Below are positions 1-54,561 of a DNA stretch of 54,561 bases, one piece after another. How positions within the stretch are numbered: the stretch's first letter is position 1; every line of letters starts with the position of its first letter. Below the pieces are notes generated by a model, which was given only the letters and a program-made list of their open reading frames with translations, was not told the DNA's origin and did not search any database. A program made the position numbers and the translations under genes. This stretch comes from an uncultured Desulfomonile sp. (GTDB lineage Bacteria; Desulfobacterota; Desulfomonilia; Desulfomonilales; Desulfomonilaceae): assembly GCA_903952205.1 (NCBI GenBank), contig CAJBEZ010000085.1:1-54561 (forward strand), given 5' to 3'.

Positions 1-58
1 GATTGTACTCTTCGATATCAAGTCTCAAACCACACTTGGGCATTTATCTTCCCTCCCT

Positions 59-778
59 TCAGGTGTTGGAAGGGACATACCAAATTATTCGACAAAAGTC
101 GCGTCTTTTGTTGAACCTATTCCGACTGCGCGGCACTATAGTTCGGTCCATTAGAATCATTGTATCCATTTGTGGAAACGCTATTGCAAGAATATGCACA
201 GTGTCCCCCGCAATATTGAAAACTCCATCTTTAGTTTCAACCATCAAGCACTGGCTTCCCGCTGTGTGCCCAGGAGTATGGATCAGCTTTATACCATCAA
301 GGATTTCGGTATCACCCACAACTTTCAGGCAACGCAATCCGCTTAAATCAGGGATAAGCCCCTGGTCATAGTCCCCTCGAATTTTCATGGAGGGCAAAGG
401 ATCTAGAAGTTCCTTCCATTCTGCCTCCTGAAAGACGTGTGTCGCCCCAGGAAACAGGTGACAATTTCCGGCATGATCGTTGTGAAGATGAGTGTAAATC
501 ACTGTCTCGATTTGGGCGGGCTCTATGCCTACACTGGCAAGCGCATTTATTACAAAATCCTGCCCACCAACTGCCGGGCTGCCTGCCCAAGCCTTACCAT
601 CAACGATATATTTTGAATTAATTCCGTTATCGACTAGTAGATGCGCTTTGCCGTCGGTAAGATAAAAACCCAGGTACGGGATCGTTATGGGGAGTCCTAT
701 ATCCAGGCCGGTTGTCAACTGTTCCTTCTTGACGTCAATAGTACCAAAAACTAGGGGTGTAATTTTCCATCGCGGCAT
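59..778 (-). CDS. Metallo-beta-lactamase-fold hydrolase, AHL-lactonase-like, C-terminus doubtful
   Basis: This is a metallo-hydrolase of the lactonase-like branch of the MBL superfamily, which uses two metal ions to open lactones or cleave thioesters. The binuclear signature THLHNDHAGN lies near residue 97, followed by HTPGHTAGS and the AGDT metal aspartate. I chose the ATG at 778 because GGGAGA lies just upstream; an in-frame codon at 799 has no such site. The protein stops about 45 residues after AGDT with a basic, low-similarity tail (RSRNRFNKRRDF) and has no final metal-binding histidine, which the family normally carries near the C-terminus. A frame slip around 100-150 is possible. It is the last gene of the liv operon, about 100 bases after livM. 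The substrate is unknown. Confidence 0.75.
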   Translation of the reverse strand: MPRWKITPLVFGTIDVKKEQLTTGLDIGLPITIPYLGFYLTDGKAHLLVDNGINSKYIVDGKAWAGSPAVGGQDFVINALASVGIEPAQIETVIYTHLHNDHAGNCHLFPGATHVFQEAEWKELLDPLPSMKIRGDYDQGLIPDLSGLRCLKVVGDTEILDGIKLIHTPGHTAGSQCLMVETKDGVFNIAGDTVHILAIAFPQMDTMILMDRTIVPRSRNRFNKRRDFCRIIWYVPSNT

Positions 779-879
779 TTCTGAATCTCCCTTGAACAAA
801 TAAAAATCCGATAACTAGCGATATTTTGGCAATTTGTCAGCCGTGAAAATACCTTAAACTCATGAGATCGTTTGGCTAA

Positions 880-1890
880 TCAGCTAAGCAGTTGACTTGA
901 CTTATTTTTTACAAATTTAGTTCGTAGCCTACGCTTCACAATAAGGTTCTTCAGGAATTCCACTATCCCGTTGGGCATAAAAATTATTACGATAATAAAA
1001 AGACAACCATATATTATTCGTGCAAACTCCGCTTTCACGAACGTTGACAGGCCCTCATTGACGAACGTTAGTAGGGTGGCCCCGACAAGAGGCCCTACCC
1101 ATGAGGCCCCTCCACCGAACAGGGCCATTAGAACGATGAGGATAGAAATATTAACGTCAAAAACAATGTCAGGGTGAATGTAAGTAAGATAGCATGCGTA
1201 AATGCCCCCAGCGACACCGGGAAAGAATGCTGATACAGCGAAAGCCATTATCTTGAGCTTTGGTGTGTTTATCGCCATTGTCTGCGCAACTTCTTCGTCT
1301 TCCCTGATCGCTCTGAGACCTGCCCCAAAACGGGATGTCTCTATCCAGTGGGCAGAGGAAAGGCATACTACAGTCAACACCAGCATCAATTCAAAAAATA
1401 TTGACCTGCTTGTCTCGATCGGCATTGCTAGTCCCTTTATCCACAAACCATCAGCTCCTCCCAGAAAATCAAGATTTCGAACCGTAAGCTCAGTGACAAA
1501 AGCAAAACACAAAGTAATGACGGCGAAATACGGCCCTCGTAACCTTAAGCAAGGGTATCCAATTACCACGGCTACTAGAGCAGAAACGACGCCGGCGGGA
1601 AGAGAGGCGAGAATGACAAGGGCAGGCCCCAAATCAAGCCGTGCTCCCAATACCGCTGTTGCATAAGCCCCAATTCCAAAGAATGCAACGTGCCCAAAAG
1701 ACAGATACCCAGTGTAACCACCTATAATGTTCCAAGATGTTGCGAGTGTGATGTAAGTAAGCACATTGAACGCAAACGAAATAAAATATACGGGTGGGGC
1801 AAGCCACGGATACACGCCAAGGACAAAAATGATCCCCACAAGGATCAACTTGACCCTGTAGAAACCTGACCGATCATTTCCGTGAGCCAC
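880..1890 (-). CDS. livM: Branched-chain amino acid-type ABC transporter permease LivM
   Basis: This is the second inner-membrane permease of a HAAT-type ABC importer. It is 336 residues long with about nine hydrophobic segments and the LivM motif GYLSFGHVAFFGIGAY around residue 60. The conserved cytoplasmic loop GLRAIREDEEVAQTMAIN, which contacts the ATPases, is near residue 190. It starts at a GTG that directly follows the TGA of livH, so translation is probably coupled. Transporters of this type in anaerobic aromatic degraders are often used for aromatic or short acids rather than amino acids, so the substrate should not be read from the name. Confidence 0.93.
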   Translation of the reverse strand: MAHGNDRSGFYRVKLILVGIIFVLGVYPWLAPPVYFISFAFNVLTYITLATSWNIIGGYTGYLSFGHVAFFGIGAYATAVLGARLDLGPALVILASLPAGVVSALVAVVIGYPCLRLRGPYFAVITLCFAFVTELTVRNLDFLGGADGLWIKGLAMPIETSRSIFFELMLVLTVVCLSSAHWIETSRFGAGLRAIREDEEVAQTMAINTPKLKIMAFAVSAFFPGVAGGIYACYLTYIHPDIVFDVNISILIVLMALFGGGASWVGPLVGATLLTFVNEGLSTFVKAEFARIIYGCLFIIVIIFMPNGIVEFLKNLIVKRRLRTKFVKNKSSQLLS

Positions 1891-2766
1891 TCATACCTCA
1901 CTTTGGAAAAGTCCCTGAGGACGGATTACCAATATCACCATGAGTAGACCAAAGGTCAGCAGGTTGACCCACTGGTAAGGCATAAAAGCCATGGATAGTC
2001 CGGTTATTATTCCAATTATCATGCCTCCTGCCGCTGCGCCAAGAATGTTTCCTACACCACCGACAATAACGACAAGAAACAGATAGATTAACCATAGATT
2101 GTGAGAATGTGGCTCAAACGAGTATAGCATAGCCATTCCAACCCCTCCGGCCCCAGAGCAGGCTATGGCTACACCGAAGGTGATCATGCTGATCTTTTTC
2201 AGGTTTATTCCGCACAGTTGAGAGGCCTCCGGCTGCTGCCAAGCGGCTCTCACGGCTTTACCCGTGAGTGTTCTTTTCAAAAAGAACTGAACAGCGCTTA
2301 CCCCCACCAGAGCCATGACAAATCCCAGCAGCCTTGGATATTGAAAATATAAGGGACCGATTACATACACCTTATTCGTATACGATGTGGTGAGAAGTCT
2401 CGGATCGGCCCCCCACATAAGTAGAATCAGATTCTCCAGTATTATCGCTATACCGAAGGTCAGGATCATGGAAGACACTATGACCGCCTTTGCCCTTGTT
2501 ATCGGATTAATGAGCAGCCAGTAAATAATACAGCCTAATCCGAACATCGCAGGAAGAGTTAAGACCAATGACGCTATAGGATCGATTCCAAATGTCTTGA
2601 AAAGCGAATATGACACAAAAGCTGACAGGAGACCAAACGTTGCGTGGGATACATTTATAACCCTCATGACCCCCCAGGTCAGCGAAAAACCAATTCCCAG
2701 TAGGGCGTATACAGCCCCCATCATTATTCCGCTGATCAATGACTGAAGCGTCAGCGTTAAATTCAT
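1891..2766 (-). CDS. livH: Branched-chain amino acid-type ABC transporter permease LivH
   Basis: This is the first permease of the liv system, 291 residues from the ATG at 2766. The frame stays open upstream to 2934, but that extension is charged, unlike LivH, and overlaps livK, so I reject it. The start MNLTLTLQSLISGIMMGAVY is typical of LivH. The motif GIGFSLTWGVMRVINVSHA follows at about residue 25, and the ATPase-contact loop GKAVRAAWQQPEASQLCGIN is near residue 170. About eight transmembrane helices are visible. It lies between livK and livM. Confidence 0.93.
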   Translation of the reverse strand: MNLTLTLQSLISGIMMGAVYALLGIGFSLTWGVMRVINVSHATFGLLSAFVSYSLFKTFGIDPIASLVLTLPAMFGLGCIIYWLLINPITRAKAVIVSSMILTFGIAIILENLILLMWGADPRLLTTSYTNKVYVIGPLYFQYPRLLGFVMALVGVSAVQFFLKRTLTGKAVRAAWQQPEASQLCGINLKKISMITFGVAIACSGAGGVGMAMLYSFEPHSHNLWLIYLFLVVIVGGVGNILGAAAGGMIIGIITGLSMAFMPYQWVNLLTFGLLMVILVIRPQGLFQSEV

Positions 2767-2806
2767 TGGTGAAGTCCTTAGATCTTCGGCTAAAGAACCA
2801 TTTGGC

Positions 2807-4012
2807 TTATTTCCAAGCCGGTTTAGGGAACACCGGTTCGGCGGTGCGGACTTCCGCCGGCCAAACAAGTTCGGCCTTTCCGTTAATAACTTGCGTGCAA
2901 AAATTGATTGGATCAGGCAGACCCTTGGAGTCAAATTTCATTGGTCCGGCAATTGTATTAACTGTGTTGGATTTCAGCCAGTCTCTCATTTTGGTCTGGT
3001 CAAGGCTTTTGGCCCCTTCCACCGCCTGAGCCAGGGTTTGCATCCAACAATAGCCAAATCCAAAATAAATTGGATAATCATCAAGTTGATATTCTTTCTT
3101 TACAAATTCATTTAGCTTATCATTACCCGGGAATTTCAGTTTGTTGTGTAATGAAGTCCCTGAGAAAACGAAGTCTCCATCCGCTCCAAGCTCTTTACTC
3201 CAAGCCGGCAACACTGACCCAATACCCTGAAGTATGGCTTTAGGATTGTACCCGAGCGCCTTGGCCGCTCGAATGGTCATAACTCCATCAGGTAACACCC
3301 CGTTAGAACAAAGTATGTCGCAATCCATCTGTTTTGCCTTGACAATCAATGGGGTCGCATCTGGAAGTGGCAGATTGTATTTTTCATCCACCACGATTTC
3401 AATACCCAGTTTCTTGGTCCATCTGAGGATCGAATCCGTCAGAGAAACTCCGATAGGATTGTTCATGGTGTATACAGCGGCCTTCTTGGGCCTCTTGTCC
3501 GCAGGAACCGTTTCAAGCCATTGAAAGAATCCCTCGTACCACCACTCTCCCATCAGGGGAGGGCCTCCAAACGAGTAAGTGTAACCCTGCTCAAAACTCT
3601 TCATATGACCGCCCATGGAAACGTAAACAAATTTGTGCTTCTCAACTACGGGCATCACAGCACGGGCGGCGGTTCCAGGGTACCCTCCAAACAGGAGGTC
3701 CACTTTATCAACTGTTATGGCCTTTTCAGCAAAGGTTACCGCCTTGTTGACATTGGATTCGTCGTCATAAATCTTGAATTCCACCGGGCGTCCAAGAAGC
3801 CCTCCTTTTTGATTCATTTCCTTTGCCCAGAACTTCATGCCACGTTCAATCCACTGCCCGGGCTCTGCGTGTTGACCAGTGAGAGGCAAAGACCCGCCAA
3901 TAACGATTGGTTTGCTATCCGCAGTCGCGACGACGCACATCAACAACACAGAAAGGATTGCGCCTACAAATTCTCCTGAAGCTTTCATAAAACCCATTTT
4001 TTTTGCCGTCAT
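2807..4012 (-). CDS. livK: Periplasmic substrate-binding protein of the liv-type transporter
   Basis: This is the extracytoplasmic ligand receptor of the ABC importer (type I periplasmic binding fold, 401 residues). The ATG at 4012 is preceded by GGGAGGACGAA, a strong ribosome site; an in-frame ATG at 4042 lacks one. A signal peptide with hydrophobic core VGAILSVLLMCVVATA precedes the mature start IVIGGSLPLTGQHAEPG. Family motifs include YDDESN near residue 90 and LLFGGYPGTAARAV near 115. Aromatic residues around YPIYFGFGYCWMQ suggest, but do not show, an aromatic or bulky ligand. It sits between livF and livH. Confidence 0.9.
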   Translation of the reverse strand: MTAKKMGFMKASGEFVGAILSVLLMCVVATADSKPIVIGGSLPLTGQHAEPGQWIERGMKFWAKEMNQKGGLLGRPVEFKIYDDESNVNKAVTFAEKAITVDKVDLLFGGYPGTAARAVMPVVEKHKFVYVSMGGHMKSFEQGYTYSFGGPPLMGEWWYEGFFQWLETVPADKRPKKAAVYTMNNPIGVSLTDSILRWTKKLGIEIVVDEKYNLPLPDATPLIVKAKQMDCDILCSNGVLPDGVMTIRAAKALGYNPKAILQGIGSVLPAWSKELGADGDFVFSGTSLHNKLKFPGNDKLNEFVKKEYQLDDYPIYFGFGYCWMQTLAQAVEGAKSLDQTKMRDWLKSNTVNTIAGPMKFDSKGLPDPINFCTQVINGKAELVWPAEVRTAEPVFPKPAWK

Positions 4013-4076
4013 TTCGTCCTCCCTTTGATGATCAGACTCCAAAATTGAACGCTGTTACCTACCGCACATAAGAAAG

Positions 4077-4781
4077 CTAAATTCCCAGGTACGACTCCTT
4101 TACTTTCGGGTCAGCCAACATATCCTGGGCGTTGCCTCTCATAACAATTTTTCCGTGTTCGAGCAGATAAGCCTCGTCGGAAATAGACAGAGTCTGCAAT
4201 ACTTCCTGAGACACTATTAGCGATGTGAGGCCCTGTCCATTGAGTTCTTTGACTATTTTGAAAATCTCATAAGTGACTATCGGAGCCAAACCTAACGAGG
4301 GTTCATCGAGCATGAGAAGCTTGGGCATAGACATCAGGGCTCTTCCAACAGCTACCATTTGTTGCTCTCCCCCCGAAAGACTGCCTGCGCACTGGCCCCT
4401 TCTCTCTTCTAATCTAGGGAAAAGTTCAAAAACCCTTTTTTGAGTCTTTTCGGCCTCGCGTCTTGGACCAGGCAGAAAAGCCCCTATTTGAAGGTTCTCT
4501 TGAACTGTCATGCGAGGAAACAGTTTACGTCCTTCCGGGACCTGGATAACGCCCCTGGCGGCTATCTTGTCGGGAGAACAGCCCGAAATGATTTCGCCAT
4601 TCCAGTAGATTCTCCCTGAGAACAATTGTTTTAGACCCGAGATCGCATTCAATAGAGTTGTTTTGCCGGAACCGTTTGAACCGATCAGGGCTGTGATCTT
4701 CCCCTCCTCAATGTCTATGGAAACATCTGTTAGTGCCGCAAGCTCCTGATACTTCACAGTGATTGCGTCAATTCTTAGCAT
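4077..4781 (-). CDS. livF: ABC transporter ATPase LivF
   Basis: This is the second cytoplasmic ATPase of the liv importer, about 234 residues. Walker A GSNGSGKTT lies near residue 35, signature LSGGEQQMVAVGRAL near 135, and Walker B LLMLDEPSLGLAP follows. The ATG at 4781 overlaps the last 14 bases of livG, a usual arrangement for coupled LivG/LivF synthesis; a GTG at 4790 is an alternative start. The region after the Walker A motif reads QVPEGRKLFPRMTV, the LivF hallmark. Confidence 0.93.
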   Translation of the reverse strand: MLRIDAITVKYQELAALTDVSIDIEEGKITALIGSNGSGKTTLLNAISGLKQLFSGRIYWNGEIISGCSPDKIAARGVIQVPEGRKLFPRMTVQENLQIGAFLPGPRREAEKTQKRVFELFPRLEERRGQCAGSLSGGEQQMVAVGRALMSMPKLLMLDEPSLGLAPIVTYEIFKIVKELNGQGLTSLIVSQEVLQTLSISDEAYLLEHGKIVMRGNAQDMLADPKVKESYLGI

Positions 4782-5499
4782 AACTCTCACCCAGGTAAGC
4801 TCGTATCACTTCAGGATCGTTGGCCACCTGTTCGGGTGGGCCGTCAGCTATCTTGACCCCATGTCTTAAAGCAATGACCCTATCACAAGCTGTCATAATA
4901 GCCTTCATCACATGTTCGATCATAAAGACGGTTATTCTGTATTCATCTCTGATTCTAAACGTCAATTCTATGGCTCCCTCGATTTCTTTCGAGTTCATGC
5001 CGGCAAAGACCTCGTCGAGCAGAAGGATCTTGGGCTTTGAGCCCAAAGCCCTGGCAATTTCCAAACGCTTGCGTCCTTCAATCCCAAGTTCGCCAGGAAA
5101 GTTACGGAACTTTGAATCAAGACCAGTGAACTTGAGAATGTTCATCGCCATGTCGCGGGCGACATCCACTTCATGCAAACCAGAACTGCCGTAAAGAACC
5201 GCTGTGGTTACATTTTCGAGTAAACTCAACTCCATCAGCGGCCTGACAATCTGAAAAGTCCTGCCAATTCCCAGCTTGGCAACTTTGTAAGGTGGAAGAC
5301 CTGAAATCCTAAAGCCTTGAAAATCTATCGCCCCTTTATCCAGTTTGAACAAGCCTGATATCAGATTGAACAAGGTGGTCTTGCCGGAACCGTTTGGACC
5401 TATCATGCCAACGATTTCTCCATCGAATATTTCGAAATCGAGACTTGTAACGGCCGTGAGCCCCCCGAAACGCTTTTCCACTCCGATACCTTTAAGCAT
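4768..5499 (-). CDS. livG: ABC transporter ATPase LivG
   Basis: This is the first ATPase of the liv importer, 243 residues from the ATG at 5499 (an in-frame TTG lies at 5508). Walker A is GPNGSGKTT near residue 37, and the LivG hallmark GIGRTFQIVRPL follows near residue 83. Walker B reads ILLLDEVFAGM. The ABC signature is unusual: the canonical LSGG is replaced by GELGIEGRKRLEIARAL, as in a subset of LivG-like proteins. It is followed by livF with overlap and preceded by the cyclase gene after about 100 bases. Confidence 0.92.
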   Translation of the reverse strand: MLKGIGVEKRFGGLTAVTSLDFEIFDGEIVGMIGPNGSGKTTLFNLISGLFKLDKGAIDFQGFRISGLPPYKVAKLGIGRTFQIVRPLMELSLLENVTTAVLYGSSGLHEVDVARDMAMNILKFTGLDSKFRNFPGELGIEGRKRLEIARALGSKPKILLLDEVFAGMNSKEIEGAIELTFRIRDEYRITVFMIEHVMKAIMTACDRVIALRHGVKIADGPPEQVANDPEVIRAYLGESYAKN

Positions 5500-5596
5500 A
5501 TTGCGCAACCTAGAACCTTATTCGGAATCTCAAACAGTCGATTGATTCTAAACGGGCTTGAATCTGAGATGGTTCGAATGGCCAGAAAAAACTGTA

Positions 5597-6376
5597 TCAG
5601 TCAACTATGGCTACAGGTCTTACCCAGCCAGCGCTGGCGCCTTTGATTTTTACGGGAAAACAGCAGACGGTAAATCCACTGGACCTGCCAATAGCCGACA
5701 GATTGGCCATCTTCTCCATGTGGCAATAGCCGATTTCTATCCCCGCAAAATGAGCTTCCCAGACAACTTTGGGATCTTTGGTCTGGGCAAATTCCCTGGC
5801 AAGATAGGAGAAAGGTCGATCCCAACTCCAAGCGTCAATTCCCACAACCCTTACACCTTTTTTGGTCAGATACAGAGTGCTTTCTTTGTCCATACCCGCC
5901 CCGGCTACTAGATATTCAGGACTACCCCACTTTAAATCCGCCCCGGTATGGATCAGGACAATATCCAGTGGTTTGATGTCGTATTCAATCCTGCCAAGTT
6001 CTTTCTTGAGATCCTCGACCGTAATTCTTTCACCATCGGCTTTGTGACAGAAATCCAGCACAACACCGTTCCCAAAACACCAATCCAGAGGCACTTCATC
6101 GATTGTTAGAGCCTTCTTACCCTGGTCCATGGTCGGATGATAGTGATACGGAGCGTCCAGATGAGTTCCGCTGTGAGTCGTTATCGTCAGGAATTCCATG
6201 GCCCAGCCCAAACCATTCGGCAATTGTTCCTTCTTTAGACCTGGGAAGAATTCGACCATCTGTTGAGCCCCCTGGACATGATCCACATAATTAACGCCCG
6301 GTATCATCATCGGAGGATCACAGGGAAGCCCGGACTCAATCGCTACACTCAAGTCAACAAAACGCCTTTCACGCAT
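5597..6376 (-). CDS. Cyclase-family metal-dependent hydrolase
   Basis: This belongs to the cyclase family (PF04199 type) that includes bacterial kynurenine formamidase and other metal amidohydrolases. The metal motif HSGTHLDAPYHYHP lies around residue 80, and GIDAWSWDRPFSYLA around 185. The ATG at 6376 is preceded by AGAGGA and overlaps the end of the TetR gene by eight bases (ATGCGTGA), so the two are translationally coupled. A longer frame from 6430 runs further into the tetR gene and is unlikely. The protein is about 259 residues and lacks a signal peptide, so it is cytoplasmic. The substrate is unknown; linkage to the liv importer suggests it acts on the imported compound. Confidence 0.85.
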   Translation of the reverse strand: MRERRFVDLSVAIESGLPCDPPMMIPGVNYVDHVQGAQQMVEFFPGLKKEQLPNGLGWAMEFLTITTHSGTHLDAPYHYHPTMDQGKKALTIDEVPLDWCFGNGVVLDFCHKADGERITVEDLKKELGRIEYDIKPLDIVLIHTGADLKWGSPEYLVAGAGMDKESTLYLTKKGVRVVGIDAWSWDRPFSYLAREFAQTKDPKVVWEAHFAGIEIGYCHMEKMANLSAIGRSSGFTVCCFPVKIKGASAGWVRPVAIVD

Positions 6377-6992
6377 TTGAATCCTCTTGGGCGACAACAC
6401 CCTGAAGGAATATTCGTGCGCATTCTTCACTCAGAGCGTCAATGGTTATGAATTCCATTCTTTTCATAACATTCTTGTATATGGCAAGATTGGAAATCAT
6501 ACCCTGGTAACAGAATATTATGGTCCTGGGATCAATTTTCCTGAACACCCCTTCATTAATTCGTCCATCAACATAATCGGCTAAACGATTTATCATCAGG
6601 GTGTCCTTGGAATTAAAGTGCTTCTCGTGAAAACTGTCTTCTCTCAGCCTTGCATACATGAGGATCTTGAAGATTTCCCGATCCTCCCGGTTAACCGTAT
6701 GCTTCAAAATATGATACGCAAAGGCTTTAAAAACACCGAAGTCATCCTTTCGCTCCATAGGTCCGGCAAGATCACGGTCCATCGGATGTGACCTATAAGC
6801 GGTCTCGGCAATCGCTTCATAAATATTTCGTTTGGAACCAAAAAGCTGAATGACCCTAGGCCTACTTATACCAACCATCGCCGCTATGTCGTCCAGAGTG
6901 ACTTCGGCGAATCCTCCTCTGGCGAAGAGAGACCTTGCCGCCGCCAGGACTTGGGTTTTCCTATCCTCTGATGAAAGTTTTTTCTGAATCAT
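6369..6992 (-). CDS. TetR/AcrR-family transcriptional regulator
   Basis: This is a one-component repressor of 207 residues. The N-terminal helix-turn-helix spans about residues 10-57 (RKTQVLAAARSLFARGGFAEVTLDDIAAMVGISRPRVIQLFGSK-like arrangement), followed by an all-helical ligand domain. It is the first gene of the apparent operon running down to 59 and is coupled to the cyclase gene, so it probably controls its own transport operon. About 200 bases upstream are free of genes and contain TTGACA with a weak -10 near the start codon, plus TGTCA/TGACA half sites near 7029-7055 that could be its operator. Confidence 0.87.
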   Translation of the reverse strand: MIQKKLSSEDRKTQVLAAARSLFARGGFAEVTLDDIAAMVGISRPRVIQLFGSKRNIYEAIAETAYRSHPMDRDLAGPMERKDDFGVFKAFAYHILKHTVNREDREIFKILMYARLREDSFHEKHFNSKDTLMINRLADYVDGRINEGVFRKIDPRTIIFCYQGMISNLAIYKNVMKRMEFITIDALSEECARIFLQGVVAQEDSNA

Positions 6993-7201
6993 TGTTCTTA
7001 ATTGTTACGTCCTTTCGATTAAAGTGTCAACGATTTTTTATTACTGACAAGTTAGTTAGCCGGTTTGACCTAAAAGCTTGTTTTGTTGCTACATAATACT
7101 GCATTAGTGGCCTCGGTAACAGCTCAAATTAACGTTTCTAAGACCAAATTTCGTTGGAAGCCTGTATAAGATTTCACCGCCTCTTAACCAGCTTGATCAA
7201 A

Positions 7202-8821
7202 TCAATCTTCCATAGTCAGAATCGGACCGTCCACGCATGATCGCAGCCCTTTTTCAGTTCCGCAGCTTCCGCATAGACCTATTCCGCATCTCATAACATC
7301 TTCTCGGGCAATATATATCCTGTCAGGTCGAGTAAATCTCGAGAATACCTCCCCTGCCCTTTTCATCATTGATCGTGGTCCACAAAGGTACACGGCAATG
7401 TTTTCCATACCTTTAGAAGAGGCCTCTATTTTGCTTTCAATGTATTCTACGGCAAATCCTACCCGTCCAGGGTCATCTATTAAAATTTCCAGACTTGGAG
7501 TCAAAGATCTAATTCGTCTTTCAAATCTTCCTTCAATCTTGCAGGAAAAACCAAGGTAAGTCCTCAATACACTCGACGACCATTTTGAAGCCGCCATGAT
7601 GATCGGAGCGGCGCCTGTGCCTCCTCCCAATAGAATCAGTTTTTCTCCTGGATTAGGCTCCTCAAAACCATTTCCATAAGGACCTCGCACGTAGACAGCG
7701 TCGCCTTTTTCCAAAATGGAAAGCTTTTGAGTGAACGGACCTACTGCACGTATCAAATAAGCCGGTTTTGAATCGGTCATCGGCGAGAATGGTTTTTCTC
7801 CAAAATTGGGAATCCTAAGAAAAAAAAACTGACCGGGCCGACATGCTACGCCAGTTTCCAGTTCAAGCATGAACATGTTTGAAGAAACTTGTCGGTTACT
7901 GACAACTTCAGTTCTTGAATACGCCGTGGTCGGTAGTAAGTCCCTTGCAGCCTTCACTTTGATCTTAAGTTTCTTGGATCGGTAACAATTTCCCATCGAC
8001 CTAAAAAAAGTTTTTATTCCTTCAGTGCTCATGCCGGCTAAAGCAGAACCTACGGCGAAAAAGCTGGCTCCAGCCTTACGATAGGCCTCCACATCCCCGA
8101 ATGAACTGATTCCTCCCGAAGCTATAATAGGAATTCTAACTTTTGCAGCGACATCCCGAACTATTTTTAAACCTATAGGTTTGATCGCTGCGCCTGAAAT
8201 TCCTCCGACCACGTTCGACAAAATCGGATTACCATCATTGTCCACCGCCATGCCCGGGCCCACAGTGTTAATTAGAGACAACCCCCCAGCGCCGGCTTTT
8301 TCACAAATTGAGGCTATTTCCACTACATTTGAGAGGTTCGGAGAGAGCTTTGCGATAATCGGTTTCCCCAACCTCTCGAAGAGCAACCTGATGATACGCT
8401 CTACCATCTCAGGGTCGCCGCCGATACTTTGCCCCGCCGCCTTCACGTGAGGACACGATAAATTAAGCTCAAACGCGTCGGCCACATCGTTAAGAACTTC
8501 CGCGCACTTTAGAAATTCCTCAGGATCGCCCCCCATAATTGAAACTAGCAGTGGCTTGGAGTTGTACAGCGGCAAAAAAGGTCTGGTCTCTCTTGCAAAC
8601 CATTCCGCCCCTGGACTGGGTAAACCAACCGCATTTATATAACATCCTTGGTGATACTGGTTAATTATAGGTTCCCGATAACCTGACCTAGGCTCTAAAC
8701 TCAAGGTTTTTGTCGTCAGGAAACCAATTTCATCTATCTCACGCGCAATTCTAGATATTACAGCAGGGGTAGTGGTAACAACTCCAGAAGGTATCGTAAA
8801 CGGCCATTGAACTTGAAACAT
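7202..8821 (-). CDS. Fused dihydroorotate dehydrogenase (class 1B-like) and PyrK-type flavin/iron-sulfur reductase
   Basis: One 539-residue chain joins two proteins that are normally separate subunits. Residues about 1-290 form an FMN TIM barrel of the dihydroorotate or dihydropyrimidine dehydrogenase family, with LNLSCPHV (the catalytic cysteine of class 1B enzymes), IAKLSPN and IASGGISSFGD. Residues about 310-539 resemble PyrK: an FAD-binding barrel, GGGTGAAPI for NAD binding, and a C-terminal 2Fe-2S motif CGIGLCGSC plus a later cysteine. The ATG at 8821 has AGGGAAA upstream; a TTG at 8878 is an alternative. No other pyrimidine genes lie nearby, so the substrate could be a different dihydropyrimidine. 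Confidence 0.8.
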   Translation of the reverse strand: MFQVQWPFTIPSGVVTTTPAVISRIAREIDEIGFLTTKTLSLEPRSGYREPIINQYHQGCYINAVGLPSPGAEWFARETRPFLPLYNSKPLLVSIMGGDPEEFLKCAEVLNDVADAFELNLSCPHVKAAGQSIGGDPEMVERIIRLLFERLGKPIIAKLSPNLSNVVEIASICEKAGAGGLSLINTVGPGMAVDNDGNPILSNVVGGISGAAIKPIGLKIVRDVAAKVRIPIIASGGISSFGDVEAYRKAGASFFAVGSALAGMSTEGIKTFFRSMGNCYRSKKLKIKVKAARDLLPTTAYSRTEVVSNRQVSSNMFMLELETGVACRPGQFFFLRIPNFGEKPFSPMTDSKPAYLIRAVGPFTQKLSILEKGDAVYVRGPYGNGFEEPNPGEKLILLGGGTGAAPIIMAASKWSSSVLRTYLGFSCKIEGRFERRIRSLTPSLEILIDDPGRVGFAVEYIESKIEASSKGMENIAVYLCGPRSMMKRAGEVFSRFTRPDRIYIAREDVMRCGIGLCGSCGTEKGLRSCVDGPILTMED

Positions 8822-8897
8822 GTGTTTCCCTGAGACGTCTCGTGAATGACTGAATTCTGTTTTGATCTGGTTTATCAATCAAGGATCTTTTTGTAAA

Positions 8898-9632
8898 TCA
8901 CTGTTTCTTAGTCTTCATGAATCTCATGGGGTTAACCGCTCTCGCTCGCGATCTAACCTCAAAATATAAAGTTGGGTTTGCTCCTTTGCCAGGACCACCC
9001 AGCGTACCAATAATCTGATTTCGGGTAACTTTCTCACCGGTCGAGACCTTTGTATGATTCAAATGGGCATAGACGGAAACGAGATGATCCTCATGTTCAA
9101 TGAGCGCCACTTTACCAAGTCCAGGAATTTCACCCACGTGTCCAACGATTCCGCTTGCCGCAGCTTTCACTTCCGCTCCCTCGTATCCCTCAAAACTTAT
9201 ACCATTCCTGTGCGCCTGGTCTCCTTCCCCAAATTTCTGTGTGATTTTAGTAGAAATCGGAAAGCATAACAGGGAATCTGAACTTTCCTGGTCTATTTCT
9301 CTCTTAACCTGATCGTCAGTTGTTTGAGCCGGGGAATCAACCGCATGAATCGGCAAGACCAGTCTTAATCCCGCTTTGATCACGAAAGGACTCTCCTGTT
9401 GGTTCTCCCGAGCAATGTCCCGGCCACTGACTTGATACCGCATGGCAATCCCTGATAGCGTCTCATCCTTAGTCACCACATGGTACAATCTCTTAGACCC
9501 AGGAGTGGGAACAGAATCCCTAGAAAGACGTTCTCCCACCTGCCAGTCATCGCCTCTCCTGACACATGCGGTCTCTGTTGCGGCAATCGACAGGATCAAT
9601 AATGAGGGGACAATTATTCGCAATGCTTTCAA
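8898..9632 (-). CDS. LysM plus M23-type peptidase, NlpD-like lipoprotein (start uncertain)
   Basis: This is an envelope protein with a LysM peptidoglycan-binding domain (YHVVTKDETLSGIAMRYQV) and a C-terminal M23/LytM domain. The catalytic zinc residues look degenerate: the first motif reads AHRNGISFEG instead of HxxxD, and the end motif is TLYFEVR rather than HLHFE. It is therefore probably an NlpD-like activator of amidases rather than an enzyme. The frame is open to 9836, but that part looks non-coding and overlaps pcm; a TTG at 9632 begins a hydrophobic segment ending ATETAC, a weak lipobox. The order pcm then nlpD-like is conserved in many bacteria. Confidence 0.75.
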   Translation of the reverse strand: MKALRIIVPSLLILSIAATETACVRRGDDWQVGERLSRDSVPTPGSKRLYHVVTKDETLSGIAMRYQVSGRDIARENQQESPFVIKAGLRLVLPIHAVDSPAQTTDDQVKREIDQESSDSLLCFPISTKITQKFGEGDQAHRNGISFEGYEGAEVKAAASGIVGHVGEIPGLGKVALIEHEDHLVSVYAHLNHTKVSTGEKVTRNQIIGTLGGPGKGANPTLYFEVRSRARAVNPMRFMKTKKQ

Positions 9633-9795
9633 ATTTGAAAAGATGCGGTGTTTTCCTTTTCCACAAAAAATCAAACTCTCATCATTCCAAGAGAGCGTCA
9701 GTCGACAAGTAGGGAGACGCGTATAGTGATTTCGAAGGAACTTAAAAACTGGACAACTTTGCCCCAGAGAGACTTGAAGCTGTTTAACTAAACAG

Positions 9796-10461
9796 TCAGG
9801 TCTCCGACCACCCATGCTCACCAACCAAGTCGACAAACCGGCATTCGAAATAACTTTCTACCTTCTTCAGCCCCTGTTTCTTTTGCACCACTCTGAGTGT
9901 TTGCGAAAATCTGTCACCAACAGGTATGACCATGCGCCCGCCCTCAGATAGCTGATCGAACACTGGTTCCGGAACTGTTGGTGCGCCGGCGGTAATCAAT
10001 ATGGCATCGTAAGGAGCCTCATTAGGCCAACCTTTGGTTCCATCCGCCACAATAAAAGTTAAATTTGTGATACCACAAGCATCGGTATTCCGATGGGCTT
10101 TTTCACTAAGCTCGGGGATTCGATCCAATGTGTAAACCCATCTTGCCAGCCTAGCCAGAATGGACGCCTGATACCCTGACCCCGTACCTAGTTCCAGAAC
10201 CTTTTCGTGCCCTTTCAGCTTGAGTAATTCCGTCATTACTGCAACCATATAAGGCTGGCTTATTGTCTGACCATGGCCAATCGGCAATGGACAGTCATCG
10301 TACGCCCGAGCCTGATAAGCTTCCGGTACGAACAGATGCCGCTGAACTTCTCTCATTACCGCCAGCACAACAGGATTGGAGACACCTCTAGCCTCAATCT
10401 GTTGTCGGACCATACGTTCTCGAGCAAGATCAAAATCATGTTTTTGATTCATTTGAGACAC
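9796..10461 (-). CDS. pcm: Protein-L-isoaspartate O-methyltransferase
   Basis: This repairs isoaspartyl residues in aged proteins by SAM-dependent methylation in the cytoplasm. At 221 residues it has the usual length. The SAM-binding motif VLELGTGSGYQAS is near residue 88, and the PCMT signature GHGQTISQPYMVA near residue 62. The post-I and motif II segments (TLDRIPELSEKA, PYDAILITAGAP) are present. The start is GTG at 10461 or ATG at 10452. It is followed by the NlpD-like gene, a common neighbour. Confidence 0.93.
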   Translation of the reverse strand: MSQMNQKHDFDLARERMVRQQIEARGVSNPVVLAVMREVQRHLFVPEAYQARAYDDCPLPIGHGQTISQPYMVAVMTELLKLKGHEKVLELGTGSGYQASILARLARWVYTLDRIPELSEKAHRNTDACGITNLTFIVADGTKGWPNEAPYDAILITAGAPTVPEPVFDQLSEGGRMVIPVGDRFSQTLRVVQKKQGLKKVESYFECRFVDLVGEHGWSET

Positions 10462-10483
10462 TCAGGTACGAACGCAAAATGAA

Positions 10484-10999
10484 TTATCGACCGCCGGGAT
10501 TATACGGACTAGCCGAGGGAAGTTCAGGTGAATCCTGGCTCTTTTTGTTAGGAGCCACCTGCTGAACCGTAGGATTGCCCCCATAGGTAGCCGGCGAACG
10601 AGGGAAAAGGTTGGTGTCCAAAAACTCCGATAGACGATTCCAGGTTGACGATGGAAACGCCAGCGCCCAATCAATAACTCCAGAAATGAGGTTTCCCGGC
10701 GATCCTCCGTCGTAGTATGGGTTATTATAATGAGAATACGGATAGTTGGGCCACGACTGAGCATTTTCTGCTTGTTGGTGTCGTTGTGCCTCTAAACCGG
10801 CGCCGGGATTCGGAGTTCCTGATGCTTGATTACCGAGGTCAGGGAGAGTCCCTTGCGGAATTCCTGGGCGCGCAGGAGCATCCTGTGGGTGATTTGCGTT
10901 AGTGACAACTCCCGGAGGTGTTTGTGCGGAAGCTTGCCCATTGACTAAGACGAACATCATTACTGTTCCAAGAATGATGAAGTTCTTCCATGTGATCAT
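10484..10999 (-). CDS. Secreted proline/asparagine-rich protein of unknown function
   Basis: This is a 171-residue protein with a clear signal peptide (hydrophobic core FIILGTVMMFVLVNG, cleavage probably after QASA). The mature part is low complexity, rich in Pro, Gly, Asn and Gln, including NYPYSHYNNPYYDGGSPG, and has no recognisable catalytic motif. A strong ribosome site GGAGGAGAC precedes the ATG at 10999. It lies directly upstream of pcm on the same strand with a short gap. It is probably an exported structural or adhesive protein; I do not recognise a family. Confidence 0.65.
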   Translation of the reverse strand: MITWKNFIILGTVMMFVLVNGQASAQTPPGVVTNANHPQDAPARPGIPQGTLPDLGNQASGTPNPGAGLEAQRHQQAENAQSWPNYPYSHYNNPYYDGGSPGNLISGVIDWALAFPSSTWNRLSEFLDTNLFPRSPATYGGNPTVQQVAPNKKSQDSPELPSASPYNPGGR

Positions 11000-11175
11000 A
11001 GAGTCTCCTCCATGGATATTCTTTGGACAGACAATTAGAACGATCCTTGACGAATTTCAAGCCATTTAATTCAGACTCTTTGGAAAATGGCCGATTTATA
11101 TATGTTCCAGTGGCTTCTGAAGCTTTTTGGCTAAGAATTGTGCGGTTGAATAATTACTGGAAGTGTGATTTGGGT

Positions 11176-11925
11176 TCAATTACGTAAGCGGGCGAGACGC
11201 GGTCTAAATCTCGGGAGCCTCTCCCGAACAGGAGTAAGAAAGTTTTCCGCCACCTGTATGCCTGTGAGTTGTGATTGGTTAAAAAACATCATAGGATCAT
11301 AAAACTGCGCCCCATTTCTCACCTGCAGATGCAAATGAGGACTGGTAGACCTTCCGGTGCTTCCTATAAGGCCTATAGGGTCTCCCCGTCTGACTCTCTG
11401 TCCCGGACTGACAAGAACTTTACTCAGATGAGCATAGTCGGTCGAAATGGCGCCGTCATGATCAATTGTAACTAAGAGCCCCAATCCTTTAAGGTCTTTT
11501 TGCCGTCCTGCCGCTAACACCAACCCGTCAGCGCAGGCAAGCACAGGATGACCACGTTTCGCAGAGACATCCACTCCTGCGTGGTACGCTCCTCTTCTGT
11601 AACCAAACGGGGATGACAATTCCCCACATGTGACTGGAAACCCGAATTCTCTTATTGGTAGATTGGAATTTACCTTACCGGCTAACCTCGCCTTGGAACT
11701 GAAAAGCCCGGCCAACGCTCCTTCTTCACAGGTCTGAGAGATAAGGCCGGCAAGGCAAGCGGGAGGTCTGTCTGGCCTAACCGCCCGTTCAGACTTTGCT
11801 GTACAGGACTGTGGCTCCAGCCCGCTCACTGCTGACGAGCCTATTCTGTTGCCACCGGAAAAGGACGAACAGGATACCGACAAAAAAGCGCAGAAATATA
11901 CAGTTAGGTAGAACTTACCTTTCAT
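11176..11925 (-). CDS. M23-family peptidase (LytM/NlpD type), probable lipoprotein
   Basis: This is a zinc metallopeptidase of the peptidoglycan-cleaving M23 family, 249 residues from the ATG at 11925. Unlike the NlpD-like gene at 8898 it keeps the active-site motifs: YHAGVDVSA (HxxxD) and PHLHLQVR (HxH), so it is probably an active endopeptidase. The N-terminus MKGKFYLTVYFCAFLSVSC is a signal sequence ending at a cysteine that resembles, but does not fully match, a lipobox. Between signal and catalytic domain lies a short linker. A frame extension to 11991 lacks a good ribosome site. Confidence 0.85.
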   Translation of the reverse strand: MKGKFYLTVYFCAFLSVSCSSFSGGNRIGSSAVSGLEPQSCTAKSERAVRPDRPPACLAGLISQTCEEGALAGLFSSKARLAGKVNSNLPIREFGFPVTCGELSSPFGYRRGAYHAGVDVSAKRGHPVLACADGLVLAAGRQKDLKGLGLLVTIDHDGAISTDYAHLSKVLVSPGQRVRRGDPIGLIGSTGRSTSPHLHLQVRNGAQFYDPMMFFNQSQLTGIQVAENFLTPVRERLPRFRPRLARLRN

Positions 11926-12064
11926 CCGACCGCCATTGAGGATTTTCGGATAAGACGTCTCTCCTTTAAACAATCGAAGGCAGTGTGTCAACCAAAATAT
12001 TTTGCAGGCGTATTTAGATTAACGCAGAATGAGGAAGGATTAATCAATGGTTCAAAAACAAGAT

Positions 12065-12412
12065 CTAGCGCAATGAACCTTGCGCGCAGGCTGGCGCAGC
12101 GCAAGCGGTCGGTGGAGGACAGGCAGGAGGGGGACAAACTCTGTATGTTGCCGGGCAGGGCTCCGGGGGACATTTACATATTGTCATAGCGGGTGGAGGA
12201 GGTCCAACAAGTTTTCTAGGATAACATTTTACAGGAGGACATGGTGTACATGGTGGAATGGTAGGCGGTCCAGAGCAAACGGGCGGGCCGGGCGGGCCAT
12301 AGGTCATCGGAGCCAATTCACACGGGTCAGGTGGAGGCATGTAAGCATCCGAAACCACTGGCATACACAAAATTAAAGCCAAACCATACCACAAAATAAC
12401 AAGTTTCATCAT
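12065..12412 (-). CDS. Small secreted proline- and cysteine-rich protein
   Basis: This 115-residue product has a signal peptide (MMKLVILWYGLALILCMPVVSDA) and a mature region in which Pro and Cys make up roughly half of the residues, as PPxC, CPPxxC and CPPPxCPPP repeats. About 13 cysteines in 90 residues suggest disulfide-bonded surface material or metal binding. I know of no family for it. The tail (CAAPACAQGSLR) ends just before the M23 gene region. Reading is supported by the signal peptide and the periodic PPC pattern; the opposite frame is a shadow. Confidence 0.55.
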   Translation of the reverse strand: MMKLVILWYGLALILCMPVVSDAYMPPPDPCELAPMTYGPPGPPVCSGPPTIPPCTPCPPVKCYPRKLVGPPPPAMTICKCPPEPCPATYRVCPPPACPPPTACAAPACAQGSLR

Positions 12413-12610
12413 GAACGTCACTTGTGACCTTCAAATCAGAGAGGATAGACACGCTAATCACTTCTGATGAATTACCAACACAAATTTTATTAATACACGA
12501 ATGGTGTCAGAATACAGAAGGTCTGTGTGAGAGTCAAGAAGTTTTCTGGCATGTGATCGATTTTTTATGCTTAGGATTATTTAATTGATTCAATTATCTG
12601 TTTTATATAT

Positions 12611-13399
12611 TTATTTATCTACAAGTAGAGCATGTTTATAAGTTTTCACCAAAGCATGTATTCGTCGCCTGACCATGGCATGGGCCTCATTTGAACCGAC
12701 ACAAAAGTCAAATGTGAAACACAGGCAGTCAACAATGTTGTTCACCAGCCCAGCTTCATCCTTGGGCTGGTCTGAACGAATTAAATAGTAGCTGCTTCGT
12801 CTTTTCGCAGATTTCTCCGCAAAGGGCCACGATGTTTTCCAGGCAAGGACTTTCATTAACATTCCCGATGGTTCTGCTCCAAGGATTGCTTCAGCGGCAA
12901 TGGGTCCTTCCACCATCATTTCTATAAGAGCAAATAGCGCATTCAGGAAATTGATGTCCGTAGCCACCAGTCCGTATAGATGCCAATCAGTGATGAGCCT
13001 GTTCACAATTGTAACGTAAGTTTCGTCAATCTCAGAAGCGGCCGGACACAAAAATGCCTTGCAGGCCATGCTTCCATAATAACACAAACCCCTAAAATCT
13101 ATTCCGTTGTTCCCAGGCGCCTGAGGATGGAGCATACACCCAACTGTCTTACACGAATCGTCTACAAAACCGGTGTACTCGCAGACATGAATCTCCGGGT
13201 CCCATTGCCGTATACCTAAACCAGTCCTTGAGACTTCAGAAAAATCGGATATCGCGTCGACAGTCCTGGAGATTTTCCTGAAAGCGAACGTCCTCTTGAT
13301 AAGCAAGGAATTCAGGACCTCACGCCTTCCATCGATAACATTGTAAAGACCGCAACAAGCCGCACAGGATTTGGACGAATCGGGGTGACAGATGTTCAT
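12611..13399 (-). CDS. Cysteine-rich protein of unknown function
   Basis: This is a 262-residue cytoplasmic protein with a cluster of cysteines at the N-terminus (CHPDSSKSCAACCGLYN) and further cysteines in HVCEYTGF, CKTVGCMLHP, GLCYYG and CKAFLCPA. The spacing resembles iron-sulfur or zinc-chelating proteins of the YkgJ kind, but I cannot assign it. The second half is helical and ends in a basic region. GGGGAGGCC lies upstream of the ATG at 13399. It stands alone between hbd and the secreted-protein genes. Confidence 0.7.
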   Translation of the reverse strand: MNICHPDSSKSCAACCGLYNVIDGRREVLNSLLIKRTFAFRKISRTVDAISDFSEVSRTGLGIRQWDPEIHVCEYTGFVDDSCKTVGCMLHPQAPGNNGIDFRGLCYYGSMACKAFLCPAASEIDETYVTIVNRLITDWHLYGLVATDINFLNALFALIEMMVEGPIAAEAILGAEPSGMLMKVLAWKTSWPFAEKSAKRRSSYYLIRSDQPKDEAGLVNNIVDCLCFTFDFCVGSNEAHAMVRRRIHALVKTYKHALLVDK

Positions 13400-13459
13400 G
13401 TAACTTGGCCTCCCCGGTTCGTCGAAATATACATCAAAATTTTTCTGAAACAGCTCTTA

Positions 13460-14308
13460 CTAATATTGGTAAAAACCTCTACCACTCTTTTTTCCCATGT
13501 ATCCGGCGTCAACATATTTCTTGAGTAGCGGGCACGGTCTATACTTAGTGTCCCCAAACCCCTCGTAAAGTACGTTCAATATTGCCAGACACGTATCAAG
13601 CCCGATAAAATCAGCCAGAGTCAAAGGCCCCATTGGATGGTTCATACCAAGCTTCATCACCTCATCTATCGCTTGGACCGTCCCTACCCCTTCGAAAAGA
13701 GCATAGATAGCCTCATTTATCATTGGCATCAGAACACGGTTAGATATGAATCCGGGAAAGTCTTGAGCTTCGACAGGGGTCTTTCCAAATTTCTTGGAGA
13801 GTTCCAATGTCAGGTTGGTTGTCTCATTGTCAGTGGCCAATCCGTTGATCACCTCTACCAGTTTCATGATTGGAACAGGATTCATGAAATGCATTCCGAT
13901 GAATTTTTCCGGTCGATTGGTGAAGGCCGCCAGTTTTGTTATTGAGATCGATGATGTGTTACTGGCTATGACCCTTCCTGGAGACATTACTTGATCAAGT
14001 TTTTCGAAAACTTGTTTCTTGAGACCAAGATTCTCGATAATGGCTTCCACCACAAAATCCGCGCCCTCAAAATCCTTGAGGTCCACGCTGGGGCGTATTC
14101 GTCCAAGAATGGCAGACTTGTCTTCTGGAGTCATCTTGCCTTTGGAAACAACTCGGTCCAGGTTTTTCTCAATCGTCTTGAGTCCTTTGTCCACGAACTC
14201 CTTTTTGACGTCATTCATTATGACGTCCAATCCGGCGGCGGCAGCCACATGAGCTATACCGTTACCCATCTGGCCGGCGCCTACTACTCCAAACACCTTT
14301 ACTTCCAT
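13460..14308 (-). CDS. hbd: 3-hydroxybutyryl-CoA dehydrogenase
   Basis: This NAD(P)-dependent enzyme interconverts 3-hydroxyacyl-CoA and 3-oxoacyl-CoA in short-chain acyl-CoA oxidation or in butyrate metabolism. At 282 residues it has the family length. The Rossmann motif GVVGAGQMGNGIAHV begins at residue 6, the catalytic segment GMHFMNPVPIMKLVEV (catalytic His and downstream Asn) is near residue 137, and the C-terminal helical domain contains DEVMKLGMNHPMGPLTLADFIGLD. GGAGGAG precedes the ATG. In this genome it may serve the acyl-CoA oxidation downstream of ring opening. Confidence 0.93.
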   Translation of the reverse strand: MEVKVFGVVGAGQMGNGIAHVAAAAGLDVIMNDVKKEFVDKGLKTIEKNLDRVVSKGKMTPEDKSAILGRIRPSVDLKDFEGADFVVEAIIENLGLKKQVFEKLDQVMSPGRVIASNTSSISITKLAAFTNRPEKFIGMHFMNPVPIMKLVEVINGLATDNETTNLTLELSKKFGKTPVEAQDFPGFISNRVLMPMINEAIYALFEGVGTVQAIDEVMKLGMNHPMGPLTLADFIGLDTCLAILNVLYEGFGDTKYRPCPLLKKYVDAGYMGKKSGRGFYQY

Positions 14309-14370
14309 GAAACTCCTCCTAAAAACAAAGAATTTGACACGACTCTCCCTTTAAACTACATTTTGGCTGT

Positions 14371-14447
14371 GCGCCCGTAGCTCAGGTGGATAGAGCGCAA
14401 CACTCCGGATGTTGAGGCCGGACGTTCGAGTCGTCTCGGGCGCACCA
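14371..14447 (+). tRNA. tRNA-Arg (anticodon CCG)
   Basis: A full cloverleaf can be folded by hand. The acceptor stem GCGCCCG pairs with CGGGCGC, followed by the discriminator A and an encoded CCA end at 14447. The D stem is GCTC/GAGC, the anticodon stem CAACA/TGTTG encloses CTCCGGA with anticodon CCG at 14405-14407, and the T arm is GGACG/CGTCT around TTCGAGT. It reads CGG codons. It lies on the plus strand between two minus-strand genes. Confidence 0.95.
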
Positions 14448-14526
14448 CAGCAAAAAGAATTTCCACTAATTCATTATGCCGTCGATGTATTAGCTCCGTA
14501 GGGGAGCCAGAATTCATCACGTTTCC

Positions 14527-15714
14527 CTAATCAATCACATGAAGCTCGTCCCCAAAGTTTGTCAGCTTTTCCATGCCGTCTTTTCCAACCACAAAAGTGT
14601 TCTCGATACCCGCAAGACCTTTACCAGGGATAATGAATTTAGGCTCAAGCGCCAGCGCCATCCCCTCTTCCAGAACATATCGCGATTTTCTGCCAAGTAC
14701 AGGTAGTTCATCGAGTTCCAGCCCTACTCCATGCCCCACAAACGGCACAGGCGATGGATATCCCATAAAATGGGCGGAATCCCCAACAGCTTGCGACATT
14801 TCGACGGCCAGATCGTAAAGTCCTTCTGTTGATACTCCAGGCTTACTGTTCCGGATTATGGCTTCCTGAATTTCGAGAGCGACCGAATGAATTCTGCGAA
14901 ATTGTTCCGGCGCGTTTCCGATAAAAAAAGTTCTTGCCTGATCGACCATATATCCTTCCACAATACCAACGTAATCGATCTGGACCGGTTCTCCCGCACG
15001 AATCTTTTTCATTCCCGCTCCCTGGGGCATTGAAGGGTTTGGCCCCGGCCCACCTGTCGGACCGACTGAACAGCTTGGAACAGCGAGGTTTTCTCCTGAC
15101 ATTATGTGCCCGTAAAACACCTCCTGATTAAAACCCCTAACCCTTACTAACCCCTGATGTCCCCTTCGCCGATAAAAGGATTCCAGAACACCGGCAAGTT
15201 CTATCTCCGAGACTCCTTCCCTCAAGATCTCGCCCACAGAATTGAACATGTCATCATTGAGTTCAGCCGCTCGTCTCTGCAGTCCAATTTCATACTGTGA
15301 TTTGACCATTCTCGTTTCACGGATCAATCTGGAAACATCTACAATCTGGACGCTCGGGAATACTCCCATGTATTGGTTGAAGTGGTTGACCGGTAGGACA
15401 TCCAACTCCATTCCCAATCTGCGCAACTGACCGGCGAAGACCCCTTTGATAATATGACTTAATTCCGAAAGCCTGCTCAACGGGACTACGTTGTCCAATG
15501 GAGAATCTTCTATAGCCCTTTCAAAGCTCCTTCGAACCATCAATACGGGCACTCCGTCAACAGGAATCAGAAGGTGGGCGTCCTGGCCCGTCCCGGAAAA
15601 ATAATAGAGATCTGCCCTTTGAACTATTAGGGCGGCTTCTATGGAACTTCCAGCGAGTTTGCATTGAAATGCTTTTATACGGCGATCTATTTCGGATCGT
15701 GGCGCTGACGGCAT
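14527..15714 (-). CDS. M24-family peptidase (Xaa-Pro dipeptidase / creatinase-like)
   Basis: This is a pita-bread metallohydrolase of about 395 residues with an N-terminal creatinase-like domain. The five metal ligands can be seen: QIDYVG (Asp), MVDQARTF (Asp), VGHGVGLELDELP (His), LALEPKF (Glu) and GIENTF (Glu). The start is probably the ATG at 15714 (MPSAPRSEID); an in-frame GTG at 15792 would add 26 residues. It follows the zinc dehydrogenase and LsrF-like genes on the same strand. Family members cleave Xaa-Pro peptides or non-peptide C-N bonds, so the context leaves room for a metabolic role. Confidence 0.88.
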   Translation of the reverse strand: MPSAPRSEIDRRIKAFQCKLAGSSIEAALIVQRADLYYFSGTGQDAHLLIPVDGVPVLMVRRSFERAIEDSPLDNVVPLSRLSELSHIIKGVFAGQLRRLGMELDVLPVNHFNQYMGVFPSVQIVDVSRLIRETRMVKSQYEIGLQRRAAELNDDMFNSVGEILREGVSEIELAGVLESFYRRRGHQGLVRVRGFNQEVFYGHIMSGENLAVPSCSVGPTGGPGPNPSMPQGAGMKKIRAGEPVQIDYVGIVEGYMVDQARTFFIGNAPEQFRRIHSVALEIQEAIIRNSKPGVSTEGLYDLAVEMSQAVGDSAHFMGYPSPVPFVGHGVGLELDELPVLGRKSRYVLEEGMALALEPKFIIPGKGLAGIENTFVVGKDGMEKLTNFGDELHVID

Positions 15715-15806
15715 GGGGGAGAAAAGCCTCACAATTTTTTGTAGTCTCAATGATGAGAGTTGACGAATCGATCCTTGGTAAATTTGGGACACCTGCGCTG
15801 ACGCGT

Positions 15807-16832
15807 TCAGAACTGCGGTTCTATTATAACCTTTAAAGAGGATTCCGCCTCGGCCACCAGAGAGAAACCTTCCTGTGTTCTTTCCAGAGGCAATACATGT
15901 GTGATCATGTCGGAAACCAATATTTTCTTTGAAGCTATCAGTTCAATGGCCGCAACGATGTCTCTCGGACTTCCTGCGTAGGATGAAGTCATGGTAATTT
16001 CCTTGCGCCATAGTTCGTTGAAAGGCATGGAAACTTCCAGCCCGGGGTCTGTTGGAGCAAAAAATAGTATGCGCCCCCCTTTATCAACAAGCCTGAAAGC
16101 CTCGGATACAGCGGACACAGCGCCAGTCGCCACTATCACTACTTCAGGAAGTCGACCATCATTGGCGGTCATTACCCGTTCGACAAGGTCAGGCCCTGCG
16201 ACGATAGCGGCGTCGGCTCCGCATTCAGCGGCTGAGGTTAGTCTTTTACGGTTAATGTCCACCGCTATTATGCGGCCAGCGCCCACACGGTCAGCCAGCT
16301 TGACATGCATGAGCCCTGTTATGCCGGCCCCGATCACGAGGAAACGTTTTGAAGGGGCCCATCCAGCATGAAGCTGACCTCTAAAAACACAGGCAAGAGG
16401 CTCTATGAATACGGCCTCATGATAAGACATAGTCTCCGGTAATCGGAAAACCCCGTTTCGAACATTGATAGCAGGAACCCGGAGGTATTCGGCGAATCCT
16501 CCGGGGTCAAAATTTGTCCTTGCAAGGGTATCACATACGGAATGATGGTTCGAAAGGCAGTGCCTGCACATGTTGCAAGGAACATGATGAGAGACGAAAA
16601 CTCGGTCCCCAACTTTCCAATCGTTGACATGCGAACCGACTTCCGCTACTTCCCCGGCTATTTCATGCCCCAATACTAATGGGGCTTTGGGAACCCTGTA
16701 CCATTCGAGGACATCACTTCCACAAACACCACTGGCCCAGACTTTGACCAAAAGCTCGTCCGGCCCAATTTTGGGTAATGGTTTTTCTTCGACCCTAATG
16801 TCGTGGTTGTTATAATACATTGCGACGCGCAT
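15807..16832 (-). CDS. Zinc-dependent alcohol/polyol dehydrogenase (MDR family)
   Basis: This 341-residue oxidoreductase belongs to the medium-chain dehydrogenases of the sorbitol/threonine dehydrogenase branch. The catalytic zinc region GVCGSDVLEW and GHEIAGEV, the four structural-zinc cysteines (CNMCRHCLSNHHSVC), and the NAD-binding VIGAGITGLMHVKLA are all present. The ATG at 16832 has GGGAG upstream and gives the typical start MRVAMYYN; an upstream frame to 16877 is unlikely. It is about 100 bases downstream of the LsrF-like gene and 15-90 bases before the M24 gene, forming a three-gene unit. The substrate is unknown. Confidence 0.9.
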   Translation of the reverse strand: MRVAMYYNNHDIRVEEKPLPKIGPDELLVKVWASGVCGSDVLEWYRVPKAPLVLGHEIAGEVAEVGSHVNDWKVGDRVFVSHHVPCNMCRHCLSNHHSVCDTLARTNFDPGGFAEYLRVPAINVRNGVFRLPETMSYHEAVFIEPLACVFRGQLHAGWAPSKRFLVIGAGITGLMHVKLADRVGAGRIIAVDINRKRLTSAAECGADAAIVAGPDLVERVMTANDGRLPEVVIVATGAVSAVSEAFRLVDKGGRILFFAPTDPGLEVSMPFNELWRKEITMTSSYAGSPRDIVAAIELIASKKILVSDMITHVLPLERTQEGFSLVAEAESSLKVIIEPQF

Positions 16833-16936
16833 TCGGTAAAACTCCCCAATTTGAACTTCAGGAAGATCCTGTTCCACCCGGCTTTACGAGTCTCTCCCCA
16901 GTGGTGTAATGACAAAGTGGGCGGCCTTCAATAAGT

Positions 16937-17821
16937 TCAGAGCTTCAAGGTTTTCTTTTCGTCCTCATAAATCTTGATGGCTTTTTGAGGTTCTTCCTCA
17001 TGGTGAACAACCGATTTAACCGCCTTGATCATGCCTACTGGGCAATCAGACTGGAATATGTTCCGTCCCATGTCTACACCTACAGCGCCTCTTTTGACAG
17101 CATTATAGGCCATTTCCAGCGCCTCTATTTCAGGGAGTTTCTTGCCGCCCGCCATGACTATCGGAACAGGGCAGGTTTGCGTAACTCTTTCGAAATTCTC
17201 GCAATAATAGGTTTTTACGATATTAGCCCCCATTTCGGCGGCGATACGTGAGGAGAGCGCCAAATACCGGGCGTCACGCGCCATGTCTCGCCCAACCGCT
17301 GTAACGGCTAGAATTGGTATCCCAGCCGAGTGCCCAGCGTCAATCAACTTTGCAAACGCCAACAGTGTTTGATGCTCGTATGGCGCTCCAACGTATATGG
17401 AAAGGGCCATACCCGACACATTCAGCCTTACACAGTCTTCTACCGCTACGTTCAGAGTTTCATTGGACAATTCCGTCAGTACGCTTTGTCCCCCGGAAAC
17501 CCTCAACACTATAGGCGCCTGCACACCTGGAGAGACCGAAGTCCTAAGTATCCCTCTGGTCAGCATCAAACAATCGGCATGCCCCGCAAGAGGAGCAAGA
17601 GTTTCTTCCATTACTTCAAGCCCCGAAGTAGGTCCCTGAAAATATCCGTGATCAACCGCAAGCATCACAGTACGTCCTGTATCAGGCTTGATGATTCTGG
17701 CCATACGGTTTTTCATTCCCCAGTCAAGATGATTACAGCCTTTTAAGTAAAAATTGTCAGCACAACAACTAGAACCCACCTTCACTTCTCCAGCCTCTCT
17801 AAAACCTTCGAGATCCGCCAT
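16937..17821 (-). CDS. LsrF-like aldolase/thiolase (DeoC/FbaB fold)
   Basis: This 294-residue protein closely resembles E. coli LsrF, which transfers an acetyl group from phosphorylated AI-2 derivatives to CoA. From memory of LsrF, matching segments include LDWGMKNRMARI, MLAVDHGYFQGPTSGLE, LTRGILRTSV, YEHQTLLAF and VDMGRNIFQSDCPVGMIKAV. The presumed catalytic lysine is in NIVKTYYCENFERV. The ATG at 17821 is preceded by GGGGTG; an extension to 17866 is unlikely. No other lsr genes are near; instead a zinc dehydrogenase and an M24 hydrolase follow, so a different keto-phosphate or acyl substrate is possible. Confidence 0.85.
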   Translation of the reverse strand: MADLEGFREAGEVKVGSSCCADNFYLKGCNHLDWGMKNRMARIIKPDTGRTVMLAVDHGYFQGPTSGLEVMEETLAPLAGHADCLMLTRGILRTSVSPGVQAPIVLRVSGGQSVLTELSNETLNVAVEDCVRLNVSGMALSIYVGAPYEHQTLLAFAKLIDAGHSAGIPILAVTAVGRDMARDARYLALSSRIAAEMGANIVKTYYCENFERVTQTCPVPIVMAGGKKLPEIEALEMAYNAVKRGAVGVDMGRNIFQSDCPVGMIKAVKSVVHHEEEPQKAIKIYEDEKKTLKL

Positions 17822-17990
17822 CTTTTCACCCCGAAACATTATTATTAGCAATGCTAAAATTAACAAACAGTGCGAAGCGAGTCAACTGGCGCCAACGCTA
17901 CGGTTGTGAATGTTGTTCATTTTGAAGGTAAAATTAGAATTTTAGTTAACATTCCCGAATGCTTCCCTTCCAGCGGCTTCCTGAATTATC

Positions 17991-18017
17991 TTGACAAGTT
18001 TGGAGCTTTCTCATAAT
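17991..18017 (+). promoter_or_regulatory. Candidate sigma70 promoter of the RRM gene
   Basis: TTGACA at 17991-17996 is followed after 15 bases by CATAAT at 18012-18017 (or TAATAA after 17 bases). Transcription would start near 18025 and leave a leader of about 200 bases before the GTG at 18227. The leader carries a run of nine C at 18040-18048. Between 17822 and 17990 I see nothing else definite. Confidence 0.5.
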
Positions 18018-18226
18018 AAATAAAATGGCGCTTGCATTTCCCCCCCCCACGGCCGCATCTGGGACTACGGGCGTGAAGCAAGGACGTTATTTTAGGATTT
18101 AACGCTCGTGGCTCTTGCCAACAATCACTAACAACATGACCTATCTGCGAAAAACGGGACCTAAATGTGCCAACCAGCTCTCATGGATTGACTGAGGGCG
18201 ATTTTGTATCATAAGGAGAAGAAAAA

Positions 18227-18544
18227 GTGGCCGCTATTAACATCTATGTCGGGAATCTGTCCTTTAACACTGGAGAGGAACAACTGAGAGAGCTTTTCGA
18301 AGCCTACGGACAGGTCGAATCAGCGACTATAATTTCCGACAAATTTACTGGACGCCCGCGTGGCTTTGGGTTCGTTAAGATGCCTGAACGTGAAGAGGGA
18401 CTGAAGGCTATTCAGGAACTGGACTCCAAGGATTTCATGGGTCGCAACATCAAGGTGAACGAAGCCCGTCCCAAGACAGATAGGGATAGAGGCGATCGAC
18501 AAGGCGGGGGCGGTCGAGGCAAAGGCTCTGGTTGGCGACAGTAG
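18227..18544 (+). CDS. RRM-type RNA-binding protein with glycine-rich tail
   Basis: This 105-residue protein is one RNA recognition motif plus a short basic Gly/Arg tail, like the cold-induced Rbp proteins of cyanobacteria and many Proteobacteria. RNP2 is IYVGNLSF at residue 5 and RNP1 is RGFGFVKM near residue 45. The tail DRGDRQGGGGRGKGSGWRQ is typical. It starts with GTG behind AAGGAG. Family members bind single-stranded RNA and often act as RNA chaperones. The long leader upstream would suit post-transcriptional or cold regulation, which is an inference. Confidence 0.92.
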   Translation: MAAINIYVGNLSFNTGEEQLRELFEAYGQVESATIISDKFTGRPRGFGFVKMPEREEGLKAIQELDSKDFMGRNIKVNEARPKTDRDRGDRQGGGGRGKGSGWRQ

Positions 18545-18559
18545 CATTGATCTTTCTGG

Positions 18560-18614
18560 GACTTTCCGGATACACGTTGCCGGCCAAGCCGTCTAGTTCA
18601 ATCCCCGGAAAGTC
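18560..18614 (+). terminator. Inverted repeat downstream of the RRM gene
   Basis: GACTTTCCGG at 18560-18569 and CCGGAAAGTC at 18605-18614 form a perfect 10-base inverted repeat around a 35-base loop, starting 16 bases after the RRM stop codon. There is no T-run behind it, so it may be a 3' stabilising structure rather than a classical terminator. Confidence 0.4.
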
Positions 18615-18804
18615 TCTACCACAAAATCAATTTACGGAACCTTTCATTTTCATGGTCTACCCACTCTGCCTGAAGTAAATATCCTTGCACACCTTTGGCC
18701 TTGATTTTACTCGACCAATGTTTCAAATTCTGTTAGTGTCGTAAAAACGTTTTGAATGTCTCGAAGCGACGAAACCTCTGATTGTTCTTTTGGATACTCG
18801 ACTT

Positions 18805-18833
18805 GAATTTGAGCCTGTTTTAGGATCAAATTC
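18805..18833. promoter_or_regulatory. Inverted repeat upstream of the ankyrin genes
   Basis: In the 357-base gap 18545-18901 the second clear structure is GAATTTGA at 18805-18812 paired with TCAAATTC at 18826-18833, eight bases with a 12-13 base spacer, about 70 bases before the ankyrin start codon. It could be an operator or an mRNA hairpin. Nothing else definite is seen in this gap apart from the repeat at 18560-18614. Confidence 0.35.
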
Positions 18834-18901
18834 GCCTGTTCGATTTAGCTTCAGGGGCAAAAATTAATTCTCCTTCAGACATCTCATTGGGAGGAAATCT
18901 C

Positions 18902-19483
18902 ATGCTCAATGACAAGATACTGAGCGCCGCCACTTCAGGAGACACCTCGGAACTGCAGGTGTTGTTGAGTTCGGGACCCGATCTAAATGTCAAGGATCCC
19001 TTTGGGTGGACTCCTTTGATGTGGGCGGCTTCTATGGGTTTCCACGAAGCGGTAAGATTGCTTGCCCAGAGCGGCGCCGAATTGGACACAGTCGATCAAT
19101 ATGGCGCCACGGCATTGATGAAAGCTTCCAGAAGAGGGCACGTGGAAGTAGTCAGAGTGCTTTTGGAAGCCGGCGCATCCGTGAACGCGGAAGATGAGTT
19201 TGGATGGACAGCTCTCATGAGGGCAGCGAGACGAGGATATTCAGACGTCGTTAAACTGCTTATCGATTTTGGAGCTAACGTAGAGGAGGCCGATCAGTAC
19301 GGAGCGACAGCCCTTATTATGTCAGCCTCCGAAGGGCACGTCGAGACAGTGAAGACACTGCTTGAAAAAGGCGCTAATCCTAGAGCCATGGATCGAAACA
19401 GTTGGACCGCTCTAATGTGGGCCCAGTCCATGAGACACTCTGGTGTTGTCGACATCCTCAAGGATTTCAATGACAAGGCTTAA
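18902..19483 (+). CDS. Ankyrin-repeat protein 1
   Basis: This 193-residue protein consists almost entirely of five to six ankyrin repeats of about 33 residues (for example YGATALMKASRRGHVEVVRVLL and FGWTALMRAARRGYSDVVKLLI). There is no signal peptide, so it is cytoplasmic and probably a protein-protein interaction module. The start is the ATG at 18902 behind GGGAGGAAA; a TTG at 18887 lies within that ribosome site. It is followed after 86 bases by a paralogue on the same strand, and the pair converges on the bam operon. No partner can be inferred from sequence. Confidence 0.88.
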   Translation: MLNDKILSAATSGDTSELQVLLSSGPDLNVKDPFGWTPLMWAASMGFHEAVRLLAQSGAELDTVDQYGATALMKASRRGHVEVVRVLLEAGASVNAEDEFGWTALMRAARRGYSDVVKLLIDFGANVEEADQYGATALIMSASEGHVETVKTLLEKGANPRAMDRNSWTALMWAQSMRHSGVVDILKDFNDKA

Positions 19484-19569
19484 CCAGAGATTACAAAGCC
19501 CATAGCGACTTTTAGAATTGCCAACAAGACAATTTGATCCCAAGTTTTGCAATTGCTCAGGAGATCTCT

Positions 19570-20244
19570 ATGGATGATAAATTGTTGAAATTCGCGGCTG
19601 AAGGAAACGTGGAGAAGGTTTTGGCTCTCCTCAACAAAGGAGTCAGTCCTAATTGCGCCGACGAATATGGCTACACTCCCCTACTCCTTGCCTCTTCCGA
19701 AGGAAAGTTGGAACTCGCTAAACTTTTGCTGGATCGAGGGGCGGCTGTCAACGACAAGACAACTTCAGGATGGACCTCGCTGTTGTGGGCTTCTTCAATG
19801 GGATATGACGAAATGGTACGGCTTTTGGCCGACAAAGGCGCCGACCTCGAGGCTTGTGACCAGTATGGCGCCACATCGCTTATGAAAGCATGCAGACGAG
19901 GGCATGGCGAAGTAGTCAAAATCCTACTTGGGAAAGGCGCAAACGTCAACGCCAAAGATGAGTACGGATGGACCCCTCTTATGAGGGCATGCAGAAAAGG
20001 CTTTGTAGATATTGCCAATGTTTTGCTTGACCACGGGGCCGGCATGGAGGAACACGATCAGTACGGCGCCACGGCTTTAATAATAGCCGCTTCAGAGTTT
20101 AAAACTCAGGTCGTCAAATGTCTTATAGATAGAGGATCCGATCCAAACGCTACCGATAGAAATGGATGGACGGCGTTGCGGTGGGCTAGATCTATGGGTT
20201 ATGTCGCTGTAACTAAACTGCTTGAGCCAGTCACCAAGGTTTAG
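19570..20244 (+). CDS. Ankyrin-repeat protein 2
   Basis: This 224-residue paralogue of the preceding gene has about six ankyrin repeats in the same order, with shared signatures such as DQYGAT, GWTPLMRACRKG and TDRNGWTALRWARSMGY. The start is the ATG at 19570 behind CAGGAG; the frame continues upstream to a TTG at 19534 without a better site. It has one repeat more at the N-terminus than its neighbour. Origin by tandem duplication is likely. It ends 176 bases before the convergent bamI stop. Confidence 0.88.
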   Translation: MDDKLLKFAAEGNVEKVLALLNKGVSPNCADEYGYTPLLLASSEGKLELAKLLLDRGAAVNDKTTSGWTSLLWASSMGYDEMVRLLADKGADLEACDQYGATSLMKACRRGHGEVVKILLGKGANVNAKDEYGWTPLMRACRKGFVDIANVLLDHGAGMEEHDQYGATALIIAASEFKTQVVKCLIDRGSDPNATDRNGWTALRWARSMGYVAVTKLLEPVTKV

Positions 20245-20420
20245 TAAACCTCGGGGGTAACGGCGAATCCATTATCGGGAGACATAGAACTGATTCAGAG
20301 AGGCCATATCAACTCATCCTGACCGGAGGCGCTAGGGAAAAGGCGCCAGAGCAAATTCCAATCTAGACGCTTCTGGAAGGGAAAAGCTTTATACCGACTT
20401 GGAAAAGAATTTACCGTCGA

Positions 20421-21035
20421 CTATTTCTTTGCCTCGCTTCTGAGTGACGGATGGGAAGAGGTAAGCGCCTCGACCAATACGTAAGCCGCTTGTAGGGCTT
20501 CTGTGGGGCAAAGGGGGAAACATTCCTTGCAGTTCCAGCACTCCTTTGAGGCTATCTCCGGGATGAAACAGATCTCTTTCCTGATTCCTCTGTCGATAAA
20601 TCCGACAGCGTTCTTCTGCTTGACCTCAGCGCAGTATCTCACACATAGACCACAGTGAATGCAAAAGGAGGCCTCTTTTTCAAAGCGGTTTCTGTCTGCT
20701 CCATACTCCTTGGCAAGATCCTGCAATATGAACGAATCCGGAGCATGGGCCATTTGTAGTTCCAAAATCATTTTACGAATTCTATCTATCTTCTCGGATC
20801 TTGTTCTTACAATTATGTTGTTCTCGGCAGGGTAGACGCAGGAAACAACAATTTTTGTCCAGCCGCGACTCTCGACCTCTACGATACAAAGCCGACACCC
20901 CCCGTACGGTTCCAGTTTCTCGTGGTGACACAGTGTGGGGATAAATATCCCTACGCTTTTGGCCGCTTCTAAGAGGGTCATGTCCTGCTTTGCCTTGACT
21001 TCTCTTCCGTCTATTTTTAACAGGATATCGCTCAT
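20421..21035 (-). CDS. bamI: BamI: NuoG-type 2Fe-2S / 4Fe-4S electron-transfer subunit
   Basis: This 204-residue iron-sulfur protein resembles the N-terminal part of NuoG or HoxU. It has a plant-type 2Fe-2S domain (TLCHHEKLEPYGGCRLCIVEV and a later SC) in residues 1-80, and two 4Fe-4S sets CIHCGLCVRYC near 145 and CWNCKECFPLCP near 180. The ATG overlaps the bamH stop codon by four bases (ATGA). It is the last gene of the operon. Together with BamG and BamH it forms an NADH-dehydrogenase-like module that would oxidise NADH or exchange electrons with BamDEF. The role is taken from the class II benzoyl-CoA reductase complex. Confidence 0.88.
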   Translation of the reverse strand: MSDILLKIDGREVKAKQDMTLLEAAKSVGIFIPTLCHHEKLEPYGGCRLCIVEVESRGWTKIVVSCVYPAENNIIVRTRSEKIDRIRKMILELQMAHAPDSFILQDLAKEYGADRNRFEKEASFCIHCGLCVRYCAEVKQKNAVGFIDRGIRKEICFIPEIASKECWNCKECFPLCPTEALQAAYVLVEALTSSHPSLRSEAKK

Positions 21036-22960
21036 TTTTCTTTTTTCTTTCTGACTATTGTTCGAGCTTCTTCTGGGATTCGCGGCGGAACAGGCTCACC
21101 AGAAATTTTCCGCACCGCTCGGAACCGCGTGGGGCAAACTTCAAAACAGGTTCCACACTTTGTGCATTTGTCCTGGTCAACTATATGAATTAGGTTCTTG
21201 CCGCCTATGATAGCGTCTGAAGGGCATTTCTTAGCGCAGGTCCCGCAACCCTGGCACTTATCCGGGTCAATATAGAAAGAAGTCAGCTCCTTGCACGATA
21301 AAGCAGGGCATCGCTTCTCATTGATATGGGCCTCATACTCATCCCTAAAGTATTTTAACGTACTCAGGAATGGGTTTGGCGAACTCTTCCCCAGTGCGCA
21401 AAGTGAAGCTTCAATAGCCGTCTCGGATAGCTGCTCCAAGAGTTCGAGATCTCCTTCTTTGCCCTTTCCCTGGGTGATGTTGGTGAGAATCTTAAGCATC
21501 TGTCTCATGCCTTCACGGCAGGGGACACACTTACCGCAGGATTCATCGGTCAGAAATTCGAGGAAGTACCTGGCCACATCAACCATACAAGTTTCTTCGT
21601 CCATTATGATCATCCCACCTGAGCCCATCATTGACCCGGCCCTGGTGAGTTCATCAAAACCAACCGGCAAATCCAGCAGTTCATCCGGAATACATCCGCC
21701 GGATGGTCCCCCTGTCTGCACTGCTTTAAACTTCTTGCCTCCGGGGATTCCTCCGCCGATCTTGTAGATAATATCTCTCAGCGTCGTTCCCATAGGCACT
21801 TCTACAAGACCAGTATTGGTTATTTTGCCGACGAGTGAGAAAATTTTTGTGCCTTTGCTGGTGTCAGTTCCGAACTGAGTAAACCAGTCGGCGCCGTTAT
21901 TTATGATGAGCGGCACATTGGCCCATGTCTCGACATTATTCAAAACACTTGGTTTGCCCCAAAGGCCCACGACATTGGAACGGATATACTTCGGTCTGGG
22001 CTCTCCAGCTCTACCTTCCAAGGCCGTCATCAGAGCGGTTGACTCACCGCAGACGAAAGCGCCGGCGCCTTTGTGCACCTTGACAATGAAATCGAATCCT
22101 GATCCAAGAATATTTTTTCCGAGGAGCCCATGTTCCTCGGCTTGCCGAATAGCGATGTTCACATTCTCCACCGCCAAGGGGTATTCCTGTCTTACATAAA
22201 TATAGCCTTCATGCGAACCGATGGCGTAAGCGCCGATAGCCAATCCCTCGAGGACTGAGTGAGGATTCCCCTCGAGAAGACTCCTGTCCATATAAGCTCC
22301 GGGGTCACCTTCATCAGCGTTGACTATTACATACTTTACATCGCTCGGGGCATTACGGGATCCTTCCCACTTGGCTCCTGCCGGAAAACCTCCTCCTCCT
22401 CGTCCTCTGAGGTTGGCTTTCTTGACTTCCTGTAAAACCTCTTCAGGCGTCATCCCGGATAGAGCTTTGGCCAGCGCTGAATAACCACCGATTGCGAGAT
22501 AGTCATCAATATTTTTGGGATCAACATTGACGTTGGAACCAAATACAATACGTCCCTGATTCTTGTAAAATGGGATCTCGGATTCATGAACTATCTTTTC
22601 TTTGGTAGTGGGGTCGGTGTAAAGCAAACGCTCAATAACCTTCTTCTCCTTTATGGTTTCGGAGATAATCTCAGGAGCGTCTTCAGGCTTGATCTGGAAA
22701 TAGCAAGTTTCCTCAGGACGGATAACGATGATCGGACCTCGCTCACAAAAACCGTGGCAGCCGGTCCTCCTAAGTTCTACCTGATCCTCTAGACCTTGTT
22801 TCCGTATCTCTTCCTGGATACTGGTGGCCACTTCACGACTGCCGGAAGCATGGCAGGCGGATCCGGAGCATAGTGTGATGCAGGTTTTATTTGGGTCTCT
22901 TTGTGAAAGGATGTTACTTCTGAAAGTTTCCAATTCAGCAGGTGAATTTATCCGCGACAT
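21032..22960 (-). CDS. bamH: BamH: NuoF-type NAD(H):acceptor oxidoreductase flavoprotein
   Basis: This 642-residue protein has the layout of NuoF-like bifurcating subunits: an N-terminal thioredoxin-like 2Fe-2S domain (CSGSACHASG, GCHGFCERGP, residues 25-105), the NADH/FMN core (NLRGRGGGGFPAGAKW near 195, GAGAFVCGESTAL near 305), the 4Fe-4S motif ESCGKCVPCREG near 480, and a C-terminal ferredoxin domain with two sets (CQGCGTCAKKCP, CTKCGTCFEVCP). It lies 9 bases after bamG and overlaps bamI. It would bind NADH and FMN and pass electrons within the Bam complex. Stand-alone hydrogenase or formate dehydrogenase subunits look alike; the operon decides the name. Confidence 0.92.
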   Translation of the reverse strand: MSRINSPAELETFRSNILSQRDPNKTCITLCSGSACHASGSREVATSIQEEIRKQGLEDQVELRRTGCHGFCERGPIIVIRPEETCYFQIKPEDAPEIISETIKEKKVIERLLYTDPTTKEKIVHESEIPFYKNQGRIVFGSNVNVDPKNIDDYLAIGGYSALAKALSGMTPEEVLQEVKKANLRGRGGGGFPAGAKWEGSRNAPSDVKYVIVNADEGDPGAYMDRSLLEGNPHSVLEGLAIGAYAIGSHEGYIYVRQEYPLAVENVNIAIRQAEEHGLLGKNILGSGFDFIVKVHKGAGAFVCGESTALMTALEGRAGEPRPKYIRSNVVGLWGKPSVLNNVETWANVPLIINNGADWFTQFGTDTSKGTKIFSLVGKITNTGLVEVPMGTTLRDIIYKIGGGIPGGKKFKAVQTGGPSGGCIPDELLDLPVGFDELTRAGSMMGSGGMIIMDEETCMVDVARYFLEFLTDESCGKCVPCREGMRQMLKILTNITQGKGKEGDLELLEQLSETAIEASLCALGKSSPNPFLSTLKYFRDEYEAHINEKRCPALSCKELTSFYIDPDKCQGCGTCAKKCPSDAIIGGKNLIHIVDQDKCTKCGTCFEVCPTRFRAVRKISGEPVPPRIPEEARTIVRKKKEK

Positions 22961-22969
22961 AGTTTTTCC

Positions 22970-23422
22970 TTAGTCGTAATTTTTTAACACGTCTGCGGTC
23001 TGTGCAGGCGCCATCTTGCCGTGAGTCTTTCCGTCTATTTCGACCACGGGTCCCAAAGCGCAGCATCCAAGGCAGTTAACCGTTTCCAGGCTGAACTTGA
23101 GATCAAGGTCGGTTTCACCCGGCTTAATTCCGGTCATGCCTTCCACTGTGTCGAGCACCCGAGACGCTCCCCGTACATGGCATGCCGTTCCCACACAAAT
23201 ATGGATTTGATGGCGTCCCTTAGGAACCAAACTAAAGGCTTTATAGAAGGTGGCGATATGTTGTATCCGGGTCAGAGGAACCTGCAGTCTTTCGGCGACT
23301 CTCTCCACAGCTTCCTTAGGAAGCCAGTTATTTTCTGCCTGAATGTCTAGTAGGACCTGAATTAGATAACTGGGATCGCAGTTGTGTTTATCAATAATCT
23401 GGTCAACTCTGTCTTTTTCCAT
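22970..23422 (-). CDS. bamG: BamG: NuoE-type thioredoxin-like 2Fe-2S subunit
   Basis: This 150-residue protein is a NuoE homologue with an N-terminal helical domain and a thioredoxin-like 2Fe-2S domain. The four ligands are in CVGTACHVRG near residue 85 and CLGCCALGP near residue 125. It begins about 50 bases after bamF and lies 9 bases before bamH. In the complex it is the partner of BamH. Confidence 0.92.
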   Translation of the reverse strand: MEKDRVDQIIDKHNCDPSYLIQVLLDIQAENNWLPKEAVERVAERLQVPLTRIQHIATFYKAFSLVPKGRHQIHICVGTACHVRGASRVLDTVEGMTGIKPGETDLDLKFSLETVNCLGCCALGPVVEIDGKTHGKMAPAQTADVLKNYD

Positions 23423-23475
23423 AGGCTCTATCCTAGTCTTGTTTATTACTTCTGATCCACCGCTGGTTCTTGGCC

Positions 23476-24243
23476 TCAGGCGAGCGCATAACGATTCTGA
23501 GTTTGATCGTATCTGACCAATCTTTGCTTCGATGAGGCGTTAAGGTGTCTTGACACTTTGGATGGGGTTAGCCCTAAACTTTTGGCGATTTCGGCAGTCG
23601 ACAGAGGACCTTCTCTCAGAAGCGAAACTATTTGTGATATTGATAGCTTATCTGCGATTGTTTCTTCAAATAGCCGCTTCAGTTCGTCGCTGTCAAAGAA
23701 TTTACGGAACTCATCTTCCGTCATGGCAGGCAGCCTTAAACGCTCCCGTTCAACGAGTCTTATATAGGGGATAAGCTGGATGACGGATTCGAGTTTGAAA
23801 CTTAATTCCTTCTCGGTTAGGCCTTCTCCCCGTCCAATGGGTCCCAGTTCCTTCACATTCCTGACAAACCCATTAACCCCCTCGACAAAAAGGTTGGATT
23901 CACTGCCCGACATGAATTCGATCCTCAATCTCTCCGGGTTAAGCCCAATGTGTTCCAACAATTTCCTGGAAAGATTCACCATGGTTAGCGCATGGTAATT
24001 CCCGTGAGTGATATAGTTGCATTCATTCAAATGGCAGGCGCCAAGGAATACCCCGTCCGCTCCCTTTAAGAAAGCTCGGAACACATGCGCCATATCGACT
24101 CGACCAGAACACATGACGCGGATAAGTCTCATTTCAGTTGTATATTGACTTCTGGAAACTCCAGCTAAGTCGGCTGCGCCGTATGCTCACCAATGGCATA
24201 CAAAACCCAATATCTTTGGTTTAAATTTAAGCCCTGCGCTCAT
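23476..24243 (-). CDS. bamF: BamF: MvhD-type iron-sulfur selenoprotein (UGA = Sec at codon 19) with C-terminal winged helix
   Basis: This is an FlpD/MvhD-family electron carrier that links HdrA to other modules. A start at 24132 would miss the family's N-terminus. Upstream, from the ATG at 24243 behind GAGGTG, the frame reads KILGFVCHW, then UGA at 24189-24187, then AYGAADLAGVSRSQY, matching the MvhD cluster motif C-x-W-C with Sec in place of the second Cys. Further ligands are C45, C70 and C75. A hairpin right after the UGA supports recoding. Residues about 199-252 form an extra winged helix (ISQIVSLLREGPLSTAEIAKSL), absent from the usual 140-residue MvhD. Total 255 residues. It follows bamE by 50 bases. 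Confidence 0.88.
24147..24171 (-). promoter_or_regulatory. SECIS-like hairpin of bamF
   Basis: On the minus strand, 16 bases after the UGA at 24189-24187, GACTT pairs with AAGTC and, after a two-base AG bulge, CTGGA pairs with TCCAG around a GTT loop. This ten-base-pair hairpin has the position and bulged shape of bacterial SECIS elements, which lie inside the coding sequence directly 3' of the Sec codon and bind SelB. Confidence 0.65.
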
Positions 24244-24293
24244 ACGTTTTCACCTCTTACTTCGTCATCTCTACTTTATTCATTGAAATGTTT

Positions 24294-27200
24294 CTACATA
24301 GCGGCAACCGCTGCGTCAATTGGCTGTATGATCTTTTCCTCGGGGAAAGCAGCGTCAATTGCGCTCAAAAGCTCCTCGTCCGTGAAATGCTTCAACTGTA
24401 TCGCATTAGTGGCGCACTTTGTGTTGCACAGACCATCACCTTTACACAGGACTGGGTTGACCCGTGCCTTCCTGCCCTGCGAGGATTCATAAAAATCTAT
24501 GGCCCCGTAGTTGCAAACCGTTATGCAGGCCCCGCAAGAAACACACTTATTCTCATCCACCTCGGCCACAGAACCGGAAGCTACAATCGAATCACGCGAA
24601 AGAAGTGTTAAAACTCGACCTGCGGCTCCATAAGCCTGGTTGATTGTTTCATTTATGAACTTGGGATAATGAGCCAGACCGCATAGATATACGCCATCTG
24701 TGCCAAACTCAACAGGCCTTAATTTGACATGAGCTTCTTTGAAGAAACCATCAGGGTTCAAAGTAACCTTGAACAATCCTGCGATTTCTTTCGTCGATTC
24801 TGAAGGAATGACCGCCGCCGCCAAAGAAACTATATCCGCGTCCAGCAGAAGTTTCTTTCCCAGGATAAAATCGGTCACAGTAACCTTTAGAACCGGCTGC
24901 CCCTCGTCCGACTCGCCAGCTTCAACCTCAGGTAGATCCTGAGGTTCATAGCGAATGAACTTTATGTCCTTGTTTGAAGCCTCACGGTAATAGTCCTCAT
25001 TGAAACCATAGGTTCTCATATCCCGAAAGAGGACGTAAATGTCCATTTCTGGATTTATCTCTTTAAGTTTCAATGCATTCTTTACGGCCTGACTGCAACA
25101 CAAACGACTGCAGTAGTTTCTGTCTTCATTTCTGCAGCCTACGCACTGGATCATCGCCAGACTCTTTGCGTTTATTATATTCTCATCTCTCTGGGTGATT
25201 TTCCCCTCTAACTCAAGATGGGTCATCACCCTTTCATCTTCACCATAAAGATATTCGGCGGGAGTATACAGATCAGCGCCTATAGCCAAAACAGCCGCCC
25301 CGTGTTTTATCTCCGTGAATCCTCTATCAGACTTCACCGTTGTCGCGAAGTTGCCGACATAGCCTTTGGCGTCAAGGATTTTGGCGTCATGGTAGACATG
25401 TATAAGGGGGTGTTGGTACACCTTCGTTATGAGATCTCTGAGGTATTCCTGAACATCAAGCCCATCTAAAGTGGAATGAATTCTTAGGGCTATTCCGCCA
25501 AGTTCCGTGTTTTTTTCTACTAAGTGCGCCTCATGCCCCTGATTGGCAATGGAGAGAGCGCAATTCATACCGGCTATACCGCCACCGACCACCAACGCAG
25601 CCTTGTCAACAGGCAGGTTAAACTCCTGCAAAGGTTCCAAACAGCAAGCTCTCGCTACCGACATCCGAATGATATCCTTTGCTTTTTGTGTGGCCTCTTC
25701 TTTTTCTTTAGAGTGAACCCATGAGTTGTGTTCCCTTATGTTGGCCATTTCGCAGTAATACTGATTAATACCCGCCTCTCGAACTGTATCCCTAAAAAGT
25801 GGCTCAAGGGTCCTGGGACTGCATGCGGCGACAATAACTCGGTTCAGGCCCTTTTCCTTTGTTATGTCTGTTATTTCTTTGGCTGAGTTTGTAGCGCATG
25901 AAAATAGCTGCTCCTGAGAATAGACAACATTCGGTAATGTTTTGCAGTACTCTACTGTTTCAGGGACATTGACTATCCTTCCGATATTGGCGCCACAATG
26001 ACAAACAAAGACCCCTATCCTTGGCTCCTCTTCGCAAACATTCCTTTCAAGCGGATATAATCTTTCTTTGGCAAGATTTCCTCGCCTGTAATCAAGAAGT
26101 TCACCAATTTGGGAGCCTGCTCCGCTAGCGCTAAAGACCGACTCGGGAATATCGATCGGACCCTGGAAACCTCCACTGACGAAAACCCCAGGTCTGTTCG
26201 TGGACATCGGATTCACAGGGTTGGTTTTGCAAAAATCATGAGGACTGAGTTCTATACCGAATATGTTCGCAATGGACTTCACATCAGTGGGAGGATTCAA
26301 TCCAACCGACAATACCACCATGTCAAATTCTTCTTCCTTCACACCATCTTCGTTCGTAGAATATCGGACCGTGACATTTTTGGTTTCTGGGTCTTCTCTC
26401 ACTATTGACGTGTAGCTTCTGACAAATCTTACTCCCGGGAGTTTCTCCGTCCTCTCGTAGTAGCGCTCAAAATCCTTCCCATAGGACCGAACGTCGTTGT
26501 GAAATATTGTACACTCGACATCCGCATCGTGATCTTTTGTCACTATCACCTGTTTCTGGGTGTAAGTGCAGCATACGGCCGAGCAATAGCTGTTTTCTCC
26601 AGGGGTGACTTTCCTGGAACCGACGCATTGAATCCAGGCTATCTTGTGGGGATGCTTCATGTCGGAACCACGCAGTATCTCGCCTTGGTAAGGGCCCGTG
26701 GAGCATAACAGCCGCTCATAGTCCATGCTGGTTACAATGTTCGCAAACTCTCCGTAGTGATACTCCTTCTTAACCTTAGGATCGAAAGGCTCAAGTCCAG
26801 AAGATAGAATGATCGCTCCAACCTGAATTTCCTTTTTCTCCGCCGTTTGGTTCAAATCTATTGCGTTGTTTTTGCAAACGCCTACGCAAATACGGCATTT
26901 CTTCTCTTTGAGGTAAAGGCAACTTTCATCAATGTACGCAATAAGGGGAATGGCCTGAGCGAAGTATATGTGGACAGCTTTATTCATAGATATTTCCTGA
27001 TTATACTGATCAGGATATTTCGCTGGGCAATATTCTACACAGGTAGTGCAGCCCGTGCACTTATCTTCAAGAATGTACCTGGGTTTCTTGGTCAGGGTCA
27101 CCTTGAAGTTTCCTACTTCCCCCTCTACACTGTTCACTTCAGTGTAGGTGAGGACCTCTATGTTTGGATGCCGGCCGACCTCGACCAGCTTTGGTGAGAG

Positions 27201-27422
27201 AATTCACATACTGCAGTCATTAGTGGGAAAAGTCTTGTCCAACTGCGCCATGTGGCCACCAATGCTTGGAGATTTTTCAACCAGGTAGACCTTGAACCCT
27301 GCCGTCGCAAGATCAAGAGAAGCTTGAATGCCGCTGATTCCACCACCAACAACCATTACGTCTCCAAAATTACTCTTTTGGGAACTCTCGAGCATCTGCT
27401 CTCCCACTTGTTCTGCTTCCAC
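24294..27422 (-). CDS. bamE: BamE: HdrA-type flavoprotein, selenoprotein (UGA = Sec at codon 73)
   Basis: This 1042-residue double HdrA is the flavin electron-bifurcating core. It has an FAD motif [13 protein letters not shown] near residue 25, 4Fe-4S motifs [12 protein letters not shown] and CRICVGVC in the first third, a second FAD domain ([14 protein letters not shown] near 610), and C-terminal ferredoxin motifs [11 protein letters not shown] and [11 protein letters not shown]. The frame is interrupted only by UGA at 27206-27204, exactly where HdrA has [14 protein letters not shown]: here [25 protein letters not shown]. Simple calling splits it into a 72-residue piece and a 947-residue piece. 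A SECIS-like hairpin follows. GAGGAGG precedes the ATG; bamD ends 32 bases upstream. HdrA selenoproteins are known in methanogens and sulfate reducers. Confidence 0.92.
27171..27188 (-). promoter_or_regulatory. SECIS-like hairpin of bamE
   Basis: On the minus strand, 15 bases after the UGA, CTGGTC pairs with GGCCGG (two G-U pairs) around the six-base loop GAGGTC. The loop shares the GGUC core of the E. coli fdhF SECIS loop (AGGUCU) and lies at nearly the same distance from the UGA. This supports selenocysteine insertion rather than a nonsense mutation. Confidence 0.68.
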
Positions 27423-27454
27423 GTTATATGACCTCCTCAGGGCGCTTTGGTTGA

Positions 27455-28606
27455 CTAAATCAATTCCTGGATGATCTCAGTAATGTCTTTCACCTCGATC
27501 TTTTCGGACAGATTCATTGTTACTCTACTGTCCTCAAGCATCGTAATACAATAGGGGCAGGACGTAGCCAGCACCTCGGCCCCAACCCCGATAGCCTGTT
27601 CTATCCTTATATCGCTGAATCTCTCACCCTTTAGGGTTTCCATCCAAACCCTGCCACCTCCGCCTCCACAGCATAGACTGTCCGCTCGGGACTCAACAAG
27701 CTCTCTAAACTCCAACCCCGGTATCTTGTTCAGGACCGCTCGCGGCTCATCATATACGCCGTTATGGCGACCCAGATAACAAGGGTCGTGATACGTTACT
27801 TTCTTCTCATAATCTTTCTTAAACTGAAGCCGTCCCTCGTTTACCAACTCAAACAGGAACTGTGAGATATGAACTATCTCAAAATCAACCATGAATTCCG
27901 GATACTCGTTTTTGAAAGTATGGTAACAATGAGGGGAAGAAACCAGGATTTTCTTAACCCCATTGTCTATAAAGGCTTTGATGTTTTCTTTGGCGAGACG
28001 CTTGAACAATTCCTCATCGCCCGTCTTACGGATGCTCTCTCCGCAGCAATTCTCCTTGGGACCAAGTATGCCGAAATCCACCCCGGCAAAGTTGAGGATA
28101 TTGGCTGTGGCCCTAGCCACCTTTTTCAACCTTGGGTCATAGCAGAGATAGCAGCCGGGAAAATACAGAATTTCCATACCTTCCGAAAAGGGTTTCACAG
28201 AAAGACCATCCGCCCAGGCCGCCCTTTTTTCCCGATCTTCGCCGAATGGGTTTCCCTGACCAACGAGGCCCGCGTTTATGGTACGGACAGTCTTGACAGT
28301 AGCGGGGTAAACACCATATTCGTTGGCAATCCTGCGTAAGGATACACCAGACTCTATTTGTTTAACGTCTCTAGGGCACTGCTGCGGACATCTTCCACAG
28401 GTGGTGCAACGCCAGATGTCTTCACTTTCGATCTCGGTCAGGCCAAAGGTCGCTTCTCTGACAAGCTTGCGCATACTGAAAGTCGTGACCCGGTTCCAGG
28501 GACAGACAGTGTCGCATAATCCGCACTGGAAGCATCTTTTGAATGCGTCTCCGCCACTTGCTTTAATGACATCGATGATTTCTTTATAGGGGGTTACAGT
28601 TTCCAC
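27455..28606 (-). CDS. bamD: BamD: HdrC-HdrB-type fused iron-sulfur protein
   Basis: This 383-residue protein joins an HdrC-like ferredoxin domain ([12 protein letters not shown] near residue 25 and [12 protein letters not shown] near 68) to an HdrB-like part with two CCG domains ([13 protein letters not shown] with ENCCGES, and [13 protein letters not shown] with [11 protein letters not shown]). CCG domains in HdrB hold non-cubane 4Fe-4S clusters. In the Bam complex it would bridge the HdrA flavoprotein and the BamBC reductase. It lies 32 bases after bamC and 32 before bamE. Confidence 0.92.
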
Positions 28607-28638
28607 TGTCTTGCTTCCTCTTCTCTTGGCCTAATTAT

Positions 28639-29187
28639 CTAGCCCTTCTTTGAAGCTGATATCCGGGACACGGTATCCATGACCTTCTCCCAGCCATATT
28701 TGTCTATCATGGATTCCAGACCGATCTCTACGTCTTCCAGCTTCACATCTTCTTCCACTTCCTCTTCCCTCTCTTCATAAGTCAGGGCGTCAGCGAGGCA
28801 CCACTGTACACACAGGGGTTTTTCCAATGTCGGATCATCTTGGCACATGTCGCATTTTAGAGGGAGACCGGAGTCAGGTTCCTTAAAAATGTCTCTTGAA
28901 GGGCAGGAAGCCCTGCAAAAAGCGCATTCTTCGTATTCCTTTCCATCAATTACATATTTGTCTCTACCCATGCACTCGGCCGAAGCGTATTCCCCCGCAT
29001 ATACAGGAATGTATATGTCCCTGAGCGGCTCACGGATAACCCTAATGCGAGACCTGGCCGGATTATTTCCGCTGTATTTTGGCGCAGAGTGAAACGCTGA
29101 ACATGCGACCTCACATGCCCGGCAACCATTGCATTTATCAACGTCAACCTTTATTGTCTTAACGATTTTCTTCTTTTTCTCAGCCAT
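28639..29187 (-). CDS. bamC: BamC: 4Fe-4S ferredoxin subunit of benzoyl-CoA reductase
   Basis: This 182-residue ferredoxin-like protein carries about three 4Fe-4S sets: CNGCRACEVACSAFH near residue 19, CAFCRASCPSRDIF near 90, and CDMCQDDP...CVQWC near 115-132. After an acidic stretch (EEREEEVEEDVKLEDVE) comes a short helical tail. It is the direct electron donor to BamB, as in the structurally known BamBC unit of Geobacter. It starts 21 bases after bamB. Dimethyl-sulfoxide-reductase-type B subunits share the motif pattern, but operon position argues for BamC. Confidence 0.92.
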   Translation of the reverse strand: MAEKKKKIVKTIKVDVDKCNGCRACEVACSAFHSAPKYSGNNPARSRIRVIREPLRDIYIPVYAGEYASAECMGRDKYVIDGKEYEECAFCRASCPSRDIFKEPDSGLPLKCDMCQDDPTLEKPLCVQWCLADALTYEEREEEVEEDVKLEDVEIGLESMIDKYGWEKVMDTVSRISASKKG

Positions 29188-29208
29188 GACGGTTACTACA
29201 CCTTCATT

Positions 29209-31212
29209 TTAATTATTCTTTGCTTCCGCCAAAATCTCACTGGAAGGATTCTCGGTTTCTGAATAGATACCTCTGCTCTCGAAGTCTTCAGCTACGTAAT
29301 CCAGACCTAATTCATGCAAAGACTCCTTGGTCGGAATACCCTGTTCGTTCCACCCCTTGAATTTGTAATACGTGTCGAGGAGTTCCTTTTCCAAGTCTGG
29401 AAATCGTTTCTTCCAATGGTTCTGCGGAGGCGCTTCATCTTTTCTCCTCATGCCTCTTCTTATATTATTGGCCCTGACCAAAGTCCGGTATCTCTTGGTC
29501 GCCTGTGTTAGTTTGTCTTCATCCATATCGATTCCTGCGCCCGCTGAGATAAATTTGGGGTAATTATGTATGTGATAAGGGGGCTTTAGTGGAAATGAAG
29601 ATAAACCTGAGCACATCCCTAGCGCATCATCGATGTAGTGCATCCTCTCTTGCCAATCAACAATATCGCAACACATTTGAACTGTCGGGTAATAGGGCAT
29701 GGACTTTTCACCTCTCGGCTCCCAATCCAGAAGAATTTGCTTGAACTTGTCATCAGGAACCTGGAACCAATCCCTTACAAAGTCTTCTCGCTCTTCCACT
29801 GTGAAAAAAGGCGCCTGCGGGAACTGTCCTTCAATCTGGGTAATGTTTATCTTCTCGCCGGTAGAATACATAAGGAAATAAATGGGATTCAGCATAGATA
29901 GTTTGAGAGGAAGCTGCTCATGTTTTTTAATATTATTATGCGCATACTCCTCTGCGCCCTTGCCAATTTGTCTGGCAGCCCAGTAAGTTCCATTGGCCAA
30001 GACATCTCCTATTCCTTCCCGGCGGACGATTCTATCTAACAGCCAACGAAATCTTCCTTCATTGTCCGCGGGCATACCCGGGAAATCATCGTCAGTCAAT
30101 ATTCCGTTTTCGTAAAGCTCCAGGGCAAAGGCCATGACTTGTGGTGTTGAGAATCCGTCTACCCCGTATTCTGTAGCGCTTTGGGCAATGCCTAAACCAA
30201 ACTCAAGGTCTGAGAACGCTGCCATGGTATAGGTAAGTTTCGAGAAGCATTTCATCATGTAGGTTGGAAGTCCCGGAGGAGAAATTGTCGCTCCACATGT
30301 CATTGGGCAATTGTAGCAGCTAATCAACCTCGTCCGCATAGTGTCCAACGTCTCTGCCCACTGTCTTGCTATTTCATCATTCCAAAAATCTTTTCTGCGG
30401 ACACGTGAATTTCCCCACATAAAGTTCTCAGTGTGCCACTTTTCGTCATGGACTTTCATTTCCTGGGGCGACCCGAGTCCGGCCAAAATGGGCATGACAC
30501 CGGGAATCGGATTTTCATTCCGGAATTTTATATATTTCAAAACTTCGTTACACAGCTCCATATACTCAGCGGGCTTGGCGACATTAACATCCTTGGTTCC
30601 ACGAACTACTATAGCCTTTAACCCTTTGTCTCCCATGACGGCGCCTATCCCCTGCCGGCTGGCGCTGGACCGCCCTTGCTCAATCGAAGCAAAATAGACC
30701 CTGTTTTCTCCGGCTAGGCCGATGGCGGCAACCTGGGCTTTTGGCTCCTTCAGTTCGTGTCGAATGAGTTCCGCGGTTTCAACTGCGCCCTTCCCCTTTA
30801 GATGAGATGCGTCCCTGATTTCGACTTTGTCGTTATTTATCCATAAATAAACAAGGTTCGGAGACTTACCGCGAAGAATTACCTTGTCATACCCGGCATA
30901 TTTCAACTCAGGCGCCCAGAATCCACCCATCATAGAAAATGCCATTAATAAGGTTTGCGGAGAAATTGTAGAGACAATTGTACGATTGCAACCGGTAGCG
31001 GGTGTCCCGCATAAAAGACCGGCGCTGAATATCAATAGATTGTCAGGCGAAAAGGGGTCGGTTTCAGGGGGAACCCGGTCCCACAATATTTTGGCGTTAG
31101 TGCCAAGACCCCCTAAATAAAGCTCAGTGTCTCTTGGGTCGGTTGCCACCCTTTCAATGTTTCCCCGGGTTAGATCAACTTCCAGATTAAATCCTGTCTC
31201 TGCGTACCTCAT
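29209..31212 (-). CDS. bamB: BamB: tungsten-containing active-site subunit of class II benzoyl-CoA reductase
   Basis: This 667-residue enzyme of the aldehyde:ferredoxin oxidoreductase family reduces the aromatic ring of benzoyl-CoA to a cyclic diene without ATP. A start at 31212 behind AGGGG gives numbering that matches my memory of Geobacter BamB: E251, H255, E257 and H260 in EMKVHDEKWH (proton-transfer residues) and C322 in MKCFSK (tungsten ligand). The 4Fe-4S ligands are C299, C302, C306 (CYNCPMTC) and probably C534. The N-terminal segment GGLGTNAKIL and QGRSSASRQGIGAVMGDKGLKA bind the pterins. It is the first gene of bamBCDEFGHI. AOR paralogues with other acyl-CoA substrates exist, so benzoyl-CoA specificity is inferred. 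Confidence 0.9.
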   Translation of the reverse strand: MRYAETGFNLEVDLTRGNIERVATDPRDTELYLGGLGTNAKILWDRVPPETDPFSPDNLLIFSAGLLCGTPATGCNRTIVSTISPQTLLMAFSMMGGFWAPELKYAGYDKVILRGKSPNLVYLWINNDKVEIRDASHLKGKGAVETAELIRHELKEPKAQVAAIGLAGENRVYFASIEQGRSSASRQGIGAVMGDKGLKAIVVRGTKDVNVAKPAEYMELCNEVLKYIKFRNENPIPGVMPILAGLGSPQEMKVHDEKWHTENFMWGNSRVRRKDFWNDEIARQWAETLDTMRTRLISCYNCPMTCGATISPPGLPTYMMKCFSKLTYTMAAFSDLEFGLGIAQSATEYGVDGFSTPQVMAFALELYENGILTDDDFPGMPADNEGRFRWLLDRIVRREGIGDVLANGTYWAARQIGKGAEEYAHNNIKKHEQLPLKLSMLNPIYFLMYSTGEKINITQIEGQFPQAPFFTVEEREDFVRDWFQVPDDKFKQILLDWEPRGEKSMPYYPTVQMCCDIVDWQERMHYIDDALGMCSGLSSFPLKPPYHIHNYPKFISAGAGIDMDEDKLTQATKRYRTLVRANNIRRGMRRKDEAPPQNHWKKRFPDLEKELLDTYYKFKGWNEQGIPTKESLHELGLDYVAEDFESRGIYSETENPSSEILAEAKNN

Positions 31213-31402
31213 CTTATTTACCCCTTACAGTCATCTCGCGAAATGCTCGTCAGCGCTCCTGCAACCAAAAAAGTTTTAATACCTATTCGCTAAATGGGCC
31301 ATACCAGTCTTATTTAGACAATATTAGTCTCGGTATGATGTGAAGTATAATAATTCCATTCAGGCCCGCTTCCGGGCTCTATAAAGTTATGCAGACCAAT
31401 AC

Positions 31403-31430
31403 TTGACGCCATCCTTTATTCGAATATAAC
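31403..31430 (+). promoter_or_regulatory. Candidate promoter of the tandem-TetR gene
   Basis: TTGACG (31403-31408), a 16-base spacer and TATAAC (31425-31430) read toward the regulator gene. With the bamB promoter it forms an inverted arrangement in which TTGAC (31403-31407) mirrors GTCAA (31446-31450) and the two -10 boxes overlap, so the two polymerases should exclude each other. Confidence 0.5.
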
Positions 31431-31450
31431 TTATATAAAACCCATGTCAA
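31423..31450 (-). promoter_or_regulatory. Candidate bamB promoter
   Basis: Reading the minus strand, TTGACA (31450-31445) is followed after 16 bases by TATATT (31428-31423). Transcription would begin near 31416, leaving about 200 bases of leader before bamB. It shares its -10 region with the promoter facing the opposite way. Confidence 0.55.
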
Positions 31451-31490
31451 GACTTTTTGAATTGCGCCAAAACCCATGTTAATTGGCGCA
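31437..31490. promoter_or_regulatory. Candidate operator repeats in the bamB/regulator intergenic region
   Basis: AAAACCCATGT occurs twice in the same direction, at 31437-31447 and 31469-31479, 32 bases apart (about three helical turns). The second copy lies inside a perfect inverted repeat TGCGCCAA (31463-31470) / TTGGCGCA (31483-31490). The first copy overlaps the -35 of the bamB promoter. This would suit a repressor with two DNA-binding domains. The rest of the gap 31213-31739 is AT-rich with no further clear structure. Confidence 0.45.
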
Positions 31491-31739
31491 GGAAGAGATT
31501 TAGCTTGAATTTACAGCCGAATGCCGACAATTTATTGAAAAAACTTTGTGTGATATCCTTAGCGCAGGCCAATATCATTTAAAAATCCACTAGCAAACTA
31601 ATTTACTGATAAAACCCCAAATTCCGACGCCTTACACACCTCGCAACCAAGAATGTTCTTGACTCCATATCATGCGAGTGGTATTCGGTTTTTGATTAAA
31701 ATATTATGATCATTGTATTCGCTGCCCAGAGATATAATT

Positions 31740-32996
31740 ATGGACTATACCGGATCACCTGGAAGCACTGTCGAAAAGGTGTCCTCCACAAAAACAAGAA
31801 GCCCTTCGGCAGACAGGAAGCGCAGACTCATAATAGAATCCGCGGAGCGCATTTTTGCCGGCCAAGGTTTTCATGATACCACTATCGCTGATATTTCGCA
31901 TGATTCAGGCGTACATGAAGCCTCCATATTCCAATATTTTAAAACCAAAGAAAATCTGATCGTCACCATTCCGGAAAGACATCTCAAAGAGACGCTTGCA
32001 GGTATCACTGAACATCTTCAAGGTATGAAGGGGGCGGAACCAAAGATAAGAAAGTTACTGTGGCATCAGCTAAGAGACCTCTCTGTAAATAAAGACTACA
32101 CGTCTATTTTGCTACGTGAACTGCGGACATTGCCTGCTTTCTACCTGTCCCCAGCATATGAAATGATTCGAAAATACAGTGTCTTCGCAGCGGAGGCTAT
32201 CAGAGAGGGAATAAGTGATCAGGAAGTTGACGCTGATATAGAGCTTATTCTGGTTTTGGAGATGATATTCGGAGCCATCGACAGCATTGTTTTACGGTGG
32301 CTTTTTTTCGGCGACCCTTATGATCCCAATGATGCCGCCGATGCTCTATGCTCCTTAATAAAAGCGGCTATATGGAGAAGCGAACAGCCAGTTGGGAATG
32401 AAAATGGAGATGAACCGACCCGTGGGGAGTTGCGTCGGCGCACAATAATGGAAGTGGCCTCGGAAGTTTTCGGCAAAAAGGGTTACGGAGGCGCCACCAT
32501 CTCGGAAATAGCGGGGAAAGTGGGCATAGCGGACGCTTCAATTTATCAATATTTCAAGAGCAAAGAACAACTGCTTCTTTCGGTGCTGGGAACCTGGTTC
32601 GTTGAATTGACTGATGAGTTGGAGCGCAGTTTTTCCGGGGAATTAAATCCGCATGAACGACTCTTATATTTGCTTAGAAGGTGGGCTCTGGATTTCCAGA
32701 TTCGAGAATGGGAGACTCGTGTTTTCATACTGGAATTATACCGAAATCCGAGATTTTATGAATCTGAAGAATACCGGAACACCCAGTGTTTCTGGAAACT
32801 GATACGAAGTACAGTGGAAGCCGGACAACAGAGCGGCCATTTTCGCAAGGATTTCGAAATCAGCTATTACCTGCATCTTGTCCAAGGAGCATTTGAGCAT
32901 GAGGCGCTCGCTCGCATGATGCTCTCCAAAAAACAACCCACGATAGCGGGCACGGAACAGTTGATCAACCTTCTCCTCAGAGCTATAAAGGTTTGA
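31740..32996 (+). CDS. Tandem (double) TetR-family regulator
   Basis: This 418-residue protein contains two complete TetR units in one chain. Unit 1 has its helix-turn-helix at about residues 28-75 (RLIIESAERIFAGQGFHDTTIADIS...) and unit 2 at about 226-272 (IMEVASEVFGKKGYGGATISEIAGKVG), each ending in the hallmark SIFQYFKTK or SIYQYFKSK and followed by its own helical ligand domain. TetR proteins are normally about 200 residues and dimerise, so this is a covalent pseudo-dimer. The ATG at 31740 is chosen over the TTG at 31713 for lack of a site at either. It is divergent from bamB across repeat-rich DNA and is the likely regulator of the bam operon. Confidence 0.87.
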   Translation: MDYTGSPGSTVEKVSSTKTRSPSADRKRRLIIESAERIFAGQGFHDTTIADISHDSGVHEASIFQYFKTKENLIVTIPERHLKETLAGITEHLQGMKGAEPKIRKLLWHQLRDLSVNKDYTSILLRELRTLPAFYLSPAYEMIRKYSVFAAEAIREGISDQEVDADIELILVLEMIFGAIDSIVLRWLFFGDPYDPNDAADALCSLIKAAIWRSEQPVGNENGDEPTRGELRRRTIMEVASEVFGKKGYGGATISEIAGKVGIADASIYQYFKSKEQLLLSVLGTWFVELTDELERSFSGELNPHERLLYLLRRWALDFQIREWETRVFILELYRNPRFYESEEYRNTQCFWKLIRSTVEAGQQSGHFRKDFEISYYLHLVQGAFEHEALARMMLSKKQPTIAGTEQLINLLLRAIKV

Positions 32997-33303
32997 GATT
33001 GCCTGTTGGGAACCCCGCGGAGTTTGGCGCATCCTCCGGCACGGACCATGCTTTCCTATGATCTGTATCGCATGTTTCTTGCCGTGTAACACACAAGGTT
33101 CAGGAATCTTATACCGAAGACAAGTGAAGAGGCCTTCAAGAATTGCTAAAGAAATATGATCAGGAGGGAGTGTTCTTCGATTATTGTGACGGGTTGAGTT
33201 GATAGTAGCTGGAAGTCTCGATTTATGTCTTTTCGCCAAGAGTCACGGCTGTAACACATCGTAGCGCTTCTCAGCGTGACCATCTTTCGAGAGGAGTACC
33301 AAC
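32997..33303. other. Intergenic region without recognised features
   Basis: The 307 bases between the tandem TetR gene and guaD hold no coding frame I can support. GAGGAG at about 33292 serves guaD. Base composition shifts toward GC near its right end. Confidence 0.4.
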
Positions 33304-34725
33304 ATGGCAGGCGCTAGCTGCGCGATCCGCGGAACTTTTTTCGATTTCATCGACGACCCGTGGAAGCACATCGGACATGAGCAGGACGCTGCCCGCTTCA
33401 TCCACGACGGGTTGCTTGTGGTAAAGGACGGGGTCATCGTCGATTTTGGAACATTCGCCGACGTCTCGCTACACTACCCCAATCTTCCTGTTACCCGTCT
33501 GCCAAACCGGCTGATCCTTCCGGGGTTCATCGACGGGCACATTCACTTTCCTCAGGTCCGTGTCCCCGGGGCGTACGGTAACCAGTTGCTTGATTGGCTG
33601 CAAACCTGGATCTTTCCGGAAGAACTAAAGTATAGCGACCGTGATTACGCTCGCACATCCGCCCGATACTTCTTCGACGCTCTCCTGTCCGGGGGCACGA
33701 CAACATGCCTAGCCTTCACTACCAGTAGCCCGGTCTCGACAGAGGAGTTCTTCGACGAAGCGGCCCGCCGCAACGTGCGCGTGATCGCTGGCCTGACCGG
33801 AATCGACCGTTTTGCGCCCGACGACTTGCTCATCACACCTGATGAATTCTACAGCGAGTCCCAGCGCCTGATCGAGCGCTACCACCGCAAGGGACGCAAT
33901 CTTTACGCCATCACGCCCCGGTTCGCTGTGGGCTGCTCTGGGGAAATGATGGACCGCTGCCGGCAGTTGAAACTCGAGCACAACGACTGCTGGATCAACA
34001 CACATATATCAGAGAACCCTTCAGAGATTCGCACGGCGCACTACCACTTCCCTGGTTGCGACGACTACACGCACGTTCACGAAAAACATGGGTTACTGGG
34101 ACCGAAGTTCACCGCCGGTCACGGGGTCTGGCTCTCCAATGACGAGTTGCGCCGATTCTCTAAGGCAGGAGCGGCGATTGCGTTCTGTCCTCTGTCGAAC
34201 CTATTCCTCGGCAGTGGCCTCTTCCGTCTGGGCCGCGCTACAGACCCAGACAACCCCGTCCGCATCACCTTGGGCAGCGACATGGGAGGCGGCAACGCGT
34301 TCTCCCTGGTTCGCGTGCTCGAGGAGGCCTACAAGGTTGGCATGTGCAACAACACCATGCTCGATGGTTCTGTTAACCCGCGCGACAAGGATCTAGCGGA
34401 AGCTGAGCGCAACAAGCTCTCGCCCTACCGGGCTTTTTACCTGGCCACACTCGGTGGCGCCCATGCCTTGTACCTCGATGACATGCTGGGCAACTTCGAC
34501 AAGGGCAAGGAGGCAGACTTCATCGTCGTCGATTGGAACGCGGGCCAGCATGCCATGCGCTGGCGCCAGTCACTCATCGTGGAGGGCGCCGGCCCAGAGA
34601 CCATCGAACAGGCTGCCCAATTAATGTTCGGCGTCATGACGATCGGCGACGACCGCAACATCGACGAGACCTGGGTCGCCGGCAAGCGCTCCTACAAGAA
34701 AACTGTTGAGGCGCCTCAATTTTAA
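33304..34725 (+). CDS. guaD: Guanine deaminase (amidohydrolase family)
   Basis: This 473-residue zinc amidohydrolase converts guanine to xanthine and ammonia in purine catabolism. The family motifs are in order: PGFIDGHIHFPQ (HxH metal ligands) near 76, LSGGTTT near 125, THISENPSEI near 230, GHGVWLS near 268 and LGSDMGGG (metal Asp) near 320. The ATG at 33304 follows GAGGAG. Third codon positions are dominated by G and C (GCC, CGC, CTC, GAC), clearly unlike the AT-richer neighbours, which suggests recent transfer. Related chlorohydrolases share the fold, but the MGGG and FPQ segments favour guanine deaminase. Confidence 0.9.
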   Translation: MAGASCAIRGTFFDFIDDPWKHIGHEQDAARFIHDGLLVVKDGVIVDFGTFADVSLHYPNLPVTRLPNRLILPGFIDGHIHFPQVRVPGAYGNQLLDWLQTWIFPEELKYSDRDYARTSARYFFDALLSGGTTTCLAFTTSSPVSTEEFFDEAARRNVRVIAGLTGIDRFAPDDLLITPDEFYSESQRLIERYHRKGRNLYAITPRFAVGCSGEMMDRCRQLKLEHNDCWINTHISENPSEIRTAHYHFPGCDDYTHVHEKHGLLGPKFTAGHGVWLSNDELRRFSKAGAAIAFCPLSNLFLGSGLFRLGRATDPDNPVRITLGSDMGGGNAFSLVRVLEEAYKVGMCNNTMLDGSVNPRDKDLAEAERNKLSPYRAFYLATLGGAHALYLDDMLGNFDKGKEADFIVVDWNAGQHAMRWRQSLIVEGAGPETIEQAAQLMFGVMTIGDDRNIDETWVAGKRSYKKTVEAPQF

Positions 34726-35104
34726 ATCGGCGACTAAGTTGATTCCAGGGTCTTTTTGCCAGATAGCGCGTGATCAGATAACACAACATGTGGAGTTATA
34801 GATTGGACGTGCATGTCTCGCTGGCTTCCGCAGTTGTGGTTCAACAAGTCCCTGCTGCCCTCGCTGACTGGTTCATGGACCGGCAAAGGGGAGTAACAAG
34901 GGCCGCCTAGAGCTTTGCCGGCTTAGCTTACTGCTTAATTTCACGATATAAAGCCCCTGCCTGAGTCAGAAAAAACGTAAGCCGTCAATCGGGAACGACG
35001 TCCACATTTCAACCAATCAAACCAACGATTTTCCTCCTCCTAAACCGTATAAAACAGGGGGCCGTATCTGCACATTTAAGTCAGCCCATTCCTCCAGGAG
35101 AAAA

Positions 35105-35200
35105 ATGATACTGAACGCACGAAGAATATTGAACAGGTCTGGGGAGACCCAGTTGATACTACTGGCGATTGAAGATGTTACCGGGTCACCTATTACCTGA
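35105..35200 (+). pseudogene. Remnant of a CheR/PAS-type signalling protein
   Basis: A 31-codon frame with a ribosome site (CCAGGAG) reads MILNARRILNRSGETQLILL followed by AIEDVT. This matches the end of the PAS-like segment in CheB/CheR-type hybrid sensors, where LILLAIEDITERK normally leads into the next domain. Here the frame stops six residues later. It is probably what is left of a deleted signalling gene. Confidence 0.5.
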
Positions 35201-35254
35201 GCAAACGATGCCCACTTGCGATGGAGGCAGGCAGGGTGTCCGCATCTGCCCGGA

Positions 35255-35269
35255 TGTCATTTCGACCGG
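35255..35269. repeat. Short dispersed repeat, copy 1
   Basis: TGTCATTTCGACCGG here recurs at 42835-42849, each time preceded by CTGCCC. Both copies lie in gaps upstream of kinase genes and beside signalling remnants. The motif resembles widespread intergenic repeats and may mark recombination scars. Confidence 0.45.
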
Positions 35270-35318
35270 TATGGAGAAACTTGGCAAATCTGTTAAGATG
35301 ATTCAGAGGTTATGAATT

Positions 35319-38300
35319 ATGACTCAGATCCAAAGGATAATCGTTGCTGCGCTTCTGTTCCTATTTCTCCTAACGCAGTCATTGTTTGCGGAACAGATCA
35401 AACAGTCAAAAAATGTCCTGGTCCTCTATAGCGAGGATACGGAGCATCCAGCCCACAAATTGACTGAAATTGGGATCAGGAAAACCTTCCGGTCGAACAA
35501 ACAGTTCGATGTCCAACTGTATACGGAATATCTGGATATGTCCCGGTTCCGCAGTCCCGCTCATTCCAGCGCATTGGTCGATTACCTGAGTCGTAAATAC
35601 GCCGATATGAAGATCGACGCCATTATCACTACGTACCCGCCAACAATGGATCTACTTCTGGGCGAGGCCAGGGCAGCGTTCCCAGGGGTCCCGATTATCG
35701 CCTCTCCGGTGTCCTTGTCCTACGGCGAGAATCTTGACAAATCCCCATCCCGGAGTTTTGTCACCGGCGCAATCATGGGGGAAAACATTACAGGAGTTCT
35801 AGACTACGCCCTTCGAATCAGACCGGACACAAAGAGAGTCGCCCTGATATCGGGTGCAGGGCCAAATGACACTTATGGTGAGCAGATATTCCGCAACGGC
35901 CTCAAACCATATTCAGGGAAGCTTGAGTTAATCGACCTTACCAGGTTGCCGATGGAGGACATCCTTGCAAAGGTCAAATCTCTTCCCCCAAACACCATCA
36001 TTCTCTACTCAGCCCTTTTTAGAGACGGGGCAGGCAAGAGCTTTGTTCCCCGTGAAGCGCTCTCACAAATTTCCCTCGCTGCCAATGCGCCGGTATTCGG
36101 CCTTTACGATACGCTTCTTGGCCACGGCATAGTCGGAGGGCGACTGGTGAGCTTTGAGCGGCTAGGAAACGAAGCGGCCGAACTTACTCTTCGCATTCTA
36201 GGTGGTGAGGCGCCGGCGTCCATACCCTTCGGTGGACAACAGGCATACGTCAATCTCTATGATGGGCGAGAATTAAAGCGATGGGGTATCTCAGAGACCA
36301 CCGTCCTTCCCGGGAGCGAAATCCGGTATCGGCAGCCTTCATTGTGGGAACAGTATTCACTGGTAATTATAGGGGTGGCCGTCATAATAATGCTGGAACT
36401 GGCTCTCATCTTAGGGCTTCTCACAAATATTCTGAGACGTCGAAAGGCCGAAGGCGCTCTGATCGAGAGTGAAACCCGTGTTAGGCTGGCGGTGTGGTCT
36501 GCCGGAGCAGGGTTGTGGACTTTAAACACCGCCACCGGGCTTCTCTGGGTTTCGAACAAGGCCCGTGAGATGATGGGTGTTGCTTTGGACGCAGAGTTGA
36601 ACTCTGAAAAGTTTCTCACTCTTGTCCATCCCGAGGACCGCGAGCGTGTTGGCCTGGCTATGCGACAGACCTTGCAACCGGAACAGGATGGTCGTATCGA
36701 ATACCGTGTCGTGCTTGCTGACGGCAATGTTCGATGGATCGAGTCATTTAGTAGCAGGCTGCACAAAACGGCCGAGGATGAGAACTCGCTGACGGGTGTG
36801 TCTGTCGACATTACCGAGCGCAAACGCGCAGAGGAGGATCGCCGGCAATACCAGGAGAAACTCGAAGCGCTCGTGGAGGAACGGACTGCCAGTTTGCGGG
36901 AAAGTGAAAAAAAGTTTCGTTCCATGTTTGAAAACTCCCTCGATGGAATACTGTTTACAACCCAGGAGGGTGAGATCTTAAACGCAAATGAGGCTGCATG
37001 CGAAATGTTGGGACGGACAAAGGAACAGCTTTGCGAGATCGGGAGAGAAGGCGTTGTAGACAAGTCTGATTTTGGGCTAGCTGACGCAATGGGGGGAAGA
37101 CTACTGGAGGGACGATGGAAAGGGAAACTCGACTTCAAACGTAGCGACGGGACCATATTCCCTGTTGAGGTATCCTCCAACATATTTAAGGACGAGCATG
37201 GCAATGAAAGAGCCGTAATAGCAATTCGAGACATCACTGAGCGCAAGCGGATGGAGGATGAACTGCGTAATGCGAAGGAGGAATGGGAAAAAACCTTCAA
37301 TGCTGTTCCTGACTTGATCATAATCCTGAGCAATGATCACAAGATAATTCGTGTCAATCGGGCCATGGCCGAACGGTTGGGACTCCATGCTGAAGATTGT
37401 ATAGGCCTTATTTGTTATGAAACGGTACATGGGACTGACGCTCCTCCGGTCTTTTGTCCTCATTGCCTGCTTTTGGACGATGGAAAGGAACACTCCGTCG
37501 AGGTTCATGAGGAGCGCCTGGGGGGAGATTACATAGTTACAGCGTCCCCTCTTCTAGATTCTGGTGGCCATATTTTCGGCAGTGTTCATGTGGCCCGAGA
37601 CATTACCGAACGCAAGCAGGCGGAGGTGGCGTTGCGGGAGAGCGAGGCGCTCTTTCGAACAGCCATCGACGCCTCTCCAGATGGCTTCGTGATCACGGAT
37701 ATGAATGGCTACATTCAGATGGCCTCTCCCTCAATATTGAGGATGCGCGGCTGCGAACGGGAAGAGGACCTGCTGGGACATTTTGGTCTCGAGTTCTATC
37801 TCCCGGAAGATTGGGATTACTGCAAATCATACATCACACGCGTCCTGGACAAGGAAAACCCGGGCCCTGACGAATTCCGGGCGGTAAGGGTTGATGGAAG
37901 CCTGATAGATATCGAGTCAAATGGCGTGTTAATCCTGGGCGCAGACGGGCAGCCCACTGGACTGCTGTACATAATGCGCGACATTACCCAACGCAAGCTG
38001 ACTGAGGATGCCCTTCGAATATCTCAGGAAAAATTCACCAAGGCGTTTATGTTAAGCCCCGACGTTATTATGTATAGTCGGCTAGATGACGGAAAGATTG
38101 CTTTCGTCAATGAAGCATTTAAGGAGATTTTTGGTGATGATGAGACAATTATTGGCAAGACTGGTCTGGAAATAAATTTATGGGATGACCCTGAAGACAG
38201 GAAGAAAGTATACGAGATTCTGGAAGCTGAAGGTAAATTAAACAATTTTGAGTTCTTTTTTCGTAACAAATACGGGGATAAGCGGTGTGGACTCATGTCA

Positions 38301-39587
38301 TCCGGAGTTCTCGAGGTCAATGGAGTAGAGTATCTTCTCACTTTTGGAAGAGACATCACTGACAATAAGCGATTGGAGGCTGAGCGACTGGAGATGGAAC
38401 GGAAACTTCTCCACGCTCAGAAACTCGAGAGTCTCGGAGTTATGGCCGGTGGCATCGCTCACGATTTCAACAACCTGTTGATGGCGATTATGGGCGGCCT
38501 GGAGTTTGCTCTTGATGATCCGGCCCTGACGACCAAGACACGCAGCAGTATCGAGACAGCGATGCGGGCGTCTGAGAGATCAGCGGAACTCTCTCGCCAG
38601 ATGCTGATCTACTCGGGAAGCGCCTACTATACCCCGAAGGAGCTGGATCTCGGCGAACTAGCGAACAAACTGGCGCACGAAAACGAGCACCTGTTCATTT
38701 CTGTTATCCCGCAGACTACGACGCTAAATTTCAAAATAAATCAAGGTCTTCCTCTCATTCGGGGGGATGCGGACCAGATACAGCGGGTAATCACAAATCT
38801 GGTCATAAACGCATCTGAAGCGATAGGGAAAAACTCTGGCGATGTGACGCTCAAAACCAGTGTCATGGATTGCGATGAGTCGTATCTTGGCCGTAGTCGA
38901 TTGGAAGAAAAGCCTGAGCCAGGCGAGTTCGTCTTTGTCGAAGTGACTGACACTGGTTGTGGTATGGATGCCGAAACCCAGCACAAGCTCTTTGATCCGT
39001 TTTTCACAACAAAGTTCTGGGGTCGTGGCCTTGGTATGGCCGAAGTGATGGGTACAGTAAAGGGTCATCATGGCGCTATAACCGTGGATAGCGAGTTTGG
39101 GAAGGGAACCACAATCCGGGTTCTGTTTCCTGTGGCGACAAGGGTTCAGCCATTAGCAGTCACTGACGTGGAGATAGCGGAGACTGGATCATCGGTTCCG
39201 GATAGCGCTACTAAGCGAAAAACCGTTCTCGTAGTCGATGATGAGGAACTCGTTCGGAACATGGTCCTTTCGCGTCTGGAGGTTCTTGGCTACGATACGA
39301 TTTCCGCAGTTGATGGCGCTGAAGGGGTCCATCTTTTTCGCGAGCGGCTGAACGAAATTGATCTTGTGCTGCTTGATTTCGCAATGCCCAGGATGAACGG
39401 AGTTGAAGCTTTCGGGGAACTCAGACGGATGAGGCCCGACGTGAAAGTAATCTTAAGTAGCGGTTACACTGAAGATGCTGTATCGAAGAGCTTTCCTGGT
39501 CCCAAACCTGCTGGATTTTTGAGCAAGCCTTACAAGCTGGAGGCGCTCAAGGCTGAACTGGATCTATTGCTAGGGACCGAGGGTTAA
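35319..39587 (+). CDS. Hybrid histidine kinase 1: ABC-type binding domain, five PAS, HisKA, HATPase, receiver
   Basis: This 1422-residue membrane sensor begins with a signal sequence (residues 5-24) and a periplasmic binding-protein-like domain (about 30-335, similar to the ABC_sub_bind family), then a transmembrane helix near 346-371. Five PAS domains follow (about 385-510, 525-640, 650-765, 775-890, 900-1020), most ending in the DITERK motif. The HisKA box has AHDFNN with His about 1048, the HATPase has DTGCGMD and GRGLGM, and a receiver with Asp about 1353 ends the chain. It would sense a small ligand and phosphorylate its receiver. No output regulator is adjacent. Confidence 0.9.
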   Translation: MTQIQRIIVAALLFLFLLTQSLFAEQIKQSKNVLVLYSEDTEHPAHKLTEIGIRKTFRSNKQFDVQLYTEYLDMSRFRSPAHSSALVDYLSRKYADMKIDAIITTYPPTMDLLLGEARAAFPGVPIIASPVSLSYGENLDKSPSRSFVTGAIMGENITGVLDYALRIRPDTKRVALISGAGPNDTYGEQIFRNGLKPYSGKLELIDLTRLPMEDILAKVKSLPPNTIILYSALFRDGAGKSFVPREALSQISLAANAPVFGLYDTLLGHGIVGGRLVSFERLGNEAAELTLRILGGEAPASIPFGGQQAYVNLYDGRELKRWGISETTVLPGSEIRYRQPSLWEQYSLVIIGVAVIIMLELALILGLLTNILRRRKAEGALIESETRVRLAVWSAGAGLWTLNTATGLLWVSNKAREMMGVALDAELNSEKFLTLVHPEDRERVGLAMRQTLQPEQDGRIEYRVVLADGNVRWIESFSSRLHKTAEDENSLTGVSVDITERKRAEEDRRQYQEKLEALVEERTASLRESEKKFRSMFENSLDGILFTTQEGEILNANEAACEMLGRTKEQLCEIGREGVVDKSDFGLADAMGGRLLEGRWKGKLDFKRSDGTIFPVEVSSNIFKDEHGNERAVIAIRDITERKRMEDELRNAKEEWEKTFNAVPDLIIILSNDHKIIRVNRAMAERLGLHAEDCIGLICYETVHGTDAPPVFCPHCLLLDDGKEHSVEVHEERLGGDYIVTASPLLDSGGHIFGSVHVARDITERKQAEVALRESEALFRTAIDASPDGFVITDMNGYIQMASPSILRMRGCEREEDLLGHFGLEFYLPEDWDYCKSYITRVLDKENPGPDEFRAVRVDGSLIDIESNGVLILGADGQPTGLLYIMRDITQRKLTEDALRISQEKFTKAFMLSPDVIMYSRLDDGKIAFVNEAFKEIFGDDETIIGKTGLEINLWDDPEDRKKVYEILEAEGKLNNFEFFFRNKYGDKRCGLMSSGVLEVNGVEYLLTFGRDITDNKRLEAERLEMERKLLHAQKLESLGVMAGGIAHDFNNLLMAIMGGLEFALDDPALTTKTRSSIETAMRASERSAELSRQMLIYSGSAYYTPKELDLGELANKLAHENEHLFISVIPQTTTLNFKINQGLPLIRGDADQIQRVITNLVINASEAIGKNSGDVTLKTSVMDCDESYLGRSRLEEKPEPGEFVFVEVTDTGCGMDAETQHKLFDPFFTTKFWGRGLGMAEVMGTVKGHHGAITVDSEFGKGTTIRVLFPVATRVQPLAVTDVEIAETGSSVPDSATKRKTVLVVDDEELVRNMVLSRLEVLGYDTISAVDGAEGVHLFRERLNEIDLVLLDFAMPRMNGVEAFGELRRMRPDVKVILSSGYTEDAVSKSFPGPKPAGFLSKPYKLEALKAELDLLLGTEG

Positions 39588-39631
39588 GATCTCTGGCGGC
39601 GCCGTGCGACTGGAAGCCGCTAGTCCTGAAA

Positions 39632-39695
39632 TGTAGAAGCGGTGCCCTGCCGCTTATTATTCACTTCTATAAAGAAGCTGGAAGCTTCTTCTACA
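39632..39695. repeat. Palindrome-ended intergenic element with two hairpins
   Basis: A 64-base segment begins TGTAGAA and ends TTCTACA. Inside are two hairpins: AAGCGG (39637-39642) with CCGCTT (39650-39655), and AAGAAGCT (39672-39679) with AGCTTCTT (39683-39690) around GGA. The symmetric ends and internal stems resemble a REP- or MITE-like unit; it may also act as a terminator between kinases 1 and 2. Confidence 0.5.
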
Positions 39696-39786
39696 ATGAT
39701 TTTTCAATACTTCCCGACTGCGATGTGATATGAAATCATAGGGATAGTAGTTTCAAACTGCCCAGCCTCATCAGGGAGGTCCTCTT

Positions 39787-42366
39787 GTGCAAGACAAAAC
39801 AAGACAAGCCCCAGAAACAGATGAATTTATAGACATCCGATCGCGCGATGAAGCCACAATGCGGGAAAAGGTCATAGATGCTCCTGATGTATCAACACTA
39901 CCCGCCAAAGAACTCCAGGCGCTTGTTCACGAACTGCAGGTCCATCAGATTGAGCTGGAGGCGCAGAATGCTGAACTAAAAAGAGGTCAGCTCGCATTGG
40001 AAGAGTCCAGAAATAATTACCAAGACAAGTACCTGGACCTTTATGATTTTTCGCCGGTCGGATACTTTACCTTAACCCATAAGGGGATCATTAGAGAGGT
40101 CAACCTGACCGGCGCCAATCTCCTCGGAATGTCACGTCCAAATTTGGTTGGACGCTGTTTGGGACATTTTGTGGCCCCGGAGTGCGTGGAACTGTGGGAT
40201 AGTCACATCTTCGCCGTTCTTGGGAGTAAAGACAGGCAGACTTGCGATCTGAACCTCAAAAGTGAAAATGGGCTGTCATTTTACGCCCGTCTCGATAGTG
40301 TCCGAAAGGTAGCGACGGCTGAACCGCAAGAGGCTAACAGCGCAACCTTTGAGATTCGAATGGCAATAATCGACACCACAGACCGCAGACGGATGGAGGA
40401 ATTACAGTCAGTTTTCAGGCAATTCTACGCTAGTCTTTCAAGCCTCTTTGCCGGGGTGTTGGTTGTGACGACCCAGGGACGGGTTGAGTTTGTCAACCAG
40501 GCCTTTTGTGATCTATACCATTTGGACGAGCCCCCTGAGAGCCTGGTTGGTCTTGAGGCCCCTGAAATGATATCAAAAATCTCCGTCGCCTATGCTGATC
40601 CGGTCTGGGCTGTCAGTCGCATAACGGACATAGTGGCTGACGGACAGCCGGTAAAGGGCGAAGAATTCGCCATAAGAGACGGGCGCATCTGGATGTTCGA
40701 TTATGTTCCGATTACTGTCGACGGTAAACTCTATGGCCGCCTGTGGCATCATCAGGACATCACCGAACGCAAGCTCGCTGAAAAAGCGCTACTCGAATCC
40801 CAGAATCAACTCGCTACAGTTTTCAGGAATAGTCCTTCGGCCATAGTTATTGTCTCAGCCATTGACGGCAAATATGTAGAGGTGAATGAAACCTATTTAT
40901 CACTTACAGGCTTTACGCGTGATGAAGTCATTGGACACACTTCGGAGGAGTTAGAAATTTTTGTGGACCATAGCGACCGCGATAAATTAGTTTCCCGGAT
41001 TCTTAAAGAGGGCTCTGTTCGTGACATGGAAATCGCTTTCCTCGTGAAATCCGAGCATATTGTCATCGGTTCCATTTCAGGCAGCGCCATTGAGATTGCT
41101 GGAAAAACTCATTTTATTTACTCGATATTAGACATCACTGAACGTAAACAATTGGAGTCGGAGCGGCTGAATGTCCAGCAGAAACTTCTGCATGCCCAGA
41201 AACTGGAAAGCCTTGGTGTCATGGCCGGCGGCATAGCCCACGATTTCAACAACCTGCTCATGGCGATTTTGGGCAACCTTGAGTTCGCTCTTACCGTTCG
41301 GAACCTGGGGCCAGAGGTCCGACGGAGCATCGAGAGAGCGATCCAGGCGTCTGAACGGTCAGCGGAACTCTCTCGCCAGATGCTCATCTACTCGGGAAGC
41401 GCCTACTACGCTCCCAAGGATCTGGATCTCAACGAGATCGCGAACAAACTGACGCACGAAAACGAGCGCCTGCTCAAGTCTGTTATCCCACAGACTACGA
41501 CTCTAAATTTCAAAATAGATAAAGGCCTTCCTCTCATTCGTGGAAATGAGGACCAGATACAGCGGGTAATCACGAATCTGGTCATCAACTCATCTGAGGC
41601 GATAGGGGAAAACACCGGCGATGTTACGATTACAACCGGAGTTATGGATTGCGATGAGTCATATCTGAGCCGGAGTCGATTGGAAGAAAAGCCTGAGCCA
41701 GGAGAGTTCGTCTTTGTCGAAGTTACCGACACTGGTTGTGGTATGGATGCCGAGACCCAGCACAAGCTCTTTGATCCGTTTTTCACCACCAAGTTCTGGG
41801 GTCGTGGCCTTGGCATGGCAGAAGTGATGGGGACATTAAAGGGTCATCATGGAGCTATAATAGTTGAGAGTGAGGTTGGGAAAGGGACCACAATCCGGGT
41901 GCTGTTTCCCTCTTCGGAGAAGGGGCAGACTCCTTTTGTAGAGATACAGGAGGTAGGTGGAAATCAGCCGTCAGTTCTCCTCATCCCTTCCAGTCGAAAA
42001 ACCATTCTCGTGGTTGAGGATGAGGAATTCGTCCGTGACATGGTCCTTGTGCGTCTGGAGGTTCTTGGCTACGATACCATTCCCGCAGTTGATGGCGCTG
42101 AAGGAGTCCATCTTTTTCGCGAGCGGATGAACGAAATTGATCTTGTGCTGCTTGATTTCGCAATGCCCAGGATGAACGGAGTTGAAGCTTTCGGGGAACT
42201 CAGGCGGATGAGGCCCGACGTGAAAGTAATCTTAAGTAGCGGCTACACTGAAGATGCTGTATCGAAGAGCTTTCCTGGTTCCAAACCTGCTGGATTTTTG
42301 AGCAAGCCTTACAAGCTGGAGGCGCTCAAGGCCGAATTGGATCGATTGTTGGGGATCGTGGGTTGA
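39787..42366 (+). CDS. Hybrid histidine kinase 2: soluble, three PAS, HisKA, HATPase, receiver
   Basis: This 859-residue protein lacks membrane segments and is cytoplasmic. An N-terminal coiled coil (ELQVHQIELEAQNAELKRGQ) is followed by three PAS domains (about 80-200, 215-330, 340-455), HisKA with His about 485 (AHDFNN), HATPase (DTGCGMD, GRGLGM) and a receiver with Asp about 790. It starts with GTG behind GGGAGG. From the HisKA box onward it is very similar to kinase 1; the last 297 bases differ from kinase 1 at only about 15 positions by eye, which points to recent duplication or gene conversion. Confidence 0.9.
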   Translation: MQDKTRQAPETDEFIDIRSRDEATMREKVIDAPDVSTLPAKELQALVHELQVHQIELEAQNAELKRGQLALEESRNNYQDKYLDLYDFSPVGYFTLTHKGIIREVNLTGANLLGMSRPNLVGRCLGHFVAPECVELWDSHIFAVLGSKDRQTCDLNLKSENGLSFYARLDSVRKVATAEPQEANSATFEIRMAIIDTTDRRRMEELQSVFRQFYASLSSLFAGVLVVTTQGRVEFVNQAFCDLYHLDEPPESLVGLEAPEMISKISVAYADPVWAVSRITDIVADGQPVKGEEFAIRDGRIWMFDYVPITVDGKLYGRLWHHQDITERKLAEKALLESQNQLATVFRNSPSAIVIVSAIDGKYVEVNETYLSLTGFTRDEVIGHTSEELEIFVDHSDRDKLVSRILKEGSVRDMEIAFLVKSEHIVIGSISGSAIEIAGKTHFIYSILDITERKQLESERLNVQQKLLHAQKLESLGVMAGGIAHDFNNLLMAILGNLEFALTVRNLGPEVRRSIERAIQASERSAELSRQMLIYSGSAYYAPKDLDLNEIANKLTHENERLLKSVIPQTTTLNFKIDKGLPLIRGNEDQIQRVITNLVINSSEAIGENTGDVTITTGVMDCDESYLSRSRLEEKPEPGEFVFVEVTDTGCGMDAETQHKLFDPFFTTKFWGRGLGMAEVMGTLKGHHGAIIVESEVGKGTTIRVLFPSSEKGQTPFVEIQEVGGNQPSVLLIPSSRKTILVVEDEEFVRDMVLVRLEVLGYDTIPAVDGAEGVHLFRERMNEIDLVLLDFAMPRMNGVEAFGELRRMRPDVKVILSSGYTEDAVSKSFPGSKPAGFLSKPYKLEALKAELDRLLGIVG

Positions 42367-42402
42367 GGCTGTCTTCTGTCATTTGGGCCTTTGGGAGAAT
42401 TG

Positions 42403-42761
42403 ATGAAAAATAAGGACACTGCCAGAATCCTGATCGTAGATGACCAAATCCATGCGCTTCAGGGTGTTTCCAGAATCATGAGGTGGCGGGATACGAGGTA
42501 TTGGAGGCAAGTAACGGCACAGATTGTTTGAAGCTGACTGCAGAACACAAGCCTGATTTGATTCTTCTGGATGTTGTCTTGCCGGATATTGACGGTCGGG
42601 AGGTTTGTAGGCGTATCAAATCAGATCCTCAAACCGCAGACATCTATGTGGTATACGGGATAGTAGAGCAGCATGGAGGCAGGATTGTTTGTGATAGCGA
42701 ACCATCTGTCGGCACAACATTCAAGATCTATTTTCCTGCGATCGAAGATCTGGCTGAATGA
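42403..42761 (+). pseudogene. Broken receiver / kinase chimera
   Basis: An ATG at 42403 opens a receiver domain (ARILIVDDQIHALQGVSRIM). One base appears to be missing near 42480, and the reading continues in another frame as AGYEVLEASNGTD, PDLILLDVVLPDIDG and CRRIKSDPQTADIY. It then jumps into the end of a histidine-kinase ATPase domain ([28 protein letters not shown]). Two ends of a larger response regulator-kinase gene have therefore been joined by an internal deletion, in addition to the frameshift. It is almost certainly not functional. Confidence 0.75.
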
Positions 42762-42834
42762 ATCCAGGCAGACTGCAAGATATGGCCTTATGCCTGGACA
42801 TGCGTCCTTATTACCACGATGCCGGTCTGCCCCG

Positions 42835-42849
42835 TGTCATTTCGACCGG
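42835..42849. repeat. Short dispersed repeat, copy 2
   Basis: TGTCATTTCGACCGG is identical to the copy at 35255-35269 and is likewise preceded by a CTGCCC stretch. It lies just after the broken receiver/kinase chimera. Confidence 0.45.
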
Positions 42850-42931
42850 AAGGAAGAACATTGATGCCCTGGCGGGGCACAACCAACAATGAGAATACGC
42901 TCTGGAATCGATCCGTCTGACACTAAACTGA

Positions 42932-42960
42932 TTTAAATTATATGCAATTGACCCTATAAT
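42932..42960 (+). promoter_or_regulatory. Possible promoter of kinase 3
   Basis: TATAAT at 42955-42960 is a perfect -10 box. A weak -35 (TTTAAA, 42932-42937) lies 17 bases upstream. It would give a leader of about 150 bases before the ATG at 43118. Confidence 0.35.
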
Positions 42961-43117
42961 AAGTTAAGCTGGGGAATATGCACATGGCAGATACACTCCC
43001 ACTCAGCTTGCGACTCTGGCAAGTCCTCGATGAACTAACATTGCTCGGTTCATAGTGTGGACAGAAAAAACCTGATGAAGTTTATAGTGGTCCCCTACTC
43101 GAACAGAGAGCAACAGC

Positions 43118-45667
43118 ATGAGCAAGCAGCCCGCGCCTAATAGGCGTTCTCAGCTATATCAAACCATTAGACCATTCCTGGTGTGTTTTGTAGCGATCTC
43201 CCTTTTATTCGGATGTTTCACAGCCTACAAGGCCTGTGGGGAAGACTCTAAGCCAGTGATCAGTGTCGGCAGCGAAGTCGAATTCCCCCCGTTCGCTCTT
43301 GTCGATGAGGACGGTAAACCCGCAGGCTTTTCCGTTGACCTAATCAAGGCCATCGCACACGCCGCTGGATTGTCCATTATCTTCGAAACTGGAGAATGGG
43401 ACAAGATGTGGAACGGCTTGATTTCCGGAAAGTTGGACGTGTTGCCGGTCGTGGCGAAATCGTCTGAGCGGATGCGCCTCGTGGATTTTGGCCTTCCTCA
43501 CACCGAGACGTTCGACGCCTTCTTTGTTCGCGACGGGAGCCCCACGATTGGAAGCATCGAAGCCGCACAGGGAAAGAAGATCGTCGTCATGCGATCGGAC
43601 GCCGCCCACCACGAGCTTCTGAACCGGAACTTCCAGGGGGAACTGGCGCTTGTCGAAACGATACCGGAAGGGTTGTCCATGGTTGCCGCCGGTAAAGGCG
43701 ACGCATTCCTCTGTTCTAAGCTGATCGGCTCTTTGGCAATCAAGAAGCATGGAATACGGGGTTTGACTGCCGGCCCCTTCATTCCTGACTACAAACGTGT
43801 TTTCTCGGTTGGCGTAAGAAAAGGGGCGGATGAACTGAGGGAAAAGCTCAACCAAGGCCTGTTGATCGTTAAGGCCAGCGGACAGTACGACCGGATTTAC
43901 GAAAAATGGCTCTCAGTTGACGATCCATGGCTGAAGTATCGAAAATACTTGGTACCCGCTTTTCTTGTCGCTGCGGCTATTGCCTTGCTGACGATGCTCG
44001 GATTGGCGATTCTGAGAAGGCTAGTGAAGATGCGGACAGCAGAACTGGCAGCGAAGAACCAGGAACTGGAACAACAAATTACGGCGCGTGAGCGTACCGA
44101 GGATGAGCTGCTCAGGCATAAGCAAGGCCTAGAGATACTGATACAGGAGCGCACAAGGGCTTTGAAAGAAAGCGAGGCCCGTCTTCGAAGCTATTTTGAG
44201 ATTCCGGTGGTCGGCATTGCTATTACGTCATTAGATAAGGGCTGGTTAGAGGTAAATCCGGCTTTATGCAATATACTCGGATATTCCCAACAGGAACTGA
44301 GCTGTATGACGTGGGCTGAATTGACGCATCCTGATGACCTGGCCGCCGATGTGGCTCAATTTGAAAGGGTGCTGGCAGGCGAAATAGATACCTACTCCAT
44401 GGAAAAACGCTTCATCCGCAAAAACGGAGACTTCCTTTGGACCACTTTGTCCGTAAGTTGTGTCCGCAACCCTGAGGGCTCAGTGGACTACACCGTAGCT
44501 TTGTTGCAAGACATCACAGAGCGCAAGAGGGCAGAAGAGGCCGCATTGAGGTTAGTAGCGCTTGTCGAGTCCTCAGATGACGCCATCATCGGCAAAACCT
44601 TGGACGGTACTATCACAAGCTGGAATAAAGGAGCAGAAAGGCTGTATGGCTACGGTGCGGAGGAGGTCATTGGACAACCCGTTTCCTTGTTACTTCTACC
44701 TGAACTATTTGACGATCTTCCGGATATTCTGACAAGACTCAGCCAAGGAGAGGTTATCAGCCATCTTGAAACCAGACGTCTAACTAAAGACAAACGTATC
44801 ATAGAAGTGGATCTAACTATCTCTCCTATCAAGACCCAACAGGGCCAAATTATCGGCGTATCTTCCACTGCCCGAGACATCGCTGATCGCAAACGATTGG
44901 AGGCGGAACGACTGGAGATGGAACGGAAACTTCTCCATGCCCAGAAACTTGAGAGCCTCGCTGTTATGGCCAGTGCCATAGCACACGATTTCAACAACCT
45001 GCTTATGGTCGTTTTAGGCAATCTTGAGCTAGCTCTTGCTGATCTGGACCTGGCTCCCGAAACACGACAAAGGATTGAGAAAGCGATCCAGGCGTCTGAA
45101 CGTTCAGCGGAACTTTCTCACCAGATGCTTATCTACTCGGGAAGCGGCTTCTACAACCCCAAGGATTTGGATCTCGCCGAAGTGGCTCACAAAAGCGAGG
45201 ACCTGCTCAAATCTAATATTCCAAGAACTACAACGCTCCATCTTGAAATCAATGAGGGGCTTCCATTTATTAGGGGGGATGAGGACCAGGCCATGAGTGT
45301 AATCAAGAACCTGGCTATGAACGCTACTGAGGCGATTGGCCAGAAGGACGGTGATGTGACCCTCATGACTAGTGTCATGGTCTGTGATGAGAATTATCTG
45401 AGCCGTAGCCGCCTCGAAGAGAAACCAGAACCCGGCCGATTTGTGTTTCTCGAAGTTACAGACACTGGTTGTGGTATGGATGCTGAGACTCAGCACAAGC
45501 TTTTCGATCCGTTCTTCTCAACCAAATTCTGGGGTCGCGGCCTTGGAATGGCAGAGGTAATGGGTATAGTCAAGGGGCATCATGGCGCAATAATCGTGGA
45601 GAGCGACGTTGGTAAGGGGACCACCGTGCGTGTCCTGTTCCCGGCGGTGGATACATCGAGGATGTAG
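43118..45667 (+). CDS. Histidine kinase 3: SBP_bac_3 sensor, two PAS, HisKA, HATPase (no receiver)
   Basis: This 849-residue membrane kinase has an N-terminal signal or anchor (residues 18-40), a periplasmic amino-acid-binding-type domain (about 45-270, with EFPPFALVDEDGKPAGFSVDL), a transmembrane helix near 280-302, a coiled coil, and two PAS domains (about 350-475, 480-595). HisKA has His about 623; the usual GGIAHDFNN reads SAIAHDFNN. The HATPase end matches kinases 1 and 2 (FWGRGLGMAEVMG), but the chain stops there without a receiver. The signal would be a polar solute in the periplasm, as in BvgS-like sensors. Confidence 0.88.
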   Translation: MSKQPAPNRRSQLYQTIRPFLVCFVAISLLFGCFTAYKACGEDSKPVISVGSEVEFPPFALVDEDGKPAGFSVDLIKAIAHAAGLSIIFETGEWDKMWNGLISGKLDVLPVVAKSSERMRLVDFGLPHTETFDAFFVRDGSPTIGSIEAAQGKKIVVMRSDAAHHELLNRNFQGELALVETIPEGLSMVAAGKGDAFLCSKLIGSLAIKKHGIRGLTAGPFIPDYKRVFSVGVRKGADELREKLNQGLLIVKASGQYDRIYEKWLSVDDPWLKYRKYLVPAFLVAAAIALLTMLGLAILRRLVKMRTAELAAKNQELEQQITARERTEDELLRHKQGLEILIQERTRALKESEARLRSYFEIPVVGIAITSLDKGWLEVNPALCNILGYSQQELSCMTWAELTHPDDLAADVAQFERVLAGEIDTYSMEKRFIRKNGDFLWTTLSVSCVRNPEGSVDYTVALLQDITERKRAEEAALRLVALVESSDDAIIGKTLDGTITSWNKGAERLYGYGAEEVIGQPVSLLLLPELFDDLPDILTRLSQGEVISHLETRRLTKDKRIIEVDLTISPIKTQQGQIIGVSSTARDIADRKRLEAERLEMERKLLHAQKLESLAVMASAIAHDFNNLLMVVLGNLELALADLDLAPETRQRIEKAIQASERSAELSHQMLIYSGSGFYNPKDLDLAEVAHKSEDLLKSNIPRTTTLHLEINEGLPFIRGDEDQAMSVIKNLAMNATEAIGQKDGDVTLMTSVMVCDENYLSRSRLEEKPEPGRFVFLEVTDTGCGMDAETQHKLFDPFFSTKFWGRGLGMAEVMGIVKGHHGAIIVESDVGKGTTVRVLFPAVDTSRM

Positions 45668-45766
45668 TAGCGCAGGGCTTACACTTACACTGTTCGATGC
45701 GTGCTGGTATTTTCAAAAACAGCTAGAACTCAACAACTTTCATTTTTGTGAAGAGCGAAAATCCTC

Positions 45767-48154
45767 ATGCAAGACGAAAACAAAAGCAAACAACAGCTTA
45801 TCGATGAATTGAATGAAATGCGCCTCAAGATGGCGGAGTTCCAAAATTTTGAGGCTGCTAAACGAGATTTTCCCGAGATTAAAAACGAGGCAATCTATCG
45901 CTCATTGTTCCAACATATGCTGGAGGGGTTTGCTTATTGCAGGATGTTTTTTGACGACACCGGCACCGCTCAGGACTGGGTCTACCTGGACGTAAACCCC
46001 GCATTTGTTGAGTTGACTGGGTTGAAAAACATAGTTGGACAGAGAGTTACCGAAGTGATCCCAGGCATCAAAGAGAAGAGCCCGGAGTTATTTGATATTT
46101 ATGGCGGAGTTGCTAGTACCGGCAAAGCGGAAAAGTTTGAGTTCTACGTTGAGCCTCTGGAAACATGGTTTAATATCTCCGCCTATTGTCCGAAGAAGGA
46201 TCATTTTGCGGCTTTTTTTGAAATTATCACCGAGCGGAAGCGAAATGAGTCGGAACTCAGGGGATATACGAAAGAGGTAGAAGATCTTTACAACAATGCG
46301 CCATGCGGATACCACTCTCTGGACAGGAACGGCGTCATTGTCCGGATCAACGACACAGAACTAAACTGGCTTGGCTATTCACGAGACGAAGTCATAGGGA
46401 AAATAAGGTTCTCCGACATCCTCACGAAAGAATCGTTAAAAACTTTCCAGGAACACTTCCCTGGATTCAAAGAACGCGGGTGGGTAAAGGACCTCGATTA
46501 CGAGTTGATCAGAAAAAATGGAACCACCTTTCCCGTGATGTTGAACGCTACCGCCATAACTGACGATTTTGGCAATTATTTGATGAGTCGATCTACCGTT
46601 TTTGACATGACCTACAGGAATACCAAAGAACTAGAACTCAGGGAAAGCGAACAACGTTTCAAAATTCTCGCGCAAGCCTCGTTTGAGGGTATTCTGATCA
46701 GTCGGAACGGGGTCATACTGGATGCGAACAAAAACGTTATCGATATCTCAGGGTACAATTTGAACGAACTAATTGGAATGAGGATAGCGGATCTGACCAC
46801 AGAGAAATACCGTCAGGTCTCCAATAAACATATTGTATTGAACTCTGAAGAAATTTACGAATCTGAATGCCTGAGTAAGCAAGGGTCGACCGTACCCGTC
46901 TTGATTAGAGGAAAACGAATTATTTACAATGGCCGACCAGCCCGAGTCACCAGTGTCAGAGACCTGACACTGCAGAAAAAGATTGAACTAGAGAAAGAAG
47001 CGCTTCTTTCACAACTCATGGAATCCCAGAAGATGGAAGCCCTTGGCACTCTCGTCAATGGGATAGCTCACGACTTCAATAACATGCTAGCTGTCATCCT
47101 TGGCTATTCTCAACTCCTTTTGGATGAGAAGAAAAAAGGCGACCCTGGCTACGAGGACCTTCAGGCCATAATTCGAACAGGCCAAGGTGGAGCGGATCTG
47201 GTCAGAAAACTGTTGGCGTTCGGCCAACAGTCGCCGATATTCCCTATCTCTTTGGATGTCAATCTTCAAGTCACTCAAGTGATAGCGCTATTATCTCGAA
47301 CGCTTCCCCAGGTTCAGATTGACCTGGATTTGACCGATGGACCAACAACGATTCTTGCGGACCATAGTCAGATAGATCAATTAGTCGTTCACCTTGCCGT
47401 TAATGCGTCAGAGGCCATGCCGCTTGGTGGACGACTAAAGGTCGCAACGAAAACCGTATCGTTGGACGATGAATATTGCAGAACCCACAATGGAGTTAAA
47501 CCTGGCGGCTATGTGATGCTCTCAGTTTCGGATACCGGTATTGGCATGGACAAAGAAACGCTGGCCAGAATATTCGATCCCTTCTTTTCTACAAAGGAAA
47601 AGGGTTCAACAAGAGGAACCGGACTCGGCCTTTCTGTAGTGCAGGGCATCGTCAGACAGCACGATGCGCATATAACGTGCGAGAGTGAGCCACGAAAAGG
47701 AACCGTGTTCAAGGTTTACTTCCCCGCTATCGCATCACAGCGAAAAACCAAGAAAAAAGCAGGACTTTCCCCAGAATCAGGACTATCCAGGACAGTTTTA
47801 TTGGTCGAGGACGAACCAGAAGTAGCTGATTTTGGCCGGCGTATTCTGACAAGCGCTGGCTACTCGGTCATTACGGCCACCAATGGACGATACGCCCTTG
47901 AGATCTATCGCGATCGAAAGGAGGAGATATCGCTGGTTATTTTAGATCTTATCATGCCGGAGATGTCCGGCAGAGACTGCCTTATGGAGCTGTTAAAGAT
48001 AGATCCATCTGTTAAAGTGCTTATAGCAACTGGTTATACTCCGGAAGATGAGTTACACAGAGAGATTCGTACGCTCGTCAAGGTTTTTTTGCAGAAGCCG
48101 TTTGCGATAACGCAACTATTGACAGGGGTTAGTTCTGCGTTGGATGGCGACTAG
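45767..48154 (+). CDS. Hybrid histidine kinase 4: soluble, three PAS, HisKA, HATPase, receiver
   Basis: This 795-residue cytoplasmic protein has a short coiled coil (residues 1-40), PAS domains at about 45-160, 170-285 and 295-410, HisKA with His about 435 ([21 protein letters not shown]), HATPase with DTGIGMD and GTGLGLSVVQG, and a receiver with Asp about 727. The kinase core belongs to a different subgroup from kinases 1-3 and is closer to kinase 5. It ends 14 bases before kinase 5, so the two probably share a transcript and possibly a signalling task. Confidence 0.9.
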   Translation: MQDENKSKQQLIDELNEMRLKMAEFQNFEAAKRDFPEIKNEAIYRSLFQHMLEGFAYCRMFFDDTGTAQDWVYLDVNPAFVELTGLKNIVGQRVTEVIPGIKEKSPELFDIYGGVASTGKAEKFEFYVEPLETWFNISAYCPKKDHFAAFFEIITERKRNESELRGYTKEVEDLYNNAPCGYHSLDRNGVIVRINDTELNWLGYSRDEVIGKIRFSDILTKESLKTFQEHFPGFKERGWVKDLDYELIRKNGTTFPVMLNATAITDDFGNYLMSRSTVFDMTYRNTKELELRESEQRFKILAQASFEGILISRNGVILDANKNVIDISGYNLNELIGMRIADLTTEKYRQVSNKHIVLNSEEIYESECLSKQGSTVPVLIRGKRIIYNGRPARVTSVRDLTLQKKIELEKEALLSQLMESQKMEALGTLVNGIAHDFNNMLAVILGYSQLLLDEKKKGDPGYEDLQAIIRTGQGGADLVRKLLAFGQQSPIFPISLDVNLQVTQVIALLSRTLPQVQIDLDLTDGPTTILADHSQIDQLVVHLAVNASEAMPLGGRLKVATKTVSLDDEYCRTHNGVKPGGYVMLSVSDTGIGMDKETLARIFDPFFSTKEKGSTRGTGLGLSVVQGIVRQHDAHITCESEPRKGTVFKVYFPAIASQRKTKKKAGLSPESGLSRTVLLVEDEPEVADFGRRILTSAGYSVITATNGRYALEIYRDRKEEISLVILDLIMPEMSGRDCLMELLKIDPSVKVLIATGYTPEDELHREIRTLVKVFLQKPFAITQLLTGVSSALDGD

Positions 48155-48168
48155 AACAGGGATTCAAC

Positions 48169-51100
48169 ATGAATTCACGAACAATTGTCCTGATATTGGC
48201 GCTGATCTCGTTGATATCCACAGTGACAGGTGGATATCTCTACTATAATTCCGCTCAAAAAGCTGCTGTCAAAGAAACTGAAAGAGAACTTGCAGGAACA
48301 ACCAATGAATTAAAGGAAGATATTGATGGATTAATCTCAGATAATCAAAACCAGGTTAGGGTTATGGCTAGGTTTGAACAGCTTCAGAAGGCCATACTGA
48401 ACCAGGATCATGCGTCCATCTCTGAAGCAGACCGGATCCTGGACCATTTCGCACAAGGTCATTCTTACGACGTCTGTTATCTGATGGACGGCTCAGGGAA
48501 AACCATTGCTTCCAGCAACCGTAACGCTAAGGATAGTTTTGTTGGGCACAATTATGCGTTTCGTCCATATTTTGTTGATGCGATAAAAGGCAAACCAGGT
48601 TTGCACTTGGCTGTCGGGGTAACATCAGGCATGAGGGGGATTTACTTCAGCCATCCCGTTTATCTCCCGGAAGGAGGCTTGCCCATTGGTGTGGCGGTAA
48701 TCAAATCCTCGACTCGAGACCTGGACAGGGTTCTCTCCCGGAAGAGAGAGGGAATTGCCTTGCTGGTGCACAGTAGTGGGATTATTTTCGCTTCCAGCGA
48801 TGAGAACGCCACGCTGAAGCGCTTGTGGAAAGATTCGCCTGAAGAATTATCAAAGATCGCAGAAACACAGCAATTTGGAAAGGGACCCTGGAATTGGTCC
48901 GGCCTGGAAAAAATGGTCGGCGCCCAGGTTGTGGACAGTTCCGGAGAATTTTACATAATAGAGGAAGTCGGCCTTGGAAACCTCCCCGGATGGAGAATTG
49001 TTGATCTGTATAGCTTCAGGGCAGTCTATGGAAAGATTGTTGATCCTTTGGTGGGGAAAACCGGCTTAGTGGCTCTCATGCTATGTTTCTTTGTTGGGGG
49101 CGCAGTTATTTGCCTATATTTCATGGCTCAAAAAGACATCCGTAGCCGCAAACAGGCGGAAGAAACCATGAAAGAGAGCGAACGTAGGTCGGCTCAAATC
49201 ATAGAATTTCTTCCGGACGCCACAATGGTGATCGATGTTCAGGGAAAACTAATCGCATGGAATCAAGCGATCGAAAACCTTACGGGTATAAAGGCTTCCT
49301 CCATGCTCGGGAAGGGTGACTACGAATACGCTCTCCCATTCTACGGCCAGCGACGGCCAGTCATGCTTGACTTGGTAATCAAGCAAGAGCAAGAGACCTT
49401 ATCGAAATATGTCTACTTCCGAAGGGAGGGAGACAGATTGGTTTCCGAGACCTACATGCCGGATTTTTGCGGCAGAGGCCCGACATGGCTTTGGAATGTC
49501 GCAGCCCCGCTTTATGACCAGGATGGTCGAGTTGACGGCGCCATCGAGGCGATTCGTGACATCACCGACCACAAGCATGCTGAGCAACAGCTCAAAGAGA
49601 GCGAAGAGAAGTATCGGAGTTTGTTCGAAAATTCCATAGACGGAATCTTTATCACCGAATTAGACGGGACGCTCCTTGACGCCAATCAATCTTTTCTGGA
49701 TCTATTCGGCTACACCAAAGAGGAGATCTTAGGGAAGAGCGTCATCAAGATGTACGTGAATCCTGATGACCGGTACCAATTCCAGCAAGTCATAGAGAAA
49801 GACGGTTACATCAAGGACTATCCGCTAAACTTGGTAAAGAAGGATGGAACTGAGATAGACTGCCTGCTCTCTGCAACCATCAGAAAAGCCATTGATGGAA
49901 GGATTCTCGGATACCGAGGAATATTTAGGGATGTGACGGAACGGAAAAGAATAGAGGAAGCCCTTCAGCAAAGCGAAGCAACTCTCAGAACTGTGCTTAA
50001 GTCAGTTCCTATAGGTATAGGATTGGTCACAAATCGGATATTTGGCTGGACAAATGAGTCTCTATCGGAAATGACGGGATATTCGGCCGCCGATTTTCTT
50101 GGACAAGGGACCAGGATGCTTTACGAAAGTGATGAGGAGTTCGATCGCATCGGATTTGAATATGGACATGTCAAGGAAGGAGGCGCTGTTTCGGTTGAAA
50201 CCCGTTTCAAGTGTAAGGACGGCACAATAATTGACGTTATCCTAAGCTTATCGGCGATAATGCCTGGTGATTTGTCAACGGGAGTTGTTTTTTCCGTAAT
50301 TGACATTACCCAGCGTAAGCTGGCGGAGGTTGCTCTAGAAAAGCGAATCGTCGCCCTGACTAGCCCACTGGATCAGGTTCATGGCATTGAGTTTGATGAT
50401 CTTTTCAACCTTGACGACATTCAGAAGCTGCAGGATCAGTTTGCCCAAGCCTCCGGAGTCGCCTCTATCATCACGCACACTGATGGCAGGCCTATCACCA
50501 GGGCCAGCAACTTCCGCCGACTATGTAACGACATAATCCGCCAGACTGATAAGGGGCTGGCCAACTGCTACAAGTCAGACTCAGTAATCGGTCGCTATCA
50601 TCCGGAAAGACCGATCGTTAGTCAGTGTCTCAGCGGAGGACTGTGGGACGCCGGCGCAAGTATCACTGTCGGTGGTAGGCACATTGCCAACTGGTTGATA
50701 GGACAGGTGCGGAATGAGGCACAGACCGAAGAAAAGATGCGGGATTACGCTCGTGAGATCGGCATGGACGAGGAGTCTGTTGTAGAAGCTTTCCTCGAAG
50801 TTCCCACCATGCCGCAAAAGCAATTCGAAGCGGTCGCCCAAGCTCTTTTCACCTTGGCAAGCCAGCTTTCTGATGTCGCCTACCAGAATATCCAACAGGC
50901 AAGGTTCATCACTCAGCTTAAGAAAGCAGAGTTGGAGAAGGAACTGTTACAGCAACAGTTGTTCCAAGCCCAGAAGATGGAAGCGGTCGGGACGCTGGCA
51001 GGAGGCATAGCGCATGATTTCAACAACCTCCTCCAAATAGTGCTGGGATATTCTGAGGTCATGCTCCTACGCAAAAAAGAAGGGGAACATGATTACGTTG

Positions 51101-52125
51101 ATCTACATCAAATATATCAGGCGGGAAAACGGGGGGCTGACCTGGTCAAGAGCTTGATGACTTTCAGCCGAAAAGTTGAAGTAAAACATGTTCCTGTAAA
51201 CTTGAATCAGGAAATAACACAGTTGCAAGACCTCCTTTCTCATACGATACCAAAGATCATAAAATTTGACTTACGTCTCAGCGGTGACCTTGAAGTGATA
51301 AATGCGGATCGGTCTCAGATTGGCCAAGTCTTGATGAATCTAGGAGTAAACGCAAGGGACGCCATGCCGGATGGTGGGACATTGACCATTGAGACCGCAA
51401 ACGTTGTCTTGGACAAGGAATATTGCAGCGCTCATCTTGAGGCTATACCTGGAAGTTACGTCTTGCTGACTGTTTCGGATACAGGTCAAGGGATGGACAA
51501 GGAAACCCTGTCTCACATATTTGAGCCGTTCTTCAGTACGAAGGAAGTGGGAAGGGGCACTGGCCTAGGGCTTGCGACAGTTTATGGCATCGTTAAACAG
51601 CATAGCGGGCACATCACTTGTTACAGCGAGCCTGGTCTCGGGACAACGTTCAAGATATATTTCCCGGCCATTGAGAAAGAAAGAGTTTCCGAAACCGCTA
51701 CAGTTGAGAGGCCAATTCCAGGTGGGACAGAAACAGTGCTTTTGGTAGATGATGAAGAATCACTGAGGGACCTGGGAACCACGCTTCTCAACAAATATGG
51801 GTATCGTGTAATCACGGCCTCTAATGGTAAAGAAGCCCTGGAGACGTACCGGAGGATGGCTGACAGAATATCGTTGATCATGCTTGACTTGCTCATGCCT
51901 GTAATGGATGGAGAGACGTGCCTGGAAGAGATTCTTCGTGTCAATCCCAACGCTAAGGTTGTTATTGCCAGTGGGGTCACTGAACAAGGCCAGGGAAAAG
52001 GAGCAATGGGGTTTGTCCAAAAACCTTTCGACATGAGACAACTTTTGACTACGGTTCGTGAGGTTCTGGACCAGGATATCCGTGGGCCTGGTAATACCGG
52101 AGATAGCTCAGAAGCGGCTTCTTGA
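48169..52125 (+). CDS. Hybrid histidine kinase 5: Cache, three PAS, PocR, HisKA, HATPase, receiver
   Basis: This 1318-residue membrane sensor has a transmembrane helix (about 6-26), a double-Cache periplasmic domain similar to that of C4-dicarboxylate sensors ([16 protein letters not shown] near 127), a second transmembrane helix (about 298-320), and PAS domains at about 335-465, 475-595 and 605-725. A PocR domain follows (about 735-915: [20 protein letters not shown], with conserved Cys residues in RLCNDIIR and ANCYKSD), known to bind small organic ligands in regulators. HisKA has His about 949, and the receiver Asp about 1240. The C-terminal tail is unusual because the following DNA is a receiver remnant. 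Confidence 0.9.
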
Positions 52126-52294
52126 AGCCTTACGGAACATGGCCCCCAATGTCAGAGTCCTTATCGCCAGTGGGGCTTTAAACTCTGAAATCGAGGCGGA
52201 TTTGAACGAGATTGGGGCTAAAGGGCTTATCGCCAAGCCGTTTGACACACCGCAACTCCTTGAGAAGATCCGTAAGATTATTGATGAAGATTAA
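52118..52294 (+). pseudogene. Receiver-domain remnant
   Basis: Overlapping the end of kinase 5 in another frame, the sequence reads [20 protein letters not shown], then AKGLIAKPFDTPQLLEKIRK and a stop. This is the last half of a receiver domain (the conserved lysine is in AKPF), with no start or phosphoacceptor half. It is probably the 3' end of a deleted hybrid kinase. Confidence 0.7.
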
Positions 52295-52296
52295 GA

Positions 52297-52322
52297 GCTA
52301 GGGGAGGCCGCCCTCCCCTAGC
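52297..52322 (+). terminator. Hairpin terminator after the kinase cluster
   Basis: GCTAGGGGAGG (52297-52307) and CCTCCCCTAGC (52312-52322) form a perfect 11-base-pair stem with a CCGC loop, starting two bases after the remnant's stop codon. No T-run follows, so it may need Rho or act as an mRNA end stabiliser. Confidence 0.7.
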
Positions 52323-52752
52323 CTGCAAATACCATTGAATTGGTTCTAGTATCTCGTGCAATCATCAGATACGTTATGCTTGACGTAACGCATAATTTGA
52401 CATAATTAGATGTTATCCACAGGTCCTGTGGACGTTGGATGACAGGTGAACGGTATTGCTTGAGAAAAGTGAGTTTGGCCAAAGAAAGGGTGACCAGTCA
52501 ATGAGAATTGCCCCAAGAATTCATGTTACTGTTCCCATTTTTCGCAGTTGGACATAAAAATTGAAACATTATCAGCGACACACTGTCCTAAACCATCAAT
52601 AGAGGCGGTGAGTATCTTGCCTGGTGAATTCCATAGTAAATAAACTGACTATCCTGAATTTATGCCTCAAGAAAGGAATAAACCTATTATTGGTTGGGGC
52701 TCAGTTTGGGCCTTGCTATTTTGATAAAATGATTAAGCAATTTTTGACTTGA
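52323..52752. other. Intergenic region with palindromes and one DnaA-like box
   Basis: This stretch contains TTATCCACA (52413-52421), a perfect match to the DnaA-box consensus, overlapping the 17-base palindrome TCCACAGG-T-CCTGTGGA (52416-52432). Just upstream, TTATGC and GCATAA flank GACGTAAC. No gene is supported. A lone box does not make an origin; operator sites for a nearby regulator are more likely. Confidence 0.4.
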
Positions 52753-53433
52753 CTGAGACAGGAAAGATTAGCGGTTCTTGTCATTGGATTAATTGGCGCC
52801 ACTTTTATTGCCATACACTACTCAATAAGTGACTCTGGCTTTGTTGCCGGCAAGGTCGCCGGGCTCCTTTGTGTTCTGGCTTTTTTCCCGTATATCATAG
52901 CTATAATCAGAGGAGAAATCAGGCCCAACAGAGTATCCTGGTGGATCTGGAGCGCTTTGAGCGCCTTGATCGCAGCTAGTTACCACTCCGCCGGGGCGAG
53001 CAATACCCTTGTTGTCGCGTTGATAGATGTGCCTTGTGTATTGATCATCGCGATACTTTCAATAAGATATGGAGAAAGGGGGAAAAACCCTTTTAACGGT
53101 TACTGTGTCGCAGGGGCCATTATGGGAATTGGAATGTGGGCGTTGTCCGGCTCCCCGTCTGTTACACTCTCTTTTCTTTTGTTTTCGGACCTTATGGCAT
53201 CCATGCCAACTATATGGAACTCGTATAAAAGGCCGGGCCAGGAGGATATTTTTGCATGGTTAATGACGTTAGCCGGTAACATTCTGAATCTATTCGCCAT
53301 TGAAAGATGGGTTTTTTCTATAGCCGTATATCCAGTCTTCCAATGCTTGATTGTTGGAATAATTTGTGTCGGTTTGTTTAGAAAGTTCAATCCGCATTTT
53401 TCGATAAACACAAATCGATTCGCCAAGGCGTGA
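52753..53433 (+). CDS. Small membrane protein with unclear start
   Basis: The frame encodes about 226 residues with six to seven hydrophobic helices (LAVLVIGLIGATFIAIHYS, LLCVLAFFPYIIAII, VSWWIWSALSALIAASYHS, and others). Coding clearly extends upstream of the first usual start codon (TTG at 52957) to a UGA at 52750. An ATG at 52729 is in the same frame, giving MIKQFLT before the UGA. Either the gene starts at a rare codon such as CTG 52753, or the UGA is a nonsense mutation. No partner cysteine or hairpin supports selenocysteine here. The function is unknown. Confidence 0.6.
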   Translation: MRQERLAVLVIGLIGATFIAIHYSISDSGFVAGKVAGLLCVLAFFPYIIAIIRGEIRPNRVSWWIWSALSALIAASYHSAGASNTLVVALIDVPCVLIIAILSIRYGERGKNPFNGYCVAGAIMGIGMWALSGSPSVTLSFLLFSDLMASMPTIWNSYKRPGQEDIFAWLMTLAGNILNLFAIERWVFSIAVYPVFQCLIVGIICVGLFRKFNPHFSINTNRFAKA

Positions 53434-53690
53434 TCAATCATTATCGCCGGATTCTGCCCGTATGAGGTTTTCTCTACCGTTTTGGACTTCAATGCGGCCC
53501 CCTATGGTCCGGGTTTCAACGAGATTTCTCAACTGGCGGAAATCTCCTTTCAGAATAACTTCAATTGATCGTATACTAAGGGCGTCTCTACAAATTGATT
53601 ATTTTTCAGTCGACAGTTTTCGCTGCTTGTTCAGTCTGTGCTATAGGGAAAGTATATCAAACAGGGAGGACAAACCCCCAACAAGCTTCG
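53434..53690. other. Intergenic stretch before the IS relic
   Basis: No supported gene; weak frames here read as shadows. It may be the decayed 5' part of the insertion sequence that follows. Confidence 0.35.
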
Positions 53691-54050
53691 TCAAAAAGAT
53701 ACGACGCACGTTGGGCGAATAAGAATCAAGAGAGACATTTCGGCTACCCAAGACCAGGAAGGGAGTCCTGCCGGCAATGGTTTTGAAAGTCAGATCAATG
53801 AAAAAGGGGCTCGGAACCATCCTCTTACGGATGAACAAAAGGCGTCAAATCGTATCAAGTCAAAGATTCGAGCGCCGGTGGAACCCTTATTTGGGGCCCA
53901 GCACGAATGGGAGGCCACATTATTCGCACGATTGGCATGATGAACCTTGTCTACAACTTGAGGCGTCTGGTCCAATTGGTTAAGCGTGACGCCACAAAGG
54001 CTATCCCGCAACTAAACTCCACCAGGACAGTTGCGTCCTTAGCAGCGTAA
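53691..54050 (+). pseudogene. IS5-family transposase relic
   Basis: Three blocks of an IS5-type DDE transposase appear in order in shifting frames: KRYDARWANKNQERHFGY (about 53697), then GNGFESQINEKGARNHPLTD with NRIKSKIRAPVEPLFG (53773-53909), then GGHIIRTIG-MMNLVYNLRRL (53910-54050, ending at TAA). Family members have KDARWxKKxGxxxFGYK, the EKGxxxxPLTxxQKxxNRxKSxxRAxVEHxFG segment and the C-terminal NLVYNLRR. Internal deletions and at least two frameshifts make it inactive. Terminal repeats were not found. Confidence 0.75.
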
Positions 54051-54181
54051 ACGGTGAAGATTAGGCCGAAAAAGATGATTTATAAACTTGTGATGATGAA
54101 AATTCTAATCACATTATGCTGAATTGTGGAATTATAGGGAATCCCAAGACTGAAAAAGGCATTTTTAGGAGACCTTAAATT

Positions 54182-54561
54182 ATGAGTTCCGCCGCAGAGA
54201 GCATCAAATCCAGGATTCTTATACCAGTTCTCATATCGATTTTGGTTATACTTTCGGCTTTCCTGACAGGTATATATTGGCTCCGGGCTCACGAAGAGGA
54301 ATCCCAGACTCGAGAGAAGATGGAGTCAGTCCGCATACTCTTTCTGGAGTTGATCAAGAATGACTCTCAGCTCCTAGGTAGCATGCTTGATTTTCTGGAG
54401 AAGGACCAAGAAATCATCAAACATTGGAAGAATAGGGACAAAGCGGCTCTTTTTGAGTACACAGGCCCTATCTTCGAATCCCTTCGTTCGAGATACAGGG
54501 TTACCCATTTCTATTTCATCGATCCTGATGAAAACAGATGCTTCCTGAGAGTTCATAAACC
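54182..54561 (+). CDS. Cache-domain sensor protein, 3' end outside the window
   Basis: The gene starts at the ATG at 54182 behind TAGGAGACC and runs off the window edge. The first 126 residues show a transmembrane helix (about 14-33, ILVILSAFLTGIYWL) and the start of a periplasmic double-Cache domain with VTHFYFIDPDENRCFLRVHK, typical of dCache_3 sensors. The missing part could be a histidine kinase, chemoreceptor or cyclic-di-GMP enzyme. Its position after the kinase cluster makes a sixth kinase plausible. Confidence 0.75.
   Translation, partial: MSSAAESIKSRILIPVLISILVILSAFLTGIYWLRAHEEESQTREKMESVRILFLELIKNDSQLLGSMLDFLEKDQEIIKHWKNRDKAALFEYTGPIFESLRSRYRVTHFYFIDPDENRCFLRVHK

Follow-up and report, generated by a model that had tools for sequence, protein, structure and literature searches.

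A single-chain double TetR protein divergent from bamB and a candidate operator at the bamB promoter in Desulfomonile and its relatives

Single-chain repressors made of two TetR units are already described. According to PMC11667970, Mce3R of M. tuberculosis (PDB 9b7y) carries two TetR units with two unlike helix-turn-helix (HTH) motifs in one chain, pairs these units within the chain in an asymmetric four-helix bundle, and represses lipid-metabolism genes and itself from a nonpalindromic operator; 204 double TetR repressors are predicted in actinomycetes. TetR control of anaerobic aromatic degradation also has a precedent. According to PMC4424350, MbdR of Azoarcus sp. CIB (PDB 4uds) is a repressor of such a pathway that is released by 3-methylbenzoyl-CoA; it is a single-unit homodimer acting on 3-methylbenzoate genes through palindromic ATACN10GTAT operators, which overlap the -10 and, in one promoter, also the -35. 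A third known system is FadR (YsiA) of Bacillus (PDB 3whb, 3whc, 1vi0), an acyl-CoA-binding fatty-acid regulator. It is a single-unit protein of another pathway, is released by long-chain acyl-CoA and has been solved with stearoyl-CoA.

For ATP-independent benzoyl-CoA reductase in sulfate reducers, the literature searched, seen in part, describes no dedicated regulator, and the accessible sections of PMC11887813 name no bam regulator. No double TetR at bam genes was recognised in the literature covered (subscription journals lay outside its scope, and one search was dominated by chemistry). Here we computed the architecture and conservation of a double TetR protein encoded opposite bamB, together with a conserved element at the bamB promoter and the distribution of that element.

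A conserved double TetR gene opposite bamB

The window, the whole stretch of 54,561 nucleotides analysed here, is contig 85 of a 4.78-Mb genome that is 99.99% complete. Its regulator gene (tetR) is one uninterrupted reading frame from ATG to stop (Table 1), which the program-made list of reading frames starts earlier, at TTG 31713. Pfam TetR_N matched the chain twice, scoring 95.7 bits over its full length and 43.2 and 55.9 bits when each half was scanned by itself (cutoff 24), and the N and C halves align without gaps over 185 columns with 24% identity (E 2e-18), bearing out the original prediction of two full TetR units covalently joined. Two TetR_N stretches above cutoff and a predicted structure that matches TetR structures place the protein in the TetR family; with two complete units, both HTHs retained and a single chain, it has the double TetR architecture of the Mce3R kind.

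Table 1. Positions in the window of the regulator gene, the bam genes and the conserved or predicted elements between them
Feature	Positions	Strand	Basis or detail
bamC to bamI-like genes	20421..29187	-	Pfam/NCBIfam domains and gene order
bamB, class II benzoyl-CoA reductase catalytic subunit	29209..31212	-	1268 bits to BamB of Geobacter metallireducens (PDB 4z3w)
Imperfect palindrome conserved as a second element (relatives: RCCAAGTCTYGGTC)	31394..31407	.	just downstream of the candidate operator, in the bamB leader
Candidate operator overlapping the bamB promoter (bamB strand: TTATATAAGTTATATTCGAA)	31419..31438	-	conserved block, PWM, held-out test, exact pattern
Predicted bamB sigma-70 promoter, TTGACA-16-TATATT	31423..31450	-	11/12 consensus matches; -10 inside the candidate operator
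Diverged copy of the element upstream of tetR, TCATGCGAGTGGTATTCGGT	31670..31689	+	bamB-derived PWM, conserved block
Tandem (double) TetR repressor, 418 aa	31740..32996	+	units at roughly residues 24-215 (N) and 226-417 (C)
First TetR_N helix-turn-helix	31830..31961	+	residues 31-74, Pfam PF00440
Second TetR_N helix-turn-helix	32445..32582	+	residues 236-281, Pfam PF00440

A frame of this kind might arise from two genes fused by a sequencing error, which the original prediction had named as grounds for abandoning it. The coding sequence is 1254 nt long without internal stops in the window and in seven orthologous sequences, and dN/dS between orthologues is 0.02-0.05 for the N half and 0.05-0.10 for the C half (six of seven pairs with defined dS; several dS values near saturation). 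Both halves are under strong purifying selection. Because the eight coding sequences are equally long, stop-free and under selection in both halves, an erroneous join is ruled out.

Structure prediction, proposed at the outset as a check, gave a single-chain model from 33 doubles (pLDDT 84.7, pTM 0.77). Among solved structures, the one that fits both of its units best is Mce3R (Z 20.2 over 290 residues, rmsd 4.8). Foldseek likewise matched the model to Mce3R (E 5.2e-7) at an rmsd of 16.4 over 409 columns, so the relative placing of the two units is uncertain. FadR, also with stearoyl-CoA, matched with Z 18.4 over 187 residues, and MbdR with Z 14.9. At the level of sequence, the best NCBIfam match of both halves is Bacillus FadR (NF053878; 90.7 and 70.1 bits), and the N unit scores above the cutoff of TetR_C_4, a model of FadR-like ligand domains (34.7 bits against 21); the whole chain reaches 156.2 bits against the FadR equivalog, under its 200-bit cutoff. 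A profile of the 33 doubles scored 146-149 bits with FadR versus 71.8 with the whole chain of Mce3R (9b7y), where the best stretch, the only one displayed, lies over one HTH region and no stretch exceeds the limit by itself; another comparison with 9b7y gave 32.6 bits. Since the doubles are nearer in sequence to single-unit FadR than to Mce3R, the comparison suggests that the Desulfobacterota double TetR and Mce3R are separate fusions.

More distant double TetR proteins share the two-unit layout at 24-34% identity with the window protein and occur here and there in the phylum. Of 395 genomes, 23 yielded matches at E<=1e-38, although some of these matches (such as those in G053, G186 and G255) span one unit only. 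In a tree with long branches, the bam-type N halves and C halves each form their own clade, 22 other doubles likewise split into an N-half clade (100/100) and a C-half clade (99/99), and three doubles (L125, L136 and L138) fall outside the N and C clades. The two halves of the L136 protein (L136:7998-9164) are sisters (98/88), which points to a separate, later duplication. Within the stretch around each of 25 remote-double loci, at least two of five acyl-CoA gene families lie near 14 and at least one near 19 (raw counts); the twenty-sixth locus, L129, left out of this count, also has two such families nearby. No bamB was seen beside the remote doubles, and the literature searched describes no targets for them.

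The window carries a class II benzoyl-CoA reductase locus, with a BamB orthologue followed by electron-transfer genes. The frames at 28639, 27455, 24294, 23476, 22970, 21032 and 20421 have the domains expected for bamC to bamI (ferredoxin, HdrC/D-like, HdrA-like, FlpD and NuoE/F/G-like), and we infer the gene letters from order and domains. Two in-frame TGA codons on the minus strand are candidate selenocysteine codons, one at 27204-27206 in a 14-letter HdrA context (bamE-like) and the other at 24187-24189 in the FlpD context GFVCHW-U-AYGAAD (bamF-like), so that the bamE- and bamF-like frames as listed are probably N-truncated. According to PMC5109826, two adjacent locus tags encode BamE of D. 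multivorans. The FlpD/bamF-like protein (23476-24132, minus strand) ends in an HTH_5 domain of the ArsR type (41.8 bits, cutoff 22), which would make it an electron-transfer subunit fused to a DNA-binding domain. Elsewhere in the window, an LsrF-family thiolase gene (16937-17866, minus strand; 440.8 bits, cutoff 297) adjoins an alcohol dehydrogenase gene, and four related large genes (35319, 39787, 43118 and 45767) cluster at 35319-48154; domain scans of the first three identified a PAS histidine kinase in each, with an additional receiver domain in two of them and a solute-binding domain in the other.

Orthologues of the double TetR, defined by 75% identity or more, are present in 13 of 18 genomes of the family, the window's own and that of the cultured Desulfomonile tiedjei DSM 6799 included; contig ends interrupt four of them. 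Conservation of the place opposite bamB was decisive for the original prediction, and it holds: bamB is divergent from the regulator gene, at 413-1073 bp, in nine of the ten orthologues with enough upstream sequence, and a chance neighbourhood is rejected. In the tenth (G008), the gene is placed after ligase and Liv-type transporter genes and a receiver-domain gene, with bamB not beside it. Regulator and bamB occur together in 12 of the 18 genomes and are both missing from four; one genome has the regulator only, its gene starting at a contig edge, and one has bamB only (Fisher p 0.008, kinship ignored). The original prediction had proposed looking for the double architecture beside other bamB genes; none was seen within about 1.5 kb of bamB in 27 other-family loci, which were the highest-scoring bamB matches outside the family.

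A candidate operator at the bamB promoter

The novelty lies in a candidate operator, the 20-bp sequence TTATATAAGTTATATTCGTA, which extends across the -10 region of the bamB promoter. Nine regulator-bamB intergenic regions contain one strong common block, which reads TTGACA-N-TTATATAAGTTATATTCGTA on the bamB strand, and in the window the candidate element falls inside 31400-31500, where an operator had been guessed to lie. We built a position weight matrix (PWM) from the nine bamB-side 20-mers and ran it on bamB genes outside that set, leaving out three bamB pieces with unusable upstream sequence (G006:C333, G002:C64 and G008:C500). All eight held-out upstream regions of the family have a site on the bamB strand (15.6-27.8 bits, seven at 20.9 or more): 25.0 in G003, 27.8 and 20.9 in G004, 25.7 in G008, 27.6 in G015, and 15.6, 27.6 and 21.5 at the second copies of G002, D. 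tiedjei and G012, respectively. These sites include bamB copies without a regulator gene on the same stretch.

The chance scale was set by 26 remote-double loci of 9-17 kb, in which the highest score was 15.6, inside a gene, and no site reached 16 bits. The held-out value of 15.6 is the weakest of the eight because it equals this chance maximum, and the same score was reached once near the D. tiedjei bzdQ operon without a clear target. The element is absent upstream of bamB in the 27 other-family loci, again the highest-scoring matches outside the family (top score 13.0, next 6.7). Searching with the exact pattern TTGACA-N8-14-TATAAGTKATATTC gave ten matches in the 18 family genomes and none with the reversed control; nine of these precede bamB and one precedes a bzdQ-bamA operon in D. 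tiedjei. A one-mismatch core pattern gave 11 matches in five genomes (six at bamB, one at tetR and four elsewhere) against six in the control and is therefore too noisy for naming further targets. The candidate sites in the family are related by descent and are not independent.

In the D. tiedjei bzdQ-bamA operon, the BzdQ-type subunit scored 420.6 bits (cutoff 380.2), and BamA scored 566 bits (cutoff 464.45). Its candidate site, which surfaced in a region chosen for another one-mismatch match nearby, scores only 11.6 under the PWM and is distinguished by the exact core and TTGACA. An extension of the regulon to bamA operons across the family was rejected: 13 further regions, 12 from other genomes and one at the other bamA of D. 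tiedjei, contained no convincing site, the best scores being 11.5 and 11.2 (L256 and L257 are cut off within the operon). The D. tiedjei cluster itself (L216:1107-8615) groups class I type BzdQ and CoA_E_activ subunits with a ferredoxin-like frame, a thiolase, BamA and a gene resembling dienoyl-CoA hydratase (245.1 bits, below the cutoff of 292.5), and it coexists with two class II bamB genes.

The promoter of the regulator gene itself has a diverged copy of the element. On the strand of the regulator gene, the bamB-derived PWM peaks at -69/-70 with a mean of 5.32 over 11 sequences; the next separate place scores -2.74, and the 450 positions average -14.0 (sd 3.4). In ten of the 11 sequences no other position within 250 bp scores higher (L009 covers 115 bp only), and in five the site is individually significant (p<0.05 against Markov shuffles). 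At the D. tiedjei tetR promoter only the TATTCGG half remains (-1.0 bits), and in L010 part of the site is lost to a deletion.

The second conserved element, in the bamB leader, keeps its palindrome through paired changes in D. tiedjei (ACCAAGTCTTGGT) and L008 (ACCGAGTCTCGGT). It may be the site of another regulator or an RNA feature.

Repression as the preferred reading, and its alternatives

We consider it probable that the single-chain, FadR-like double TetR is an autoregulated repressor of bamB that is released by a CoA thioester. Three parts of this reading are inferred: that the protein binds the element, that it represses and that its ligand is a CoA ester. The two units of the chain are predicted to pair intramolecularly, like the two subunits of an ordinary TetR dimer, and two different recognition helices would read the unlike halves of the imperfectly symmetric candidate operator. 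Since this site overlaps the bamB -10 region, the bound protein would block RNA polymerase there, and the diverged copy at the tetR promoter would lead to autorepression. The ligand domain may in turn take up one of the pathway's CoA thioesters, for which benzoyl-CoA or a product of ring reduction is the most likely candidate, and the repressor would then be released.

The element might instead be merely a strong, lineage-specific sigma-70 promoter of bamB, with the double TetR acting elsewhere or on itself only, a reading that we think unlikely. The predicted promoter overlaps the element with near-consensus hexamers (the region has two promoter-like sites, against 1.8 expected in shuffles), TTGAC stands at a similar distance from the element in both promoters, and, part of the element being the -10, some conservation is expected even without a repressor. 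However, conservation extends beyond the hexamers (AGT, and TCG after the -10). Furthermore, the consensus of 17 bamB sites agrees at 14 of 20 positions with that of nine of the 11 tetR sites (L010 and D. tiedjei left out), whose -10 is poor, and the element is missing from the other-family bamB upstream regions described above.

The symmetry of the site bears on how the chain would pair. In the bamB sites the core ATATAA-G-TTATAT is an imperfect 13-bp dyad with a one-sided TCG extension, and the dyad is weaker in the tetR sites (mean complementary-pair frequency 0.73 in the 17 bamB sites versus 0.51 in the nine tetR sites). The predicted recognition helices are HEASIFQYF in unit 1 and ADASIYQYF in unit 2, the latter being nearer to that of FadR (ADGTIYLYF). 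An imperfect dyad with a one-sided extension is compatible with two unlike helices, and the two diverged units would fit the asymmetric candidate site, in line with the original idea that they read different half sites. Alternatively, two chains could join through matching domains, N with N and C with C, in which case a single protein would have two palindromic sites to read and two ligands to respond to. The authors of the Mce3R work weighed such pairs before they had its structure (PMC11667970), and the dyad on the bamB side would suit them, but Mce3R, whose fold is nearest over the whole chain, pairs intramolecularly, and one shared element with unequal halves was observed rather than two palindromes; we regard this arrangement as quite improbable.

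Similarly improbable is that the element is the operator of another regulator encoded elsewhere, with the double TetR a chance or historical neighbour. The element does persist at bamB copies without an adjacent regulator gene: no TetR2-like gene lies on the 17-kb stretch that carries the second D. tiedjei bamBC pair, where the candidate operator is present nonetheless, and in G003 (82% complete) it precedes bamB, yet no double TetR orthologue was found. Against this stand the co-occurrence of regulator and bamB in the family and the diverged copy at the double TetR's own promoter, G008 included, which scores 13.4 bits there although bamB is not adjacent. Activation of bamB by the double TetR is very unlikely, given a candidate site over the -10 region and not upstream of the -35, although some TetR-family proteins activate (one matching NCBIfam model is named for the activator FasR).

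Comparison with known repressors

Under the preferred reading of a CoA-released repressor, the bam locus yields a repressor candidate and a short candidate operator with exact coordinates, and D. tiedjei DSM 6799 offers a cultured organism whose two bamB copies and bzdQ-bamA operon bear the candidate element. It also supplies a second set of proteins for asking what fusion buys a repressor, asymmetric operators or two inputs. A bolder proposal, which we hold to be unlikely, is that the FadR-like double repressors of Desulfobacterota arose independently of the actinobacterial ones and spread over acyl-CoA and aromatic gene clusters, the bam member having an asymmetric operator and two CoA-ester signals. 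If so, that member, freed from symmetry, would integrate, for example, benzoyl-CoA and a ring-cleavage product or fatty acyl-CoA in one molecule.

The original prediction saw in this gene a good candidate for a new type of control, and in that it went too far. The double architecture is already known from Mce3R, which like the window protein combines two TetR units and two unlike HTH motifs in a single chain (PMC11667970) and differs from it in pathway and operator. Release of a TetR repressor by an aromatic CoA ester is likewise described for MbdR; unlike that single-unit homodimer with its palindromic operator, the window protein is a double unit with a different element and is not of the MbdR type. 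With FadR it has in common that both units match FadR best and that the N unit carries a TetR_C_4 ligand domain. Fused repressors being known elsewhere, the bam double TetR is a new, testable case and not a new principle: in a FadR-like chain, it would unite the double architecture of Mce3R with control of an aromatic pathway as exerted by MbdR.
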